Positions 1 to 64,000 of a stretch of DNA of 64,000 nucleotides are shown here, piece after piece (within the stretch, counting starts at the first letter, position 1; each line of letters starts with the position of its first letter). The DNA is from Selaginella tamariscina (Eukaryota; Streptophyta; Lycopodiopsida; Selaginellales; Selaginellaceae): positions 103,795 to 167,794 of the forward strand of contig PUQB01000556.1 in the NCBI GenBank assembly GCA_003024785.1, given 5' to 3'. The position numbers and the translations under genes were made by a program. The notes below the pieces were generated by a model. That model saw nothing but the letters and a program-made list of their open reading frames with translations. It was not told the DNA's origin and ran no database searches.

Positions 1-144
1 TATCCACAACCGGATGTTTGGCAAAAATGACCAAACGACAGGAGCCGCGAGATTAGATTCGTATCGTATCTCATCCGTCCAAACTTTCACTTGTTCAAGC
101 TGCTCCCTTAGGGTTCATAGCGAGCTCCAGGATTCCAGGTATCA

Positions 145-1074
145 ATGGCGACCACAATGCAGGCTTCGATCAATCTGTCGTGCCCCTCTACATTCTTATC
201 TGGATCTAGTAGCGGATTATCCAAGCTACGGAGCTCTGCAAAGCCTGCTGGATTCGCTCCAAACAGATTCAAAGTAGAAGCCAAGAAAGGGCGAGTGGTG
301 CCCGGGATTGGCATCTCCTGCTTATCTGAATGGAAGGTAATGTATCTAATAAACATACAAATGCGAGTATTATACACATACGTATATGGTGCATTTCTTG
401 TTATATTTGTATTAGAAAGTATTATATATAAATATTTCACTGGTTGTTTGGTTATTGATGCAGTTTGCCAGGTGACAATGGTTTTGACCCACTCGGACTT
501 GCAGGAGACCCAGCCAATCTCAGGTGGTATGTACAGGCCGAGCTCCAGAATGGAAGATGGGCAATGGTGGGAGTCGCCGGCATGCTTATTCCTGAGGTTC
601 TCACCAAGATCGGACTCATCAATGCACCGCTCTGGTTCGACGCCGGTGCAAAAGAGTACTTTGCACCTTCTTCGACACTGTTTGTGATTGAGTTTCTGTT
701 GTTCCACTATGTCGAGATTCGGAGATGGCAAGATATCAAGTATCCAGGAGTGTGAACCAGGATCCCATCTTTAAAGGATACAGTTTGCCTAAGAACGAAG
801 TTGGATATCCCGGTGGAGTCTTCAATCCCCTCAACTTCCCTGCAAACGAGGAGTACAAGGAGAAGGAGCTTGCTAATGGTAACTATCACACCTTAAACAG
901 CACTTACACGCATTAACTGTGTGGTTTTTTAATGCAGGTCGTCTAGCTATGTTGGCATTCCTTGGGTTCATCATCCAGTCCAATGTGACACACAAGGGAC
1001 CTTTTGAGAACCTCCTCACTCACCTCAGCGACCCATGGCACCAGACAATTGTTCAAACTATTCAAGGCCTGTAA
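145..1074 (+). CDS. LHCA4: Photosystem I light-harvesting chlorophyll a/b protein, Lhca4 type (two apparent frameshifts)
   Basis: Light-harvesting antenna protein of photosystem I; binds chlorophyll and carotenoid in the thylakoid membrane. Three exons: about 145-335, 464-878 and 938-1074, with GT-AG introns. The first ~45 residues are Ser/Ala-rich with few acidic residues, as in a chloroplast transit peptide. The mature part has the LHC signatures: [13 protein letters not shown], helix-1 [29 protein letters not shown], and the helix-3 repeat [15 protein letters not shown]. Asn before GRWAM replaces the usual His; in Lhca3/Lhca4 this Asn chlorophyll ligand is linked to red-shifted absorption. 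The end, [12 protein letters not shown], matches Lhca4 as I remember it. Two single-base breaks are visible: an extra G in the GGG at 289-291 (the other frame restores [15 protein letters not shown]) and a missing base near 749 (YPG to SVNQDP). Either assembly indels or a pseudogene; family assignment is firm. Confidence 0.88.
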
Positions 1075-1318
1075 CAAGATGTGTATTAAAAGAAATTTCA
1101 TGTTTCAATGTGGGTCTATTTACTAGTTGTTTTCATCGGTGTCCAGAAAGAATGTCTATGAGGCATGTCCAGTTTGGTGTTTCGATACTGTGTCTCCAGC
1201 TCAAACCTCTGCAGGGGAGAAAGACAATATATACATGTAGAGATATCAAGAATAACCTACCTGTAGTTTACCAGCGGCCGTCAATTTGCACCTGGAAACA
1301 ACAGCGTTCCCCGGCTAG

Positions 1319-2438
1319 TTAACCAGCCTCCCTCGACATGAACCTCGTCCCCAACAGTTGTACACATGTCCATAGCCCCTCGGGAAGCATTATGTACCCT
1401 TCTATATGTGGCTCTTTTAGCCGGTGCTGTGGCCTAACCAGCTTATCAGATTTCTCAAAGCTCACTGGATTCATCGCACGGGAATTCTCCACCTGTACCA
1501 GAAATGAGTATGTATATACTAACACACACGCACACACGCACACACACAAAGAAAGTGGTAACAACTTACAGGTGAAAAACTGGATGTCACAGTTTGCCAG
1601 GTGCCAAGAAGTTCAGCAGCATCTAGACGAGGGCCCGTAGCAACCCCAGCATGCCGTGTTAAACAGCTTTCCACAGTCTTCCCAGACTGGAAGGAATCCT
1701 CCCATTTCTCCCTGTAATGTGGTGCGTGCGTGCGTGCGTGCGTGTGTGTGTGTGTGTGAGAGAGAGAGAGTATATCAACCTGAAGATGGTAATCTCGTGA
1801 AAGTTTGAGGCCTTCAACTTGTTAAGAATCCTGACTCGTAAGCCGTCCTCGCGTTCATCCACAAGGCAATGCTCGATCACATTTGCTTGCTTCCAGTATA
1901 CAACATATGCACCGCTACTATGAAATGCAAGAGTATGCTCATCTGTTTCGTCCTCGATAGTCTGTTCCTGAGTACTGTATACGGAGACTGTAGTGGATCC
2001 GCATCCAACCGTCGGGTACAAACGCATTGTTTTATTGTAGAATGTTAAGCCTCCTCGTTTATCTTGTTTAGCTAAAGTTGCACAGTATGTTTCCCAGTCG
2101 GAAACTTCAACTCCCCATTCGGCATATTCTTGCGGAAGCAATGAAGATGGGAGTGGAATTAGTTTACCCTTGTGATCAAAGTCTGCTGAAGAGCCGCTCC
2201 ATTCTCCTGATACATTCTCACAAAACATCCTCCATCCCTCTGCACACACGCATGTGTGTGTATGTGTATGCTGCGTGTGTGTGTTGCAGGCTTACTTGGA
2301 GCTCGAGGACGAGGGCAGTTTAGCCACTTCTGAGTGTGCTGAAGAGGCACAACACGTTGTGGGTCGGTTTACTGTGCGTGTGGTAACTAACTGCGAAGAC
2401 AATGCACATGGAGATGCAAGGGTAGTCGCCATAGCCAT
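1319..2438 (-). CDS. Conserved plastid-targeted protein of unknown function (DUF3598-like?)
   Basis: Multi-exon minus-strand gene. The first exon (2438 down to about 2296) begins MAMATTLASP and is rich in Ser, Thr and Ala, a typical chloroplast transit peptide. The main exon (about 2245 to 1790) holds the conserved-looking core: EGWRMFCENVSGEWSGSSAD, LPSSLLPQEYAEWGVEV, LYPTVGCG and AFHSSGAYVVYW. A further exon spans about 1713-1580 (EKWEDSFQSGKTVESCLTRH), and the last exon starts near 1516. The motif WRMFC...SGEW...G resembles cyanobacterial/plant DUF3598-like proteins from memory; not verified. The exon 1/exon 2 junction does not keep frame in my reading, and near 1365 the frame that gives DEVHVEGGWLTSRG differs from the upstream frame, so the C-terminus and stop are uncertain. 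The intron at 1723-1770 carries a compound CT/CA/CGCA microsatellite. Confidence 0.6.
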
Positions 2439-2696
2439 GACAAATAATCCACCGTGTGTTGAGTTTATGCTATATTACAATAAGCATAAACTGGTTTTAA
2501 GTACTAAAATTTATTTACCATCAAGCATAAGAAGAACCGTAGTGACGCCTCACTGTGTGTTTGTGTGCGTGTGCGTGTGCGTGTGTGAGAGAGAGAGAGA
2601 CAATTAAAATAATATGGATCTTTTCAGCCTAATATAAAAAAGTGTTTTATTTATGAAGTTTCTCTCTCTTAAATGTATATAAAGTTTTATTCAACT

Positions 2697-3717
2697 CTAT
2701 GCGATCCCAAGACAAGCACGGATCCCTGCCTCAAAGTCATCTAAAGCAGTATATGTTCCATAAAACGCATCTGTGAGGTTGCTCCTGCACACACACACAC
2801 ACACACATATATATATAACTTTTATCTCCATACTATTATAAATAATTACCTCAATGAAGACATTGGGCTGGAGCTTGCCGCTATTGAATCATCTAGTACT
2901 CTAAATGCTCTAGGAAAAGGAGAAATTATACATACATATGTGTGTGTATTTACTCAAACACACACACGCACACGCACACGTATGTGTGAGTACCTTATAA
3001 GATTGTCCAGGGACAAGTAGGCTTTAACTTTGACAGGATCTGAATCGTCGAGTAACGAGGCTGCATTCTTCACAAGGAGTTTAAAAGTACAAACCTGTAA
3101 ACGATTTAAAACATCGTTTATACATAGAGCAAAATATATAAAAAATATTCATCCGTACACCTCAACACCTGTACGGGTTTGCAAGTCCGAAATGGATCCA
3201 CTCTCGAAAGGAATGCAATCCCGAGCTGCTACTTTCACAAGGTTCTCTGCCTCTATGTGGTTGGCAATGGGATTCGAGCCTGAAACAGCTTTCAAAGATC
3301 AACGTGTGCGTGCGTGCGTGCGTGTGTGTAACTTACTTAAAAGAAGAAAAGCATTCTCAACTCCCTGACGTGAACGGGCAATTGGTCCCAACAGGAAGTC
3401 TGCAGTTTTTTTCTTCTGCTCCTTTAACCAATCTTTTGGTCCTGCTGAACATTCAAATCCAGATAGATATACAATGTATGCAGTACACACACACACACAC
3501 AAGCGTATAAATGTATATGAAAAGCTTACATATTCCCAAGAGAAGGCTTGAGCATCGTGGGAGTGTTACTTGCTGCTATAGCAATACCCAGCTGCACAAG
3601 CAACCTGCGATTCAATCTATATACCGGTTCTTGCACTGTAGTCTTCTTCTGAGATAAAATACTTGAAGGAGGTGAACACTTAGGAGGTGCAACAATCGCC
3701 ATAGCTAAACTTGCCAT
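2697..3717 (-). CDS. Small multi-exon protein of unknown function, probably plastid-targeted
   Basis: Minus-strand gene starting MASLAMAIVAPPKCSP at 3717. At least five exons follow: 3717-3530 (ends near PTMLKPSLG), about 3470-3340 (IVYLSGFECSAGPKDWLKEQ, ARSRQGVENAFLLL), about 3295-3182 (ANHIEAENLVKVAARDCIPF), about 3098-2998 (CTFKLLVKNAASLLDDSDPV, VKAYLSLDNLI), about 2910-2852 (RVLDDSIAASSSPMSSL) and a last exon to 2697 ending DDFEAGIRACLGIA. The N-terminus has hydroxyl and basic residues followed by a hydrophobic stretch (VQLGIAIAAS), compatible with a thylakoid-lumen bipartite signal. The overall helical pattern recalls small lumenal PSII-associated proteins, but I do not recognise the family. 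It lies head-to-head with the EGF-like gene at 3892 with a short shared intergenic region. Confidence 0.5.
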
Positions 3718-3891
3718 ATGTAAGAATCTTCCCGTACTTCACCATATCCGCCACATAGGCATCTTAAGATACACGTCATCACATGCATACGCGTTGCGAG
3801 TGACGTATGTACATACTCGCAGTATCCGCCACCATCATGTCATCTTCTGTGTGTTTGATAATAAATCTAACTTCAAATCAAATACCCTCTA

Positions 3892-4717
3892 ATGGAGAAG
3901 TTAATGCTTGTTATACTTTCAACGTTTATATTCACAACATATGCAGGTAAGTGTGTGTGTGTGTGCGCGTGTGTGTGAGATAGAGAGAGGGAGTTATACG
4001 TGCAGATTACTGTGAACAAGGGACATGGACTTATTTGGTTGTAAATGCAATGATGGCTGGAGAAATATAGTTGACCAGCCTCTGTTGCCATGCTTAATCC
4101 CAGCTAATTGTATATTATATTTTCTTAATCTAATTCATTCATATAATTAATTTCATATTTTTACTATTCTTATAGGTAGTGTGACTCCGAGCTTCAGTTG
4201 TGAAAAGGAACTTCCTGCAACACAGCCACCAATACCACCTTCATTTGACATTAACAGTAAGTGCATATATATGTGTGCGTATATACATATTTTTAATAAT
4301 TCCGAGTTTCAGTTTGTTATTAGACCGGTGATTTGCGGAATTGGTGGAGAATGTGTTCCGGTGAAGGGCCTTTAAACCATACATGTAACTGTCACGAAGG
4401 ATATGCAAACTTCTTAAACAGCACATCTGGAGTTTGTTTAAAAGATTGTAAGTTTTACACACACACACACACACACATACACACATATATATACGTACAT
4501 ACTTTGTAGGTAAGCTTGACCTAGATTGCTCAAATATGAATACTCCAATTGAAGAAACAGCACCTCCATCACCATCCTCGAGCAACACAGTAAGAATCAA
4601 AGTTCCACAGTAAGTAACAAATCCTTATCTAACACAAATGCAGAAGGGACCTTGTCGTTCATGTGTTATCTTGGGATTATTGCAATGTTTACAAAGTTTT
4701 TGGATTACTATAATTAA
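3892..4717 (+). CDS. Secreted EGF-like domain protein with hydrophobic C-terminus
   Basis: Six small exons on the plus strand (3892-3946, about 4006-4109, 4176-4256, about 4311-4448, about 4509-4591 and 4644-4717). Exon 1 encodes a signal peptide, MEKLMLVILSTFIFTTYA. Later exons carry cysteine patterns of plant EGF-like proteins: DYCEQGT, GCKCNDGWRNIVDQPLLPC, then a segment with CG.GGECV and HTCNCHEGYAN. A Pro/Ser-rich linker (APPSPSSS) and a short hydrophobic end (FMCYLGIIAMF) follow, which could be a membrane or GPI-anchor signal. Function is unknown; extracellular or plasma-membrane location is inferred. Frame changes are needed inside exon 2 (near 4025-4040) and in exon 4 (in frame GIGGECVPVKGL runs into a stop at about 4373, while the HTCNCHEGYAN frame continues). 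The intron at 3947-4005 contains TG and AG tracts. Confidence 0.5.
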
Positions 4718-4719
4718 GA

Positions 4720-5640
4720 AAATAGTGTATGTTTGCTGATCAAATTACTTATAAATACCACCAAGTAGCATTTTGTATCAGAAATGTTAATATCCACATA
4801 CATATTATCTACTCTCTCTGCACACGCGTAAATATGCTGTAGAAATGCACACTTAAAGTGTGAGTGTGTATACTATGCGTGTGAAATGCACACTTGAAAG
4901 TGTAAGTGCACAATACTACGTGGCGAAGCATCAGTGGTGCCACGTCATTAGAAAATACCACCGTACACTGCCATGTCAAACCGTAATGACACCTTGGCAA
5001 AGGCAGGGTTACCTTTGTGTATAATTTAATTTAACCTAATTTACGTAAACACATTATAATAATAATAAAAACATTATAATTGTTATAACTAATTAGGTTA
5101 ATTGTTAAGTTATAAAACTTATAACGTAAGACCATTATTACGTATATAACAATATTGCACTTGTATACATTACGTCATCCACACAATCTGAAAACGTAAT
5201 AAAGTTAGTATGAATTATAATGAAATAAAAGTAATAATATTATAATAACATGTTAGGTTAACCAATATTTAAAAATTATATTAATATCAATTTACAATAA
5301 TATATTGTATACACATTGAATGTAATTATATATAGAGAAGAACAAACACCTATTGAAAATTCAAAAAAATAATTAAAAAAAGATCGTGTACGGAAATATA
5401 TTAGGCTATATACAGCTGGATATTTTGCATTATTCTATAGAATATTCGAATTTTTGACTATTACTCAAGTACTAATATAGATTTTTACTACATTGAGAAG
5501 TTGAGATGTTAATTTCTTTAGGTACAGCTTGGCATTTCGTAATGAAAAACTAAATAGTAAACAAATTGACACGATAACACCACGCATTGAAATCAACGGT
5601 TGAAAACAAGCCTTCTCACCAATTGATAACGATTTCACAG
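4720..5640. other. AT-rich intergenic region upstream of the glucanase
   Basis: No convincing gene. Two near-identical direct repeats, GAAATGCACACTT.AAAGTGT, lie at about 4843-4863 and 4882-4903; each is itself an imperfect palindrome (ACACTT.AAAGTGT). From 5030 to 5550 the DNA is strongly AT-rich. At about 5521-5698 an open stretch reads through TITPRIEING (stop) and FMSDEEVATSSRLLKENY, followed by a GT-rich intron-like tract to 5797. This could be an exon of an unrecognised gene or an upstream exon of the glucanase locus; I cannot decide. Confidence 0.4.
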
Positions 5641-5823
5641 CCTCATTTATGTCAGATGAAGAAGTTGCTACTTCCTCTCGTTTGCTGAAAGAAAACTATG
5701 TGTGTGTGTGTGTGTGTACATATATATATACATACATACATGTGTGTATCGTAATTCACATGTTCATACACACGTATGTTAAGTATATTCCTTACAGGGA
5801 GAATTGAAGCAGCACAGATTACA

Positions 5824-6907
5824 ATGTGGTTATGTCTCATACTCTTATCATGTATCAGAAGCTCCACAGGTATGTTCTTCTCGTAAACACACATACATAT
5901 CTAAACACGCGTGTATTCTCAGGGAGTCAAATAGGAATCAACTATGGACGAGTAGCCAACAATTTGCCATCCCCATCGACAGTGGTTTCCCTCCTACAGT
6001 CCCTCAAGATCGACCGGGTGAAGATTTTTGATGCGGACTCAGAGGTACTGTCAGCGCTATCGAACAAAAGCATCAAGATCGAGATAATGGTGCGGAACCA
6101 GGACATTGCAAGCATAGCATCCAACCAGAGCACAGCAAATAGTTGGGTACAACAGAACGTTGTTCCGTTCTACCCGAGGACACATATAACCACAGTCCTG
6201 GTCGGAAACGAAATACTCTCCGACTACAGCATACAGGGGACATGGGCGGCCCTCGTCCCTGCAATGGAGAACATATACATCGCTCTACAGACGAGGAACC
6301 TCTCGGGGAAGATCCACGTCAGCACGCCATTGGCGAGCGACGTGCTGTCCACGTCATATCCTCCATCTTCTGGTCAATTCCGGTCAGATATCATCTCCAG
6401 TGTCATCCTGCCTCTGCTTGCATTTCTTTCCTCCACTGGGTCTTCGTACCATGCGAATGTGTATCCCTACTTTGCATACGCTGGCAATCCTAGTCAGATA
6501 TCCCTGGACTATGCGCTCTTCGGAAGCTCCTCGGTTGTTGTGCAGGACGGAAGCTTGGGATACCAGAATCTTCTTGATTCCATGCTAGATGCTGTATTCG
6601 CTGCAATGGAGAGGCTGGGATACGGGAATGTCCCTCTAGTGATTAGTGAGACCGGATGGCCTTCTGCAGGGGACTCGGACCAGGTCGGGGCGAGCGTCTC
6701 GAATGCGCAGCTATACAACTCGAGGCTAGTAAAGAAGATGCAGAGCAAGCAGGGACTCCGAAGAGGCCCAATGTGGGCATTTTGACATATATATTTGCCC
6801 TGTTTAATGAGAACCAGAAGAGTGGGGCGGGAACTGAGAAGAACTTTGGAATCCTGTATCCCAGTGGGAGCCGTGTTTATGACTTGGATCTGACTGGACA
6901 AAGCTAA
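5824..6907 (+). CDS. Glucan endo-1,3-beta-glucosidase, GH17 family
   Basis: Hydrolyses beta-1,3-glucan (callose or fungal wall glucan), extracellular. Exon 1 (5824-5869) encodes a short hydrophobic signal peptide MWLCLILLSCIRSSTG. A 53-bp intron follows, and exon 2 from 5923 starts GSQIGINYGRVANNLPSP, the classical GH17 mature N-terminus. Visible catalytic motifs are LVGNEIL (acid/base Glu) and VPLVISETGWPSAG (nucleophile Glu). The enzyme ends NFGILYPSGSRVYDLDL with no C-terminal X8/CBM43 domain. Around 6748-6755 the frame changes: the upstream frame ends in MWAF and a stop, whereas the next frame restores KRPNVGILTYIFALFNENQK, a typical GH17 C-terminal segment. This is a single-base frameshift, either an assembly indel or a disabling mutation. 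Length with the shift corrected is about 345 residues, normal for the short GH17 class. Confidence 0.85.
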
Positions 6908-7119
6908 AACATGTAGCATTCAAATTTGGAATATGTCATGTCCGTTATAGATTCTCATCCTAGTAATGAAAAATGTACACATTCAGGATTAGGGTATAAT
7001 TCAAAATATGAACATTCTATAAGCCGTTGTGCTCTGTTTTAGGGCTCGTTTTAGGGTTTAGGGATTAGCGCTCTCTCGGGTCACAAGTCGGCAAGTTGTG
7101 GAATTTACGGGATTTTCCT

Positions 7120-10100
7120 ATGGATAAATCGGTTAGGTTCTCAGAGGAGCCGGAAATGCACCCGCTGCCGCTTGGAACTGTGTTGAATCGGCTCATCTCT
7201 GCAGATAAGCGGGAGATTGAGCGAAATTTTCCTTCGAGAAGCAAAGGTATGTTTTCTTGCAGAGCTAGGTCCATCCATAGACTTGTCAGCTTAAACCATT
7301 GTTCTCATGTATATACATGGTTAAGTTATAACTTATAACCTAAACTCTCTTTACTATTGCTTTTACACAGGTGTTACCGCTGAAGCAGTGGATTATCTGC
7401 TAAGACATGTAAAGCAGTCTTCAAACGCTGTAGATGTTTGCGTACCTCTTCTAGAACATGTAAGCAATATGTATGTATGTATGTATGTATAGATATATAG
7501 ATATATATGCACACACACACGTACACAAGACATAGAGATATTGTATACATAAGATATCATATAGACAATTTCAGATTGTGAAGTCTAGGGAGTCTAATAA
7601 GCGGAAGAAGGCCTTGTTTATAATACAATCTTTGTACCAAACTAACGAATGTGGGATAGAAATTGTGAAGTCTCTTGTACACATACTCAGCTCTCCTCAG
7701 TTTGATCATAGTATTAAACTGGGAGGCTGTTTAGTGATTAAACACTTGTTAGCAACTTCAACTACACCAGGTATGGAGTATGTTACATAACTTAATATGA
7801 ATGTGTATATGTGTGCGTATGTGGGTAGATATGATGTGGTTTTTTTAGAGTGGACATCAAGGGTAGTTTCGTCGATGCCAATATTATCAACGTGTGTGTC
7901 TCAACTGGTGAAGCTAGTTCGTGATGCGAGGTTATGTACTTGTGTGTGTGTGTGCGGAAATTCTGACGTTTACATGTTCCAGTGTTAAGGATGGGATGAA
8001 AAAGCATCCTACGTGTCTCACAGTATCTGCTGCAGATTGTATTTTAGTGATTACTAAGATGTTTTCCATGAAAGACGTACCCGAAGAGTGGAATTTTATA
8101 TTGTGGAGTCATCTAGACAATATGATTGCTGTAGTCTTCGAGTTATATGAGGTATATTGTGTGTATGTGTGTCTCTGTGTGTTTTTGTGAAATACTTATT
8201 CTATGTGAATTATATTTGTAATTTAGAGCTTATAGACTGGTTACAAGGATACATTATATATTTGTAAAGTTAATGGAAGTTTCCATTTCAGTGGAATCGT
8301 GAGGCACGTCCGCTGCATGCGACGGGATTAATGCAAGTTAAAAACCATCTTCTGCAACTCCGTAACATAGCTGAAGGTGAAAGCCAATCTACATATTGCT
8401 TGTGTGTGTATGACTGTTTTGTACTTTGCAGGAGATGTGCCTGTCGGGGTTGCGGTCCTGAAATCATGTTGGCACGAATATGCCAGCCTTATGCTCTCAG
8501 AAGCATTTAAACAGGATTCAGTTGTTAATAGCCTTCACAAATTGCTATCTGCTCTACAGGTAACCCTTTGGTACATATGAGTGTGTACGTGTGCATGACT
8601 GACTTTAATTGCAGCAATACATGTCATATGGCAGAGTGAAGATGCATTTGTATATTCTAAACTGCTTCGCTCTTCTCATTGGACGTTTAGACGCTGAGCA
8701 AGCCGACAACATATTAGCAGATCACGAAGCACGGCTTCTTGAACTTCTTCTGGGTCAGGTGAAATATATATCTGTATTATGCATGTGTACATGTATAACT
8801 ATATATACAGCAGTTTTGTCATCCATGTATAATGCATTTATTGGTTTTGTAGATAGTTAGAGTTTCCACATACGTATATATATGAAGTCTATATTATCAT
8901 ACATGAATTTTTGCGTTTGGGCAGTTTTCTAGAAACGAGGAGGAAAAGACGGGGTTGTTCTTGCATTGCTGAGATATATAATTTTTCGGGATTCCTCCAG
9001 ATTAGACAGTCTTGCGCCACTTCTTATTGAGTTTCTGAATAAAAGAGACACAACTTCAAAAGCAGCTGTGCACCTTGTTGCGGAATATTTCTTACAGTAT
9101 CCTTCTACAGATACAATCTGTCTGTGTGTGATATATATATATATATATACATGTATATACGTTTATACATCCGTGTGGGTGTTTGTAATGCTGTATATGT
9201 GTTATTTGTTACTTGTTAGTGCTTAACGTGTGCTTAAGGCATCCGTCTCCAGATTTACAGAAAGTTTTCTCGATGCTAGATTCTAAAGAAGCAACTCAAC
9301 GAAGAAAAAGCCATTGATGTTATTGGTGAGTTGTGTAGCACTTCAAACAGTCTTTCTCTAAGGTATGAATACGATCTTATGGATATATATCATATATATT
9401 GTCATGCATTGTACGTGTGTGTCTGCTCTAGTTTTTAGTTTCGGTGTTTTATGTTACAGTAATACAATAGCTGTATACTTGCTGAACCGACTTGATGACG
9501 AGGAACTCACAAATCGCACTGCTGCCTCCAACTTCTTTGAGAAACTTGGTAGTGTATGTCTGTATAATATTATAATATATACAGACGCACATACTAATAG
9601 TACAGGCAACAAGTTCTATATAATTCAACACACACATGCACGTAGGACGCATGCACACAAACAAATTCTTTCTATATGTTAATAGTTTTATACTTCAAAT
9701 TTTTCATTGTTTAACATTTGATCTGCTCGCAGATCCTACATTTGTAATCCCTGCACTCATCAAGCTTTTGTACGATAGTAATGAGAAAGTTCGATCTGCT
9801 GCAAGCGCTGGACTTGTTAATGTTCTCAAGGGCAGTGCAAATCACGTAGAAGTTGTCTCGGTGCTTCTCGATTGTGCTCTGTATGTACATGCACACGCAC
9901 ACACACGTTGTTGTTGCATTTACTATTTGGACCAGTTTCTAGTTATGACTTCATTTAGCCAAATATACCGTTTAAATTTTAAATATATAGATAAACACCA
10001 CGAGTAGATTAATAGAGAATAATCAAGCTGGTTTTAATCCTTTATATTTTGTCAGAAATATATCCATTGTTTCTCGACCACCAAAGCATCCCGGAGAAAT

Positions 10101-10269
10101 TGGAAGCAGTTTACCAAATCAACAAGCAGGTATATTTTTGTATATTCATTTCTTTGTCTTCCGTATTTATATGTAGCTATAATTGTACGCAGATTTAGAT
10201 CGGATAATACGTCTTGTTCCTCCTTGGGCTTCCACTGTACGTATATAGTTTGATGTGTATTTGGTTGGT

Positions 10270-10324
<55 letters not shown>

Positions 10325-13300
10325 GCACACACACACACAGCTGTATATGTCTATATATCTTACCTGTGTATAAGGCTTTTACATTCTACAACAGGTAAAA
10401 GACTGGGAGACTTTTGTTATATTCCTACTCAACAAAATGTTCAATGATCCATCAAATCCTGTTCTCCCCAGGTTTCTAAGTGAGATAAGTATTTACTTGT
10501 TCAACATGTACCCGATCATATTTACTCGAACTCTTGAAGAAATGCTCAAGTATGTTTTGTGTGTGTGTGTGTGTGTACACAGTAGTCACATCTATAGACA
10601 AACATACGTACGTTTTATATTGTTAAGCTATATGTACTAAATAATATATCATGTGCAGATATACAAGAAAGGACGAGCAAGATGATCAACACAAAGATAT
10701 ATTTGGAAAGCTCAGCCCTCTACTAGTTCTAAAAGTCATGCCTTTATCGGCTTATGATCACATAGACTTCAGTCAACTTTATAGTGGTACACGACAAGGT
10801 AAGCTCTATAGATATATTGTATACTCATCGCGCTATATAGGTATATATACATATTCTTAACAGACGTGCGGACACACACACACACACACACCCCAATGTT
10901 TTGTATATCTATGAGCATATATAGTATTGCAAGCCATATTATATTTTCTTGTTACTTATTTGAATATTTCAGGTTGCATTACAAGCTTGTTGCTTAACTG
11001 GTAATGTATGTGTGTGTGTTGTGTGTGTGGACCATTATCATGCAACAGGATGTGCGAGTCCACGCAATCTGATGACGTACGAAGACTTTCAGCGGAGCTT
11101 GTTGGTCGTCTTCGCCCAGAGGTATCAAGCTTCAACTGAGAGAGAGAGAGAGAGAGGGAGGGAGGGAGGGAGGGAGAGGAGAGGGAGAGGAAAGGGAAAG
11201 GGAGAGGGAGAGGGAGAGGGAGAGGGAGAGGGAGAGGGAGAGGATTCAAATGACATCGTGTTCAGGTGATGCTCCCTTTATTGGTGGATCGTTTTAAAGG
11301 AGCCGTAAGGGACTCAGATATCTTAAAAGCAAAAGCATGTATATACGCTGTATGCAACTCCCTTATGGTACGTATTTTATTGGTACATATAATTGTGTTG
11401 CATATATAGTACTGTGTCCGAATATATGCATTATGACTATACTGATTATTAGGTGAGAGGATATCAGACGCTCTCGAATTCATTTATGAGCCAAATCAGA
11501 GCATTACTCACAAAGATATTACTCCTGCCTCCCCAGACGGAAGGTATTCTCATGCTTGTACATGCTAACATTTTTATTATACAATGTATAATACTGTATA
11601 TATACTTAAATCATGCATATACATACACACATACATGATAGTAACACATTGACTCTTGAGATCTTTACAGAAGTACAAAAGGCACAGCATGGTTGTATTG
11701 ACTGTTTCGCTATAGCAATCCGCACGGAACTGAAGGAAACTGATCAACGATACATGACAATAGATGGTACGAGCATGCCGTGTGCCTATGGATCATGCAT
11801 GTGGGATATCCGCATGCGGTGCATTTACAAGCATATGTATATGTACATATGCACGGTTTCATGTATAGATATACTACAAGTGCCTCCGTATTTGTACGAA
11901 AGACAGTCGTACAACTTTGTATATATATAGAGAGAGAGAGACATACTTAAGTACTTACGTGTAATATATATTCAGTATGTATTTTTTCATATGCATGCTA
12001 TATACAGATAGTGTAGACACACACACACACATTCCCGTGTGTGCATCTATATGTGTGTGTGTGTGTGTGTGTAATATATACGTATATGCATGTATATGTA
12101 TTTCAGGTGAGCATAAGGTAGACACTGTTCTTCTTGGAGTCATTTCTGGCCTTGAAGATCACACACGTTCTATACCATCGTTATGTGGCATGCCTACGTT
12201 GGAATTTTCCACATTCATAGACGAATTCGGTAAGCTCTTAAAGAAATTTTGGCTAGAATGCATAATACCGCCCCCCCCCTTCCTAATTATTCACTAATTT
12301 GGAAGCGCCACCCAAATATGGCGGTTCTTAATTCTGTCATGTATGTGTGTTTGGAGGCGCCGCCCAAATATGGCGGTTCCCTAATTCCGCCCAATGTGTA
12401 TGTGTGTGTCTAATCAGTTTTTTTAATTAAAAGTTCAAAATTAATCTTAATGTGTATGTGTATATCACATGTAGCACGTGTGTATCACATGCAGCACGTG
12501 TGTATCACATGCACACATATTATCCTGCCCACATGTGTATATTTCATCTTCACTATAGGGCACCGCTATATTTGGGCGGTGCCCTCAAATTAGCGAATAA
12601 TTAGGAGGGGGCAGTATTATGCAGGTGACCCGAAATTTTTATATAAGAACAATGAATATATTACTGTTCGATAACTAAGTGTGTACGTTCTACTCATATT
12701 TGGACAGGTATTGAGAGGCATGATATTGCTCCAATAAGCTTCAGACTCTGCAATGTGAATGTTTTAATTAGTTCCACCTCAAAAATACCAGTTAAATCCC
12801 ATGAGCTTTTCCGAGACACAGTTTATTCCGTGATTACGAATCTACTCAAGGTGGGTCAATTTATTGTCATATAATTAAATTTGATATTTGGTTTCGTATG
12901 CAGATTGAAGAGGAAGCAATTGTGAGAGCTGCATATATTCAGTTGTTGTTCAGTTGTGTCTACAATTTAAAAGGTGCTTCCATGGTGAAATATGCTAGAG
13001 ATTTGCTTCAAATATCACTTGCAGCTTTGAAAAGGAGTAACACTCTTTCTGAGGTAACAATCCTCCCTCAGGGGGGCTTATGTTATGCAGAATCTGCCAG
13101 ATTATATAAATGCATACAACCCACACGCGCGCACACATATACACGCACACACAAGATGTTATGTTTTGTAGGAGAGGTTAGCAGGCGGCAAGTTACTGGC
13201 TGCACTTTTAGCTGAAGAGTCCCTCATGGAAGAAATTGGTTCATCACTCGTCCATATACAGCAAGTTGTCCAGTATTTCGCTTGTAGATCCATCTCCGGA

Positions 13301-13343
13301 GGTACGCCAGCTATGTAACCAATTGTTGAATTGTGTTTGTTAG
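7120..13343 (+). CDS. Large ARM/HEAT-repeat protein, about 20 exons
   Basis: Long plus-strand gene beginning MDKSVRFSEEPEMHPLPLG, with many 80-200-bp exons. Recognisable exon peptides in order include AVDYLLRHVKQSSNAVDVCV, KRKKALFIIQSLYQTNECGI, MFSMKDVPEEWNFILWSHLD, GVAVLKSCWHEYASLMLSEA, RLDSLAPLLIEFLNKRDTTS, SMLDSKEATQRRK, YLLNRLDDEELTNRTAASNF, VIPALIKLLYDSNEKVRSAA, DRIIRLVPPWAST, DWETFVIFLLNKMFNDPSNP, KDAVRDSD-like segments near 11300 and DPSPEVRQLCNQLLNCVC at the end. Helical repeats of the type LLYDSNEKVRSAASAGLVNV are ARM/HEAT-like, so a scaffold role is likely. It resembles plant ARM-repeat superfamily proteins of the At3g57570 kind from memory only. Single-base breaks are visible near 8955 and at the A-run at 9305-9310 (the relic at 55160 keeps frame there). 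Most introns carry TG/CA microsatellites. Confidence 0.6.
10270..10340. repeat. Compound (CT)n(CA)n(CGCA) microsatellite in an ARM-gene intron
   Basis: About 10 CT units run directly into more than 15 CA units broken by CGCA variants. The intron's splice acceptor follows near 10393. Confidence 0.9.
11136..11242 (+). repeat. Purine-only (GA)n / GGGA / GGGAGA tract, about 105 bp, in an ARM-gene intron
   Basis: The tract starts with GA dinucleotides, passes through GGGA tetramers, and ends in about eight GGGAGA hexamers. No pyrimidine interrupts it. Homopurine mirror-like tracts of this length can adopt triplex structures in principle. It lies between exon sequence ending near 11120 and the acceptor just before 11268. 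Confidence 0.9.
12259..12623. mobile_element. MITE-like element with ~60-bp terminal inverted repeats, inside an ARM-gene intron
   Basis: The left end reads TGCATAATACCGCCCCCC and the right end, reverse-complemented, reads TGCATAATACTGCCCCCTCC. The match continues through CTAATTATTC.CTAATTTG and into GCC-rich sequence around AAATATGGCGG. The interior has no coding potential and contains tandem ~19-bp units of the form TATCACATGCAGCACGTG (12466-12515). A second internal copy of GCCGCCCAAATATGGCGG follows the left TIR. I do not see a clear target-site duplication. Size and structure fit a non-autonomous DNA transposon. Confidence 0.8.
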
Positions 13344-13768
13344 CATTTGTAAGGATTCAAATGACTTGTGTATGTAAAAATGGCTTAACAGTGCCTTTGT
13401 GTGTGGATATTGTTTTAACATCAGTGCAAGTGTATTAAGATTTATATACGTTTAGTGTTTATTATATATATGTATATATTATATTAGCAACAGAAAAAGC
13501 TATGTCTTTGTAGCCTTCATGGAATATATAATTCTGACACATCATAAAATAATAGAATATCAATATGTTCATATCTTAAATATTAAATTTAAATATATAA
13601 ATCAAATATATCAACTTTTATATACCTTAGACCCTTCAAATTCAGTATTACTTAGTATCTTTTATGGCCTAAGGAATATACATTTAACATCAAAGGCGCT
13701 GGAGCTGGAGAAGTAGAGTTTTATTTTAAGCCTCTTTGCACAAGGTATGCTCTTCATAACTTAACCAT
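13344..13768. other. Intergenic spacer between the ARM and DEAD-box genes
   Basis: AT-rich with no gene recognised. The ARM and DEAD-box genes converge here, so both transcription ends are expected in this interval. Confidence 0.5.
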
Positions 13769-15491
13769 CTACTCAAACTTAATCACGCACTCCTCTGCAA
13801 CGCCCAGCTCCTTACAAATGCTGATCATGAGAGCAATCTCATCCTGAGTTACGAGGTTAACGACCCTGCCTTCCGCCCTATTGCGATCTCGTCCACACCT
13901 CTGCAGGTACTCGTCAGATGTGGCAGGCAGGCCAAAGTTGATTACGAAGTTGCATCCCTGCTTGTAGACGTTGGTGACCAACATCTGTCCGAATCTACAG
14001 TCCCTCTCCAAATCAGCCACCTGTTCCGCTTTCATGTCCGTGTGTGTGACAACAGTTGGGCAAGTCATGCGTCCAGACACCAATTGAACCTCCTCTACCG
14101 TTTTGCAGTAAACTGCCACCAGGGGAAAAAGCCGAGCCACCTTGTCCCACACCTTTCGCGTTTCCTCAAGCCTGTCGTCTCCATCCTTTACCATGACATA
14201 GTACTGGATGACACCCTCGAGTGTGAGATGGGACTGTGGCATTTGCAAGAAGGGCTCGTCACCGAGGAAACGTTGAACGAGCTTTTGAACTTCTTCCGTC
14301 GTCGTCCTTGCGTGAAGTCCTAACTGCACACGTCCAGTTACTTGCTGAAGAATGTCTTCGATCTGCCACAGTAGCTTATAGCGGCCGAAAGCAAAAAACA
14401 AAAAACAAAAAGAGCACATACCTGCTGCAACGAGCCAGTCTCGATCAGCGTGTCTGTGTCGAGAAGAACCATCTGAGAGACAAGCTTAGACGCCCGGCCC
14501 TTGGTTTCAAGGGCCTCCTCTACAGCCTCAGGTGCGCCCACAGCAATATGGCAGAGCAGAAGTGAAGCCGTGCCGCACTGTACCACGTTCACATGCCTCA
14601 AGCTCATGTGATCCAGAAAATACTCTAAGGTATCGACGATATTGGAAGCCTTGTCCTGGGCACCAGAAGTAGGGACGCCTGTGGCCGACGTCCGGCCGCA
14701 GCCCGGAGTAGTCCGGGCATGAAAATTAAAATCCCCGACTCGTCTTGGTGGACAAGGTTGTTGCCTTGACCAAACCAGTCCAGCATTGTCTCGAAGCATT
14801 CGTCCCCGAAACCGGTGCCTGCAAGAAAATTTCCGTGTCAAAAACTGGAGAGAGGAACGGCTAAGAGGGGCGAACCTGGAGAAACCCCACAGGCAGCAGA
14901 AGGTGGCGAGACCTGCGGTGGGCAGTTTCTGGGAAAACGTACAGGGCTCTTCAAATTGAAGGTTCCATCCAAAAGTTTGTCCGCCTGAGGAAAGTCAAGA
15001 CAAGGTTGACGCGAGAACAAGAAATTCAAAGCCCACCTGATCGCGGAGATACCTTCCCGCAGAGGCCAGAAGAAAGGCAGGGACATGCGAGCAGTGCAAG
15101 ATAAAAGAACAAGCGTAGTTTGCTTGCTCCGGAGTTGCAACAACGACGTCCAGGGCGGGAAGCATCCATTGGTGCGTTTCAGCAGAGCCAACAAGCAGAT
15201 TAGGCAGCTTGAGGCGCAGGTCGTCTAGGGTAAGCTGTATCTGTTCCTCGGTTGCAAGCACAATAGTCGGAGCAGCGGCACTTGCGCGGCTCCGCCTAAC
15301 GCATTCCACCAAGTTATCACCTGATACATTCTAATCAGAAAACAACACAGAAGAAGGTACAAGAACATACCCACTCCTTGGAATGCCTCTGCATCGCCCC
15401 AATCAGGATTGATAAGCAGCACCCTTGAGAAGCTGCTGCCGGCTGGTGCTGTTGGTACTTCATGAGCGTGGGTGTCCGCCGCCTCGCCCAT
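13769..15491 (-). CDS. Divergent DEAD-box helicase-like (eIF4A-like) protein with eroded motifs
   Basis: Minus-strand multi-exon gene starting MGEAADTHAHEVPTAPAG at 15491. Two RecA-like domains can be traced. Domain 1 has TIVLATEEQIQLTLDDL (motif Ia region), ALDVVVATPEQ (TPGR/Ib position) and MVLLDTDTLIETG (Walker B/DEAD position). Domain 2 has LEGVIQYYVMVKDGDDR, AVYCKTVEEVQLV, FGQMLVTNVYKQGCNFVINF and ATSDEYLQRCGRDRNR. Compared with active DEAD-box proteins, DEAD is DTDT, HRIGR is QRCGR, the ARGID segment is missing, and I see no Walker A or Q motif. I therefore infer an ATPase-dead paralogue or decaying gene. Frame is continuous through the C-terminal exon (14341-13769); the N-terminal exon boundaries are approximate. 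It is divergently arranged with a copy of the ARM-gene first exon at 15580, sharing <100 bp. Confidence 0.6.
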
Positions 15492-15574
15492 CTCTGTCTT
15501 GTCTGGAAACCTAAATATGAATAAGGGCAAACAATATGTCATTCAAAATAAGAATATTCTATATGCTCCGTTTT

Positions 15575-16080
15575 AGGGTTTAGGGTTTAGCAACTTGGGT
15601 TTTCAGAGGAGCCGGACATGCAGCTTCTGTCGCTTGGAACTGTGTTGAATCGGCTCAGCTTTGCAGAGGATAATTTGCAGTCGAGAAGCACAGGTATGCA
15701 TATTCTCGTAGGTGTGTGCGCGCGCGCGCGCATAACTACCTATATATAGAGGTATACGTCACAATCTAATTAACTCAGACAGTCTTGCTCCACTTCTTAT
15801 TGAACTTCTGAGACACAAGCAGCTTACGGAATATGTCTTACAGATACAATCTGTCTGTACGCGATATATATACACATGCATATACTCCCATCTAGTGATA
15901 TACATCAGTATCGGTGTTGTAATGCTGTATATGTGTTATTGGAACCTTGCTAGTGCTTAACCTATGTTTAATTTAAGGCATCCTTGTCCAGATTACAGAA
16001 AGTTTCTCAATGCTAGATTCTAAAGAAGCAACTCAACAAAGAAAAACCATCGATGCTAATCTCTCTCAGTCTCTCTCTAA
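15575..16080 (+). pseudogene. ARM/HEAT gene exon relics (copy A)
   Basis: The stretch 15590-15711 copies the first exon of the ARM gene at 7120 (FSEEPDMQLLSLGTVLNRLS, QSRST, then a GTATGC donor), with a deletion removing the start codon region. From 15781 to 15855 and 15978-16055 there are copies of internal exons of the same gene (the LAPLLIELL and SMLDSKEATQ segments). Intervening exons are missing, so this is a truncated duplicate. The second half recurs at 54895-55198. Confidence 0.75.
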
Positions 16081-16980
16081 GGTATGAATATGATAGGTTA
16101 TACGAAGGGCTACTCAAAATGCATATAAAATCATTAAAATAATTAATTTAATTAACTATGATTAAAAGAAGGACTGGATTGTGAAAAGTCCTCAGTGTTA
16201 AACCTTGACACAACCCAAAAGGTCTTGCCTTTGGGAGTTGTACTAACGTAATTTAAGGTATATAAATTAAAAGACCATATATGAGCTGGAATATATAAAT
16301 TTTCTTTAAATATTCTTCATTTTTAATATTTATTTATTAATTAAGTTAATTAATTACTACTAATACAAAAGGGGCCGGTCTGTGAAAGCGTTCCCCCCAT
16401 TCTATATTGTGGACTGCTCTATCTTGGTTAAGAGATACGCCTTGTAGTTAGCTACGCTAAACTTTCACGCAGCTCATGTTTCCCCCTCTCATAAATAAGA
16501 TTTTAAATTCAAAGTTTTAAAATTTACTTAGATTAAACTAATTTTGATAAAATTGTATATTTTTTCCAAGTCAATAATATGACTACGATGATGACAAAGG
16601 ATTTGATTATTTACTACATAGACATGTATATTTTTTTAATTATATATAAATATACATACTTAAAAGACACGTTACATTGTTATAAATTGACTAAACGTTT
16701 GTGTGTTCACATCTTACAAGCCACGCGTATGTGTCCTAATACGACAACCGTATTCAAACGCTGTATGATCGACGCAAAATATAGTGTATGATGTCATATG
16801 AGTCTTAGAATAGAATTCATTGGATTAATCAGAAATTTAATAGGTTTGAACGAAGGAGCTATGTCTTCTTCTTAGAAACACATGGTGAAAGTCAGTCAAG
16901 TCGTGAAATTCTGTTATATAAATTCGGTCGTATAAATGCCTCGCAGTGAAATCTTTAATTCAAATTAAATGGATACTGCA
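16081..16980. other. AT-rich spacer with a conserved ~100-bp segment
   Basis: No coding region recognised. A block at 16380-16475 containing CTGCTCTATCTTGGTTAAG is well conserved in copy B (55440-55535) compared with the indel-rich flanks. It could be part of an old transcript or repeat; I see no tRNA or snRNA fold in it. Confidence 0.4.
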
Positions 16981-16984
16981 GTCG

Positions 16985-17440
16985 AGCAGTGGTACTTGGA
17001 AACGCGCGGTATGCATGGGATACTGCCAAGGAGGAGTTTCAGAAGGCTACCATCACTACCTATAGTGATATATAGATCCCTGTGCAGAAAGAATTGCATG
17101 GGAACGAGAGTGGGTACTTCAATTCCTGACATTGACAGGTGTTGATCAGCTAACTAATGTTGATTATTGTTCTTAGCTTCCGGCGGTGGCAAGCAGAAAG
17201 ACCGACGGTTGCGATGCAGATCATAATCGAGTTGCAAAAGCTGCATCAAACAAGTGAATTTAATGAGTCGTGAGGTTTCTTGAAGCAGTATGTTTCTATG
17301 ATCGACTTTCTTACTGATAAAACCTCAAAAAAGACACAGATGGGGAAGAGGTTAACTTCAAGCGTGCTGCATTCTGAAGATTACTAAACTGTTAGTAAGG
17401 ACGTTGATAATAGGAACATACTGCTTCGGAATATATGAGC
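16985..17440 (+). pseudogene. Scrambled GH3 relic (exons 1-2 plus strand, exon 3 fragment minus strand)
   Basis: Plus-strand pieces match GH3: 17010-17110 encodes degenerate AKEEFQK...TYSDI, corresponding to SKEEFKKLPLASYSDI of the intact gene. 17180-17265 encodes SGGGKQK then NRVAKAASNK, the phosphate-loop exon. The segment 17337-17440 matches the third exon of the intact GH3 gene in the opposite orientation (the region around the LSPICDPSQ codons). So the exons are not collinear. A nearly identical relic lies in copy B at 56045-56505. Confidence 0.7.
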
Positions 17441-17821
17441 TTCATTGAGTAAAGTACCCTTTCAGTCTCAGGTACGTTCGTGGTGTGCTTTTATTTCATT
17501 GCGTAATACATAATTTTGTGTGGTTTTAAAGATTCTGTTCGGTATGGTGAAGACAAAGTACGTCTTATATTTATTTATATAGCGGCGGTGGGTTAGGAAA
17601 TACATGCGTACGTGTCCGTGCAGCACGCTCACACCTCAAGACAAGCTCAAGCAGCTCTGTATTACGCACAATATTTAAACACAAATGATATTTATTTATA
17701 TAATGAATTTTTCTTTCACAGAGTTTCATAGCATGAATCAAGGATTAGGCAAAGACAGGACTCATCACAAACGCACAGAATATGAATCGACATATTAAAT
17801 TCTTCTTCTTCTTTCATTATT

Positions 17822-17917
17822 ATGGAATTGCAGCGTTCTAGTCACGACGAAGGTGGCGACAGCGATGACAATGGTGTTGTTGGTACAACAGGCAGTGATG
17901 ATGCAACTCAGTGTTAA
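17822..17917 (+). CDS. 31-codon acidic ORF conserved in both duplication copies
   Basis: ATG to TAA, encoding a small acidic peptide (MELQRSSHDEGGDSDDNGVV, ending DDATQC). Copy B at 56881-56976 keeps the frame with one substitution (T to A), while surrounding noncoding DNA has indels. This could be a short exon or remnant rather than an independent gene. Confidence 0.3.
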   Translation: MELQRSSHDEGGDSDDNGVVGTTGSDDATQC

Positions 17918-18043
17918 TCCAAAAAACAAGCACTATCATTACTGACTAAAGCACGCAATAGTAATACTAATTTGAGAACATATCACTGAAATATTTAATA
18001 TTTAGAGGATAAGTCAACGTAACAATGGGATATTAAATCTAGA

Positions 18044-18082
<39 letters not shown>

Positions 18083-19500
18083 CTTAACATAATGACTATG
18101 AGTCTGGAAATGAGAAAATAATATGAAAGAGAATTGAGTAACATAATCAGAAATTAAAATATTTTATTTATTTATTTATAAAAAATTTATATTTAACTTA
18201 TAACATATTAAGAATGAAATAAAAAGATTTATTAATTGTTAAATATTAAAAATGTCATAATGACAAATATTAAGAAATTACATAGACTTTAAAATAATTA
18301 TATTATATTGTAATATATATGTTTAATTGATTTCATTTTGAAGTTAAATATAATAAAATATAAACTAATCATAAAATTTCATGATTTAAAAAAACTATTT
18401 TAATTTAATTTTAAGGAAAATTTCACATATATCATATATATTCCTTGAAATTTTAAATTTACGTAATTACCCATGATTCAATTTAAAACTTTATAGGATT
18501 TAAAATTAAACTAAAAAATATTTTCTTAAAAATCAAGAATAATTCATAATTAATTGATATTTTATTACATTTAATTCTAAAATGCAATCAATTAAACAAA
18601 TATAATATAATTAATTTTTAAAAATATATTATTTCTTAACATTTATTATTATAACATTTTAAATATTTAACCATTAATAAATTTCACTTAATTTAATTTT
18701 AAATATGTTATAAGTTAAATACATAATTTTATTAGTATTATTATTTAAAATTTAGAATACAAGATTTAAAGGTTTTTTTTAAAAGTATAAATATAAATTT
18801 AAAACTTTCATAAAATATATTTATAAATTCAAATTTTCTAAAGGTATATATGTAAATGATAAATTTAAGTTGATATATATGAAATTTTCCCTTTAATTAT
18901 AATAACTATTAATTATTCTTATTTGTAGCAATCTTAAATTGGTTACTAATTATATTTATAATAATTTTAAGTCAATTATTAACTTCACTTCTGCTCATTC
19001 TTATTAATATTTATTTATTTTCTATACTTTAAATTTTTATTAGAATATTTATGATACTTTCATTTAGATCTTCTTATATGTATCTACATCATAATAAAAC
19101 AAAGTAAAATATTCTTATTTATTATTAAGATTTTTACAGCTTTACTTTGGTGACACATCCTTTTATAGCAAGTGTAAGGAGTTAAAAACTTATGGAGTAT
19201 CCAAATCTTAAATTGAGGCTATCATTTAAAATTAACAATTTTATTTTGCATTTTACTATTTAGGTTAACCAGAAAGTGTAAATAAAAAATATGTAATGTT
19301 ATTTTATTATTATGGTACATTATGTTTATGCACTTAATGTAAATATGTAATGTATGTAAGCACATGGATACACTATAAATAGATTAGTAAATTAATTCTT
19401 TACTCGATACATAAGTTAAAATTTCCATTTTTGTAATGATTATAACAGACAATATAGTAATTTTTTAATAACTTAGAATCTATTTCAATCTTACATTTAA
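17918..19500. other. AT-rich spacer, copy A
   Basis: Very AT-rich with no gene. It contains a (CA)n microsatellite at 18048-18077 that is absent in copy B, where a short (CATA)n sits instead at about 57097-57112. Confidence 0.6.
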
Positions 19501-19507
19501 TTGAAGA

Positions 19508-19657
19508 TGTAAGATCCGCATGTACGGCTGCATGTGCATATACGTAGTGGATTTTAATAACCGTCGGATTAGATTCAATCTGGACCACTCACTCTTGTAT
19601 ATAAGTTAGGTTTCTGAACTAATGTATATACACATTTTTATATTCCGAGCTCTCACA
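19508..19657 (+). repeat. 5' LTR of the small gypsy element
   Basis: 150 bp, TG...CA ends. Followed by TTGGTGGAGGTGAAAGG, the position of a primer-binding site; I do not recognise the tRNA. Confidence 0.85.
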
Positions 19658-19792
19658 TTGGTGGAGGTGAAAGGCATCTCTAATTGTCCCTACAGAGTGC
19701 TCGGATTTGTGTCTTTTTTTTGTCTTTTTAGGTCTAGCTTTTCCATTATCTAGATCTATTCCTTTCTTGTAAATTTTGTCTTTTCTTCGTAC

Positions 19793-20560
19793 ATGGATCC
19801 ACAACAGGCAAATCCCTTGTCTGTGGAGCAGTTACTCATGCAGTTGTTGGATGCCATGCGTATGCAACTAACAATCATTCTCAGTTGATGGCAGCATTCA
19901 CAGTCCAGGGTACTCTTCCTACTCATGTTGCAAACCTCTGTGTCCACCGGATTTCTTTCACAGAAATCCTGGAGATGATGTGTACCATTGGTTTGATCAC
20001 TTCACTGTGGTTGCCACATATCATTCATGGGACAATGCTCAGTGTTTGCGCGAGTTTCCTACTTGTCTTCAAGGGACGGCGTTGTAGTGGTACAATGGTC
20101 TGGACGTTGCAACTTGTGGAGATTGGAATATTCTTCTAGAGATCTTCAAACGTGCATTTGGGCATGCGGACGACTGTGATGATGCTTTTTAGCAGTTGCA
20201 TCGTATTCGTCAGGAGCCATCTAAGTCAGTGATGCAGTTTGGTGTTCGCTTTCGAAGCCTTTTGCTGCGTGCAGAACCTAACATGTCGGAACGTATCAAG
20301 TTAGGTATGTTGTGGCCAGCACTTCGTCAAGACCTTGTGGGGCTTGTGCATGCACTAGCTCCAGTGACTCTTGACGATGCTTTGAGGCTGGCACAACGAT
20401 ATGAGTCGTCACCTCTCCCACTTGCGCCTTCACGTGCTCTTGTTCCACTTCATGTTAGGGATGGACTTGCTCCGATGGAGGTTGAGGCTATTGCCGCTCG
20501 TGTACTAGCACAAGGTGGAGCCCGTGGACGTGCAGTTCGTTGTTGGGAACCTTATATATT
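19793..20560 (+). pseudogene. gag of the small gypsy element (disrupted)
   Basis: Starts MDPQQANPLSVEQLLMQLLD with a stop within about 32 codons. A long readable capsid segment follows at 20196-20560, including SVMQFGVRFRSLLLRAEPNM and LDDALRLAQRYESS. The usual CCHC knuckle is not visible; an AT-rich ~90-bp stretch at 20548-20640 seems to replace that part. Confidence 0.7.
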
Positions 20561-20807
20561 TAAATTTATGTACATAGAAAAATTAAACAATTGTCACTTT
20601 ATTTCAATCGAGCACGTGTAATCTGGCAACTTACTTTTACAATAGGGGTTACTATGGCTAATTTACATGTTATTCATCTACTAGTCCACCTCCAAGGCGT
20701 CAACAACGTCCGATTGGTGCTGCTGCAGTGGAAGGTTGTGATGCGATGGATCTTCCGGGAAATGACGAATCGCACGAGTAGAGGAGGGTCCTCGTGCAAA
20801 TAAATTA

Positions 20808-21220
20808 GTGACCCCTCCGTCTTTCTTTCGGGAGTATCATCAAGGGGTTCACTCGGCACCAAATCATCCAGTTTTCACTTTTCAAGCTCGATTTAATCAC
20901 ACGTCACGTCCTGTTTTCCTTTCAGTGTTGGTGGATACAGGTTCGAGTTTGTTCTTTATTTCTCAATCTATTGCTACACGTTGCAGCCTTCATTTGCGTC
21001 GTGCGGTAGAACCAGTCTTCATTCTGTACGGCAACGGACACACTCATGCTTGTTCGCGGGATGAAGTGGACATTGTTGTTCGTGTGGATGATCGTGAGCT
21101 CGAGCTTCAATCTTTACGGGTGGTGCCGAGTCAAGCTTTTCACCTTATTCTTGGTATGGATTGGTTGACTCGCAATCATGCCAAGTGTGACTTTGAAAAG
21201 TCTCCCCCTTGTTTGACTCT
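20808..21220 (+). pseudogene. Retropepsin-like aspartic protease of the small gypsy element
   Basis: VLVDTGSSLFFISQSIATRC carries the DTGSS active site, followed by LILGMDWLTRNHAKCDF, the conserved ILGMDWL flap-side motif of gypsy proteases. The frame is open over this domain. Confidence 0.85.
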
Positions 21221-21429
21221 CCCTTGTCTTTTTCATTCCTCTTATTTTTATTCCACTTCATCCATCTGCTTCCACCTCTGCTTCCATCACTTTTGTCTCA
21301 CCCCTATTTTAACTATTTTTCCTTCATGCTCATCCTTTCTTCTCTAGATCCATCAGATGATCGTCATGCTGTAGTTGTTGATCAACTCAAGAAGGAGTAT
21401 GTTGATCTTTTTAACTTCGATTTGTCATC

Positions 21430-22010
21430 TGGGGCCAAGATTGTGACACATCACCCTATTCCAACTGGAGATGCTAGGCCAATCAAGGTAACTGTTCGGT
21501 GTCGGTCACCAAAGGAGCTCAAGATCTTACGAGCGAATGTCAAAGAGATGTTGGAGAAGGGTGTTATCCGGAAATCTCGAAGTCCTTGGGCGTGCGAACC
21601 TCACCTTGTGACGAAGCCTGATGGGAGCGTTCGATTCTACATTGACTATCGCCCATTAAATGAGGTAATCATTTCAAATGTGTACCCACTTCCTCATACT
21701 GCAGACCTTTTGGATCGACTGGGGCGGAGCCATTGGTTCACCAAGTTAAATCTCGCATTTGGGTATTGGCAAGTTCCGATGGCTGATATGGACATTCCCA
21801 AGATTACTTTTCGGACACCATTTGGCTTGTACGAGTTCTTGGTAATGCCTTTCGGTTTGAGCAATGCTCCAGCAACTTTCCAGCGTATGATGGACGAGGT
21901 TCTTTGCGACATGCCGGAGGTGACTGCCGATTTCATCGATGATGTTTTGATCCATTCTGATGGAACGTGGGAGGAGCATGTCAGTGATGTACGTAAGATT
22001 AACTTTAGTG
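21430..22010 (+). pseudogene. Reverse transcriptase of the small gypsy element, truncated before RNase H
   Basis: Conserved blocks run in order: GVIRKSRSPWACEPHLVTKP, FYIDYRPLNEVIISNVYPLP, FTKLNLAFGYWQVPMADMDI, TPFGLYEFLVMPFGLSNAPA and FIDDVLIHSDGTWEEHV (the YxDD box reads FIDD). Right after this the sequence jumps at about 21990 to the integrase end. Confidence 0.88.
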
Positions 22011-22570
22011 GAACGGCTTGTCAGAACCTTCAAGGGGATGATTGCGAAGTATGTGAACTTTCAAACATTCAGATTGGGATGGTTATCTGCCGTCTCTCCG
22101 ATATGCTTATGTCACTGGAGTTCAAAGTTCCATTGGTACTTCCCCATATAAGCTCTTGTATGGTCATGACCCGGTGTTGCCAACGGAGTTGGGTTTGCCT
22201 TCTCAGTTGCAGCGAGCTGCTGATGCTAGGTCGTGGGATTGGTATCTGACGAGCATTCTTCCATTGGTTCGTGCGGAGTCAGCAAAACACTTGGGCTGCG
22301 TACAAATAGGACAATAACAACGCTACAACTCGCATCATCGTCCTCCTACGGAGTACAAGGTTGATGAATTGGTGTTGGTTCGTTTTCCCAAGTTTACGAT
22401 ACGTGGTTTAGCTAAGAGTCTCCTTCCTCAGTGGAAAGGACCGTATTGAGTGCTACGGCAAGTAGGGCCACAGGTTTATGAGGTTCGGCACGACATTTAA
22501 CCCAATCCTCCAGAGATTGTACATGTGCAACGGTTGAAGCATTTTGTAAACGGGAACAAGTTGTGCCACC
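22000..22570 (+). pseudogene. Integrase C-terminal remnant of the small gypsy element
   Basis: Frame-broken remains of the integrase end: ERLVRTFKGM, SPYKLLYGHDPVLPTELGLP, VDELVLVRFPKFTIRGLAKS and LPQWKGPY, then IVHVQRLKHFV. The catalytic core is absent, showing an internal deletion of about 2 kb relative to complete gypsy elements. Confidence 0.75.
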
Positions 22571-22669
22571 TACAAATCCACCAATGCCTCCTCCTGATGT
22601 TCCTCCAGATCCGGGCCCGTCAACAAGAGAACCCTAACCAACTTACACCCTTCCGAGAGGAGGGGATGA

Positions 22670-22830
22670 TGTAAGATCCGTGTGTACGGCTGCATGTGCA
22701 CATACTATTATTAGCGTAGTGGATTTTGATAGCCGTAAGATTAGATTCAATCTGGACCACTCGCTCTTGTATATAAGTTAGGGTTTCTAAATTAATGGAT
22801 ATACACATTTCTATATTCCGAGCTCTCACA
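22670..22830 (+). repeat. 3' LTR of the small gypsy element
   Basis: 161 bp; same ends as the left LTR with an extra ~11 bp around ACTATTATTAGCG. Confidence 0.85.
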
Positions 22831-24000
22831 AAGATATATAAATAAAATATTTTAAATTTAAATTTTAAAACTTAAAATTTTAATAATATTTTCTATTTAT
22901 GCAACTCAATACTTAACTTTTCGGCCCTTGGGTTAATCTTAATTAAATTAATGAAATTCAACATTTTATTAATACAATCCACACATGTATGAAAAACGTG
23001 TAACTTAAAACTTAATAATACAATATCTTTTAATTTTCTTAATCATTCTCATAACAATAAAGTATATATAAAAATAATTTTTAATTTAATAGTTTAATTT
23101 AGAATAGGTTTTATTTTTTGTTATAATAAAACTTTTAAAATATTCTAATAATATTCAAAGATATATTCTAATTGGATTATCCCCGGTTGTAATTTAATTC
23201 AATCTAGAGTTTAGTTAGGAGTACTATTTCAATTTTAATTTATTTGAAAAAATATAATTATAGAAAATTATTAAGAATATTCTATATTTAAGGTATGATA
23301 AAACATATATGAAAAAGAATATATCTTAATAAATTAGTTATATTTATTTCCTCTTAAACTTTTTAAAAAAATTATAATTGTCAAAGTTGTCTAATCAATC
23401 TCAAATTTTTTAACAAGTTTAAATTAATAATGGTTAAAATAACACTTTAACAATTATCTTTAGTGTATTCGTCTTTATCTAGAAGTTATTGACAAGATCA
23501 ATGGTTTTATATTAATATTCACGTATGTATTTAAATCACGTCTGTATATATATGTGTGATGGTAAAAAGGCTTATAATAATATATATTATGGACCTTATT
23601 GAAAATCATATTTTACATTTTTGGACCTTATACTAAAATTAATTAATTAATTATTTATTTATTTGTCTTTTCTATACTCGAGACTGCCCTCTTTCTATAC
23701 TAAGGCACGCTACCGTATGTACACACCGTACGTGCCTATGTCTACATAGATAATGTTATAAACTACATTGCAATCCAGATAAAAATTCTATGATATCTAG
23801 TGTCAAAATAAGAAGTCAACTTACATACACTATATATGTTGTTCACTTGAACAACAATTCTTCCAGGAAACACGCGTGCACATCTACGTCATCCTCCACC
23901 ACCAATTACGTAACGATATACCCCACTGACCTATTGCTCCATTATACGCGTAGAAGAATAAATTTTTTCATTAATAAATATTTACAAAAAGAATGATCTC
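22831..24000. other. AT-rich spacer downstream of GH3, copy A
   Basis: No gene recognised. Collinear with 58790-59950 of copy B with several percent substitutions and small indels. Confidence 0.6.
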
Positions 24001-24010
24001 TGATAGCTAA

Positions 24011-25868
24011 TTAAGAGCTCTTCGATCGAACAGACATAACAACATTAGACTCGAAAATCCTCAAAATGGTAGGATTAGTCACCAACCTCGGCGTCTTGTA
24101 CTGTCCGATACTCCCTTGTCCACTAAATACCACGTGGTTAACTATCCTGTCAAAAGTTCCACTCTCTACTACCTTGATCTCTAAGGGTCCGATACTGCCT
24201 TCCCTCCGGTTCCGGTTGTACACCGTGGAGAGGAAGCTCTCCAATACGTTACTGCAGTACCGTACGTTCTCAGACTCTGCACCAATCCAGTTCGGCTCCA
24301 CCGGGTTCCCATCTGCAGTGGAGAGCTCCCAGTAGACAACATAGTGACCAGGTTGAGAACACAGATCAACCCTGCTGGTGTAATCCAACAGTCTGAACTT
24401 TGGCAGCACTGATGCTCCATTCGCAACTGCATTATGGAGCTCGAATTCGTCAGTCTTGTCAGTGTCCACGCTCAGTAGAACGCCCGCCCGTCTCATAAAC
24501 GCAAACTGCGGGGCACTGTTGTGGAAGCTTACGACCTTGAGCACGTCTCCGACACGGTATCGATACAGCCCGCCTTTGGTAGTCACCACCAGCTCGTACT
24601 CGTGGCCGAGCTTCACGTCCGCTAGCTCGACCAGAGTCCCGTCCGGCGCTAGAAACTCGTAGAAAGCGAAACAAGGGAAGACAGTGTAGAGAACCTGAGA
24701 GGGATCGCAGATGGGCGAGAGGTTGACTCCGAGCGTGCTGCATTCCGAAGAGGCGTACAGAGACGAAGCTATTGGTAATCCGTCAGTATAAAAGTCGATA
24801 ATAGGAACATACTGCTTCATGGAGCCTGTAACTATGGAATGTGCCAGGTTCACGTTCGGAAACAACCGCCGTATGATCCCCCGCCAAGACTGTTTTGAAC
24901 ACTCCCACCGGATGGCGTTAGCCAGCACCGGGTTTGGCCTCAGTATGTTGTTCACTGCATCCTTTACTGAGAGGTCCGAGACAATGTTGGTGTTCACTGA
25001 GCCCCTCTCTATATCGTCGGATATCTCCCTCCAGTACTTACGGAGCTCCTTCATGCTCCGGACAAACGTCGAGGCGAAGACTGCCCCGATAGACGACACC
25101 TCCTGGGACTGGGCGAGCCCACACAGGAGGTGACAGTAGCTTGTTTGTTGGTAATCCACACACACTATAACTTCATCTGGACTGGTGTATCCAGACTCCG
25201 GGTCTCTCTTCCGGTTCCGAAATGCAGGGCTGGTGAAGTACCCGCTCAGTCCGGAGCACGTTATGACTCCGCCGGACGTTATTCCCGGCTTCCTGACGTA
25301 TATGAATTGCAGGGTCTTGCCTTTGCTAGCGTATGGTGCTTGTCTGCGATGCCACAGTGAGTTTCAGTCAAAAGATGAACATTTATATATTCATTAAAAC
25401 TCACTGTTCAATGCAGCTTTAGCGACTCGGTTAAGCACGACGAACTCTGCATCATAGCCCTCGGCCTTGGGAAAGAGCTTCTGCTTCCCACCGGATGTAC
25501 CAGAACTGCAGTCAACGACAGCTAGTTAGCAAAGCCAGTCAACGAAAGTCGAGGGTCAAGATGAAATACCTGGTAAGCATCTCATGCACCCTGCTACCCA
25601 GTAGAGTGCCACTCTCGTCCCCATTGGCTATTCTTTGTACATATGGCTCTATATCGCTGTAGGAAGCGAGCGGTAGCTTCTTGAATTCTTCCTTGGACGG
25701 TATACCGTAGATACCATACTTTTCCAAGTAGTCTATACCACTATTTGCCTGCAGTATCCTTTGAAGAGCTTCGTTCTGTACAGTGGACACATCTTTGGTT
25801 ACTCTCTCTACAAACTCGAGTGCTGCCTCGTCAGATGCAATGTTTTCGAGAATCCCCTTGGCTTCCAT
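24011..25868 (-). CDS. GH3: GH3 family acyl-acid amido synthetase, copy A (one splice-site-proximal frameshift)
   Basis: GH3 enzymes adenylate auxin, jasmonate or related acids and couple them to amino acids; cytosolic. Three exons: 25868-25570 (MEAKGILENIASDEAALEF), 25505-25405 and 25343-24011. Signature motifs are SSGTSGGKQK (phosphate loop), YASSECSTLG and LYRYRVGDVLKV, plus QTSYCHLLCGLAQSQE. Total length about 585 residues, normal for GH3, ending VVMSVRSKSS. Substrate cannot be told from sequence alone. Exon 2 ends AACA|GTGAGT here but AACAA|GTGAGT in copy B; the missing A puts exon 3 out of frame, whereas exon 3 itself is fully open. So copy A has one break and copy B a different one. 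A TATA-like box lies upstream at 26031-26038. Confidence 0.88.
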
Positions 25869-26030
25869 ACCAATAGCAAACTTCTTATGTCACACTGGAA
25901 CTGAACAAGCCTTGTATGTAACAGTTGCGAATGTAACCCCAGAGATGAACTAATTCCTTAGAACGATTTTCTCTCTCTCTCTTTTTTTGGTGTTGTGTTT
26001 GACAGTGTGTTGGGGATGGCTCATGTGTGT

Positions 26031-26038
26031 TATATAGT
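26031..26038 (-). promoter_or_regulatory. TATA-like box of GH3 copy A
   Basis: ACTATATA on the minus strand, about 165 bp upstream of the GH3 start codon; conserved in copy B at 61983-61990. Confidence 0.4.
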
Positions 26039-26209
26039 AAAACTTTCATGACTTGACCGAGCCAATGGAGCTTCCAGGAAGACCTAGCTCCTTCCGTTGT
26101 TGACAAATTAAGGTTTAATTTGCGCTTCCAGAGTTTCATCGCTAGTATTCTACATAGGAGGCTGCGAGGCATAGCTATGATGATCACTAAAGGATTAAAC
26201 AAGATTAAA

Positions 26210-26629
26210 TTACCGGAAGATTCAATGTTTGAATAGGGTTGTCGTATCTAAGTTTTTGGCTACTAGCAGATGTCACATGGCAGGTTCTTGTTCAGTTTCT
26301 TGGGTAATACTAAACCTAACTAACAGAACCAATCTTTAGAATACTTGTAACAAAATCAAATTTTAAAGAGTTTAGGGTTTTACTGTTTAACGTGAAAATC
26401 ATGTGCAAACTCAGCTTCCCTTCTACAGTCGAACGTTCTAATTTTAGTTGTCATTCGTAACTTTTTAACATTAATTGAAAAAGTTTACTCACCGGGGTTC
26501 GATCCCTGGTCCCTCCACTTTTATTTTCTTTTATAGTAAAATTATGAAATTAAAGTTAACTGAAGTTACCTTCCGAAGAACCCTAATATGGTGTTCGGCG
26601 GGATTCGATTTCTTTTCTCCGATATTGCA
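26210..26629. other. Spacer between GH3 and the small-exon gene, copy A
   Basis: No gene recognised. Contains a TTAGGGTTTTA segment near 26370 and the sequence GGGGTTCGATCCCTGG at 26494-26509, which looks like a tRNA T-arm followed by TCCCTCCA and T-rich DNA, without a visible tRNA 5' half. Confidence 0.4.
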
Positions 26630-28374
26630 ATGGAGCATAGATTGCAGAATTTATCAAAGAGAATTCAATCAGTAAAGGTACATAGTATACCTGTCTGCGT
26701 GTGTGGACACACATCGTAGACATAAACTGCGTATGTCCCTGTGTGCTGAAACATGGAAAATACATCAGACGAAAGTGCAGGAGAAGACTAAGCAATTCAA
26801 TTTATGTGTGTGTGGCGTGTGCGTGTGTGATATAGAACGAAAAGTATAACAACTTTGTGTATACGGCTATATGCTCAAGTCATGTATTATATATATATTA
26901 TACATTCATAATATTTCCAATGGTATATAACATTGGAAATACATCAGGCCAAAGTGGATGCAATATCAGGAACGAAGCAGTCTTCTCAACAACGAAATAA
27001 CCCCCATCCCAAGTGTCGGGTTTTACTCCTCTACCAGTTATCAACGTAGAGCTGGATGCTGGAAATTGGCAGGTATGCGTGTGGGACATAGTTGTATGGA
27101 TGAAAGAACTCAGTGGAGTTCAGCATTTTCCTTCGTGTTGATGCTGTTATCTGGGTGTGTGTTTGTGATGTATATATGTATGTGTGTTGTACTACGTGAC
27201 TTACAAAAGCTAAAGGAGGATGAAAACGAAGGCACATTTCTTTCTGGAGACTAACCACGAACGGTTGAATGTTTTATCAAGGAATAAGGTAATTATAATA
27301 TATTATATATAAGGTAATTGAAACTATTTCAGTAAATTAGAAGGCTAATATAGTTTCACTTTCTTGGTTCATTGCCGCCGGATGTCACTTCTGTAGAGGA
27401 CAATCAACGAGTGAGTTAGAGATCTACATATGAAATAAACATTTTAATATTTTTATATAAGAATATTCTCTCTTTCAAATGTGGCTGAACAGGAAACCCT
27501 TCACGCCACCTCCTCCACCTCAAACCTTAACACGAAGTACTAGCCTGGTGAGTTAATATAACCATAACTATTTACTGTATATCATTACACGTTCATACGA
27601 TGATATCATAATTAAATTTCATTAACAACTATAGAGTGTGCCTGGACTAGAGGAGTATGGGTTCAAACCCGGTTTCTTTATTTGCCTTGCCTTCAAAGCT
27701 TCCAGATCTTCCAGCATACATAAGCTGGACAGGTACACACACCTATACACACAATCTGTACGTTACTTAATAGATGTACACTCATACATAGATACATCCA
27801 TGTGTACACTCTTTAAATTCAATTATAGGATCAATGCACGAGATATCATCCATAGCAAATACAGGTTTTGAAAGGACTGAAAAAGTAAGAAATAAGTTAA
27901 TTGTTATTTTATTTTTGATTTTTTAAACTTGTTTTGAAGAAATTACACCGTCTAGTGTAACTCCAGCACCGTCCAGAATGATAACAAGGGTAATTAATAT
28001 ATATGATATTCATTTTCTATCCCGGTGGCTAAAAATGTACATGTAAATACTACTTCACGTAAATACTGTTTTATATGTATGTATTCATTTGCATATACTT
28101 CGAACGCATGTTCTTTACACACAATTTTATATAAAGAGAACAATAAATTAAATACACATACCGTCCTACATATATGTATAGGTAAAGAAAAATCTGAATC
28201 GACACCTATGAACGTTGAAGATAGCAAAGGTCTCTCTCTCTCTCACACACGCAGCACGCACGCACGCACACACTCGGAGCTCGTATTGTATTTTTAGGAA
28301 AACAGAAGAGTCCACACCGCCACCGCCATTACCACCTTCTTCTTCACCACTGTTTAATACAAGCAATACTTAAG
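26630..28374 (+). CDS. Small-exon Pro/Ser-rich gene of unknown function, copy A
   Basis: A chain of short exon-like segments with GT-AG boundaries. It begins MEHRLQNLSKRIQSVK at 26630, then about 26933-27073 (ending ELDAGNWQ), NHERLNVLSRNK, KPFTPPPPPQTLTRSTSL near 27495, VPGLEEYGFKPGF near 27636, ARDIIHSKYR near 27837, ITPSSVTPAPSRMITR near 27943, KEKSESTPMNVEDSK near 28185 and ESTPPPPLPPSSSPLFNTS near 28305. The N-terminal segment is amphipathic and may be coiled coil; the rest is low-complexity. Same exon series in copy B (62599-64000), sometimes with frameshifts. I do not recognise the family, and the exact exon set is provisional. Confidence 0.4.
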
Positions 28375-28649
28375 TTATTAGAAGATGAGCCTTCCTCGTC
28401 TGCACCTTCACAAGCATCTCTACCTCATATTGGTAAGCTTGTGTGTGTGTGTTGGTGGGGGTGCGTGTGTGCAAGTGTTACACACGTAGAGTCTAATTTT
28501 AACAATGTTACACACGTAGAGTCTAATTTTAACAATGTAGGCGCAGCACAGGCATCAAATTAAGAAAGGTTTGGCTTGTTAATGGTTTTTTAATTCAACA
28601 TTTATTTTGCGGTTTATCATATTTAAATATATATGAGGCCAGCCATGTG

Positions 28650-29080
28650 CAATGAGTGGATTGAAGGGACCAGCAACTATGAACTAACAACTGAATCTAA
28701 TATTAACCACCTTTTTTAAAGTTTAATATTGCTCTCCACATGGTTGCACTGTTGGTTTAATCATTTTATAGAACTAAAGCAAAGCATAAATTGAAGGCAC
28801 ATTCCCTCATCAGTCTTATACACATTTGGAATGGCAATGCAAACATTTGCCTGATTATGTTCGCTCAAATAAGAGCAGATGGTGGATGGATTGGAGTGCA
28901 TGCAACTTACTATGGAAGGAGTGATGCCTCAGGAACCAACAGTAAGTATAAGCTCCAAGAGGTCTTGTAAGTATAAAAATAAAACTTTATATATGTGCGT
29001 GTGCAAATCTTTAACTCAAGAAATGGATCAGAAATGGCTTTCAACTGGGGGACCAGTGATAACTCCTTGAGATAGCAAAA
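28650..29080 (+). pseudogene. Expansin relic
   Basis: At 28877-28950 the frame reads GWIGVHATYYGRSDASGTN, matching the N-terminal ATFYGGSDASGT motif of plant expansins (cell-wall loosening). Near 29025-29060 a second frame reads MAFNWGTSDNSL, which may come from the C-terminal half. The central cysteine-rich part and the HFD motif are missing, so this is a fragment. Confidence 0.45.
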
Positions 29081-29159
29081 TCACTAGCTGCTTTAATATC
29101 ATTCTCTATATTTAAATAATAATCATATACATATAGATACTTAGATGCACGAGCATGCA

Positions 29160-29330
29160 CCCTAGCTTTCTTCATGCAAAGACAGTATTTTGTGAATGAT
29201 CCCCCCCACATCTTTCATAGTCGGCCTCCTCGATGGAGACGTGTCTGTGCAAATGATGCCCAGCTTCAACATTGCGGCCATTTCGTCCATAAACAGGTTG
29301 GTTTCCACTGCGGATAATGTACCCATGCCC
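29160..29330 (-). pseudogene. Receptor-like kinase C-terminal fragment
   Basis: Minus-strand frame reads MDEMAAMLKLGIICTDTSPS then RRPTMKDVGGIIHKILSLHE and a stop: the end of subdomain XI of plant LRR-type kinases (CTxxSPxxRPTM). It begins directly at a copia LTR end (29331). With the LRR ectodomain at 48.9-50.4 kb it may derive from a single gene split by the copia insertion and a later inversion. The transmembrane segment and most of the kinase are not found. Confidence 0.65.
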
Positions 29331-29391
29331 TGTTGAGATATCCAGCGTGGAGTCCAAGCTGGAAGAACAGTTATATATGGTTTAGGCCATA
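29331..29391. mobile_element. Orphan 61-bp fragment of the copia LTR
   Basis: TGTTGAGATATCCAGCGTGG and the following bases are the exact reverse complement of the last ~61 bp of the LTR at 50392-50591. It stops inside the LTR and joins an inverted copy of ARM exon-1 DNA. The missing remainder of an LTR is found at 54732-54850. Confidence 0.9.
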
Positions 29392-29560
29392 TATTCGCAC
29401 ACACACCTACGAGAATATGCATACCTGTGCTTCTCGACTGCAAATTATCCTCTGCAAAGATGAGCCGATTCAACATTCCAAGCGACAGAAGCTGCATGTC
29501 CGGCTTCTCTGAAAACCCAACTGATTCATCCATAGAAAAATCCACAAGTTGCTAAACCCT
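29392..29560 (-). pseudogene. Copy of ARM-gene first exon (minus strand)
   Basis: Start codon at 29533; reads MDESVGFSEKPDMQLLSLGM then LNRLIFAEDNLQSRST with a GT donor at 29424. Closest to the copy at 15590-15711 but retaining the start region. No downstream ARM exons follow; the sequence ends at the LTR fragment. Confidence 0.8.
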
Positions 29561-29621
29561 AAGCCCTAAAACAGAGCATATAAAATATTCTTGACCACCT
29601 TATTTTCCAGGCAAGACAGAG

Positions 29622-30378
29622 ATGGGCGAGGCGGCGGACACCCACGCTCATGAAGTACCAGCAGCACCAGCCGGCAGCAGCTTCTCAAGGGTGCTGCTTG
29701 TCAATCCTGATTGGGGCGATGCAGAGGCATTCCAAGGAGTGGGTATGTCCTTGTACCTTCTTCTGCGTCGTTTTCTGATTAGAATGTATCAGGTGATAAC
29801 TTGGGAATGCGTTAGGCGGAGCCGCGCAAGTGCCGCTATCTGCTTGTTGGCTCTACTGAAACACACACCAATGGATGCTTCCTGCCCTGGACGTCGTTGT
29901 TGCAACTCCGGAGCAAGCAAACTACGCTTGCTCTTTTATCTTGCAGTGCTCGCATGTCCCTGCCTTTCTTCTGGCCTCTGCGGGAAGGTGTCTCCGCGAT
30001 CAGGTGGGCTTTGAATTTCTTGTTCTCACGTCAACCTTGTCTTAACTTTCCTCAGGCGGACAAACTCTTGGACAGAACCTTCAATTTGAAGAGCCCTGTA
30101 CGATTTCCCAGAAACTGCCCACCGCAGGTCTGGCCACCTCCTGCTGGCTGTGGGGTTTCTCCAGGTTCGCCCTCTTAGCCGTTCCTCTCTTCAGTTTTTG
30201 ACACAGAAGTTTTCCTGCAGGCACCAGTTTCGGGGACGAATGCTTCAAGACAATGCTGGACTGGTTTGGTCAAGGCAACAACCTTGTCCACCAAGATGAG
30301 TCAGGGATTTTTTTTCATGCTCGGACTACGGCTGCTGCCGGATGTTGGTCACATGTGTCCCTACTTCTGGTGCCCGAG
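29622..30378 (+). pseudogene. Partial copy of the divergent DEAD-box-like gene
   Basis: Starts MGEAADTHAHEVPAAPAGSS and repeats the first exons and introns of the gene at 13769-15491 in opposite orientation. Similarity ends near 30378 (TCTGGTGCCC), corresponding to about 14660 of the other copy. Domain 2 is absent and there are frameshifts (e.g. within the alanine-rich part near 29840, where several codons are missing). Confidence 0.8.
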
Positions 30379-31560
30379 ACTTTAAACTATTTGTTTTAGA
30401 GTTTAAGCATTGCTTTAGAGACATTAATAGTGTATGAATGGTAATTAATAAGATTCATCCACTTTAACATGGTAATCATCCAATTTATATCATCAGAATT
30501 CTCAATGTATCATGGAATGAGGAAGCTCTAATTAACAGTTTTACCAAGGGCTTCATAATGATGTCAAAGACCTCTTCTTAACATTCCATAAGGGCCCAAT
30601 ATGTCTCTTCAAGGCTATTAATCATGTTGTACGATGCAACAATTAGTTAATTAAATGTCATTCAAAACTTTTTCAGCAATCACGTTCGGGGAATACACTT
30701 AGCTTCACACATAGTAGCACCAATGATAAACCATGGCCATCCTTTAGCCTCAACTCAAGAACCAAATTCCCATAGAGTGTGAGATCACCCAAGCTTGGTG
30801 TTGAGGTCCTCTAACCTGAGCTGAGAAGTCAACGATTTGTGTCTTTATTGAATCAACTGCCCAAACAGCTGAGGCACATGGTCAATCATGTTTGCCCCAT
30901 GAGTCCTCAGCCTATCATGGTCAACTACATTCGCCCTGAGAGTCCCAAGTTGGATAAGGAGTTAAACAAGTAAGTCCAACCAAAGTAGGAGCCGTTTGGT
31001 TGGACAATCCTAAGCATAAAGATCCCTGGCTTCATTTTATTGTCTTAAGTTGGTAAGTCCTTTACACACAAGCTAAACTTTATGTGGCAATGGGTTGCAA
31101 GGTCGTAGCATTGACTATGTTGAACTCTAGAACCAACACTTATTTTATGGATTGCACCTTTGCATGTTGACACTTCATTTCCCTAAAGAAACTCATGTAC
31201 CAAATTCATGTTTCTGTCGTGCTTTCCCGATATGTGACATCATGTGCTTTTGTTGAGGAGTTTGAGCCAGAGACTTCCTGCAAAATCTCCTTTGGTTTGA
31301 GATCCATAATTTGACAATTGATTAGTGCAAGTGGTATTTCAATTTGCCGAGGGAGGTCAAGGCTTCCAACTCTCCATACCCAACTTTGAAGTCTTTGTGA
31401 ATTTGTATGATCTTGTTGGACAAATTCGTTCAAGAGGGTAAATGGAATCTTTCATCCACCCAAGCACTTGAGTCCAACTCAAGTAAGTTTCTAAGCCAAT
31501 TACAACTAAGTACAATGAGTTTATTGATGATTTCAACAAGGTCAATGTTAATAAACTCCT
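30379..31560. other. Probable 5' part of an old gypsy element, degraded
   Basis: No intact ORF. Lies directly upstream of recognisable gypsy RT in the same orientation, so gag/protease remnants are expected, but I cannot confirm motifs. Confidence 0.3.
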
Positions 31561-31569
31561 GAAACATCA

Positions 31570-31982
31570 GTCATATCATTGTCCCATTGACTTAGTGGAA
31601 GGTGCTCAACCCCCTTGGGGACCGATTTACGGACTTTCCCCAACAAAGCTTGAGTTTTGTGGACATATATTCAGAATAATCTTTTCAATGGATTCATTCA
31701 ATACTCAAAACACCAGCTAGTGCACCTATCTTTTTTGTCAAAAAAAAAGAATGATTCATTGCGTTTGGTGATGGATTATCGTAGACTCAACAAAATAATG
31801 GTACAAAATTGGTATCCCTACCACTGATATTGAGTCTATTGGAGCATCTTGTTGGGCAAGTACTTCACTAAGATTGAACTTTATGGTATGTATAACTTAG
31901 TTAGGATTTGCCTAATGAACAAGTGGAAGATTGCATTCCACACACAATATAGACAATTTCAGTACATGGTGATGTCATTTGG
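31570..31982 (+). pseudogene. Old gypsy reverse transcriptase, N-terminal half
   Basis: Degenerate frames read PWGPIYGLSPTKLE, NDSLRLVMDYRRLNKI, NWYPYH, KYFTKIELYG and FQYMVMSFG, the standard order of a gypsy RT. It breaks off at 31982 and resumes at 44356 (GLTNALAIF, FDDILIYS), with a 12.4-kb insertion between. Confidence 0.85.
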
Positions 31983-32944
31983 TGTCAGAGTTTTTACCTG
32001 GTGCCACAAAGGCGGCTTGCCAGGCGCCAACCCTAAAATCCCCTCTCTAGAAACCCACGGAATCTGGTAAAATAACCCGTATTAGAACCCAACCTAGGAA
32101 CTCAAACCCTAGCTGACTAAGTCCATGAACGAGACTCACCTTGTGAATCAGGATACACGACTAGCCGAGCTTTAGGTGTCATCCTAGCTTGGCGTGGTTG
32201 AGGCGGCAAGCAAGGCCTCAACCACTAGTTTGTGGAACGTGAACTCGGGCAATGCTTTGAGCTTGCGAAGGTTTTCGGACCAAGGAATCTGACTAACTCC
32301 TTGGAAGTGACGTGCCCCTATCTCAAAGGCAAGATCCTGCCAACGATAAGGATAGTCTAACCCTAGGGTGGGTTGTACCCCTGTCGTGTGGAAGTTTGGG
32401 CGGCAAAACGGAGGGTTGCACCTTGACGACACAAGCTTAGCTTGCACCGGTAGGAGGTTAACGAGCTCTCTTTTGAACCCAGGAAGCCTCACTACATATA
32501 CTCTACCTTATTTATGTGACGGACCCCCCCCCCCTGTTTACCTAAATGAGTAAGTGGGCTGGCACGGAAATGCCAGCCCTTAGAGAAAATGGTTGTCCTA
32601 ACCTAACCCTAAACCTAACCCCTAGGGGGGGTATTAGGGCGTGGGGTTAGGGCAACCCTAGGGTTAGGTCAACCCTAGGGTGTCCCTAACCCTTTTTGAC
32701 AAGCTATATTTAACGGAAAACCTATCTTTGTAACGTCAAACTGGGGGAGAGTTTCTAGAGGGTAAGTACTACCTTCGCCTAGAGTTTCTCGAGGTACCTA
32801 GTGACAGCCGGCCGGACTACCCCTAAACACCTAAGTGCACTAAGCGGGCTGTTTCTCACTACAACTAGGTTCGCCACACAACTCGGTAGGTAACAACAGT
32901 CAAACCCCAAAGTAAAGGGTCGAGTCATAGTAAAAACTATGACA
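31983..32944 (-). repeat. 3' LTR of the chromovirus (962 bp)
   Basis: TG...CA ends. Includes the ~166-bp terminal segment shared with 44190-44355 and, at 32597-32695, several telomere-like CCCTAA/TTAGGG runs in both orientations. The purine-rich AAAGGCGGGGAGTG (minus strand) directly precedes it. Confidence 0.85.
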
Positions 32945-33299
32945 CACTCCCCGCCTTTGAAATGTCAACGTCCTCGTTGACGTCTAACTCCAAGACTAGA
33001 TAGTTAGGAAAAAATTAACTGAAAACTAACATAATCACTCTATGTGGAGTCAGCCAAAAGTTCACAGTTTTATTACCCCCTTGCATTACGCGAAGCCAAG
33101 TACTTCAGTCGTTCACTGAGCGATAAACTCCAGCTGCCGGAGGCACCACCTGCGACAAAAGTCACTTGGAGACCTTTTGCACGTCTGCAAAGTCTGTCAA
33201 CGACAGACAACAAGTTAGTTAATTTCTTTATTAACTAGAATTTATATAGGAGGCCTCTAGTTAGGTTGTTGTCCCCTAGGTTAATAAGAAATAAGTTGC

Positions 33300-34610
33300 T
33301 TTATTCTTATCATCATTACTAACAGTTTGAGACCTTGCCTCAAACTCCACTATCTCCATCGCGTTCTGTAGATTATCCAATGGTTCCCATGTCGACTCGC
33401 ATGCCGGGTAACCCTTCCACTTAACAAGATATTCTCGTTTACGTTTCGCGTCCCTCGGCGTTTAATATCCTTTGCATCCAAATCGACTCAACTTCGAACT
33501 CCTTCATATGCCGACAGCTCAGGAAGCGGACGTAAGTTTCATATCTCTGCGGATGTTTCTCATCCTTGTGGAATGGCTCGAGTAAATTGACATGAAACAC
33601 ATTGTGTATTGTTCCCAACTCCGGAGGAAGATCTAACTCATAAGCCACTTTCCCTACTTGCTTCACCACCTTGTATGGACCTATGTAGTGCGATAGAAAC
33701 TTCCTCGAAAGAGTCGTTGGAACCTTCAGGTTTTTGGTACTCAACAATACCATATCCCCAACCTGATACTCTACATCCCGCCGATGTTTATCGTACTGCT
33801 GACGATACCTTTCCTGTGCTGCAGCCATCGCTTGACGAGCAGCTTCCCATGTTCGATACAATTGTCCCGTGAACTCTGCTACAGATGGAACTCGATTGCT
33901 ATCGTCTTTCGGTAACACCATACTCTGAGGAATACCACCCTTATTCCAGTTAACACTTCCATCGGGCTACATCCGATTGCAGTGTGTCGAGTTATTGTAA
34001 CATATCTCAGCCATATCTAAGTGTTCAGCCCAATCAAGTTGATCACCTTGAACATAGCATCTGAGATAGTCCTCGACTTGTCGGTTCACCCTCTCCGTTT
34101 GACCATCAGTTTGCGGATGGTAAGCCGTACTGAACTTCAGCATCGTACCAAACTGCTTAAACAACGTCCCCCAAAACTTCCCCGTAAACGAGGATCCGAT
34201 CTGAGATCATGGTTTCCGGTAGTCGCGCACTCTTATGACTTCGTGGAAGAACAACTTCGCTTGAATTGCATTCACTGTCTCTACAGTTGGAATGAAATGA
34301 GCAACCTTTGAAAATCGATCGACTACCACCATGAGCATTAAACCACAAGATCCCCATGATAAAGTCCAAAGTAACACTTTGAAATGGCCGCTCTGGAATC
34401 GGTATACACTGCAACTTCCCAGCTCGTTTTTGCGATCGGCTCTTTACTTGTTGACATGTGGGGCATGTCTTGACATACTTGGCAACATCGTATCATACCC
34501 GGCCAATAGAATCCCTGTTTCAACAAAGCCAACGTCTTATGCCTTCCACCATGTCCTGCCAAAGGAACGTCGTGATGCTCTCTTAACAGCTCTCCCTCCA
34601 TGTCCCTTCT
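33300..34610 (-). pseudogene. Chromovirus integrase and chromodomain (frameshifted)
   Basis: Segments in order on the minus strand: LREHHDVPLAGHGGRHKTLA (HHCC region), PFQSVTLDFIMGILW (first catalytic Asp region), TAYHPQTDGQTERVNRQVED (catalytic Glu region), QVGDMVLLSTKNLKVP, then EVESI and, after a frameshift, [20 protein letters not shown]. The last is a chromodomain, placing the element among chromoviruses, which in plants integrate preferentially into heterochromatin. Confidence 0.85.
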
Positions 34611-36000
34611 GGAACATAGAGTCTCTTTTCTTTATAATAAAGAACTCCATCTCGTACCGCAAAATGCGCTGTTTGAGTGCATCCATTCGACTTTCTATTC
34701 CTGCTGGAATATTACCATCTCTTCGTAACTGATGAACTTGTTTCCTCTTTGCCACCAGGCTCAAAGCCTCAGCAAACTTGTCCTGAGGATACGCCGTCAC
34801 AAATTCATCCACCAAAGTTGAATGGGTGCTGACATAATCGCAGATGACCCTTCTACTGAGTGCATCAGCTACCACATTGTCCTTTCCCGCTTTATGTTTA
34901 TTTCAGGCTGAAATCGTGCCAACTTCTGCTGCCATCTAGCATACTTCGGATAGCTTCGGCTGCGTTTCAAAATACCTTAGAGTTACACTATCTGTCCAAA
35001 CCACAGTACCATGACTTGGAAGATAATGACGCCAATACTCCAAGGAAGCAACAATAGCATACATCTCCTTTTCGTGAGTAGGCCATCGAGTTTGTGCGGC
35101 ATCTAACTTCTTCGAGAAAAAGGACACTGGATGTCCTTTTGTTGCAATACACCACCAATTGCAAAGTCGGAAGCGTCACATTCTACTTCAAAGGGATCTT
35201 CAAAGATGGGCAACTGCAAAACTGGCTCAGAAGAGATAGCCTAGTTTGACGAACGCACGTTGGCACTCTGGAGTCCAATGCCATGGAATGTTTTTCGTAA
35301 GATCTGTCAATGGGCCGCTATTTCCGAGTAACCCTTTATGAATCTTCGGTAATACCCTGTCAGACCAAGAAATGATCTAACTTCATGCACATCTTTTAAA
35401 GTCATCCACTCGTAATAGCTTGAATTTTCTTTGGGTCCATGGCAACCTCCCCACCTGAGATCAAGTGTCCAAGAAATCTATCTTGGTTTGACCAAATGCG
35501 CACTTGCTTTCTTTAGCATACAACTGGTTCTCTCTCAACCTCTGAAAACTTTTTCTAAGTGTTCCACATGTTTTCTCAATTGTCGAACTGAAAATCAGAA
35601 TGTCATCAATATACACCACTACGAACTCGTCTAGATAGTCTCTAAACACATCATCCATCATTGTGCAAAAAGTTGCTGGAGCATTGCACAACCCGAATGG
35701 TAAGACTAGAAACTCAAATGATCCATAACGCGTTCGAAAAGCGGTCTTCTCAATGTCATTCTCTGCTACCCGAATCTGATGGTACCCGATCTCAAGTCTA
35801 TTCTTGAAAAATACTTTGCTTTCGATAGCCTATCAAATAAGTCGTCCACTCGTGGAAGAGGATACTTATTTTTAGTTATCGCGTTCAGCGCTCGATAGTC
35901 CACACACATTCGCATCGTACCATCCTTTTTCATTACAAACAAGATAGGTGCACCATACGTGATCGACTAGGTCGAATGTGTCCTCGACCAATCAATTCTG
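34611..36000 (-). pseudogene. Chromovirus reverse transcriptase and RNase H (frameshifted)
   Basis: Minus-strand segments: RT thumb/palm with NAPATFCTMMDDVF and VVVYIDDILIFSSTIEKT (catalytic YIDD), then the RNase H region with ARFQ-type sequence, FSKKLDAAQTRWPTHEKEMY and AIVASLEYWRHYLPSHGTVV, and MVADALSRR at its end. Several frame changes; not functional as read. Confidence 0.85.
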
Positions 36001-36743
36001 TCAGCTGTCTCTTCAATTCTACTAACTCTTGAGGATTCAACCGATATGGGGCTCTTGCCGGTGGAGACGAACCTGGCAAAATCTCTATCCTGTGGTCCAC
36101 AACTCGATGGAGGTAACTCGGGGGCAAGTCTTCTGGTAACACATCCTTAAACATGTTCAAGACTTCCAAAATAGGTTCAGGAACAGATTCTTGACCATCT
36201 CCTATTTTGACTTCACCAGTATCCAAAACCATTGCAAGAAACACACGTTCCCGATGATGTCTAACTGCCTTACGCAACTGAGTTAAGGTAAGGAACATAG
36301 GATTCCAATCCTTATCAGTTAGCGTTTCCATTTTGAGCTGGTCTTTCTAATGTCTCTTTATCTGCTGCAAGCGTGATTCGATTATCTCCAGAACCCCTCA
36401 TTTCGATTACATGTTTATGGAACCATTCCATACCCAAAACAAAGTCAAACCCCGTCATATTCAAGACAACTAAGTCTAGCTTAGCCTTCCAATCTTTGAT
36501 TTGGACAGGAACTGCCCTTGCTATATTATTAGTATTTTGAGAACCTTTGCCAAAATTGATCTTTATTTCACACATCTTTATTACATCCAAATTCAATCGA
36601 CGAGCTAGACTAGTCGATATGAAGTTGTATGTTGCTCCAGTATCGATCATCATTCGGACTCGGTCCCCTCGTATCCTTCCTGTCAAATATAGCAAAGGGT
36701 CAGTTTTGTCTTGAATAGCGAATAAGGCAGTTGTGTCTGGCAC
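35933..36743 (-). pseudogene. Chromovirus aspartic protease and RT N-terminus
   Basis: MIDTGATYNFISTSLARRLN has the DTGA active site and FDFVLGMEWFHKHV the conserved GMEW motif. An overlapping frame continues with DHRIEILPGSSPPARAPYRL and [15 protein letters not shown], the entry into RT. Confidence 0.85.
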
Positions 36744-37545
36744 AACATTACCTCTTCTGACTCATCTTCCGGATCTTCAAGCGTTTCTGGTTCAGCAACT
36801 TCCTCTTCTACCATCGCCTTGAAATGTCCTGATTGTTGTGAGGGTGCCTGACACTCTTTAGCAAAATGACCAGGCTTGTTACAATTATAACATTTCACAC
36901 CCCGCTGCGAACGCGGGGGAGCAGACTTTGGAGCCGATCCTTTGGCCTGCTAGGAGGTGGTAACGCCAATGGTTTCCGAAATCTGGGTCTTGATGTGTCC
37001 GAAAACTTGGAACTGCCAACAAAGGACTTGCACTTCAATTGATGGCGATTGATCTGGTCCTATTAAACCTTCTGAACCCAGACTTTGGAGGAAACTTCCT
37101 TGATTTAGGTTTTGCTTCCTCCCCTTTGTACAAGTCTTCTAACGACATGCCATAAGCAACCTTTTGAGCTGCCTCTTGACATTCATAGCTTGTTGGCTTG
37201 TACCTTAAGATTTCTTCGCGTTTTCTCATTCAAGCTAGCCATGAAGCAACTTCGAGCTTCATCATCGCTCATATTTGGCACCAATCGCCGTACACTTTCG
37301 AATCGATAAACGTGGTCCATTGGACTTCCCCGAACTCCTGTTGACAAAGTGCCAGGTCAGCACGCAATCGCAAACCGAGATCATCCGGCATATATTGCTT
37401 TTTGATCTCCTTTTTATGTGTTTCCAGCTGTTTCGATATCCACGTTCACCTTCAACAATTCCACCAAGTCTTAGCTTCTTTTTAAGAAATTGCTTGGCAC
37501 ATGCAACCTTTTTTGTCTTTCTCACGGAAGCAGCCTCGAAATAGC
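36744..37545 (-). pseudogene. Chromovirus gag with CCHC zinc knuckle
   Basis: CYNCNKPGHFAKEC at about 36853-36895 is a nucleocapsid knuckle. Upstream, EFGEVQWTTFIDSKVYGDWC then MSDDEARSCFMASLNEKTRR give capsid. Similarity stops near 37545 at a TG-rich tract, where the gag start, PBS and most of the 5' LTR should be. Confidence 0.75.
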
Positions 37546-37999
37546 TTGTGTGTGTGTCTGTATAATTTTATTGATTTGTTAATTGTATCTCTCGCACACA
37601 CACGCACACTCCTATATATATATATATGTGTGTGTGTGTGTTGTGTTTTTTTATCTGTATGATTTTATTTGTTTCACACACACATACACGATATACATAT
37701 ACACACATATATATATACCTATGTACATATATACATACATATATTATGTGTACCAGTATCTGTATAATTTTATTTATTTATCTATCTCTCGCACACACAC
37801 GCACACTCCTGTATATACATATACATATACATAAATATACATATACATATAATGTGTGTGTGTGTGTATCTGTATATATTTAATTTATTTAGCACAACAT
37901 ACGATATACATATACATATACATATACATATGTGTGTGTATCAGTATAATTTTATCTGATTTGTCTATCTCTGGCACACACGCACTCTCCTACACACAC

Positions 38000-38061
<62 letters not shown>

Positions 38062-38063
38062 TG
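37545..38063. repeat. Microsatellite-rich tandem repeats at the start of the cargo
   Basis: Three imperfect ~180-200-bp units each contain CTGTATAATTTTAT, then TATCTCTCGCACACACACGC and ACTCCT, at about 37556, 37766 and 37945, separated by TG, CA, TA and CATA runs, ending in (TA)n(TG)n at 38010-38061. Confidence 0.8.
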
Positions 38064-39055
38064 TAGCGGCGAGATTAATCCGCCCTATATGGTGAACGTG
38101 TATAGCGGCGGGATTAATCCCGCCCGTTATATGGTGAGACGTGTGTAGCGGCGGATTAATCCCGCCGCTATATGGTTAACGCCTTGGCGGTGGATTTAAT
38201 CCCGCCGCCTTTCAGGTAGGCTATTCGGTTAGCCTCATGAGCGGCAGGATTAATCCCGCCGCCTACGATGCCCTGCGCGAAATCCGGCAGGATTTATCCC
38301 GCTGCCATTGGCCTGTCTGAAGGGTGGGATTAATCCCGCCGGATTCTGCACAGGCATTGGCGTCCGCAGGATTAATCCCGCCATGTACGCATGCCCTGCG
38401 CGGAATCGGGCGGGATTTATCCCGCCGCCAAAGGCTTGCCTGAAGGGCCTGGCGGCGGGATTAATCCGCCGGATTCGCACAGGGCATTGGCGTCCGACGG
38501 GATTAATCCCGCCGCGTACGCATGCCCTGCGCAAGGCGGGATTTATCCCGCCGCCAAAGGCCTGCCTGAAGGGCCTAGGCGGCGGATTAATCCCGCCCGA
38601 TTTCGCGCAGGGATTGGCGTCCGGCGGATTAATCCCGCCGCATAGGGACCGAGTGAAGGCCCTGGGCGGCGGGATTAATCCCGCCGAGCCTTCAATGCCT
38701 GTTGGAGGGAATGAATCCCGCCACCCTTCCTTTTTTCTCCATTGGTGAGTCGGACCAATCCCAAACGTTTCTGTCTGAGACGTAGAAGGTTTACAACATA
38801 CCAATGGAAGACTGGGAAGGGTGGCGAAATTCATTTACCATCCCTTACATGGTGGGCGAGATTAATCCCGCCCCTTTCTGGAGTCACTGAAGGGGTGTGC
38901 CAAATAAATCCTGCCAGTTCTCTCTGAGACCGAGAAGGGTGGCAGATTAATTCCGCACTCCCGTTCAAGGCCTCCAGAAAGGTGGCGAGATTAATCCCGC
39001 CCACTCTTTCAGGAGGCATTGAAGGTGGCGAGATTAATCCCGCCGCACCTTCCAT
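38064..39055. repeat. Array of ~22 palindromes, consensus GGCGGGATTAATCCCGCC
   Basis: An 18-bp perfect palindrome, or close variants, recurs about 22 times in 1 kb, every 35-50 bp in the denser part (for example 38105, 38408, 38535, 38667, 38983 and 39025). Core variants are ATTAAT and ATTTAT. Between about 38283 and 38640 there is a higher-order unit of ~127 bp containing three palindromes; the ATTTAT variant takes every third place (38283, 38408, 38535). Spacers are also related to each other (GCCAAAGGC.TGCCTGAAGG, CAGGCATTGGCGTCCG). One further copy lies in an intron of the next gene (40797-40814). Each unit can form a short hairpin or cruciform. No coding role is believed, although both strands are partly open. 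Confidence 0.92.
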
Positions 39056-39060
39056 GTGAA

Positions 39061-39344
39061 TATATATGTGTATTAGTATATATAAGTTGCATATCTCATT
39101 TTATTTACTTTTATCATCTTATCATAATATTTCGAGTAAAAGCTAGGAATCTATGTAAAACTGTCCAGAGCTCACATTTGTGGTGGTTCTAAAACGAAAT
39201 GTTATCTTTCTTTTGCACTAGCACAAATGTGAGCTTTGGACAGTTAATTCCGTCATTCTCTCTGTGTATTATTTTTGTATATTCGGGTTTATACAAGTGT
39301 GTGTGCGTTTTTATATGATTTGTATTCATAGTGTGTATTATTTC
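39061..39344. other. Spacer with a near-perfect 24-bp inverted repeat
   Basis: AACTGTCCAGAGCTCACATT (39159 onward, 24-bp arm) and its complement at 39222-39245 differ at one base and are separated by 39 bp, so RNA from here could form a long hairpin. Confidence 0.7.
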
Positions 39345-42300
39345 AGAAGGACGATTTAATTAAACAAGGAGATCGAGTCATTAGTATGGAGTCGTCGTCA
39401 AATTCTGGGTAAGAATTAAAAAAAATCTGTTATACTCGGATATTGCTTGAACTAATCATTTTTGTATTCAGATGTGGAATTGAGGTGACATTAAAGACGA
39501 GAGCAGGAGAAGAGATGGGCAGGGGGATTCTGGAATCAACTTGGCCATATTTCAAACTAAACGGGAAGCGCATTGGAACAACCATGGTTGCTGTCAAACT
39601 AACCTTTCACATCGCATGGACAAGCAAAACAATGGAAAGTGGGTGTGCTAGTCAAGCATCCGAAAGCATGCTGTGAACCCAGATTGAACGATGCTCGACA
39701 CATATGCCTTGTTCCATCCAATGTCACGTTCTCGGATCCAGAGGTCGCCAGTTACAACATTAATTTCGGGTGGTTTTGTCGACTTGTGGATAATGACGTT
39801 CACGTGTTCACTAATGATGTTGACCTGGAGTTCTTCTTCAACTCAACGAAAGCCCATCTATGGAGGGGATCCAACTGGATGTCTACTTCGAAGATCTTCA
39901 GACTCATCGAGTAGGTGTATTCTCAGGAGATATTGCTTCACAATACAGAAAATCCACAAGTGGAGCAATCGTCCCTCTTCACATTGAAGAAGAACACAGC
40001 GACATCATAAAGGAGATTGAGAGGGTGGCTTGGTCTCAGGTTCTTTACAGATCACGTTCAATTTGCTTAGAAATTTCGGGAGCTGGAAGAGTGTGCCGAG
40101 AACATTAGAACAGCATCAATCGGGGATCACACATGTTGATTCGGATCGTAGAAGAAAATCATCGTCGTTTTGTCAGCTGCACCTGTGGCATCCCATGCTG
40201 CAATAAGCCACAAGGAAATGATGTTGGATGATAGGATTTACGAGTGTAGGGTTAAGTATTGCAGCGTCAACCCAAACTTCAATTACAGGCCACTCAATCA
40301 GGAACGTGTAGCTGAGCTCATGGAGAAGATGAAGGACGACAATTCTTACACCGTTCCACATAATGCTGTTTTGTGCGCATACTACGAGAGAAACAAAGGC
40401 GCTGACAAAGTGTGGATCACAACACCGGAACAAATGAGGAAGGTTCAGACGGAGAATAGAATCAATCAAGTACTACATCATTAGTGGCCAGCACACAATA
40501 ACGGCAGCCCAACGACTTCTCGACGAACACAAAAAGGAACGATGGCAACAAAACTTTCCGAGCATACCCGTGAGAAGCTGACGAAAAGATCGGCGTTTTT
40601 AGCGAAGCCGAATCTCACAATCGAGCAGTACCATAAGTTATCGGCGGAATGGGACGCTGCAGACACCAACCACTACAACAGCAAAATATGGGAGAAGTTC
40701 AAACACACGCGAGCCGTGTGGGAATCTCTTCAGCGACCACAAAGAGCTACCGCAGGAATACACAATCTGCGACTACCGGGTAAGCAAATTGTTTGGGCGG
40801 GATTTATCTCGCCGGTATATTAATCTGTCTTTTTTTTCAGAGAGTTGAAGAAATTGTAGCAGTTGATTTTGCCCAGGTGGGCGGGAAGGAAACATCCTTT
40901 TTTGATGTTGATTTCTTGTCCCGAGGATAGGATCTTTGCCAAATGGTTGGGGATTATGGAATCCTTTGCAAAAGGAACACTGAAGAAGAAGCAGACAAGT
41001 GAAGGAGCCCTCAGAGAAGTCTGCAAAGAAACCCAGTAAGACGCCGAAGGCTAAGTCTGTTCAATCTATAAAGGATGTAGACAACGATTTCAAGCTCACA
41101 TGGTTGAAGCCTTTAAATGGAACAACGATGGAGGAGATGGAAGTCTTGGCTGATTTGGTGATTGATGGCAAATTACAGATTAACAACAGCAGCCCCTCTC
41201 CTTTTCATCTCAAGGCAATGGAGTTGAAGACGGTCAGGCACTTCAAGGAGTGGTTGGGAATACACTGCCACAAACTGGGTTGGACCTCGGCTTCAACATA
41301 CGAAGAGGTCAGCAAATATTTGCATGTGACAAACGATGATATGCTTGTCGAATGGGTGAATCAATCGGAAGATCTGGGCAAGAATCTATTGCACGCCAAC
41401 GCCAAAAAGGAGAACATTGCGATGACGCCTTCTCTTATGGCAGTCCTTCAGCAGCGGAGAACCGAGTTGAACCTTATAAAGGAGGATGCTACGAATCACG
41501 ACAAGCCCTACAGATGTTTGTTGTTGGATTCGGAGACTTTATGGGGTACCATCACTGCTTGTAGGAAACCGTTTCAATTGTTCGTGATGGATCGGCGGGT
41601 GTCAAAAAATCCTTCGACAGACGACGACTAGAGGATTTGGTGGAGAAACTTAGCCGTGCAAGCATGTACAAAGAAGGTATTTATTATTGAATTCATACTT
41701 GCACTCTTGACTGATATCTACGTTTTCAGGTATTTATTTCTTGATTCTTGCTCATGTCACCGATACCTTTGCCTTCGCCTTTGCCAAGAGGAATAAACAT
41801 CGTTGGACAGGATTTTATATGAATGATGCTGATCCGAAGTGCATTGATTCGGTTGTTCACTTGGTTGTTAGGAATGCGCCAAACAATTTCAAACTTCCAA
41901 ATGACTGGCCAGGCATCTGTTTGCACTCCAACGGCCCTGAACCTCCATCCGATACACCGATAGCTGAGAGTGACGTATTCGGCAATGTACGTTATCCAAA
42001 CATTACAAGTCAAGCGGCACGGAGCATCGTCAACTTGATCAGGGGTCCTCACAGTGATGCGTGGGTTTTTGACTACTGCACTAGGGGGTCCGTCTTGAAG
42101 GAGTGTTACCTTCGGGATACATTGTGTTTGCCGTTGAAAAGGATAAGACCATGGTTGAGGACCTGAACAAGTGGATAGATAGGTTCTCAACTGACTACCC
42201 CAACGAATCCATACAAGGAGTATTTGAGAAAGTTCCCTCCGATAAGTGCGATAGCTCTGAAGACGAATCTGGTTCAATGTCGGAGTCTGAGGACGAACTT

Positions 42301-42474
42301 CAATCAGATATTAGACCGGAAGTTATCTCGAGGAGTACAGAACATTCACACTCCATTACCCATGGAAACATCAATAGAAGATACGAAGATCTTGAACCAT
42401 CTCACAAGCGGCTTAGACCTTCTTCGCCTCACTCAGAAGGTAATAGCGAAGAAGAATTGTTAATGAGTTCTTAG
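39345..42474 (+). CDS. Multi-exon gene with ParB-like and DNA-methyltransferase-like regions (frameshifted)
   Basis: Plus-strand coding chain in the retroelement cargo. Exon-like start at 39346 (DDLIKQGDRVISMESSSNSG), then CGIEVTLKTRAGEEMGRG and an N-terminal region I do not recognise. At 40215-40540: FNYRPLNQERVAELMEKMKD, then after a frameshift YYIISGQHTITAAQRLLDEH. This resembles the ParB/Srx fold, where LNxERVxEL and (I)SGxHRxxAAxxL are diagnostic. At 40999-41600 there is a linker (MTPSLMAVLQQRRTELNLIK). At 41730-42200: YFLILAHVTDTFAFAF, TSQAARSIVNLIRG and WVFDYCTRGSVLKECL then GYIVFAVEKD. The last block resembles the FxGxG motif I plus acidic strand-2 end of N4/N6 DNA methyltransferases. 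A clear DPPY box is not seen (LLLDSETLWG stands where it might be). The C-terminal tail is acidic/Ser-rich. At least five frame changes; assignments are inference from motifs. Confidence 0.5.
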
Positions 42475-42779
42475 AGTGACGAATAGTTGTAAATGAGTGT
42501 AACATAAGGCATTTTTGTATATTTCGTTTATATTTGTACAGAAAATAAATTCTCAAGGATTAATGAAGCTTTTAGTTCAAACATGGGTCACACATTAACA
42601 AGGTAAATAATATACCTTGATAATTTTAAGGTCAGCTAATATCATTTTGCAGATGTAATGAAACAATTGAGAACATGGATTTTCAGCATTGCATGAGGTA
42701 AGAGAGGGGTTTGGCGACAATTTCTTGTGCCACATGTCAGAATGACAGAGTTCATGCAGGAAATGGATAATAATGCAGC

Positions 42780-43715
42780 TCAAAACATCGTTACCATGGG
42801 GGCCACTTCAGTTTTTTCATCATCATTTTTTGGCTTCAGTTCCGAAATCAATTTCTTCAGCGCATGCAATATCTGAATCTTGTAAGGATGATGTACAATT
42901 AAATGATGAAGGGATAGGCAACGAGATAGTGTCAACGGATAAATGTGAAAGGGAGCAAACAAGTGATTTGCAAAGTATTCAAGAGGCAACGCTATCCATG
43001 TTACTCATGGCCATATTGTGTTGTTGGATGTCAATGGTGTTCTGCTTCATCGACAAAGGCCCGAGGATAGGAAAAAAGAAATCAAACAAGGAGATTTCAT
43101 TCCTTGTCATGGTAAATTTCGATATGATATTATTTTTCGTCCAGGGTTGGATCGTCTCTTTCAAAAGCTTAAGGAGATGGGTGCGCTTGTGGGGATTTGG
43201 TCATGCATGCAGATTCAAACTTAACACCGCTGTTGAATTTGCTTAAGAAACATTGTAGTGTTGCAGAAGAGGTGATTCGTAAAGATTGGATTTTTGACCA
43301 GCGAATGTGTTATAAACCTCTCGAATTTCACAATATAAGAAAGGAAAGCAAGCCATACTTCTTCAAGAATGAAAGAATAATTGGGACTCATGGGGAGATC
43401 AGTCGCTTAAGGATAATGAAGAATGCACATATCTTAGTGTAGACGACTCTCCTCAGAAGGCTATGCTCAACCAAAACATTGCTTGTATTCATCCAATCAC
43501 TTTCGATCCATATTCTGATACCGATATCATGGATGAGCTAGTGAACTACTTGGATACGTGCCTCAGAAAGAAGAATCTCGAAAATTTTGTGAGCAGTATC
43601 CACCGTATCAAACATTTCCTGAAGCTTTTCTTTCTCGTGATTTTGAATTTTATAAAATGAAGGATAGCAACCGGGCGCTTTATAATATTATTCTTAAGGA
43701 ACGTCATTTTTAGAT
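42780..43715 (+). pseudogene. FCP1/SCP-like (NIF domain) phosphatase relic
   Basis: After an N-terminal part with Ser-rich and acidic segments, the frame at 43007-43224 reads IVLLDVNGVLLHRQRPEDRK then FRPGLDRLFQKLKEMGALVG and IWSCM. This is the HAD-type NLI-interacting/CTD-phosphatase fold: DxDG nucleophile motif (here DVNG, so the second Asp is replaced), FRPGL and IWS. Downstream frames give KDLRIIWDS and SVDDSPQKAMLNQNIACIHP, the distal metal-binding DDSP motif, then FPEAFLSRDFEFYKMKDSN. These enzymes dephosphorylate phosphoserine proteins such as RNA polymerase II CTD. Three or more frame changes; lack of introns in the domain suggests a captured cDNA or decayed gene. Confidence 0.6.
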
Positions 43716-44189
43716 GAGCCTTTATGCAGACCTGGTCTTATTACATCTTATGTATTAACAAGGATGGCAACTCCCAATTGCATTCGTGAGAGTGTTAAGT
43801 GGTGGCAACAACATCAAGATATTGACCAAAATGATTTGATTAATCCGGAGAGTGATGATTTAGACAAAATGAGGAGATTTCTCTGTATGGTTAGGAAGAA
43901 AGTATTTATAAATAAATTAACATGTTGATAAGAAATGATTTCATTTGTAATTATGTTTGATAGTATTTCTTATTATTGTAAACTATTTTTAGAATAATAT
44001 GAATATTCTAAGATATTTTAGGAATATTCCTTACTAAGTAAGGTTATTGAAGGATTAATTAATTAATTAATTAATATTTAAGGCTTAATTACATATTAAT
44101 TAAATGAAATTAAAACTTAAGTATTAATTAGTAATTTATTTTATATTCCCATTTTCACGTATCATGCCCACTTAGTTACAAACGTGCAT
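43716..44189. other. End of cargo, AT-rich
   Basis: 43715-43920 has a short open stretch (MATPNCIRESVKWWQQHQ) I do not recognise. 43925-44160 is AT-rich with repeated TTAATTAATTAA. The chromovirus LTR fragment starts at 44190. Confidence 0.45.
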
Positions 44190-44355
44190 TAGAGTTTCTC
44201 GAGGTACCTAGTGACAACCGGCCGGACTACCCTAAACACCTAAGTGCACTAAGCGGGGTTGTTTCTCATTACAACTAGGGTTCACCACACAACTCGATAG
44301 GTAACAACAGTTAAACCCCAAAGTAAAGGGTCGAGTCATAGTAAAAACTATGACA
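44190..44355 (-). repeat. Truncated 5' LTR of the chromovirus
   Basis: Aligns with 32780-32944 of the other LTR with about 7-8 differences over 166 bp, then diverges abruptly to the left. Confidence 0.9.
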
Positions 44356-44640
44356 TTTGTCTCACCAATGCATTAGCTATTTTCAACACATAGCCAACAA
44401 CATCTTTTGAGAGTTCTTGGATGTGTTAGTGATTTTGTACTTTGACGACATCCTCATATATTCCAGACATTGAAGGAGCATAAAGAGTAGGTTTGAAAAG
44501 TATTGTAGAAATTGTGAGATCATGATTTTTTGTCAAGCTTGATAAATGTAGTTTTGAACAAGACTATGTGGAGTTCCTGGAGTACATCATATTTTTGAAA
44601 GGAGTTTCAAATATATCCTGCCAAGGTGAGAAATGTGTAA
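44356..44640 (+). pseudogene. Old gypsy reverse transcriptase, C-terminal half
   Basis: Resumes the RT interrupted at 31982: GLTNALAIF, then VLYFDDILIYS (FDDI catalytic box) and DYVEFLEYIIFLKGVSN. Frames are broken. Interrupted again at 44645 by a short LTR element. Confidence 0.8.
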
Positions 44641-44644
44641 AATT

Positions 44645-45703
44645 TGTTGGAGATCCACTCCTTGCCACCTCAGCATGTCATCTCATCTATCCTAGATGTA
44701 GAGTTGTGTCGGTTCATCTCTTGTACATATGCATTTTTTTTAGCAACGGATATTGAGGAGGCCAACAAAAGATGATGAAGAACCACAAGATGCTAGAATT
44801 TGGTGAGTTTGCAAGATGACAAAAGAGCCCTAGATTGGGTTGTGTTAGGCCATGAACCTTAGGATGCAATAGAGCATAGAAAGTTGTGGTGATGGACTAA
44901 TTTAGCCCTAAAGCACAAGCAATCGTTGGCGGATGTTTAAATTTGCTAAACTGAAAACCATGAGATCCCTAGGATAGAAGGGCAGAGTTGGATGGTGATT
45001 GACCAGCAACATGTAAGACTCTAATGAGAGCACTATGATTAATGGGTAGCACCATAACATTGCAGCTAAGGGAGCTGCTTGCCAAAGAGCAAATTGCTAG
45101 TCACTAGATTTAGTGATCAAGTAGCATTCAAGGAGCACCAAGGTGTGGTGCCCTAACAACGAGTAAAGAGTGGTGTTGTAGAAGCAATCATAGCTGCAAA
45201 ATAACCTCCATAAAGGAGCCCAAGGAGGCTTCTCGTTACCAATCACTATGTGCAGGCGCTGCTCTAGAAAATGGGATGACTTGTAAGAGGAGCTGATTCT
45301 AATGACTTTTCTGCACACACTATTGTGTAGATCAACCCTATACATAGAGGAGACCTCATTCATTTGAGTGATGCTACAGGAACAACTGATTATAGGTGAG
45401 TAGCTACTAGGAGGAGCTAACACCAAGACATTCTCCACACTATTGAGAGCATAAGAAAGGTTTTTGTAGATTGAAACTTTGACAAGAAGCCAAAACTTTA
45501 TGTTTCTACATACACATACACATGAAATCCACAAGAGCTGAGAGTGCTGAGAGAGCACCAGTTGATAACCTTTGTTGAGCTGTGAGATCAATTTCTTTTG
45601 GTGTCTGGAGTGAGGGGGAGTGTTGGAGATCCACTCCTTGCCACCTTAGCATGCCATCTCATCTATCCTATATGTAGGGTTGTGTTGGTTCATCTCTTAA
45701 ACA
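44645..45703 (+). mobile_element. Short LTR element (TRIM-like), 1.06 kb, nested in old gypsy RT
   Basis: Two direct 83-bp repeats, 44645-44727 and 45621-45703, both starting TGTTGGAGATCCACTCCTTG and ending in ACA. A purine-rich tract GGAGTGAGGGGGAG directly precedes the right one, as a polypurine tract should. The ~890-bp interior has no recognisable protein domain. RT-RNase H sequence continues on both sides. I cannot see a clean target duplication. Confidence 0.75.
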
Positions 45704-47010
45704 TACGTATTTTGAAGGTTAGAGCATTCACCGTAACAAAATTGACAAGTTTCCATGATTTATATGAGATGTTCAATATTTTCTTGGCTTTACCCATTTG
45801 TATTGTAAAGACTACTCCAAAATCATGCTACCACTCACCAAATTCACACAGAAGGTTTGTGTGAATATTAGAGTGAAGGCTACTTTCAACACCTTGAAGT
45901 AGGCTATCACCTATGCTCCAATATTGACTCACCCAATCTTGACAAACCTTTTGTCATCGAGGCTAATGCATCAATCTTTGCACTTAGTAACATCCTATCC
46001 CAAGTCAGTGAAGATGGTCAACACCCAATAACATTTCACTCCTGCAAGTTTTTGCATTATAGATCAATTACGAGATACATCATAAAGAATTGTTGGCTAT
46101 TGTGGATTCATTTGAGAAATGAACACACTTCCAAAGGGTTTGCCACACGAATAATAATCTAAAATGACCACAAGAATCTTATGTACTTCTAATTGACAGT
46201 TTTGAGTTGTTGATTATTTTGTTGAGTTCTTAGCATGGTTCAACTTTATCATTACATATCAATTAGGTTCGCAATAGGTAATTAATAATGCTCTATCCTG
46301 ATGATCCTACTTGGCTACTTGTCCCGGTGACTCAACATTTGACCAACAACATAGGTTCTTCTAGGATCAGACCGAATAAAGTTGATGGATACTAAGGTGA
46401 TGCAAGATCTAGTGGATTCTTGCATTCTTGATATGATTTATACGACATTACAAACAAATCCACTTGCTCAAGATATTTTGAGTCATATTGCTCCTAACTG
46501 AGCCTCAAATCCCAGTTCACAATACAACCATGGTAACTACAATCGGTTCAAGTTTTAAAATGGGTTATTGCTCTACAACAATTTTATTTATGTTCCAGAT
46601 GGCTCATGTTATCTTCAAGTGTTGCAAGTTTGTCATGATAATCTATTTTGGCACCCACGAAACATTTGAGTTGGTTATGCAAAATTACCAGTGGCCCCAA
46701 CTTCAAATGTAATTAGCAAACTTTATTTTCACTTGTAATGTTTGTTACCAATCAAAAGGTCCCTTGCTATTGTTCATATGGATTGTTTATTTGTTGTCGA
46801 TTCCAACTAGTCCTTGAAAGTCAATCTCCGTGGACTTCATCACCGATCTTTCATGATCTAAGGGGTTTGATGCAGCTTGTGAACAGATTCTCTAAGATAG
46901 CTCATCTCCTCCCATGCACAAAGTCCATTACAAGTGAAGACACAATAGAACTGGTGCTTAAGAAGGTTTTCCGACTTTATTGTCACAACCTTTCCCTCTC
47001 CCCTTAAGCC
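45704..47010 (+). pseudogene. Old gypsy RNase H and integrase relics
   Basis: 45890-46140 translates in broken frames to AITYAPILTHP, then IEANASIFALGNILSQ and GQHPITFHSCKF, an RNase H of gypsy type. 46600-46760 has a degraded integrase zinc region (CHDN, then CLLPIKR). 46830-46990 gives LVNRFSKIAHLLPCTKSITS then EDTIELVLKKVFRLY, the integrase core. No ORF is intact. Confidence 0.75.
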
Positions 47011-47460
47011 AACTAGGCAAAGGGCCAATTGGTGTTTATGAAAGGGCCCCTAGTCATGATGACACATTTATGGTCCGACAATATCGTGGACCTTAGTTTG
47101 TTACTAAGTTTTGAAAATGACTAACAATATCTACAACAAAGAGTTATTGCTGTTTGTCAACTCGTTTGAGGAGTGGCAATGATTCATAGAAGGTTCATTG
47201 CACGCCACTACTGTCTATAGTGACCACAAAAACCTCACGTTTTGGATGAACTCCAAAGTCCTTAATCCTCAACAGACATGAGGCATAGTCTCTATCATAA
47301 TTCTAATTTTTGATCCTTCACCACTCCAACTGTCTCAATGGTAAGGCAATGTTCTTTCATGCCAAGGTTATCTCGCCTCTACACTTGGAAAAGTTGCTTT
47401 GAATTGTGTAGTGCAACAATGCTTTTGCTCGAGATATCATGTCATGCATTTTGACTTGTT
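47011..47460 (+). pseudogene. Second, different gypsy RNase H fragment
   Basis: 47150-47290 reads VNSFEEW, FIEGSLHATTVYSDHKNLTF then WMNSKVLNPQQT. The EGS...VYSDHKNL pattern is that of another RNase H lineage than the one at 46.0 kb. Only this part is visible. Confidence 0.5.
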
Positions 47461-48930
47461 AACAAATGACCAACCGTCCATCGATTAATTATAATTGTTT
47501 CCATGTATTAAATTAAGCATTGGTTGACGGGATATCTAAGCTAATAGCAATTACATGGATTGACCATCGCCTAGGAACCCTAGGGTTTTATTATCTTTCC
47601 TCATTCTCTTTTGCGTTCTTCTTCACCTAATTGAATGGATGCCATTGGGTTCGGAGGGGACAAGAGACAAACACATATGGAGAAAAAACAACGATATCGG
47701 CAAAGTTGAAACAACAAAATGATAAGTTGCTTGAATGAGAGCATTAGCAAGTAAGATCTTTTTCCTTTTAGTTAGCAGCAATTCCTTTGTACCACATCTT
47801 ATGTAGTTTTCCCTTTATATGTTGTTTAAACATGCAATTGCTTTGACCTCCATATCTGTAATGGGTTTGTCTTAGTTTTTTCTTTTTTCCTTTAAATTAA
47901 TAGGAAGTACTAATCTCCCACTTGATTTTTTTAATCTTATACCTTCTTGTTGGGCTCTCAATATAAGGCCATACAATTTTTGGGTGTCGCATGATTATAA
48001 GGTCATGAGGGTTGTCTGTAGTGTTTTTGTTTGATGAAACTAATGTTTATTTTTCATGAAATTGTTATCCAAATCTAGTTCATTAGATCCTTCGCTTGTT
48101 TATTAGTTAGATTGGGAAGCATTGGGATGAATGAGGAGATGAACATGGAGAAAATGAATGTGCCCTTCAATTGAGGTTCACCTATGGCCATATTTGAATG
48201 ACAATATCTAATAAACAATTGAAGGTTTTGATTATGTATTGTGTTACATATAAAATCTAAAGTCAATTTTATTTTGGTTTGATCCTTCTTTCCATGTTCT
48301 TGCAACTTTAAAAAAGATGTGTTCTTGGTTAGCATAGACTTTCGAGCAGCACTGTGTTCTACAAATAATACTTTTGAACTGGTTTCACCCACCTTGCGTC
48401 ATGTTGCAAGGATTACCTTCATCATCTATGTGTTGCTCCTCTTCTCTTTCTTTGTTGTGTTCAATTTCATGTCCCTCACCTTCCTCTTTAATCCATGCTC
48501 AGGCGGGTTGCCTTCAACTCCCATGAGTTGTTGTTGAAGAGAGGAAAATCAGCTAGAGGATTCAAAATCCTTAACATACAGTTTTCTATCACAGTTCAGG
48601 TTACAAGGGTAGAGTACTCACTGGTACAATTCTTAATGCACTTCACATACATACATATGAACAGTATGTGGAGTCTACTCTCATTGTATAGGTCACTACG
48701 TGTCGTGTTAGAGTTGTTTAAAGAGTGTATGTACTTGGGATAGGAATTTATGTCAGCGGCAGTTCATAAGATCTGATCCCTACCTCGAACGGGACCGGTC
48801 GTGCTTCTGAAAGTGATATCAGGTACATTTCTCAGTTGGGTCATTTGATCAATCTCCACACGCATTCACACGCATGCATAAGGACTGTATGTCTCTATAC
48901 ACACAACACACACACACATGATGACTGCTC
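47461..48930. other. No gene recognised
   Basis: Mixed sequence between the gypsy relics and the LRR gene. Short open stretches exist on both strands but none shows a motif I recognise. CA-rich microsatellite at 48861-48918. Confidence 0.4.
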
Positions 48931-48939
48931 TTTTGTTGC

Positions 48940-50391
48940 CAATGGCTTCTTGACTCTTTTCCAATCTTCAATCTTGTTATGGTTCATGATTCCAACATGC
49001 CTGTCAATCTCGCAGGATGCAGAGGCGCTCTTAAGCATTAAGGAGGCAAGGTGTTCTTTCGTCCTGGACAGATAGAGTAGGTAACTTCTGCAATTGGGCG
49101 GGAATCCAATGCCTTAAGGGTAGAGTTTCGTCTCTCCACCTCAACAGTAGCGAGTTACGAGGAAGAATTATGCCTGTTGTTAGTAACTTGACTTTCCTTT
49201 CTCATCTCAACTTGTCCTCCAACAAGCTTGGTGGAGGCATCCTCCAGAGCTGGGCATGTTACATGAACTTCGGAGCCTCCTGCTGGATGACAACTCCCTC
49301 ACTGGAAGCATCCCTTTGACTCTCCTCAACTGCACGAAGCTACAAGTCCTCTTACTCAGTGAAAATCACTTGGTCGGCGAAATACCCACAGAGATTGGTC
49401 GCTTGCAGCATCTTGTCGAAGCCACTTTCTCTCGTAACAACCTCATTGGCTCCATACCGAGTTCCATTGTTAACTGCTCTAGGCTTGAGCGCCTCACTTC
49501 CATGGGGAACCGACACACGGGAGCTCTTCCATCTCAGATTGGATCTGTCAAGTCACTCTTGGATGGTGTACAACGAGTTTACTGGAAGCATTCCAGCCGG
49601 GTTTGGAAACTGCACAAGCCTCTTCCACCTCTCTCTAGACCATAACAACATGAGTGGAGAAATACCACCTGAGATTGGACACGCATCAAACTTGAGAGTT
49701 GTCCACTTTGGATACAACAATCTGGTAGGAAGCATTCCAAACTCTATCTTCAACTGCACCAACTTGGAGGATCTAGGACTGGGTTACAATAATCTAGATG
49801 GACACTTACTACGGAGCATAGGCGGGTCTTTCGCATCTAAATGAGCTCGGACTCACTCACAATCGGTTATCTGGAGAGATACCGAACGAACTCGCAATCT
49901 CTCGAGTGTCACGTATCTGAGTTTAGCTAGCAATGCACTCACGGGTGCAATTCCACATTCCCTTGGAAGGCTTCAGCAGCTTCAGATTCGCAAATTCTCT
50001 GAGGTCAAATATACCGGTGGAGCTCTTCGATTGTCAGAACCTTGGTCTCTTTGGACCTCGCAGAGAACATGCTGAATGGTTCGATTCCTGCTGGGGTCAA
50101 CAAGCTTCAACTGCTTGGCAGCCTGAATCTCAGCTCAAATCTACTAATAGGTAGTATCCCGGTGAGCATTAGAAGCCTTACCAGATTGAGCAGCCTCGAC
50201 CTTTCCCACAATAGGCTCATAGGTAGCATACCACCTTTGCACAATCTCAGCGGTTTGTCTGAGGCACTGGATCTTTCTCATAATTCTCTTTCGGGATCCA
50301 TTCCACCAGATATAGGGAGCTTGATGACAACAACAATCATCGATCTTGCTTTCAACAAGCTGTCTGGTATCATTCCTTTGTCAATTGGTGC
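48940..50391 (+). pseudogene. LRR receptor-kinase ectodomain, frameshifted and truncated by copia insertion
   Basis: A hydrophobic signal-like stretch (LFQSSILLWFMIPTCLSIS) precedes an LRRNT cap: DAEALLSIKEA, then NFCNWAGIQCLKGRVSSLHL. About 14-16 plant-type 24-residue LRRs follow with LxLxxNxLxGxIPxxIG signatures (for example LRSLLLDDNSLTGSIPL, LSLDHNNMSGEIPPEIG, ALDLSHNSLSGSIPPDIG). The reading frame changes at least at about 49070, 49245, 49565, 49840 and 49900-50040. The last repeats end at LSIGA, where a copia LTR begins (50392). No transmembrane or kinase part follows here; a kinase tail lies at 29160-29330. Confidence 0.8.
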
Positions 50392-50591
50392 TGTTGTGAA
50401 AAGGTGTTAAAGCAAGAGCCGAGCTGAATATCAACTAACCTATGTTTTTGTATTTCTGGATATTATTTATACAGTTTCCTTTATAACTATATATGGTAGT
50501 TCTCCATAAGTATATAGGGCCTAAGCTATATATGGCCTAAACCATATATAACTGTTCTTCCAGCTTGGACTCCACGCTGGATATCTCAACA
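50392..50591 (-). repeat. Copia 3' LTR, complete
   Basis: 200 bp with TGTTGAG...CACAACA ends on the minus strand; purine-rich TGAGTGGGAG directly precedes it. Confidence 0.9.
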
Positions 50592-50598
50592 CTCCCAC

Positions 50599-51590
50599 TC
50601 AGCCGTGAGAGTTCAAGATGGTCATTCGAGACCGGTGTCGCCAGAAACTATCCCTGCTCAAGGCCTTGGTCATAATATCTGCAACCATCTCGATAGTAGA
50701 CACATGCTTGAGCTTGATGTTTCTGGCTTGAACCTCTTGTCGGATGAAGTGGTACTTCACATCAACATGCTTGACTTTGTCATGATGTCTGGGGTTCTCT
50801 GAAGTAGCTATGGCACTAGTGCTGTCACAATAAATTGTGATCGGCCTTGGAAATGAAATTCCCATGTCCTTCAGCAACTTCATCAACCACGTTGCTTCCT
50901 TGGCTGCCTCTGTTGCTGAAATGTACTCGGCCTCCATCGAGGAGAGTGCAATCACTCGTTGCAATCTGCTCATCCAACTGATAAGCCCATCATCCAAAAG
51001 AAACACATATCCTGAAGTGGACTTCCTGGTCTCCCTGTTTCCTGCCCAATCTGAATCTGTGAAACCCACTAGATCCATTACCATGTGATCTCCTGTAGAG
51101 CTCCCACTAGCTGAATATGTGAGACAAAACCTGACTATGCCTTGCAAGTATCGTAAGATATGTTTGACTGCTGTCCAATGAGCCTCTCTGGATTCTCTAC
51201 AAACTTGGAAACCACTCCGACTGCAAAAGCCAAGTCTGGTCGAGTGGAAATGGCTAGATATAACAAACAACCAACTATCTGCCTATAAGGAACCTGTGCC
51301 ATGACTCGTCTCTCCTCCTCAGACGTCGCTGTTGATCTTTTGAAAGTTGTGTGTGTACGTCCATGGGGGTGCTGAGGGTTGTTGTCGGCCATGTCATACT
51401 TCTGAAGTATCTCTTGCACATAGTGTGCTTGAGATAGCTGAATCACCCCTACAGCTCTATCCCGGAACACATGAATGCCCAAACAATAGCATAGGTCGCC
51501 GGCTACAGATCTCAAACTGAGATCAAAACTGGTGTTCAAAGAATTGAACAAGCCAAAACTGGCTTGCAGCCATGATGTTGTCATCAACAT
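50599..51590 (-). pseudogene. Copia RNase H and RT C-terminus
   Basis: RNase H: VGFTDSDWAGNRETRKSTSG, ISWMSRLQRVIALSSMEAEY and HVDVKYHFIRQEVQ, ending near 50599. The RT end (CLGIHVFRDRAVGVIQLSQA and VPYRQIVGCLLYLAISTRPD) lies in an overlapping frame, so there is a frameshift around 51150-51270. Confidence 0.9.
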
Positions 51591-52340
51591 ATAATGCCAG
51601 GTACAAAGTCCACTCCTTGCCGAAAGACATATACGTTTCCATCTGTAGTGGACTTCTGGAAACCGATGGAGGTGAGAAACCTGTCTACATGATCATACCA
51701 GGCTCGTGGTGACTGCTTCAAGCCATATAGGGCCTTTCGAAGACGACAAACATTGTGTTCCTGTCCTTGCACCACGAATCCCTCAGGCTGTGTAGTGTAG
51801 ACTTCCTCCTTCAGCTCTCCATACAGGAAAGCAGTCTTTACATCAAGCTGGTGAACCTCCAGATTCAAGCTAGTTGCTATCTGAAGAATGAGACGAATGG
51901 AAGCCATCTTCACCACTGGTGAATAGAAGTCAACTCCAGCGATTTGTGAGAACCTCGTGCAACAAACCGAGCCTTGTATCGAGTACTTCACCCTCACATC
52001 CAGCTTCTTCTTGAATAGCCACTTGGTACTTACAGTGTGGCGATGTGGGGAAGAGTAACAAGCTCCCAAACCTGGTTCTTGAGGAGAGAAGCATATTCCT
52101 CCTCCATGGCAGCCCTCCATTCTGCCTCCTGTGATTGCATCGCCTCATGCACTGTCCGGGGCTCCCGAGGATACCTGGAGGTGAAGAAGGAGGTTGAAGA
52201 CTCATCAGCTTCTCTTGCCTTTCGTGACTTGTAGCTAATTCTCCCACTTCTCGTGATTGTGTTGATGGGTCGGATGGATTAGGTACCTGCGGAGGTGCTT
52301 GCTGAAGTGGAGGAATCTCCTCCTCACTTTCGTGCTCCTC
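51584..52340 (-). pseudogene. Copia reverse transcriptase
   Basis: STKWLFKKKLD, QLDVKTAFLYGELKEEVYTT, then VCRLRKALYGLKQSPRAWYD are standard copia RT blocks. The catalytic YVDD box is split by a frame change near 51590 (DDNIMAAS follows). Confidence 0.9.
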
Positions 52341-53402
52341 CTCACTCAGATCTGGATCTGCTGCAATCTGCAGTCTTGGATCTTCCCCAATCCGCCTGGA
52401 TCAGGCCCATGTGCTGGTGGATCCTGTGGCTGCTCTTCCTCAAGAATATAACCGTCGGATTAACTTGAACTGTAAACCTATCCTTGTAAAGCATATCCTC
52501 ATTAAACTTAACGTCTCGGCTCACAACAATTTTCTGGTGAGTGGGATCGTAAAGCCTATATGCCTTGCTCTCATGGCAATATCCCACCATGATATACATG
52601 TTACTCTTCTGCTCCAACTTACGACGGAGTTCGTCGGAACTGTGCATATGCCAGGCACCCAAACACACGGAGGTGTTTCAAACTGACTCGCTTCCCAGTC
52701 CACCGGGTGAATGGAACTTCTCCACCAATGCTGCTTGCAGGAAGTCGATTCCGGATGTAGCTGGCTGTGCTTAAGGCCTCTGCCCAATAATTGAGCGGTG
52801 TTCCTGCATGCATAAGCATGCATCTTGTCGTCTCCACTAGAGTCGATTCATTCTCTCGCCACTCCATTTTGCTGAGCTGAGTATGGGGCTGTAAACTGCT
52901 GCTGAATCCCAGATTCTTCGCACAACTTCTTGAGCACACTTGCTTGATACTCCCCACCTCTATCACTCCTAAGTACGCGGATTTTCAAATTCTGCCACAC
53001 GTTTTCTGCAGCAATCTTATATAGCCGAAACATTTCTGCTACTTCTGATTTGTTAATCAAGAATTTCACCACTGTGTAACGAGTATAATCATCTATAAAC
53101 GTCACAAAATACCTCCTTCTGTTCAATGACTGAACATGCATTGGTCCACACACGTCTGTGTGCACTAATTCTAGAGGTTGAGTGGTCTTACAGCAGATGC
53201 CCTTACTGGGGAACGGTTGCCTATGTTGTCTTCCAAAACAGCATGCCTCACAGAACTCAAGGTTGTCTCTAAGTACCTGAAAGTCTGAAAGCTGGTCCTG
53301 GTCCCGAGCTACAGCTCGAATCGCTGCCTCGTTTGCATGTCCCAATCGTTGATGCCATCGTTGAAGAGTTGTGGAGAAGATCTTCTTCTTGGGTATCACC
53401 AA
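52340..53402 (-). pseudogene. Copia integrase
   Basis: HHCC domain (WHQRLGHANEAAIRAVA ... CEACCFGRQH), catalytic core LVHTDVCGPM, VLRSDRGGEY and YSAQQNGVARE (DDE), then GKRVSLKHLRVFGCLAYA and YKDRFTV-like C-terminal parts in shifted frames. Confidence 0.9.
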
Positions 53403-53517
53403 TGTGGCGTCTACCTATAGTTCCCAGCATGTCTCTGGCCACGTGCTACTATGGTTCCTTGCTTGTCAGTGTAAGTGATCTTGTCCTTATCGATTTGACC
53501 TTTCCAACCGGCATCTG

Positions 53518-54718
53518 CTATCTTCCCAACCGAGATAAGAGTTTCGCTGAGTGTGGGGACATAGTGAACCTGTCGAAGTCGACAATCTCACCGTTCTGGA
53601 GTTGAATCTCTACTGTCCCGACTCCTGCAATGCTCAATGGTCGATGATCTCCCGTGTAGACTCCTTCTCCCACTGGGATTGCCTGATATGTCTTAAAAGC
53701 GGCAAATACTGGAGTACAGTGAACATTGGCACAACTGTCCAACCAGAGGATATTTTCTTCCTCGAAAGGACTGAGGTTAGTGGTTACCATGAGGGCCATC
53801 CGCTGATTGCCCTTGTTCTTCAGTTCGCTTGCTCGTGGTTTTCCTGCTGCCTTGTCCGGACAGCTCTTGGCAAAATGCCCCATCTTCTTGCAGTAGTTGC
53901 ACAGTCCAAGCTTTGACGTGGAATGTCCTGCCTATTTGTTGCTACTGCTACCTTTATAGTGTGAAGCACTGCTCCCACTCCTCACTGACTGTGGATTGAA
54001 GTTGGTTTTCTTTTCGAATTGGCTCGAAGTGAAGAGGACTTGAGAATGTCCCACCGTACCGCTGGTTATGTCTGCTTGAGGATTTGGATCATGGTTGATG
54101 ACTTGCTGATAAGACATCCCTGATGTATTCTCCAGTGTCGTCTTGAGAGTCACGTGGTCTGGCCTAGTCAAGGCCCCGAGAAGCACCGTGGTTTTGTCTA
54201 TATCTGAAATGGTCTGTCCGAGAGCAGTGACTGAGCAAGAATGGACTTCATTCTTCCTAGGAACACAGATGCTGGTTCTGTGGGACCAAACTCGAGCTTA
54301 AAAAACTTTCTTTTCAGCGATACCACGGATCTCTCCTTCCGTGCCTGATTGTCAAAAATCGCCTTCAACTTGTCCAATTCTCGGAAGTTGACTTGCTTAG
54401 ATCTAGGTGATGCCTACCAAGCCCAATCCCCATTAGTGACAACGCTTTGTCATGTCGAACCTGCCAATCTTCTGGGTTCGTTTGAGGTTTCACCTCACTC
54501 ATCTGCAATTCGTAAACAATTGTCACGCATCATAACAAACAAGATTTCCCGCTGCCAATTCTTAAAGTTATGCCCATCAAAGACCAAAATTGGGATTGAT
54601 TTGTGGCTTGTCATCATGTTCTCAAGTATGTCTGTCACTAACTAACTGTTCTTGAGGATATAACGTTCCACGAACTGCACTTGCTGCTTCCTATGACCCT
54701 TGAACTGCTATTGTTCTT
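53518..54718 (-). pseudogene. Copia gag and protease
   Basis: gag starts next to the primer-binding site. 54349-53932 covers the capsid (DHVTLKTTLENTSGMSYQQV), then a CCHC-like knuckle ending GHFAKSCPDKAAGK. The protease shows LWLDSCANVHCT with the D-S active site (DSCA in place of DSGA). Confidence 0.8.
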
Positions 54719-54731
54719 GGCTCTGATACCA
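54719..54731 (-). promoter_or_regulatory. Copia primer-binding site
   Basis: TGGTATCAGAGCC on the minus strand, complementary to the 3' end of initiator tRNA-Met, immediately after the 5' LTR. Confidence 0.9.
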
Positions 54732-54850
54732 TGTTGTGAAAGGTATTAAAGCACAAGCCAAAACCGAATATCAACTAACCTATGTTTTTGTATTTATGGA
54801 TACTATTTATACAGTTTCCTTTATAACTACATATGGTAGTTCTCCATAAG
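54732..54850 (-). repeat. Copia 5' LTR, truncated
   Basis: Matches the first ~119 bp (plus-strand order) of 50392-50591, breaking after CTCCATAAGTA. Confidence 0.9.
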
Positions 54851-54894
54851 TAACTACCTATATATAGAGGTATACGTCACAATCTAATTAACTC

Positions 54895-55198
54895 TTCCAG
54901 ATTAGACAGTCTTGCTCCACTTCTTATTGAGCTTCTGAGACACAAGCAGCTTACGGAATATGTCTTACAGATACCATCTGTCTGTATGCGATATATATAC
55001 ACATGCATATACTCCATCTAGTGATATAGATCAGTTTCGGAGTTGTAATGCTGTATATGTTTATTAGAACCTTGCTAGTGCTTAACCTATGTGTAGTTTA
55101 AGGCATCCTTGTCCAGATTACAGAAAGTTTCTCAATGCTAGATTCTAAAGAAGCAACTCAACAAAGAAAAGCCATTGATGCTATTGGTGAATTGAAGG
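54895..55198 (+). pseudogene. ARM/HEAT gene exon relics (copy B)
   Basis: Copies of two internal exons of the 7120-13343 gene: LDSLAPLLIELL (54905) and SMLDSKEATQQRKAIDAIGE (55130). The second keeps an open frame where the full gene has an extra A. Confidence 0.75.
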
Positions 55199-56040
55199 TA
55201 TGAATTGGAAAGGTATAAGATACGTAAGGGTTACTTTTCACAATCCTTTTAATCATAATTAATTAAATTAATTATTTTAAAAGATTTTATATGCATTTTG
55301 AATTATAAATTAAAGACCTTCAGAATTAATGCATTTCATCTATATACATGAGTTTGAATATATAATTTTTTTTTAAATACCCTTCTTTTTAATATTTATT
55401 TATTAATTAAGTTTTAATTAATTACTACTAATACAAAAGGGGGCGAAAGCGTTCCCCCATTCTATATTGTGAACTGCTCTATCTTGGTTAAGAGATACGC
55501 CTTGTAGTTAGTTACGCTAAACTTTCACGCAGCCTCTCTAAGATTTTTAAAGTCAAAGTTTTAACATGAATTAGATTAAACTAAAAGGTTTAATTTTTAT
55601 TTTGATAAAATTGTAATTTTTTTCCAGTAAAATATGATGAAGAAGGATTTGATTATTTACATAGACATGTATATATTTTTAAATATATATAAATATAATT
55701 TTTTTTCTTAGAAACCCTCGCGCTGTATTAAAAAGACACGTTACATTGTTATAAATTGACTGAACGTTTGTGTGTTCACATCTTACAAGCTACGCGTATG
55801 TGTCCTAATACGACAACCGTATTCAAACGCTGAATAAGTATGTATGATCGACGCAAAATATAGTGTATGCTGTCATATGAGTGGCAATGCTATGCTTAGT
55901 TGACTTAATCAGAAATTTAATAGGTTTGAACGAAGGAGCTATGTCTTCTTCTTAGAAACACATGGTGAAAGTCAGTCAAGTAGTGAAATTCTGTTATATA
56001 AATTCGGTCGTATATATGCCTCGCAGTGAAATATTTAATT
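55199..56040. other. AT-rich spacer, copy B
   Basis: Counterpart of 16081-16980; no gene. Contains the same conserved block around 55440-55535. Confidence 0.5.
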
Positions 56041-56044
56041 CAAA

Positions 56045-56505
56045 TTAAATGGATACTGCAGTCGAGCAGTGGTACTTGGAAACATGCGGTATGCATGGGA
56101 TACTGCCAAGGAGGAGTTTCAGAAGGCTACCATTCACTTCCCATAGTGATATAGATCCCTGTGCAGAAAGAATTGCATGGGAACGAGAGTGGGTACTTCA
56201 ATTCTGACATTGACAGGTGTTGATCAGCTAACTATTGTTCTTACGCTTCCGGCGGTGGCAAGCAGAAAGACCGACGGTTGCGATGCAGATCATAATCGAG
56301 TTGCAAAAGCTGCATCAAACAAGTGAATTTTATGAGCTCGTGAGGTTTCTTGAAGCAGTATGTTTCTATTATCGACTTTCTTACTGATAAAACCTCAAAA
56401 GGGACACAGATGGGGGAGAGGTTAACTTCAAGCGTGCTGCATTCTGAAGATTACTAAACTGTCAGTAAGGACGTTGATAATAGGAACATACTGCTTTGGA
56501 ATATA
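56045..56505 (+). pseudogene. Scrambled GH3 relic (copy B)
   Basis: Same arrangement as 16985-17440: plus-strand exon 1-2 pieces (AKEEFQK, SDIDPCAER; SGGGKQK, NRVAKAASNK) and a minus-strand exon-3 piece at 56403-56505. Its presence in both copies shows the scrambling predates the duplication. Confidence 0.7.
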
Positions 56506-56880
56506 TGAGCTTCATTGAGTAAACTACCCTTTCAGTCTCAGGTACGTTCGTGGTGTGCTTTTATTTCATTGCGTAATACATAATTTTGTGTGGTTTGTTC
56601 GGTATGGTGAAGACAAAGCACGTCTTATATTTATTTATATATAGCGGCGGTGGGTTAGGAAACACATGCGTACGTGTCCGTGCAGCACGCTCACACCTCA
56701 AGACAAGCTCAAGCAGCTCTGTATTATGCACATTATTTAAACACAAATGATATTATTTATATAATGAATTTTTCTTTCACAGAGTTTCATAGCATGAACC
56801 AAGGATTAGGCAAAGACAGGACTCATCACAAACGCACATAATATGAATCGATATTAAATTTTTCTTCTTCTTTCATTATT

Positions 56881-56976
56881 ATGGAATTGCAGCGTTCTAG
56901 TCACGACGAAGGTGGCGACAGCGATGACAATGGTGTTGTTGGTGCAACAGGCAGTGATGATGCAACTCAGTGTTAA
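56881..56976 (+). CDS. 31-codon acidic ORF, copy B
   Basis: Same peptide as at 17822-17917 with a single T-to-A change (GVVGATGSDDATQC); frame kept. Confidence 0.3.
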   Translation: MELQRSSHDEGGDSDDNGVVGATGSDDATQC

Positions 56977-59955
56977 ATCCAAAAAACAAGCACTATCATT
57001 AGTAACTAAAGCACGCAATAGTAATACTAATTAGAGAACATATCACTGAAATATTTAATTTTTCAACGTAACAATGGGATATTAAATCTAGAATATACAT
57101 ACATACATACATAACATAATAACATGAGTCTAGAAATGAGAAAATAATATGAAAGAGAATTGAGTAACATAATCAGAAATTAAAATATTTATTTATTTTT
57201 TTTTTTTATAGTAATCATTATTTATATTTAGGAAACTTCATATATAGCTCTGAAACTTATTGTATTTACATATATACCTGCCAAGGTTTTAAATTTACTC
57301 TTATACCTTTGAAAAGCTTCAATCCTTGTATTTGAATTTTTATATTAATAAAACTTAAATTATAATATATTAAGAATGAAATAAAAAAGATTTATTAATT
57401 CTTAAATCCTAAAAATGTCATAATAAAAATATTAAGAAAAATAGTTATATTATATTGTAATCTATATGTTTAGTTGATTTCATTTTGAAATTAATATAAA
57501 TTAATCATTTTAAGAGAAATTTCATTGATTTAAAAACAAAACTATTTTAGTTTAATTTAAGAGAAATTTCATATATATCATATACATTCCTTGAAATTTT
57601 AGATTTACATAATTACCCATGATTCAATTTAAAACTTTATAGGCTTTAAAATTAAACTAAAAAATATTTTCTTAAAAATCAAGAATAATTCATAATTAAT
57701 TGATATGTTATTATATTTAGTTCTAAAATGCAATCAATTAAACACATATACTTCAATATAATATAATTATTTTTAAAAAAAATATTATTTCTTAACATTT
57801 ATTATTATAACATTTTAAATATTTAACCATTAATAAATATTATTTAATTTAATTCTAAATATGTTATAAGTTAAATACATAATTTTATTAATATTATTAT
57901 TTAAAATTTACAATACAAGATTTAAATGTTTTTCAAAAGTATAAATATAAATTTAAAACTTTCATAAAGTATATTTGTAAATTCAAAATTTTAAAAAGTA
58001 TATATGTAAATATGATAAATTTAAGTTGATATATATGAAATTTTCCCTTTATATTTTTGTGATCAATTATAACAATTGTTAATTATTCTTATTTGTAGCA
58101 ATCTTAAATTAGTTACTCATTATATTTATAATAATTTTAAGTCAGTTCTTAATTTCACTTCTGCTCATTCTTATTAATATTTTGCTTATTATCTATACTT
58201 TAAGTTTTTATTAGAATATTTATGATACTTTCATTTAGATCTTCTTATATGTATCTACATCATAATAAAACAAAATAAAATATTCTTATTTATTATTAAG
58301 ACCTACTTTCCACTAGCGGGTGGTTAATTGCCTCAACCAATTAAAATAAAAAAATTATTTTTCTACCATTGGTTTAGTTTTCCATTTGCTAGTTACAAGA
58401 TTTTTACAGCTTCTTTTTTTACTTTGGTGACACATCTTTTTATAACAAGTGTAAGTAGTTAAAAACTTATGGAGTATCCAAATTTTAAATTGAGGTTATC
58501 ATTTAAAATTAACAATTTTATTTTGCATTTTACTATTTAGGTTAACGAGAAAGTGTAAATAAAAAATATGTAATGTTATTTTATTATTATGGTACGTTAT
58601 GTTTATGCACTTAATGTAAATATGTAATGTAATGTAAGTACGTGGATACACTATAAATAAATTAGTAAATTAATTTTTGACTTGATACTCAAGTAAAAAT
58701 TTCCGTTTTTGTAATGATTATAACCGATAATATAGTATTTTTTTTAATAACTTATAATTTATTTCAATCTTAAATTTAATTGAAGATATAAAAATAAAAA
58801 TAATTTAAATTTAAATTTTAAAACTTAAAATTTTAATAATATTTTCTATTTATGCAACTCAATACTTAACTTTTCGAGGCATATGCCCTTGGGTTAATCT
58901 TAATTAAATTAATGAAATCCAATATTTTATTAATACAGTCCACACATGTAACTTAAAACTTAATAATACAATATTTTTTAATTTTCTTTATCATTCTCAT
59001 AACAGTAAAGTATATATAAAAAAATAATTTTTGATTCAATAGTTTAATTTAGAATAGGTTTTATTTTTTGTTAAGAAATTATAATAATAAACTTTTAAAA
59101 TATTCTAATAATATTCAAAGATATATTCTAATTGGATTAATCTAGAGTTTAGTTAGGAGTACTAGTTCAATTTTAATTTATTTGAAAAAAATAATATTAT
59201 AGAAAATTATTAAGAATATTCTATATTTAAGGTATGATAAAATATATATGAAAAAAGAATATATCTTAATAAATTATTTATACTCTTAAACTTAAACCAA
59301 AAAAATTATAATTGTCAAAGTTGTCCAATCAATCTCAAAAATTTTAACAATTTAAATTAATAATGGTTAAAATAACACTTTAACAATTATCTTTAGTGTA
59401 TTCGTCTTTATCTAGAAGTTATTGACAAGATCAATGGTTTAATATTAATATTCACGTATGTATTTAAATCACGTGTGTATATATATGTGTGATGGTAAAA
59501 AGGCTTATAATAATATATATTATGGACCTTATATATCGATAGAAAATCATATTTTACATTTTTGGACCTTATATTAAAATTATTTATTTATTTATTTGTC
59601 TTTTCTATACTCGAGACTGACACACCGTACGTGCCTATGTATACATAGAATAATGTTATAAACAACATTGCAATTCAGATAAAAATTCTATGATATCTAG
59701 TGAAGGTTTTTTATGAATTTATTTTAATTTATTTTCAATATTGCAAGTCAAAATAAGAAGTCAACTTACATACACTATATGTTGTTCACTTGAACAACAA
59801 TTCTTCCAGGACACACGCGCACACGCGTGCACATCTACGTCATCCTCCACCACCAATTACGTAACGATATACCCCACTGACCTAATGCTCCATTATACGC
59901 GTAGAAGAATAAATTTTTTCATTAATAAATATTTACAAAAAGAATGATCTCTAAT
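56977..59955. other. AT-rich spacer, copy B, with the empty gypsy site
   Basis: No gene. TTGAAGATATAAAAATAA near 58780 is the uninterrupted counterpart of the gypsy insertion site. At 58300-58390 there is a ~90-bp extra segment (CTACTTTCCACTAGCGGG) with no match in copy A. Confidence 0.7.
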
Positions 59956-59961
59956 AGCTAA

Positions 59962-61820
59962 TTAAGAGCTCTTCGATCGAACAGACATAACAACATTAGA
60001 CTCGAAAATCCTCAAAATGGTAGGATTAGTCACCAACCTCGGCGTCTTGTACTGTCCGATACTCCCTTGTCCACTAAATACCACGTGGTTAACTATCCTG
60101 TCAAAAGTTCCACTCTCTACTACCTTGATCTCTAAGGGTCCGATACTGCCTTCCCTCCGGTTCCGGTTGTACACCGTGGAGAGGAAGCTCTCCAATACGT
60201 TACTGCAGTACCGTACGTTCTCAGACTCTGCACCAATCCAGTTCGGCTCCACCGGGTTCCCATCTGCAGTGGAGAGCTCCCAGTAGACAACATAGTGACC
60301 AGGTTGAGAACACAGATCAACCCTGCTGGTGTAATCCAACAGTCTGAACTTTGGCAGCACTGATGCTCCATTCGCAACTGCATTATGGAGCTCGAATTCG
60401 TCAGTCTTGTCAGTGTCCACGCTCAGTAGAACGCCCGCCCGTCTCATAAACGCAAACTGCGGGGCACTGTTGTGGAAGCTTGCGACCTTGAGCACGTCTC
60501 CGACACGGTATCGATACAGCCCGCCTTTGGTAGTCACCACCAGCTCGTACTCGTGGCCGAGCTTCACGTCCGCTAGCTCGACCAGAGTCCCGTCCGGCGC
60601 TAGAAACTCGTAGAAAGCGAAACAAGGGAAGACAGTGTAGAGAACCTGAGAGGGATCGCAGATGGGCGAGAGGTTGACTCCGAGCGTGCTGCATTCCGAA
60701 GAGGCGTACAGAGACGAAGCTATTGGTAATCCGTCAGTATAGAAGTCGATAATAGGAACATACTGCTTCATGGAGCCTGTAACTATGGAATGTGCCAGGT
60801 TCACGTTCGGAAACAACCGCCGTATGATCCCCCGCCAAGACTGTTTTGAACACTCCCACCGGATGGCGTTAGCCAGCACCGGGTTTGGCCTCAGTATGTT
60901 GTTCACTGCATCCTTTACTGAGAGGTCCGAGACAATGTTGGTGTTCACTGAGCCCCTCTCTATATCGTCGGATATCTCCCTCCAGTACTTACGGAGCTCC
61001 TTCATGCCCCGGACAAACGTCGAGGCGAAGACTGCCCCGATAGACGACACCTCCTGGACTGGGCGAGCCCACACAGGAGGTGACAGTAGCTTGTTTGTTG
61101 GTAATCCACACACACTATAACTTCATCTGGACTGGTGTATCCAGACTCCGGGTCTCTCTTCCGGTTCCGAAATGCAGGGCTGGTGAAATACCCGCTCAGT
61201 CCGGAGCACGTTATGACTCCGCCGGACGTTATTCCCGGCTTCCTGACGTATATGAATTGCAGGGTCTTGCCTTTGCTAGCGTATGGTGCTTGTCTGCGAT
61301 GCCACAGTGAGTTTCAGTCAAAAGATGAACATTTATATATTCATTAAAAACTCACTTGTTCAATGCAGCTTTAGCGACTCGGTTAAGCACGACGAACTCG
61401 GCATCATAGCCCTCGGCCTTGGGAAAGAGCTTCTGCTTCCCACCGGATGTACCAGAACTGCAGTCAACGACAGCTAGTTAGCAAAGCCAGTCAACGAAAG
61501 TCGAGGGTCAAGATGAAATACCTGGTAAGCATCTCATGCACCCTGCTACCCAGTATAGTGCCACTCTCGTCCCCATTGGCTATTCTTTGTACATATGGCT
61601 CTATATCGCTGTAGGAAGCGAGCGGTAGCTTCTTGAATTCTTCCTTGGACGGTATACCGTAGATACCATACTTTTCCAAGTAGTCTATACCACTATTTGC
61701 CTGCAGTATCCTTTGAAGAGCTTCGTTCTGTACAGTGGACACATCTTTGGTTACTCTCTCTACAAACTCGAGTGCTGCCTCGTCAGATGCAATGTTTTCG
61801 AGAATCCCCTTGGCTTCCAT
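59962..61820 (-). CDS. GH3: GH3 family acyl-acid amido synthetase, copy B (one frameshift in exon 3)
   Basis: Same three-exon structure as copy A: exon 1 61820-61522, exon 2 about 61457-61356, exon 3 about 61293-59962. All GH3 motifs are present (SSGTSGGKQK, YASSE, LYRYRVGDVLKV). Exon 2 ends AACAA|GTGAGT, keeping phase. In exon 3 one G is missing at about 61054-61056 (copy A reads GGGACTGGG, copy B GGACTGGG), so the QTSYCHLLCGLAQSQE segment shifts frame. Otherwise the coding sequence differs from copy A at only a handful of bases. If the breaks are assembly errors, both copies encode essentially the same enzyme. Confidence 0.88.
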
Positions 61821-61982
61821 ACCAATAGCAAACTTCTTATGTCACACTGGAACTGAACAAGCCTTGTATGTAACAGTTGCGAATGTAACCCCAGAGATGA
61901 ACTAATTCCTTAGAACGATTTTCTCTCTCTCTCTTTTTTTGGTGTTGTGTTTGACAGTGTGTTGGGGATGGCTCATGTGTGT

Positions 61983-61990
61983 TATATAGT
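61983..61990 (-). promoter_or_regulatory. TATA-like box of GH3 copy B
   Basis: ACTATATA on the minus strand about 165 bp before the start codon; identical in copy A. Confidence 0.4.
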
Positions 61991-62159
61991 AAAACTTTCA
62001 TGACTTGACCGAGCCAATGGAGCTTCCAGGAAGACCTAGCTCCTTCCGTTGTTGACAAATTAAGGTTTAATTTGCGCTTCCAGAGTTTCATCGCTAGTAT
62101 TCTACATAGGAGGCTGCGAGGCATAGCTATGATGATCACTAAAGGATTAAACAAGATTA

Positions 62160-62598
62160 AATTACCGGAAGATTCAATGTTTGAATAGGGTTGTCGTATC
62201 TAAGTTTTTGGCTACTAGCAGATGTCACATGGCAGGTTCTTGTTCAGTTTCTGGGGTAATACTAAACCTGACTAACAGAACCAATCTTTAGAATTTTGTA
62301 AAGAGTTTAGGGTTTTACTGTTTAACGTGTGAAAATCATGTGCAAACTCAGCTTCCCTTCTACAGTCAGAACGTTCTAATTTTAGTTGTCATTCGTAACT
62401 TCTGTGTAGAAATTTCTTTAAATTTTAACATTAATTGAAAAAGTTTACTCACCGGGGTTCGATCCCTGGTCCCTCCACTTTTATTTTCTTTTATAGTAAA
62501 ATTATGAAAAACTTAAATTAAAGTTAACTCAAGCTAACTTCCGAAGAACCCTAATATGGTGTTCGGCAGGATTCGATTTCTTTTTCTCCGATATTGCA
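62160..62598. other. Spacer upstream of GH3 copy B
   Basis: No gene. Carries the same GGGGTTCGATCCCTGG T-arm-like sequence as copy A (62455-62470). Confidence 0.4.
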
Positions 62599-64000
62599 AT
62601 GGAGCATAGATTGCAGAATTTATCAAAGAGAATTCAATCAGCAAAGGTACATAGTATACCTGTCTGCGTGTGTGGACACACATCGTAGACATAAACTGCG
62701 TATGTCCCTGTGTGCTGAAACATGTAAAATACATCAGACGAAAGTGCAGGAGATGTGTGTGGCGTGTGCGTGTGTGATATAGAACGAAAAGTATAGCAAC
62801 TTTGTGTATACGGCTATATAGTCATGTATTATATATATATATATACATTTCCAATGGTATATAACATTGGAAATACATCAGGCCAAAGTGGATGCAATAT
62901 CAGGAACGAAGCAGTTTTCTCAACAACGAAATAACCCCCATCCCAAGTGTCGGATTTTACCCCTCTACCAGTTATCAACGTAGAGCTGGATGCTGGAAAT
63001 TGGCAGGTATGCGTGTGGGACATAGTTGTATGGATGAAAGAACTCAGTGGAGTTCAGCATTTTCCTTCGTGTTGATGCTGTTATCTGGGTGTGTGTTTGT
63101 GATGTATATATGTATGTGTGTTGTACTACGTGACTTACAAAAGCTAAAGGAGGATGAAAACGAAGGCACATTGGGGCTTTTTCGCTTCTTTTTGGAGACT
63201 AACCACGAACGGTTGAATGTTTTATCAAGGAATAAGGTAATTGAAACTATTTCAGTAAATTAGAAGGCTAATATAGTTTCACTTTGGTGGACGATCTTGC
63301 CGCCGGATGTCACTTCTGTAGAGGACAATCAACGAGTGAGTTAGAGATCTACATATGAAATAAACATTTTAATATTTTTATATAAGAATATTCTCTCTTT
63401 CATAGAGTGTGCCTGGACTAGAGGATATGGGTTCAAACCCGGTTTCTTTATTTTTATTTGCCTTGCCTTCAAAGCTTCCAGATCTTCCAGCATACATAAG
63501 CTGGACAGGTACACACCATACACACAATCTGTACGTTACTTAATAGCATGAGTTTAATTTATGTCATCCAGGCATACATAGATACATCCATGTGTACACT
63601 CTTTAAATTCAATTATAGGATCAATGCGCGACATATCATCCATAGCAAATACAGGTTTTGAAAGGACTGAAAAAAATAAGAAATATGTTAATTGTTATTT
63701 TATTTTTGATTTTTTAAACTTGTTTTGAAGAAATTACACCGGTGAAACCGTCTAGTGTAACTCCAGCACCGTCCAGAATGATAACAAGGGTATTCATTTT
63801 CTATCCCGGTGGCTAAAAATGGAATCGACACCTATGAACGTTGAAGATAGCAAAGGTCTCTCTCTCTCACACACGCACGCACGCACGCCCGCACACACTC
63901 AGAGCTCGTATTGTATTTGTTAGGAAAACAGAAGAGTCCACCACCGCCACCACCATTACCACCTTCTTCTTCACCACTGTTTAATACAAGCAATTCTTAA
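62599..64000 (+). CDS. Small-exon Pro/Ser-rich gene of unknown function, copy B (partial)
   Basis: Starts MEHRLQNLSKRIQSAK at 62599, then the same exon series as copy A. The KPFTPPPPP exon is deleted (63400 joins directly to the SVPGLE exon), and the last Pro-rich exon runs to the window end. The deletion suggests that at most one copy keeps the full structure. Confidence 0.4.

Follow-up and report, generated by a model that had tools for sequence, protein, structure and literature searches.

Palindrome arrays and an adjoining ParB/methyltransferase-like gene are part of a high-copy DNA transposon in Selaginella tamariscina

Why should an array of 18-bp palindromes stand directly upstream of a multi-exon plant gene? 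The question is raised by a 64,000-nucleotide stretch of Selaginella tamariscina contig PUQB01000556.1 (positions 103,795 to 167,794; hereafter the window). A first-pass annotation had described about 22 palindromes next to a gene resembling bacterial ParB-methyltransferases, and had suggested a mobile or epigenetic module. Here we find that the array and its neighboring gene are one end of a larger element, a cut-and-paste DNA transposon some 15 kb long, and we weigh what the palindromes might be for.

Results

With at most three mismatches allowed, the palindrome GGCGGGATTAATCCCGCC has 19 matches in the window, of which 18 fall between 38068 and 39044 and one is at 40796. A shuffled window gives 0.02 matches, and none of 100 shuffles reaches 19. 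The 18 clustered units, mostly 37-46 bp apart, form array B (38064..39044). The array is as first annotated, with a slightly lower count: approximately 21 units when three degenerate ones recognized by eye are added to the 18. The remaining unit, GGCGGGATTTATCTCGCC (40796..40813), lies inside an intron of the adjoining gene; of 30 loci of that gene (L032-L061), 28 have a unit at the equivalent position. Across 300.7 Mb of the genome we count 46,888 palindromes (reversed control, 0), approximately the number predicted from a first-look count of 850-1,230 element ends. This genome-wide occurrence rules out a unique array or a local satellite, and the pairing of array and gene likewise holds genome-wide. 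The sequence gcgggattaatcccgc is not printed in the literature searched, and positions 38064-42500 gave no match to plasmids. A single exact palindrome site in an IMG/VR contig (L001) was discounted as chance level.

The limits first assigned to the module, 38064..42474, proved too narrow. Homology to other copies (L062 and L063; blastn) begins at 37547 and reaches 44188, and the right end of the element is at 44189. In the window, a left-truncated copy (37547-44189) preserves the right ~6.6 kb of a transposon with terminal inverted repeats (TIRs) that measures ~14.9 kb when complete. The copy opens with an AT/GT-rich, microsatellite-like leader (37547..38061, + strand) and closes with the right TIR (44163..44189, + strand). 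Because homology runs to the right end, the element includes a second gene that the annotation had omitted, an FCP1/NIF-type phosphatase gene (42697..43928, + strand) identified by homology to the L063 gene and broken in the window copy. The homologous gene of L063 matches PF03031 above cut-off (E 1.8e-7); the phosphatase ORF matches no PDB sequence at E ≤ 0.01. Missing from the window copy are the transposase gene, array A and the left TIR, all of which can be followed in C904, a full-size copy with TIRs, a DUF7869 gene, the ParB/MTase-like gene, the phosphatase gene and two arrays. Both arrays are built of the same palindrome, and one lies upstream of each of two divergent genes; in C904 a distance of 3.8 kb separates array A from the left TIR, and 5.2 kb lie between array B and the right TIR. 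Assignment to the CACTA type, as a subterminal-repeat element, was rejected.

The suggestion of a mobile module is borne out by the TIRs, target duplications, transposase and many near-identical copies. The family's 27-bp imperfect TIR, ATGCA[A/C]GTTGTAACTAAA[A/G]TGGGCATG, sits at a sharp edge in 21/21 left ends with differing flanks (copies chosen by matching left end) and in all 13 right ends. A 4-bp target duplication is exact in 4 of 7 copies scored by script, compared with 3 of 42 mismatched pairs, and in 6 of 10 when by-eye readings of C14, C225 and C904 are included. The duplications of C202 and C904 are offset, C233 matches at three of four bases, and C220 has none. At the nested copy L083, the predicted right junction was looked for and not found. 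All 40 scored right ends are identical, pointing to a very recent burst; the element has recently multiplied in this genome.

The divergently transcribed gene of the element encodes DUF7869 (Pfam, E 1e-26), a name absent from the literature searched. Its structural model is closest to Metnase/Mos1, with the fold and conserved acidic residues of an RNase H-like transposase bearing an acidic triad. From this model, together with the TIRs and target duplications, we propose that DUF7869 is a DDE/D-type transposase. The transposase-like gene here is DUF7869 and not the MULE transposase that would place the element among the VANDAL/MULE transposons. Homologs of DUF7869 (PF25273) number 150 proteins at E ≤ 1e-3, the best being 52% identical across the entire query region, and the DUF7869 proteins of mosses, Riccia, corals, molluscs and echinoderms are homologous to the divergent gene of the element.

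The gene beside array B (39386..42474, + strand) has four exons placed by eye (39386-39408, 39472-40780, 40841-41674 and 41728-42474), separated by introns of 53-63 bp; both this multi-exon structure and the peptides quoted in the annotation are present. Relative to L063 the window copy has 21 indels before the end of the gene, three of them in intron 1 and one a base absent from L063 itself, which means that this copy is either broken or affected by sequencing errors. The base that L063 lacks, at the start of exon 4, is present in the window and in 18 of 19 other loci compared. Near-intact copies are L063, L040 and L041; they place two segments in another frame, and 'ancestral' frames containing an IPVR strand were dropped. 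Exons 2-3 are under purifying selection.

A ParB/methyltransferase identity for this gene found no support in Pfam, NCBIfam, PHROGs or PDB sequence searches. By eye, a ParB/Srx-like stretch (LNQERVAELMEKM ... YYIISGQHTITAAQRLL; 40230..40581, + strand) precedes a methyltransferase-like stretch (41510..42150, + strand) with LLLDSETLWG at the place of motif IV and SIVNLIRG..WVFDYCTRGSVLKE..FAVEKD at that of motif X/I. The catalytic motif IV of N6/N4 DNA methylases is (D/N/S)PP(Y/F); this motif is absent, its by-eye counterpart being LLLDSETLWG in the window, L040, L041 and L063. No Pfam or NCBIfam profile, including PF02195 and PF01555, matched the gene above cut-off, and PF02195 has no match anywhere in the genome; among 14 control genomes, 10 give matches. 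PHROGs gave chance-level matches only, for instance phrog_1033 'ParB-like partition protein' (E 0.25, one gene fragment). The MuDR profile DBD_Tnp_Mut fell below cut-off (E 0.018) on an N-terminal piece with frames partly wrong. Among 5.8 billion proteins there was none at E ≤ 1 with a query partly out of frame, and none at E ≤ 10; PDB sequences gave none at E ≤ 10, phage sequences had no tblastn match, and viral contigs held no relative of the ParB-like stretch. An AF2 model of the ParB region (180 aa) has a mean pLDDT of 42, too low for a meaningful comparison with PDB structures.

In the same genome we identified a second family that carries a PF01555 N6/N4-methylase gene (E 7.5e-10 in L117, 1.2e-10 in L118; above the 26.7-bit cut-off, profile positions 165-220). 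This gene also matches phrog_67 (E 9.7e-13), a MULE-like ORF lies upstream, and the gene has its own upstream palindrome array, found in 1,557 places. The ParB/methyltransferase reading of the first family's gene gains indirect support from this second pairing. The palindrome is different from and unrelated in sequence to that of the first family, and takes the same position relative to the gene. An hhalign comparison of the two gene families did not rise above shuffles, 8 of 60 of which reach the score for each of two domains.

Discussion

The arrays probably serve as docking points of a protein that would switch the element on or shield it from silencing. On balance we lean towards a specific form of this idea, in which a factor encoded by the element binds the family's palindromes and activates or protects the element in the way that VANC acts on Arabidopsis VANDALs. 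The palindromes would be the element's arrayed operator, bound by a dimer of a DNA-binding protein for which the ParB/MTase-like gene adjoining array B is the likeliest source. Such binding is predicted to activate both promoters, keep them free of silencing, or both, making the system a functional counterpart of VANC. As a tentative extension, possible although doubtful, at least two families may each pair a ParB-MTase-like gene with a private palindrome array. The putative protein of each family would recognize only its own array and mark or de-silence only its own copies, a self-addressed epigenetic system, encoded by transposons and evolved in parallel with VANC, in which N4/N6 methylation might be the mark, retained in one family and degenerate in the other.

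It is unlikely that no element protein binds and that the palindromes are instead paired sites for host transcription factors, such as E2F/DP-like GGCGGGA half-sites collected for expression in dividing cells. Each half-site does contain GGCGGGA, which occurs 75 times on either strand of a 20-kb stretch of C904, and both genes have an array immediately upstream. However, the fuller plant E2F site is TTTCCCGCC, which is absent from that stretch, where GGCGGGAA occurs once. What is conserved, moreover, is not the half-site but the entire two-fold symmetric sequence of 18 bp with its ATTAAT, and an unrelated palindrome occupies the same position in the second family.

Still less likely is the original proposal that a functional ParB-methyltransferase binds its own array and deposits N4/N6 methylation there as an epigenetic mark. 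The by-eye order of motifs, ParB-like and then MTase-like, agrees with it, as does the true PF01555 methylase beside its own palindrome array in the second family; against this, the gene reads LLLDSETLWG where DPPY is expected, has no profile support and aligns with the second family no better than shuffles do. In En/Spm, subterminal transposase-binding repeats are used to assemble the transposition complex, and we consider a similar role here improbable: there are indeed two arrays, and palindromes scale with copy number, but the arrays are internal, both adjoin gene starts, and one unit is intronic. Most improbable of all is a functionless by-product satellite arising by replication slippage or from hairpin DNA, since, although ~45-bp tandem units would be expected to undergo unequal exchange and the second family's spacers are fairly conserved (1.12 bits) as in a young array, over two separate arrays of the first family the spacers have diverged (0.26 bits per position) and the palindrome has not (1.80 bits).

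With two families, two different palindromes and two partner genes, this genome offers a clean natural experiment, at high copy number, on transposon self-addressing. If the partner proteins do bind the palindromes, transposon anti-silencing of the VANC kind, addressed by sequence, would have arisen independently a second time, possibly acting via bacterial-type DNA methylases. For a domain of no known function that occurs in mosses, liverworts and several groups of animals, the element provides a defined role, that of a proposed DDE/D transposase.

Each known system resembles the element in part. ParB-methyltransferase fusion proteins occur in bacteria and phages; the window gene shares their motif order by eye and has palindromic sites beside it, and unlike them it is matched by no profile, no PDB entry and, in tblastn, no phage sequence. 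The Sola superfamily combines a DDE transposase with a 4-bp target site duplication, as does our element with its DDE-like transposase, Sola being compared by description only. VANDAL elements are of the MULE type and have a MULE transposase in place of DUF7869. The likeness to VANC lies in the arrangement of the arrays and the extra gene rather than in a comparison of proteins, and anti-silencing is putative here. In the published account, Arabidopsis VANDALs have a gene additional to the transposase, and short motifs are dense in their own non-coding regions, introns included, with a motif that differs from family to family (PMC5735166). In place of the 9-bp directional motif given there, the Selaginella element has an 18-bp two-fold palindrome (PMC5735166). 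Like the VANDALs of that account, it is a plant transposon with an extra gene and family-specific motif arrays, with a further unit in an intron (PMC5735166).

A TIR transposon carries the palindrome arrays

The first-pass annotation had suggested a mobile module, and we find an element with TIRs, a DUF7869 gene and many near-identical copies in the genome. The full-size copy on contig C904, whose layout was assembled by joining overlapping loci, measures ~14.9 kb from TIR to TIR. Its left TIR starts at C904:340141 and has to its right the DUF7869 gene (a proposed transposase) on the minus strand, with array A beginning 112 bp upstream of the open frame. After an AT-rich, microsatellite-like middle comes array B and then the partner gene, with its ATG 343 bp past the last unit. 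An FCP1/NIF phosphatase gene (PF03031, E 1.8e-7) lies between the partner gene and the right TIR, which ends at C904:355034. The window copy is left-truncated: it ends at 44189 and all element sequence left of ~37547 is missing, while it is 94.6% identical to the near-intact copy L063 over 38366-44188. A Gypsy-like gag frame, seen by eye, abuts its left edge, and its right neighbour is a stretch repeated at window 32780-32944. Other features of the window include Gypsy-like and Copia-like retrotransposon frames (by eye; 33439-37567 and 50599-53931, both minus strand) and long duplicated blocks of 88-92% identity (22831-27477 / 58783-63402 and 16277-19512 / 55344-58791) that contain GH3-like ORFs (by eye) of 450 and 386 aa.

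About 22 palindromes had been reported before the partner gene. The array is real: at <=3 mismatches the window holds 19 copies of GGCGGGATTAATCCCGCC, the array accounting for 18 and an intron (at 40796) for the other (shuffle expectation 0.02). At <=4 mismatches the C904 copy has 17 units in array A, 27 in array B and the intronic unit, which is found in 28/30 loci. The conserved part of the arrays is the palindrome, with 1.80 bits/position versus 0.26 in the flanks across 44 C904 units and 1.57 versus 0.23 in the window; the flanks have diverged. Between array B and the partner-gene ATG, window 39159-39245 holds an inverted repeat (ctgtccagagctcacatttgtg ... cacaaatgtgagctttggacag, self-alignment 79%) that may be a hairpin or MITE remnant.

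The genome searched comprises 300,702,823 bases in 1,391 contigs (the window is G000:C900:103795-167794). At <=1 mismatch GGCGGGATTAATCCCGCC occurs at 46,888 places (reversed control, 0); given that 38 array units of the C904 element are of this kind by manual count, this corresponds to ~1,230 elements. A first look returned candidates, as opposed to confirmed copies, numbering 853 for the left end, 1,195 for the 5' region and 1,228 for the right end; in each class the 40 best were scored and matched. The left end TGCAAGTTGTAACTAAAATGGGCATGG is common to 21/21 copies read (20 fetched of 40 scored, plus C904), led by A in 20 and T in one; because copies were chosen by their match to this end, the informative part of the comparison is that their flanks differ. 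Right ends read ...GTTACAACGTGCAT in 13/13 fetched, and GTGCAA in C904. Identical 4-bp flanks occur in 6/10 copies with both ends read: 4/7 by script (C453 ATTT, C441 TTAT, C102 ATTG, C147 ATTT), versus 3/42 mismatched control pairs, and two by eye (C14 AAGG, C225 TTAT) with small deletions in their left TIR. C202 and C904 fit only with a 1-2-base offset, C233 matches at 3/4 bases and C220 at none. The right junction of L083 predicted from its known empty site was not found.

Parts of this layout are linked in other copies too. Among the matches listed, DUF7869 lies 1,271-1,367 bp inward of 17/40 scored left ends, on the opposite strand, and missing partners are expected since only the best 150 of 4,249 DUF7869 candidates were scored. 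Similarly, 8/19 partner-gene matches on contigs also having DUF7869 among the matches listed have a divergent DUF7869 gene 9.0-9.3 kb away; 12 were scripted and seven (C527 x4, C1000, C136, C760) judged by eye, none of the latter with a divergent DUF7869.

The burst is young. The best 40 of the 1,228 right ends are all 100% identical over 335 bp, and eight of nine fetched 5' regions are 98.1-99.5% identical to that of locus L065 over ~1.5 kb, the ninth being at 87.2%. Copies are nested inside copies of their own family in L083 and L064 (1-682 and 8100-8384).

Two exons of the partner gene have been under selection

The multi-exon gene described beside the array exists, its introns measuring 53-63 bp, and its window copy differs from L063 by 21 indels up to the gene end, three in intron 1 and one of the 21 being a base absent from L063. 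Because other copies carry small indels too (mostly 1-2-base deletions, many at different places, some common), those of the window copy may reflect either assembly error or decay. The ParB-like stretch is in a single frame in 31/33 copies. Comparing five copies of one subfamily with six of another (11 of the 33), we counted 133 majority differences. In exon 2, third positions account for 39 versus 17 and 16 (39 synonymous, 33 not); in exon 3, for 21 versus 6 and 7 (23 synonymous, 11 not); and in exon 4, for 7 versus 4 and 5 (6 synonymous, 10 not). Exons 2 and 3 were therefore under selection. The ParB and methyltransferase identities suggested for this gene were not supported: profile tests were negative for both and the fold model was unusable, so we assign it to neither. 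No homologues were found among 5.8 billion proteins.

A second family pairs a methylase gene with its own palindrome

Gene and array pairs do occur elsewhere in the genome, including in a second amplified family with a different palindrome. PF01555 is above cut-off at at least 150 places scored (of 739 candidates). The gene of the second family encodes a genuine N6/N4 methylase; its loci are L117 (G000:C885:119500-125500; PF01555 E 7.5e-10, PHROG DNA methyltransferase match 9.7e-13), L118 (C565; E 1.2e-10) and L120 (C72:7300-11700). In L117 and L120 a ParB-like WDGNHR stretch (by eye) precedes the methylase part, and a CAGTCGGCATGCCGACTG array with ~40-bp spacing lies directly upstream of the gene; the retrieved L118 sequence stops short of this region. 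Genome-wide, CAGTCGGCATGCCGACTG occurs at 1,557 places (control 0), and among the matches listed its arrays have PF01555 3.15-3.54 kb downstream on 6/8 contigs. On C885 the gene has a divergent 606-aa ORF as its upstream neighbour (L119 824-2641, plus strand), which looks MULE-like and has a SWIM finger match at E 0.016, short of the cut-off; neither L117 nor L119 gave a DUF7869 match. The gene and array layout recurs in two families. Homology of their partner proteins was not shown by hhalign, and the proteins may not be kin.

Comparison with the VANC system

In the mechanism we propose, binding of the partner protein to the palindrome would activate or de-silence the element; the family name of the FCP1/NIF phosphatase suggests that it may influence transcription. 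According to PMC5735166, VANC is an element protein whose target is a short motif, repeated in arrays across the introns and other non-coding parts of the element; the motifs differ between families, and the copies lose silencing marks. The anatomy of the palindrome element fits this precedent, which is the best one for it. The element has arrays at both gene starts and one intronic site, a conserved two-fold symmetric site, a family-specific motif and a selected non-transposase gene.
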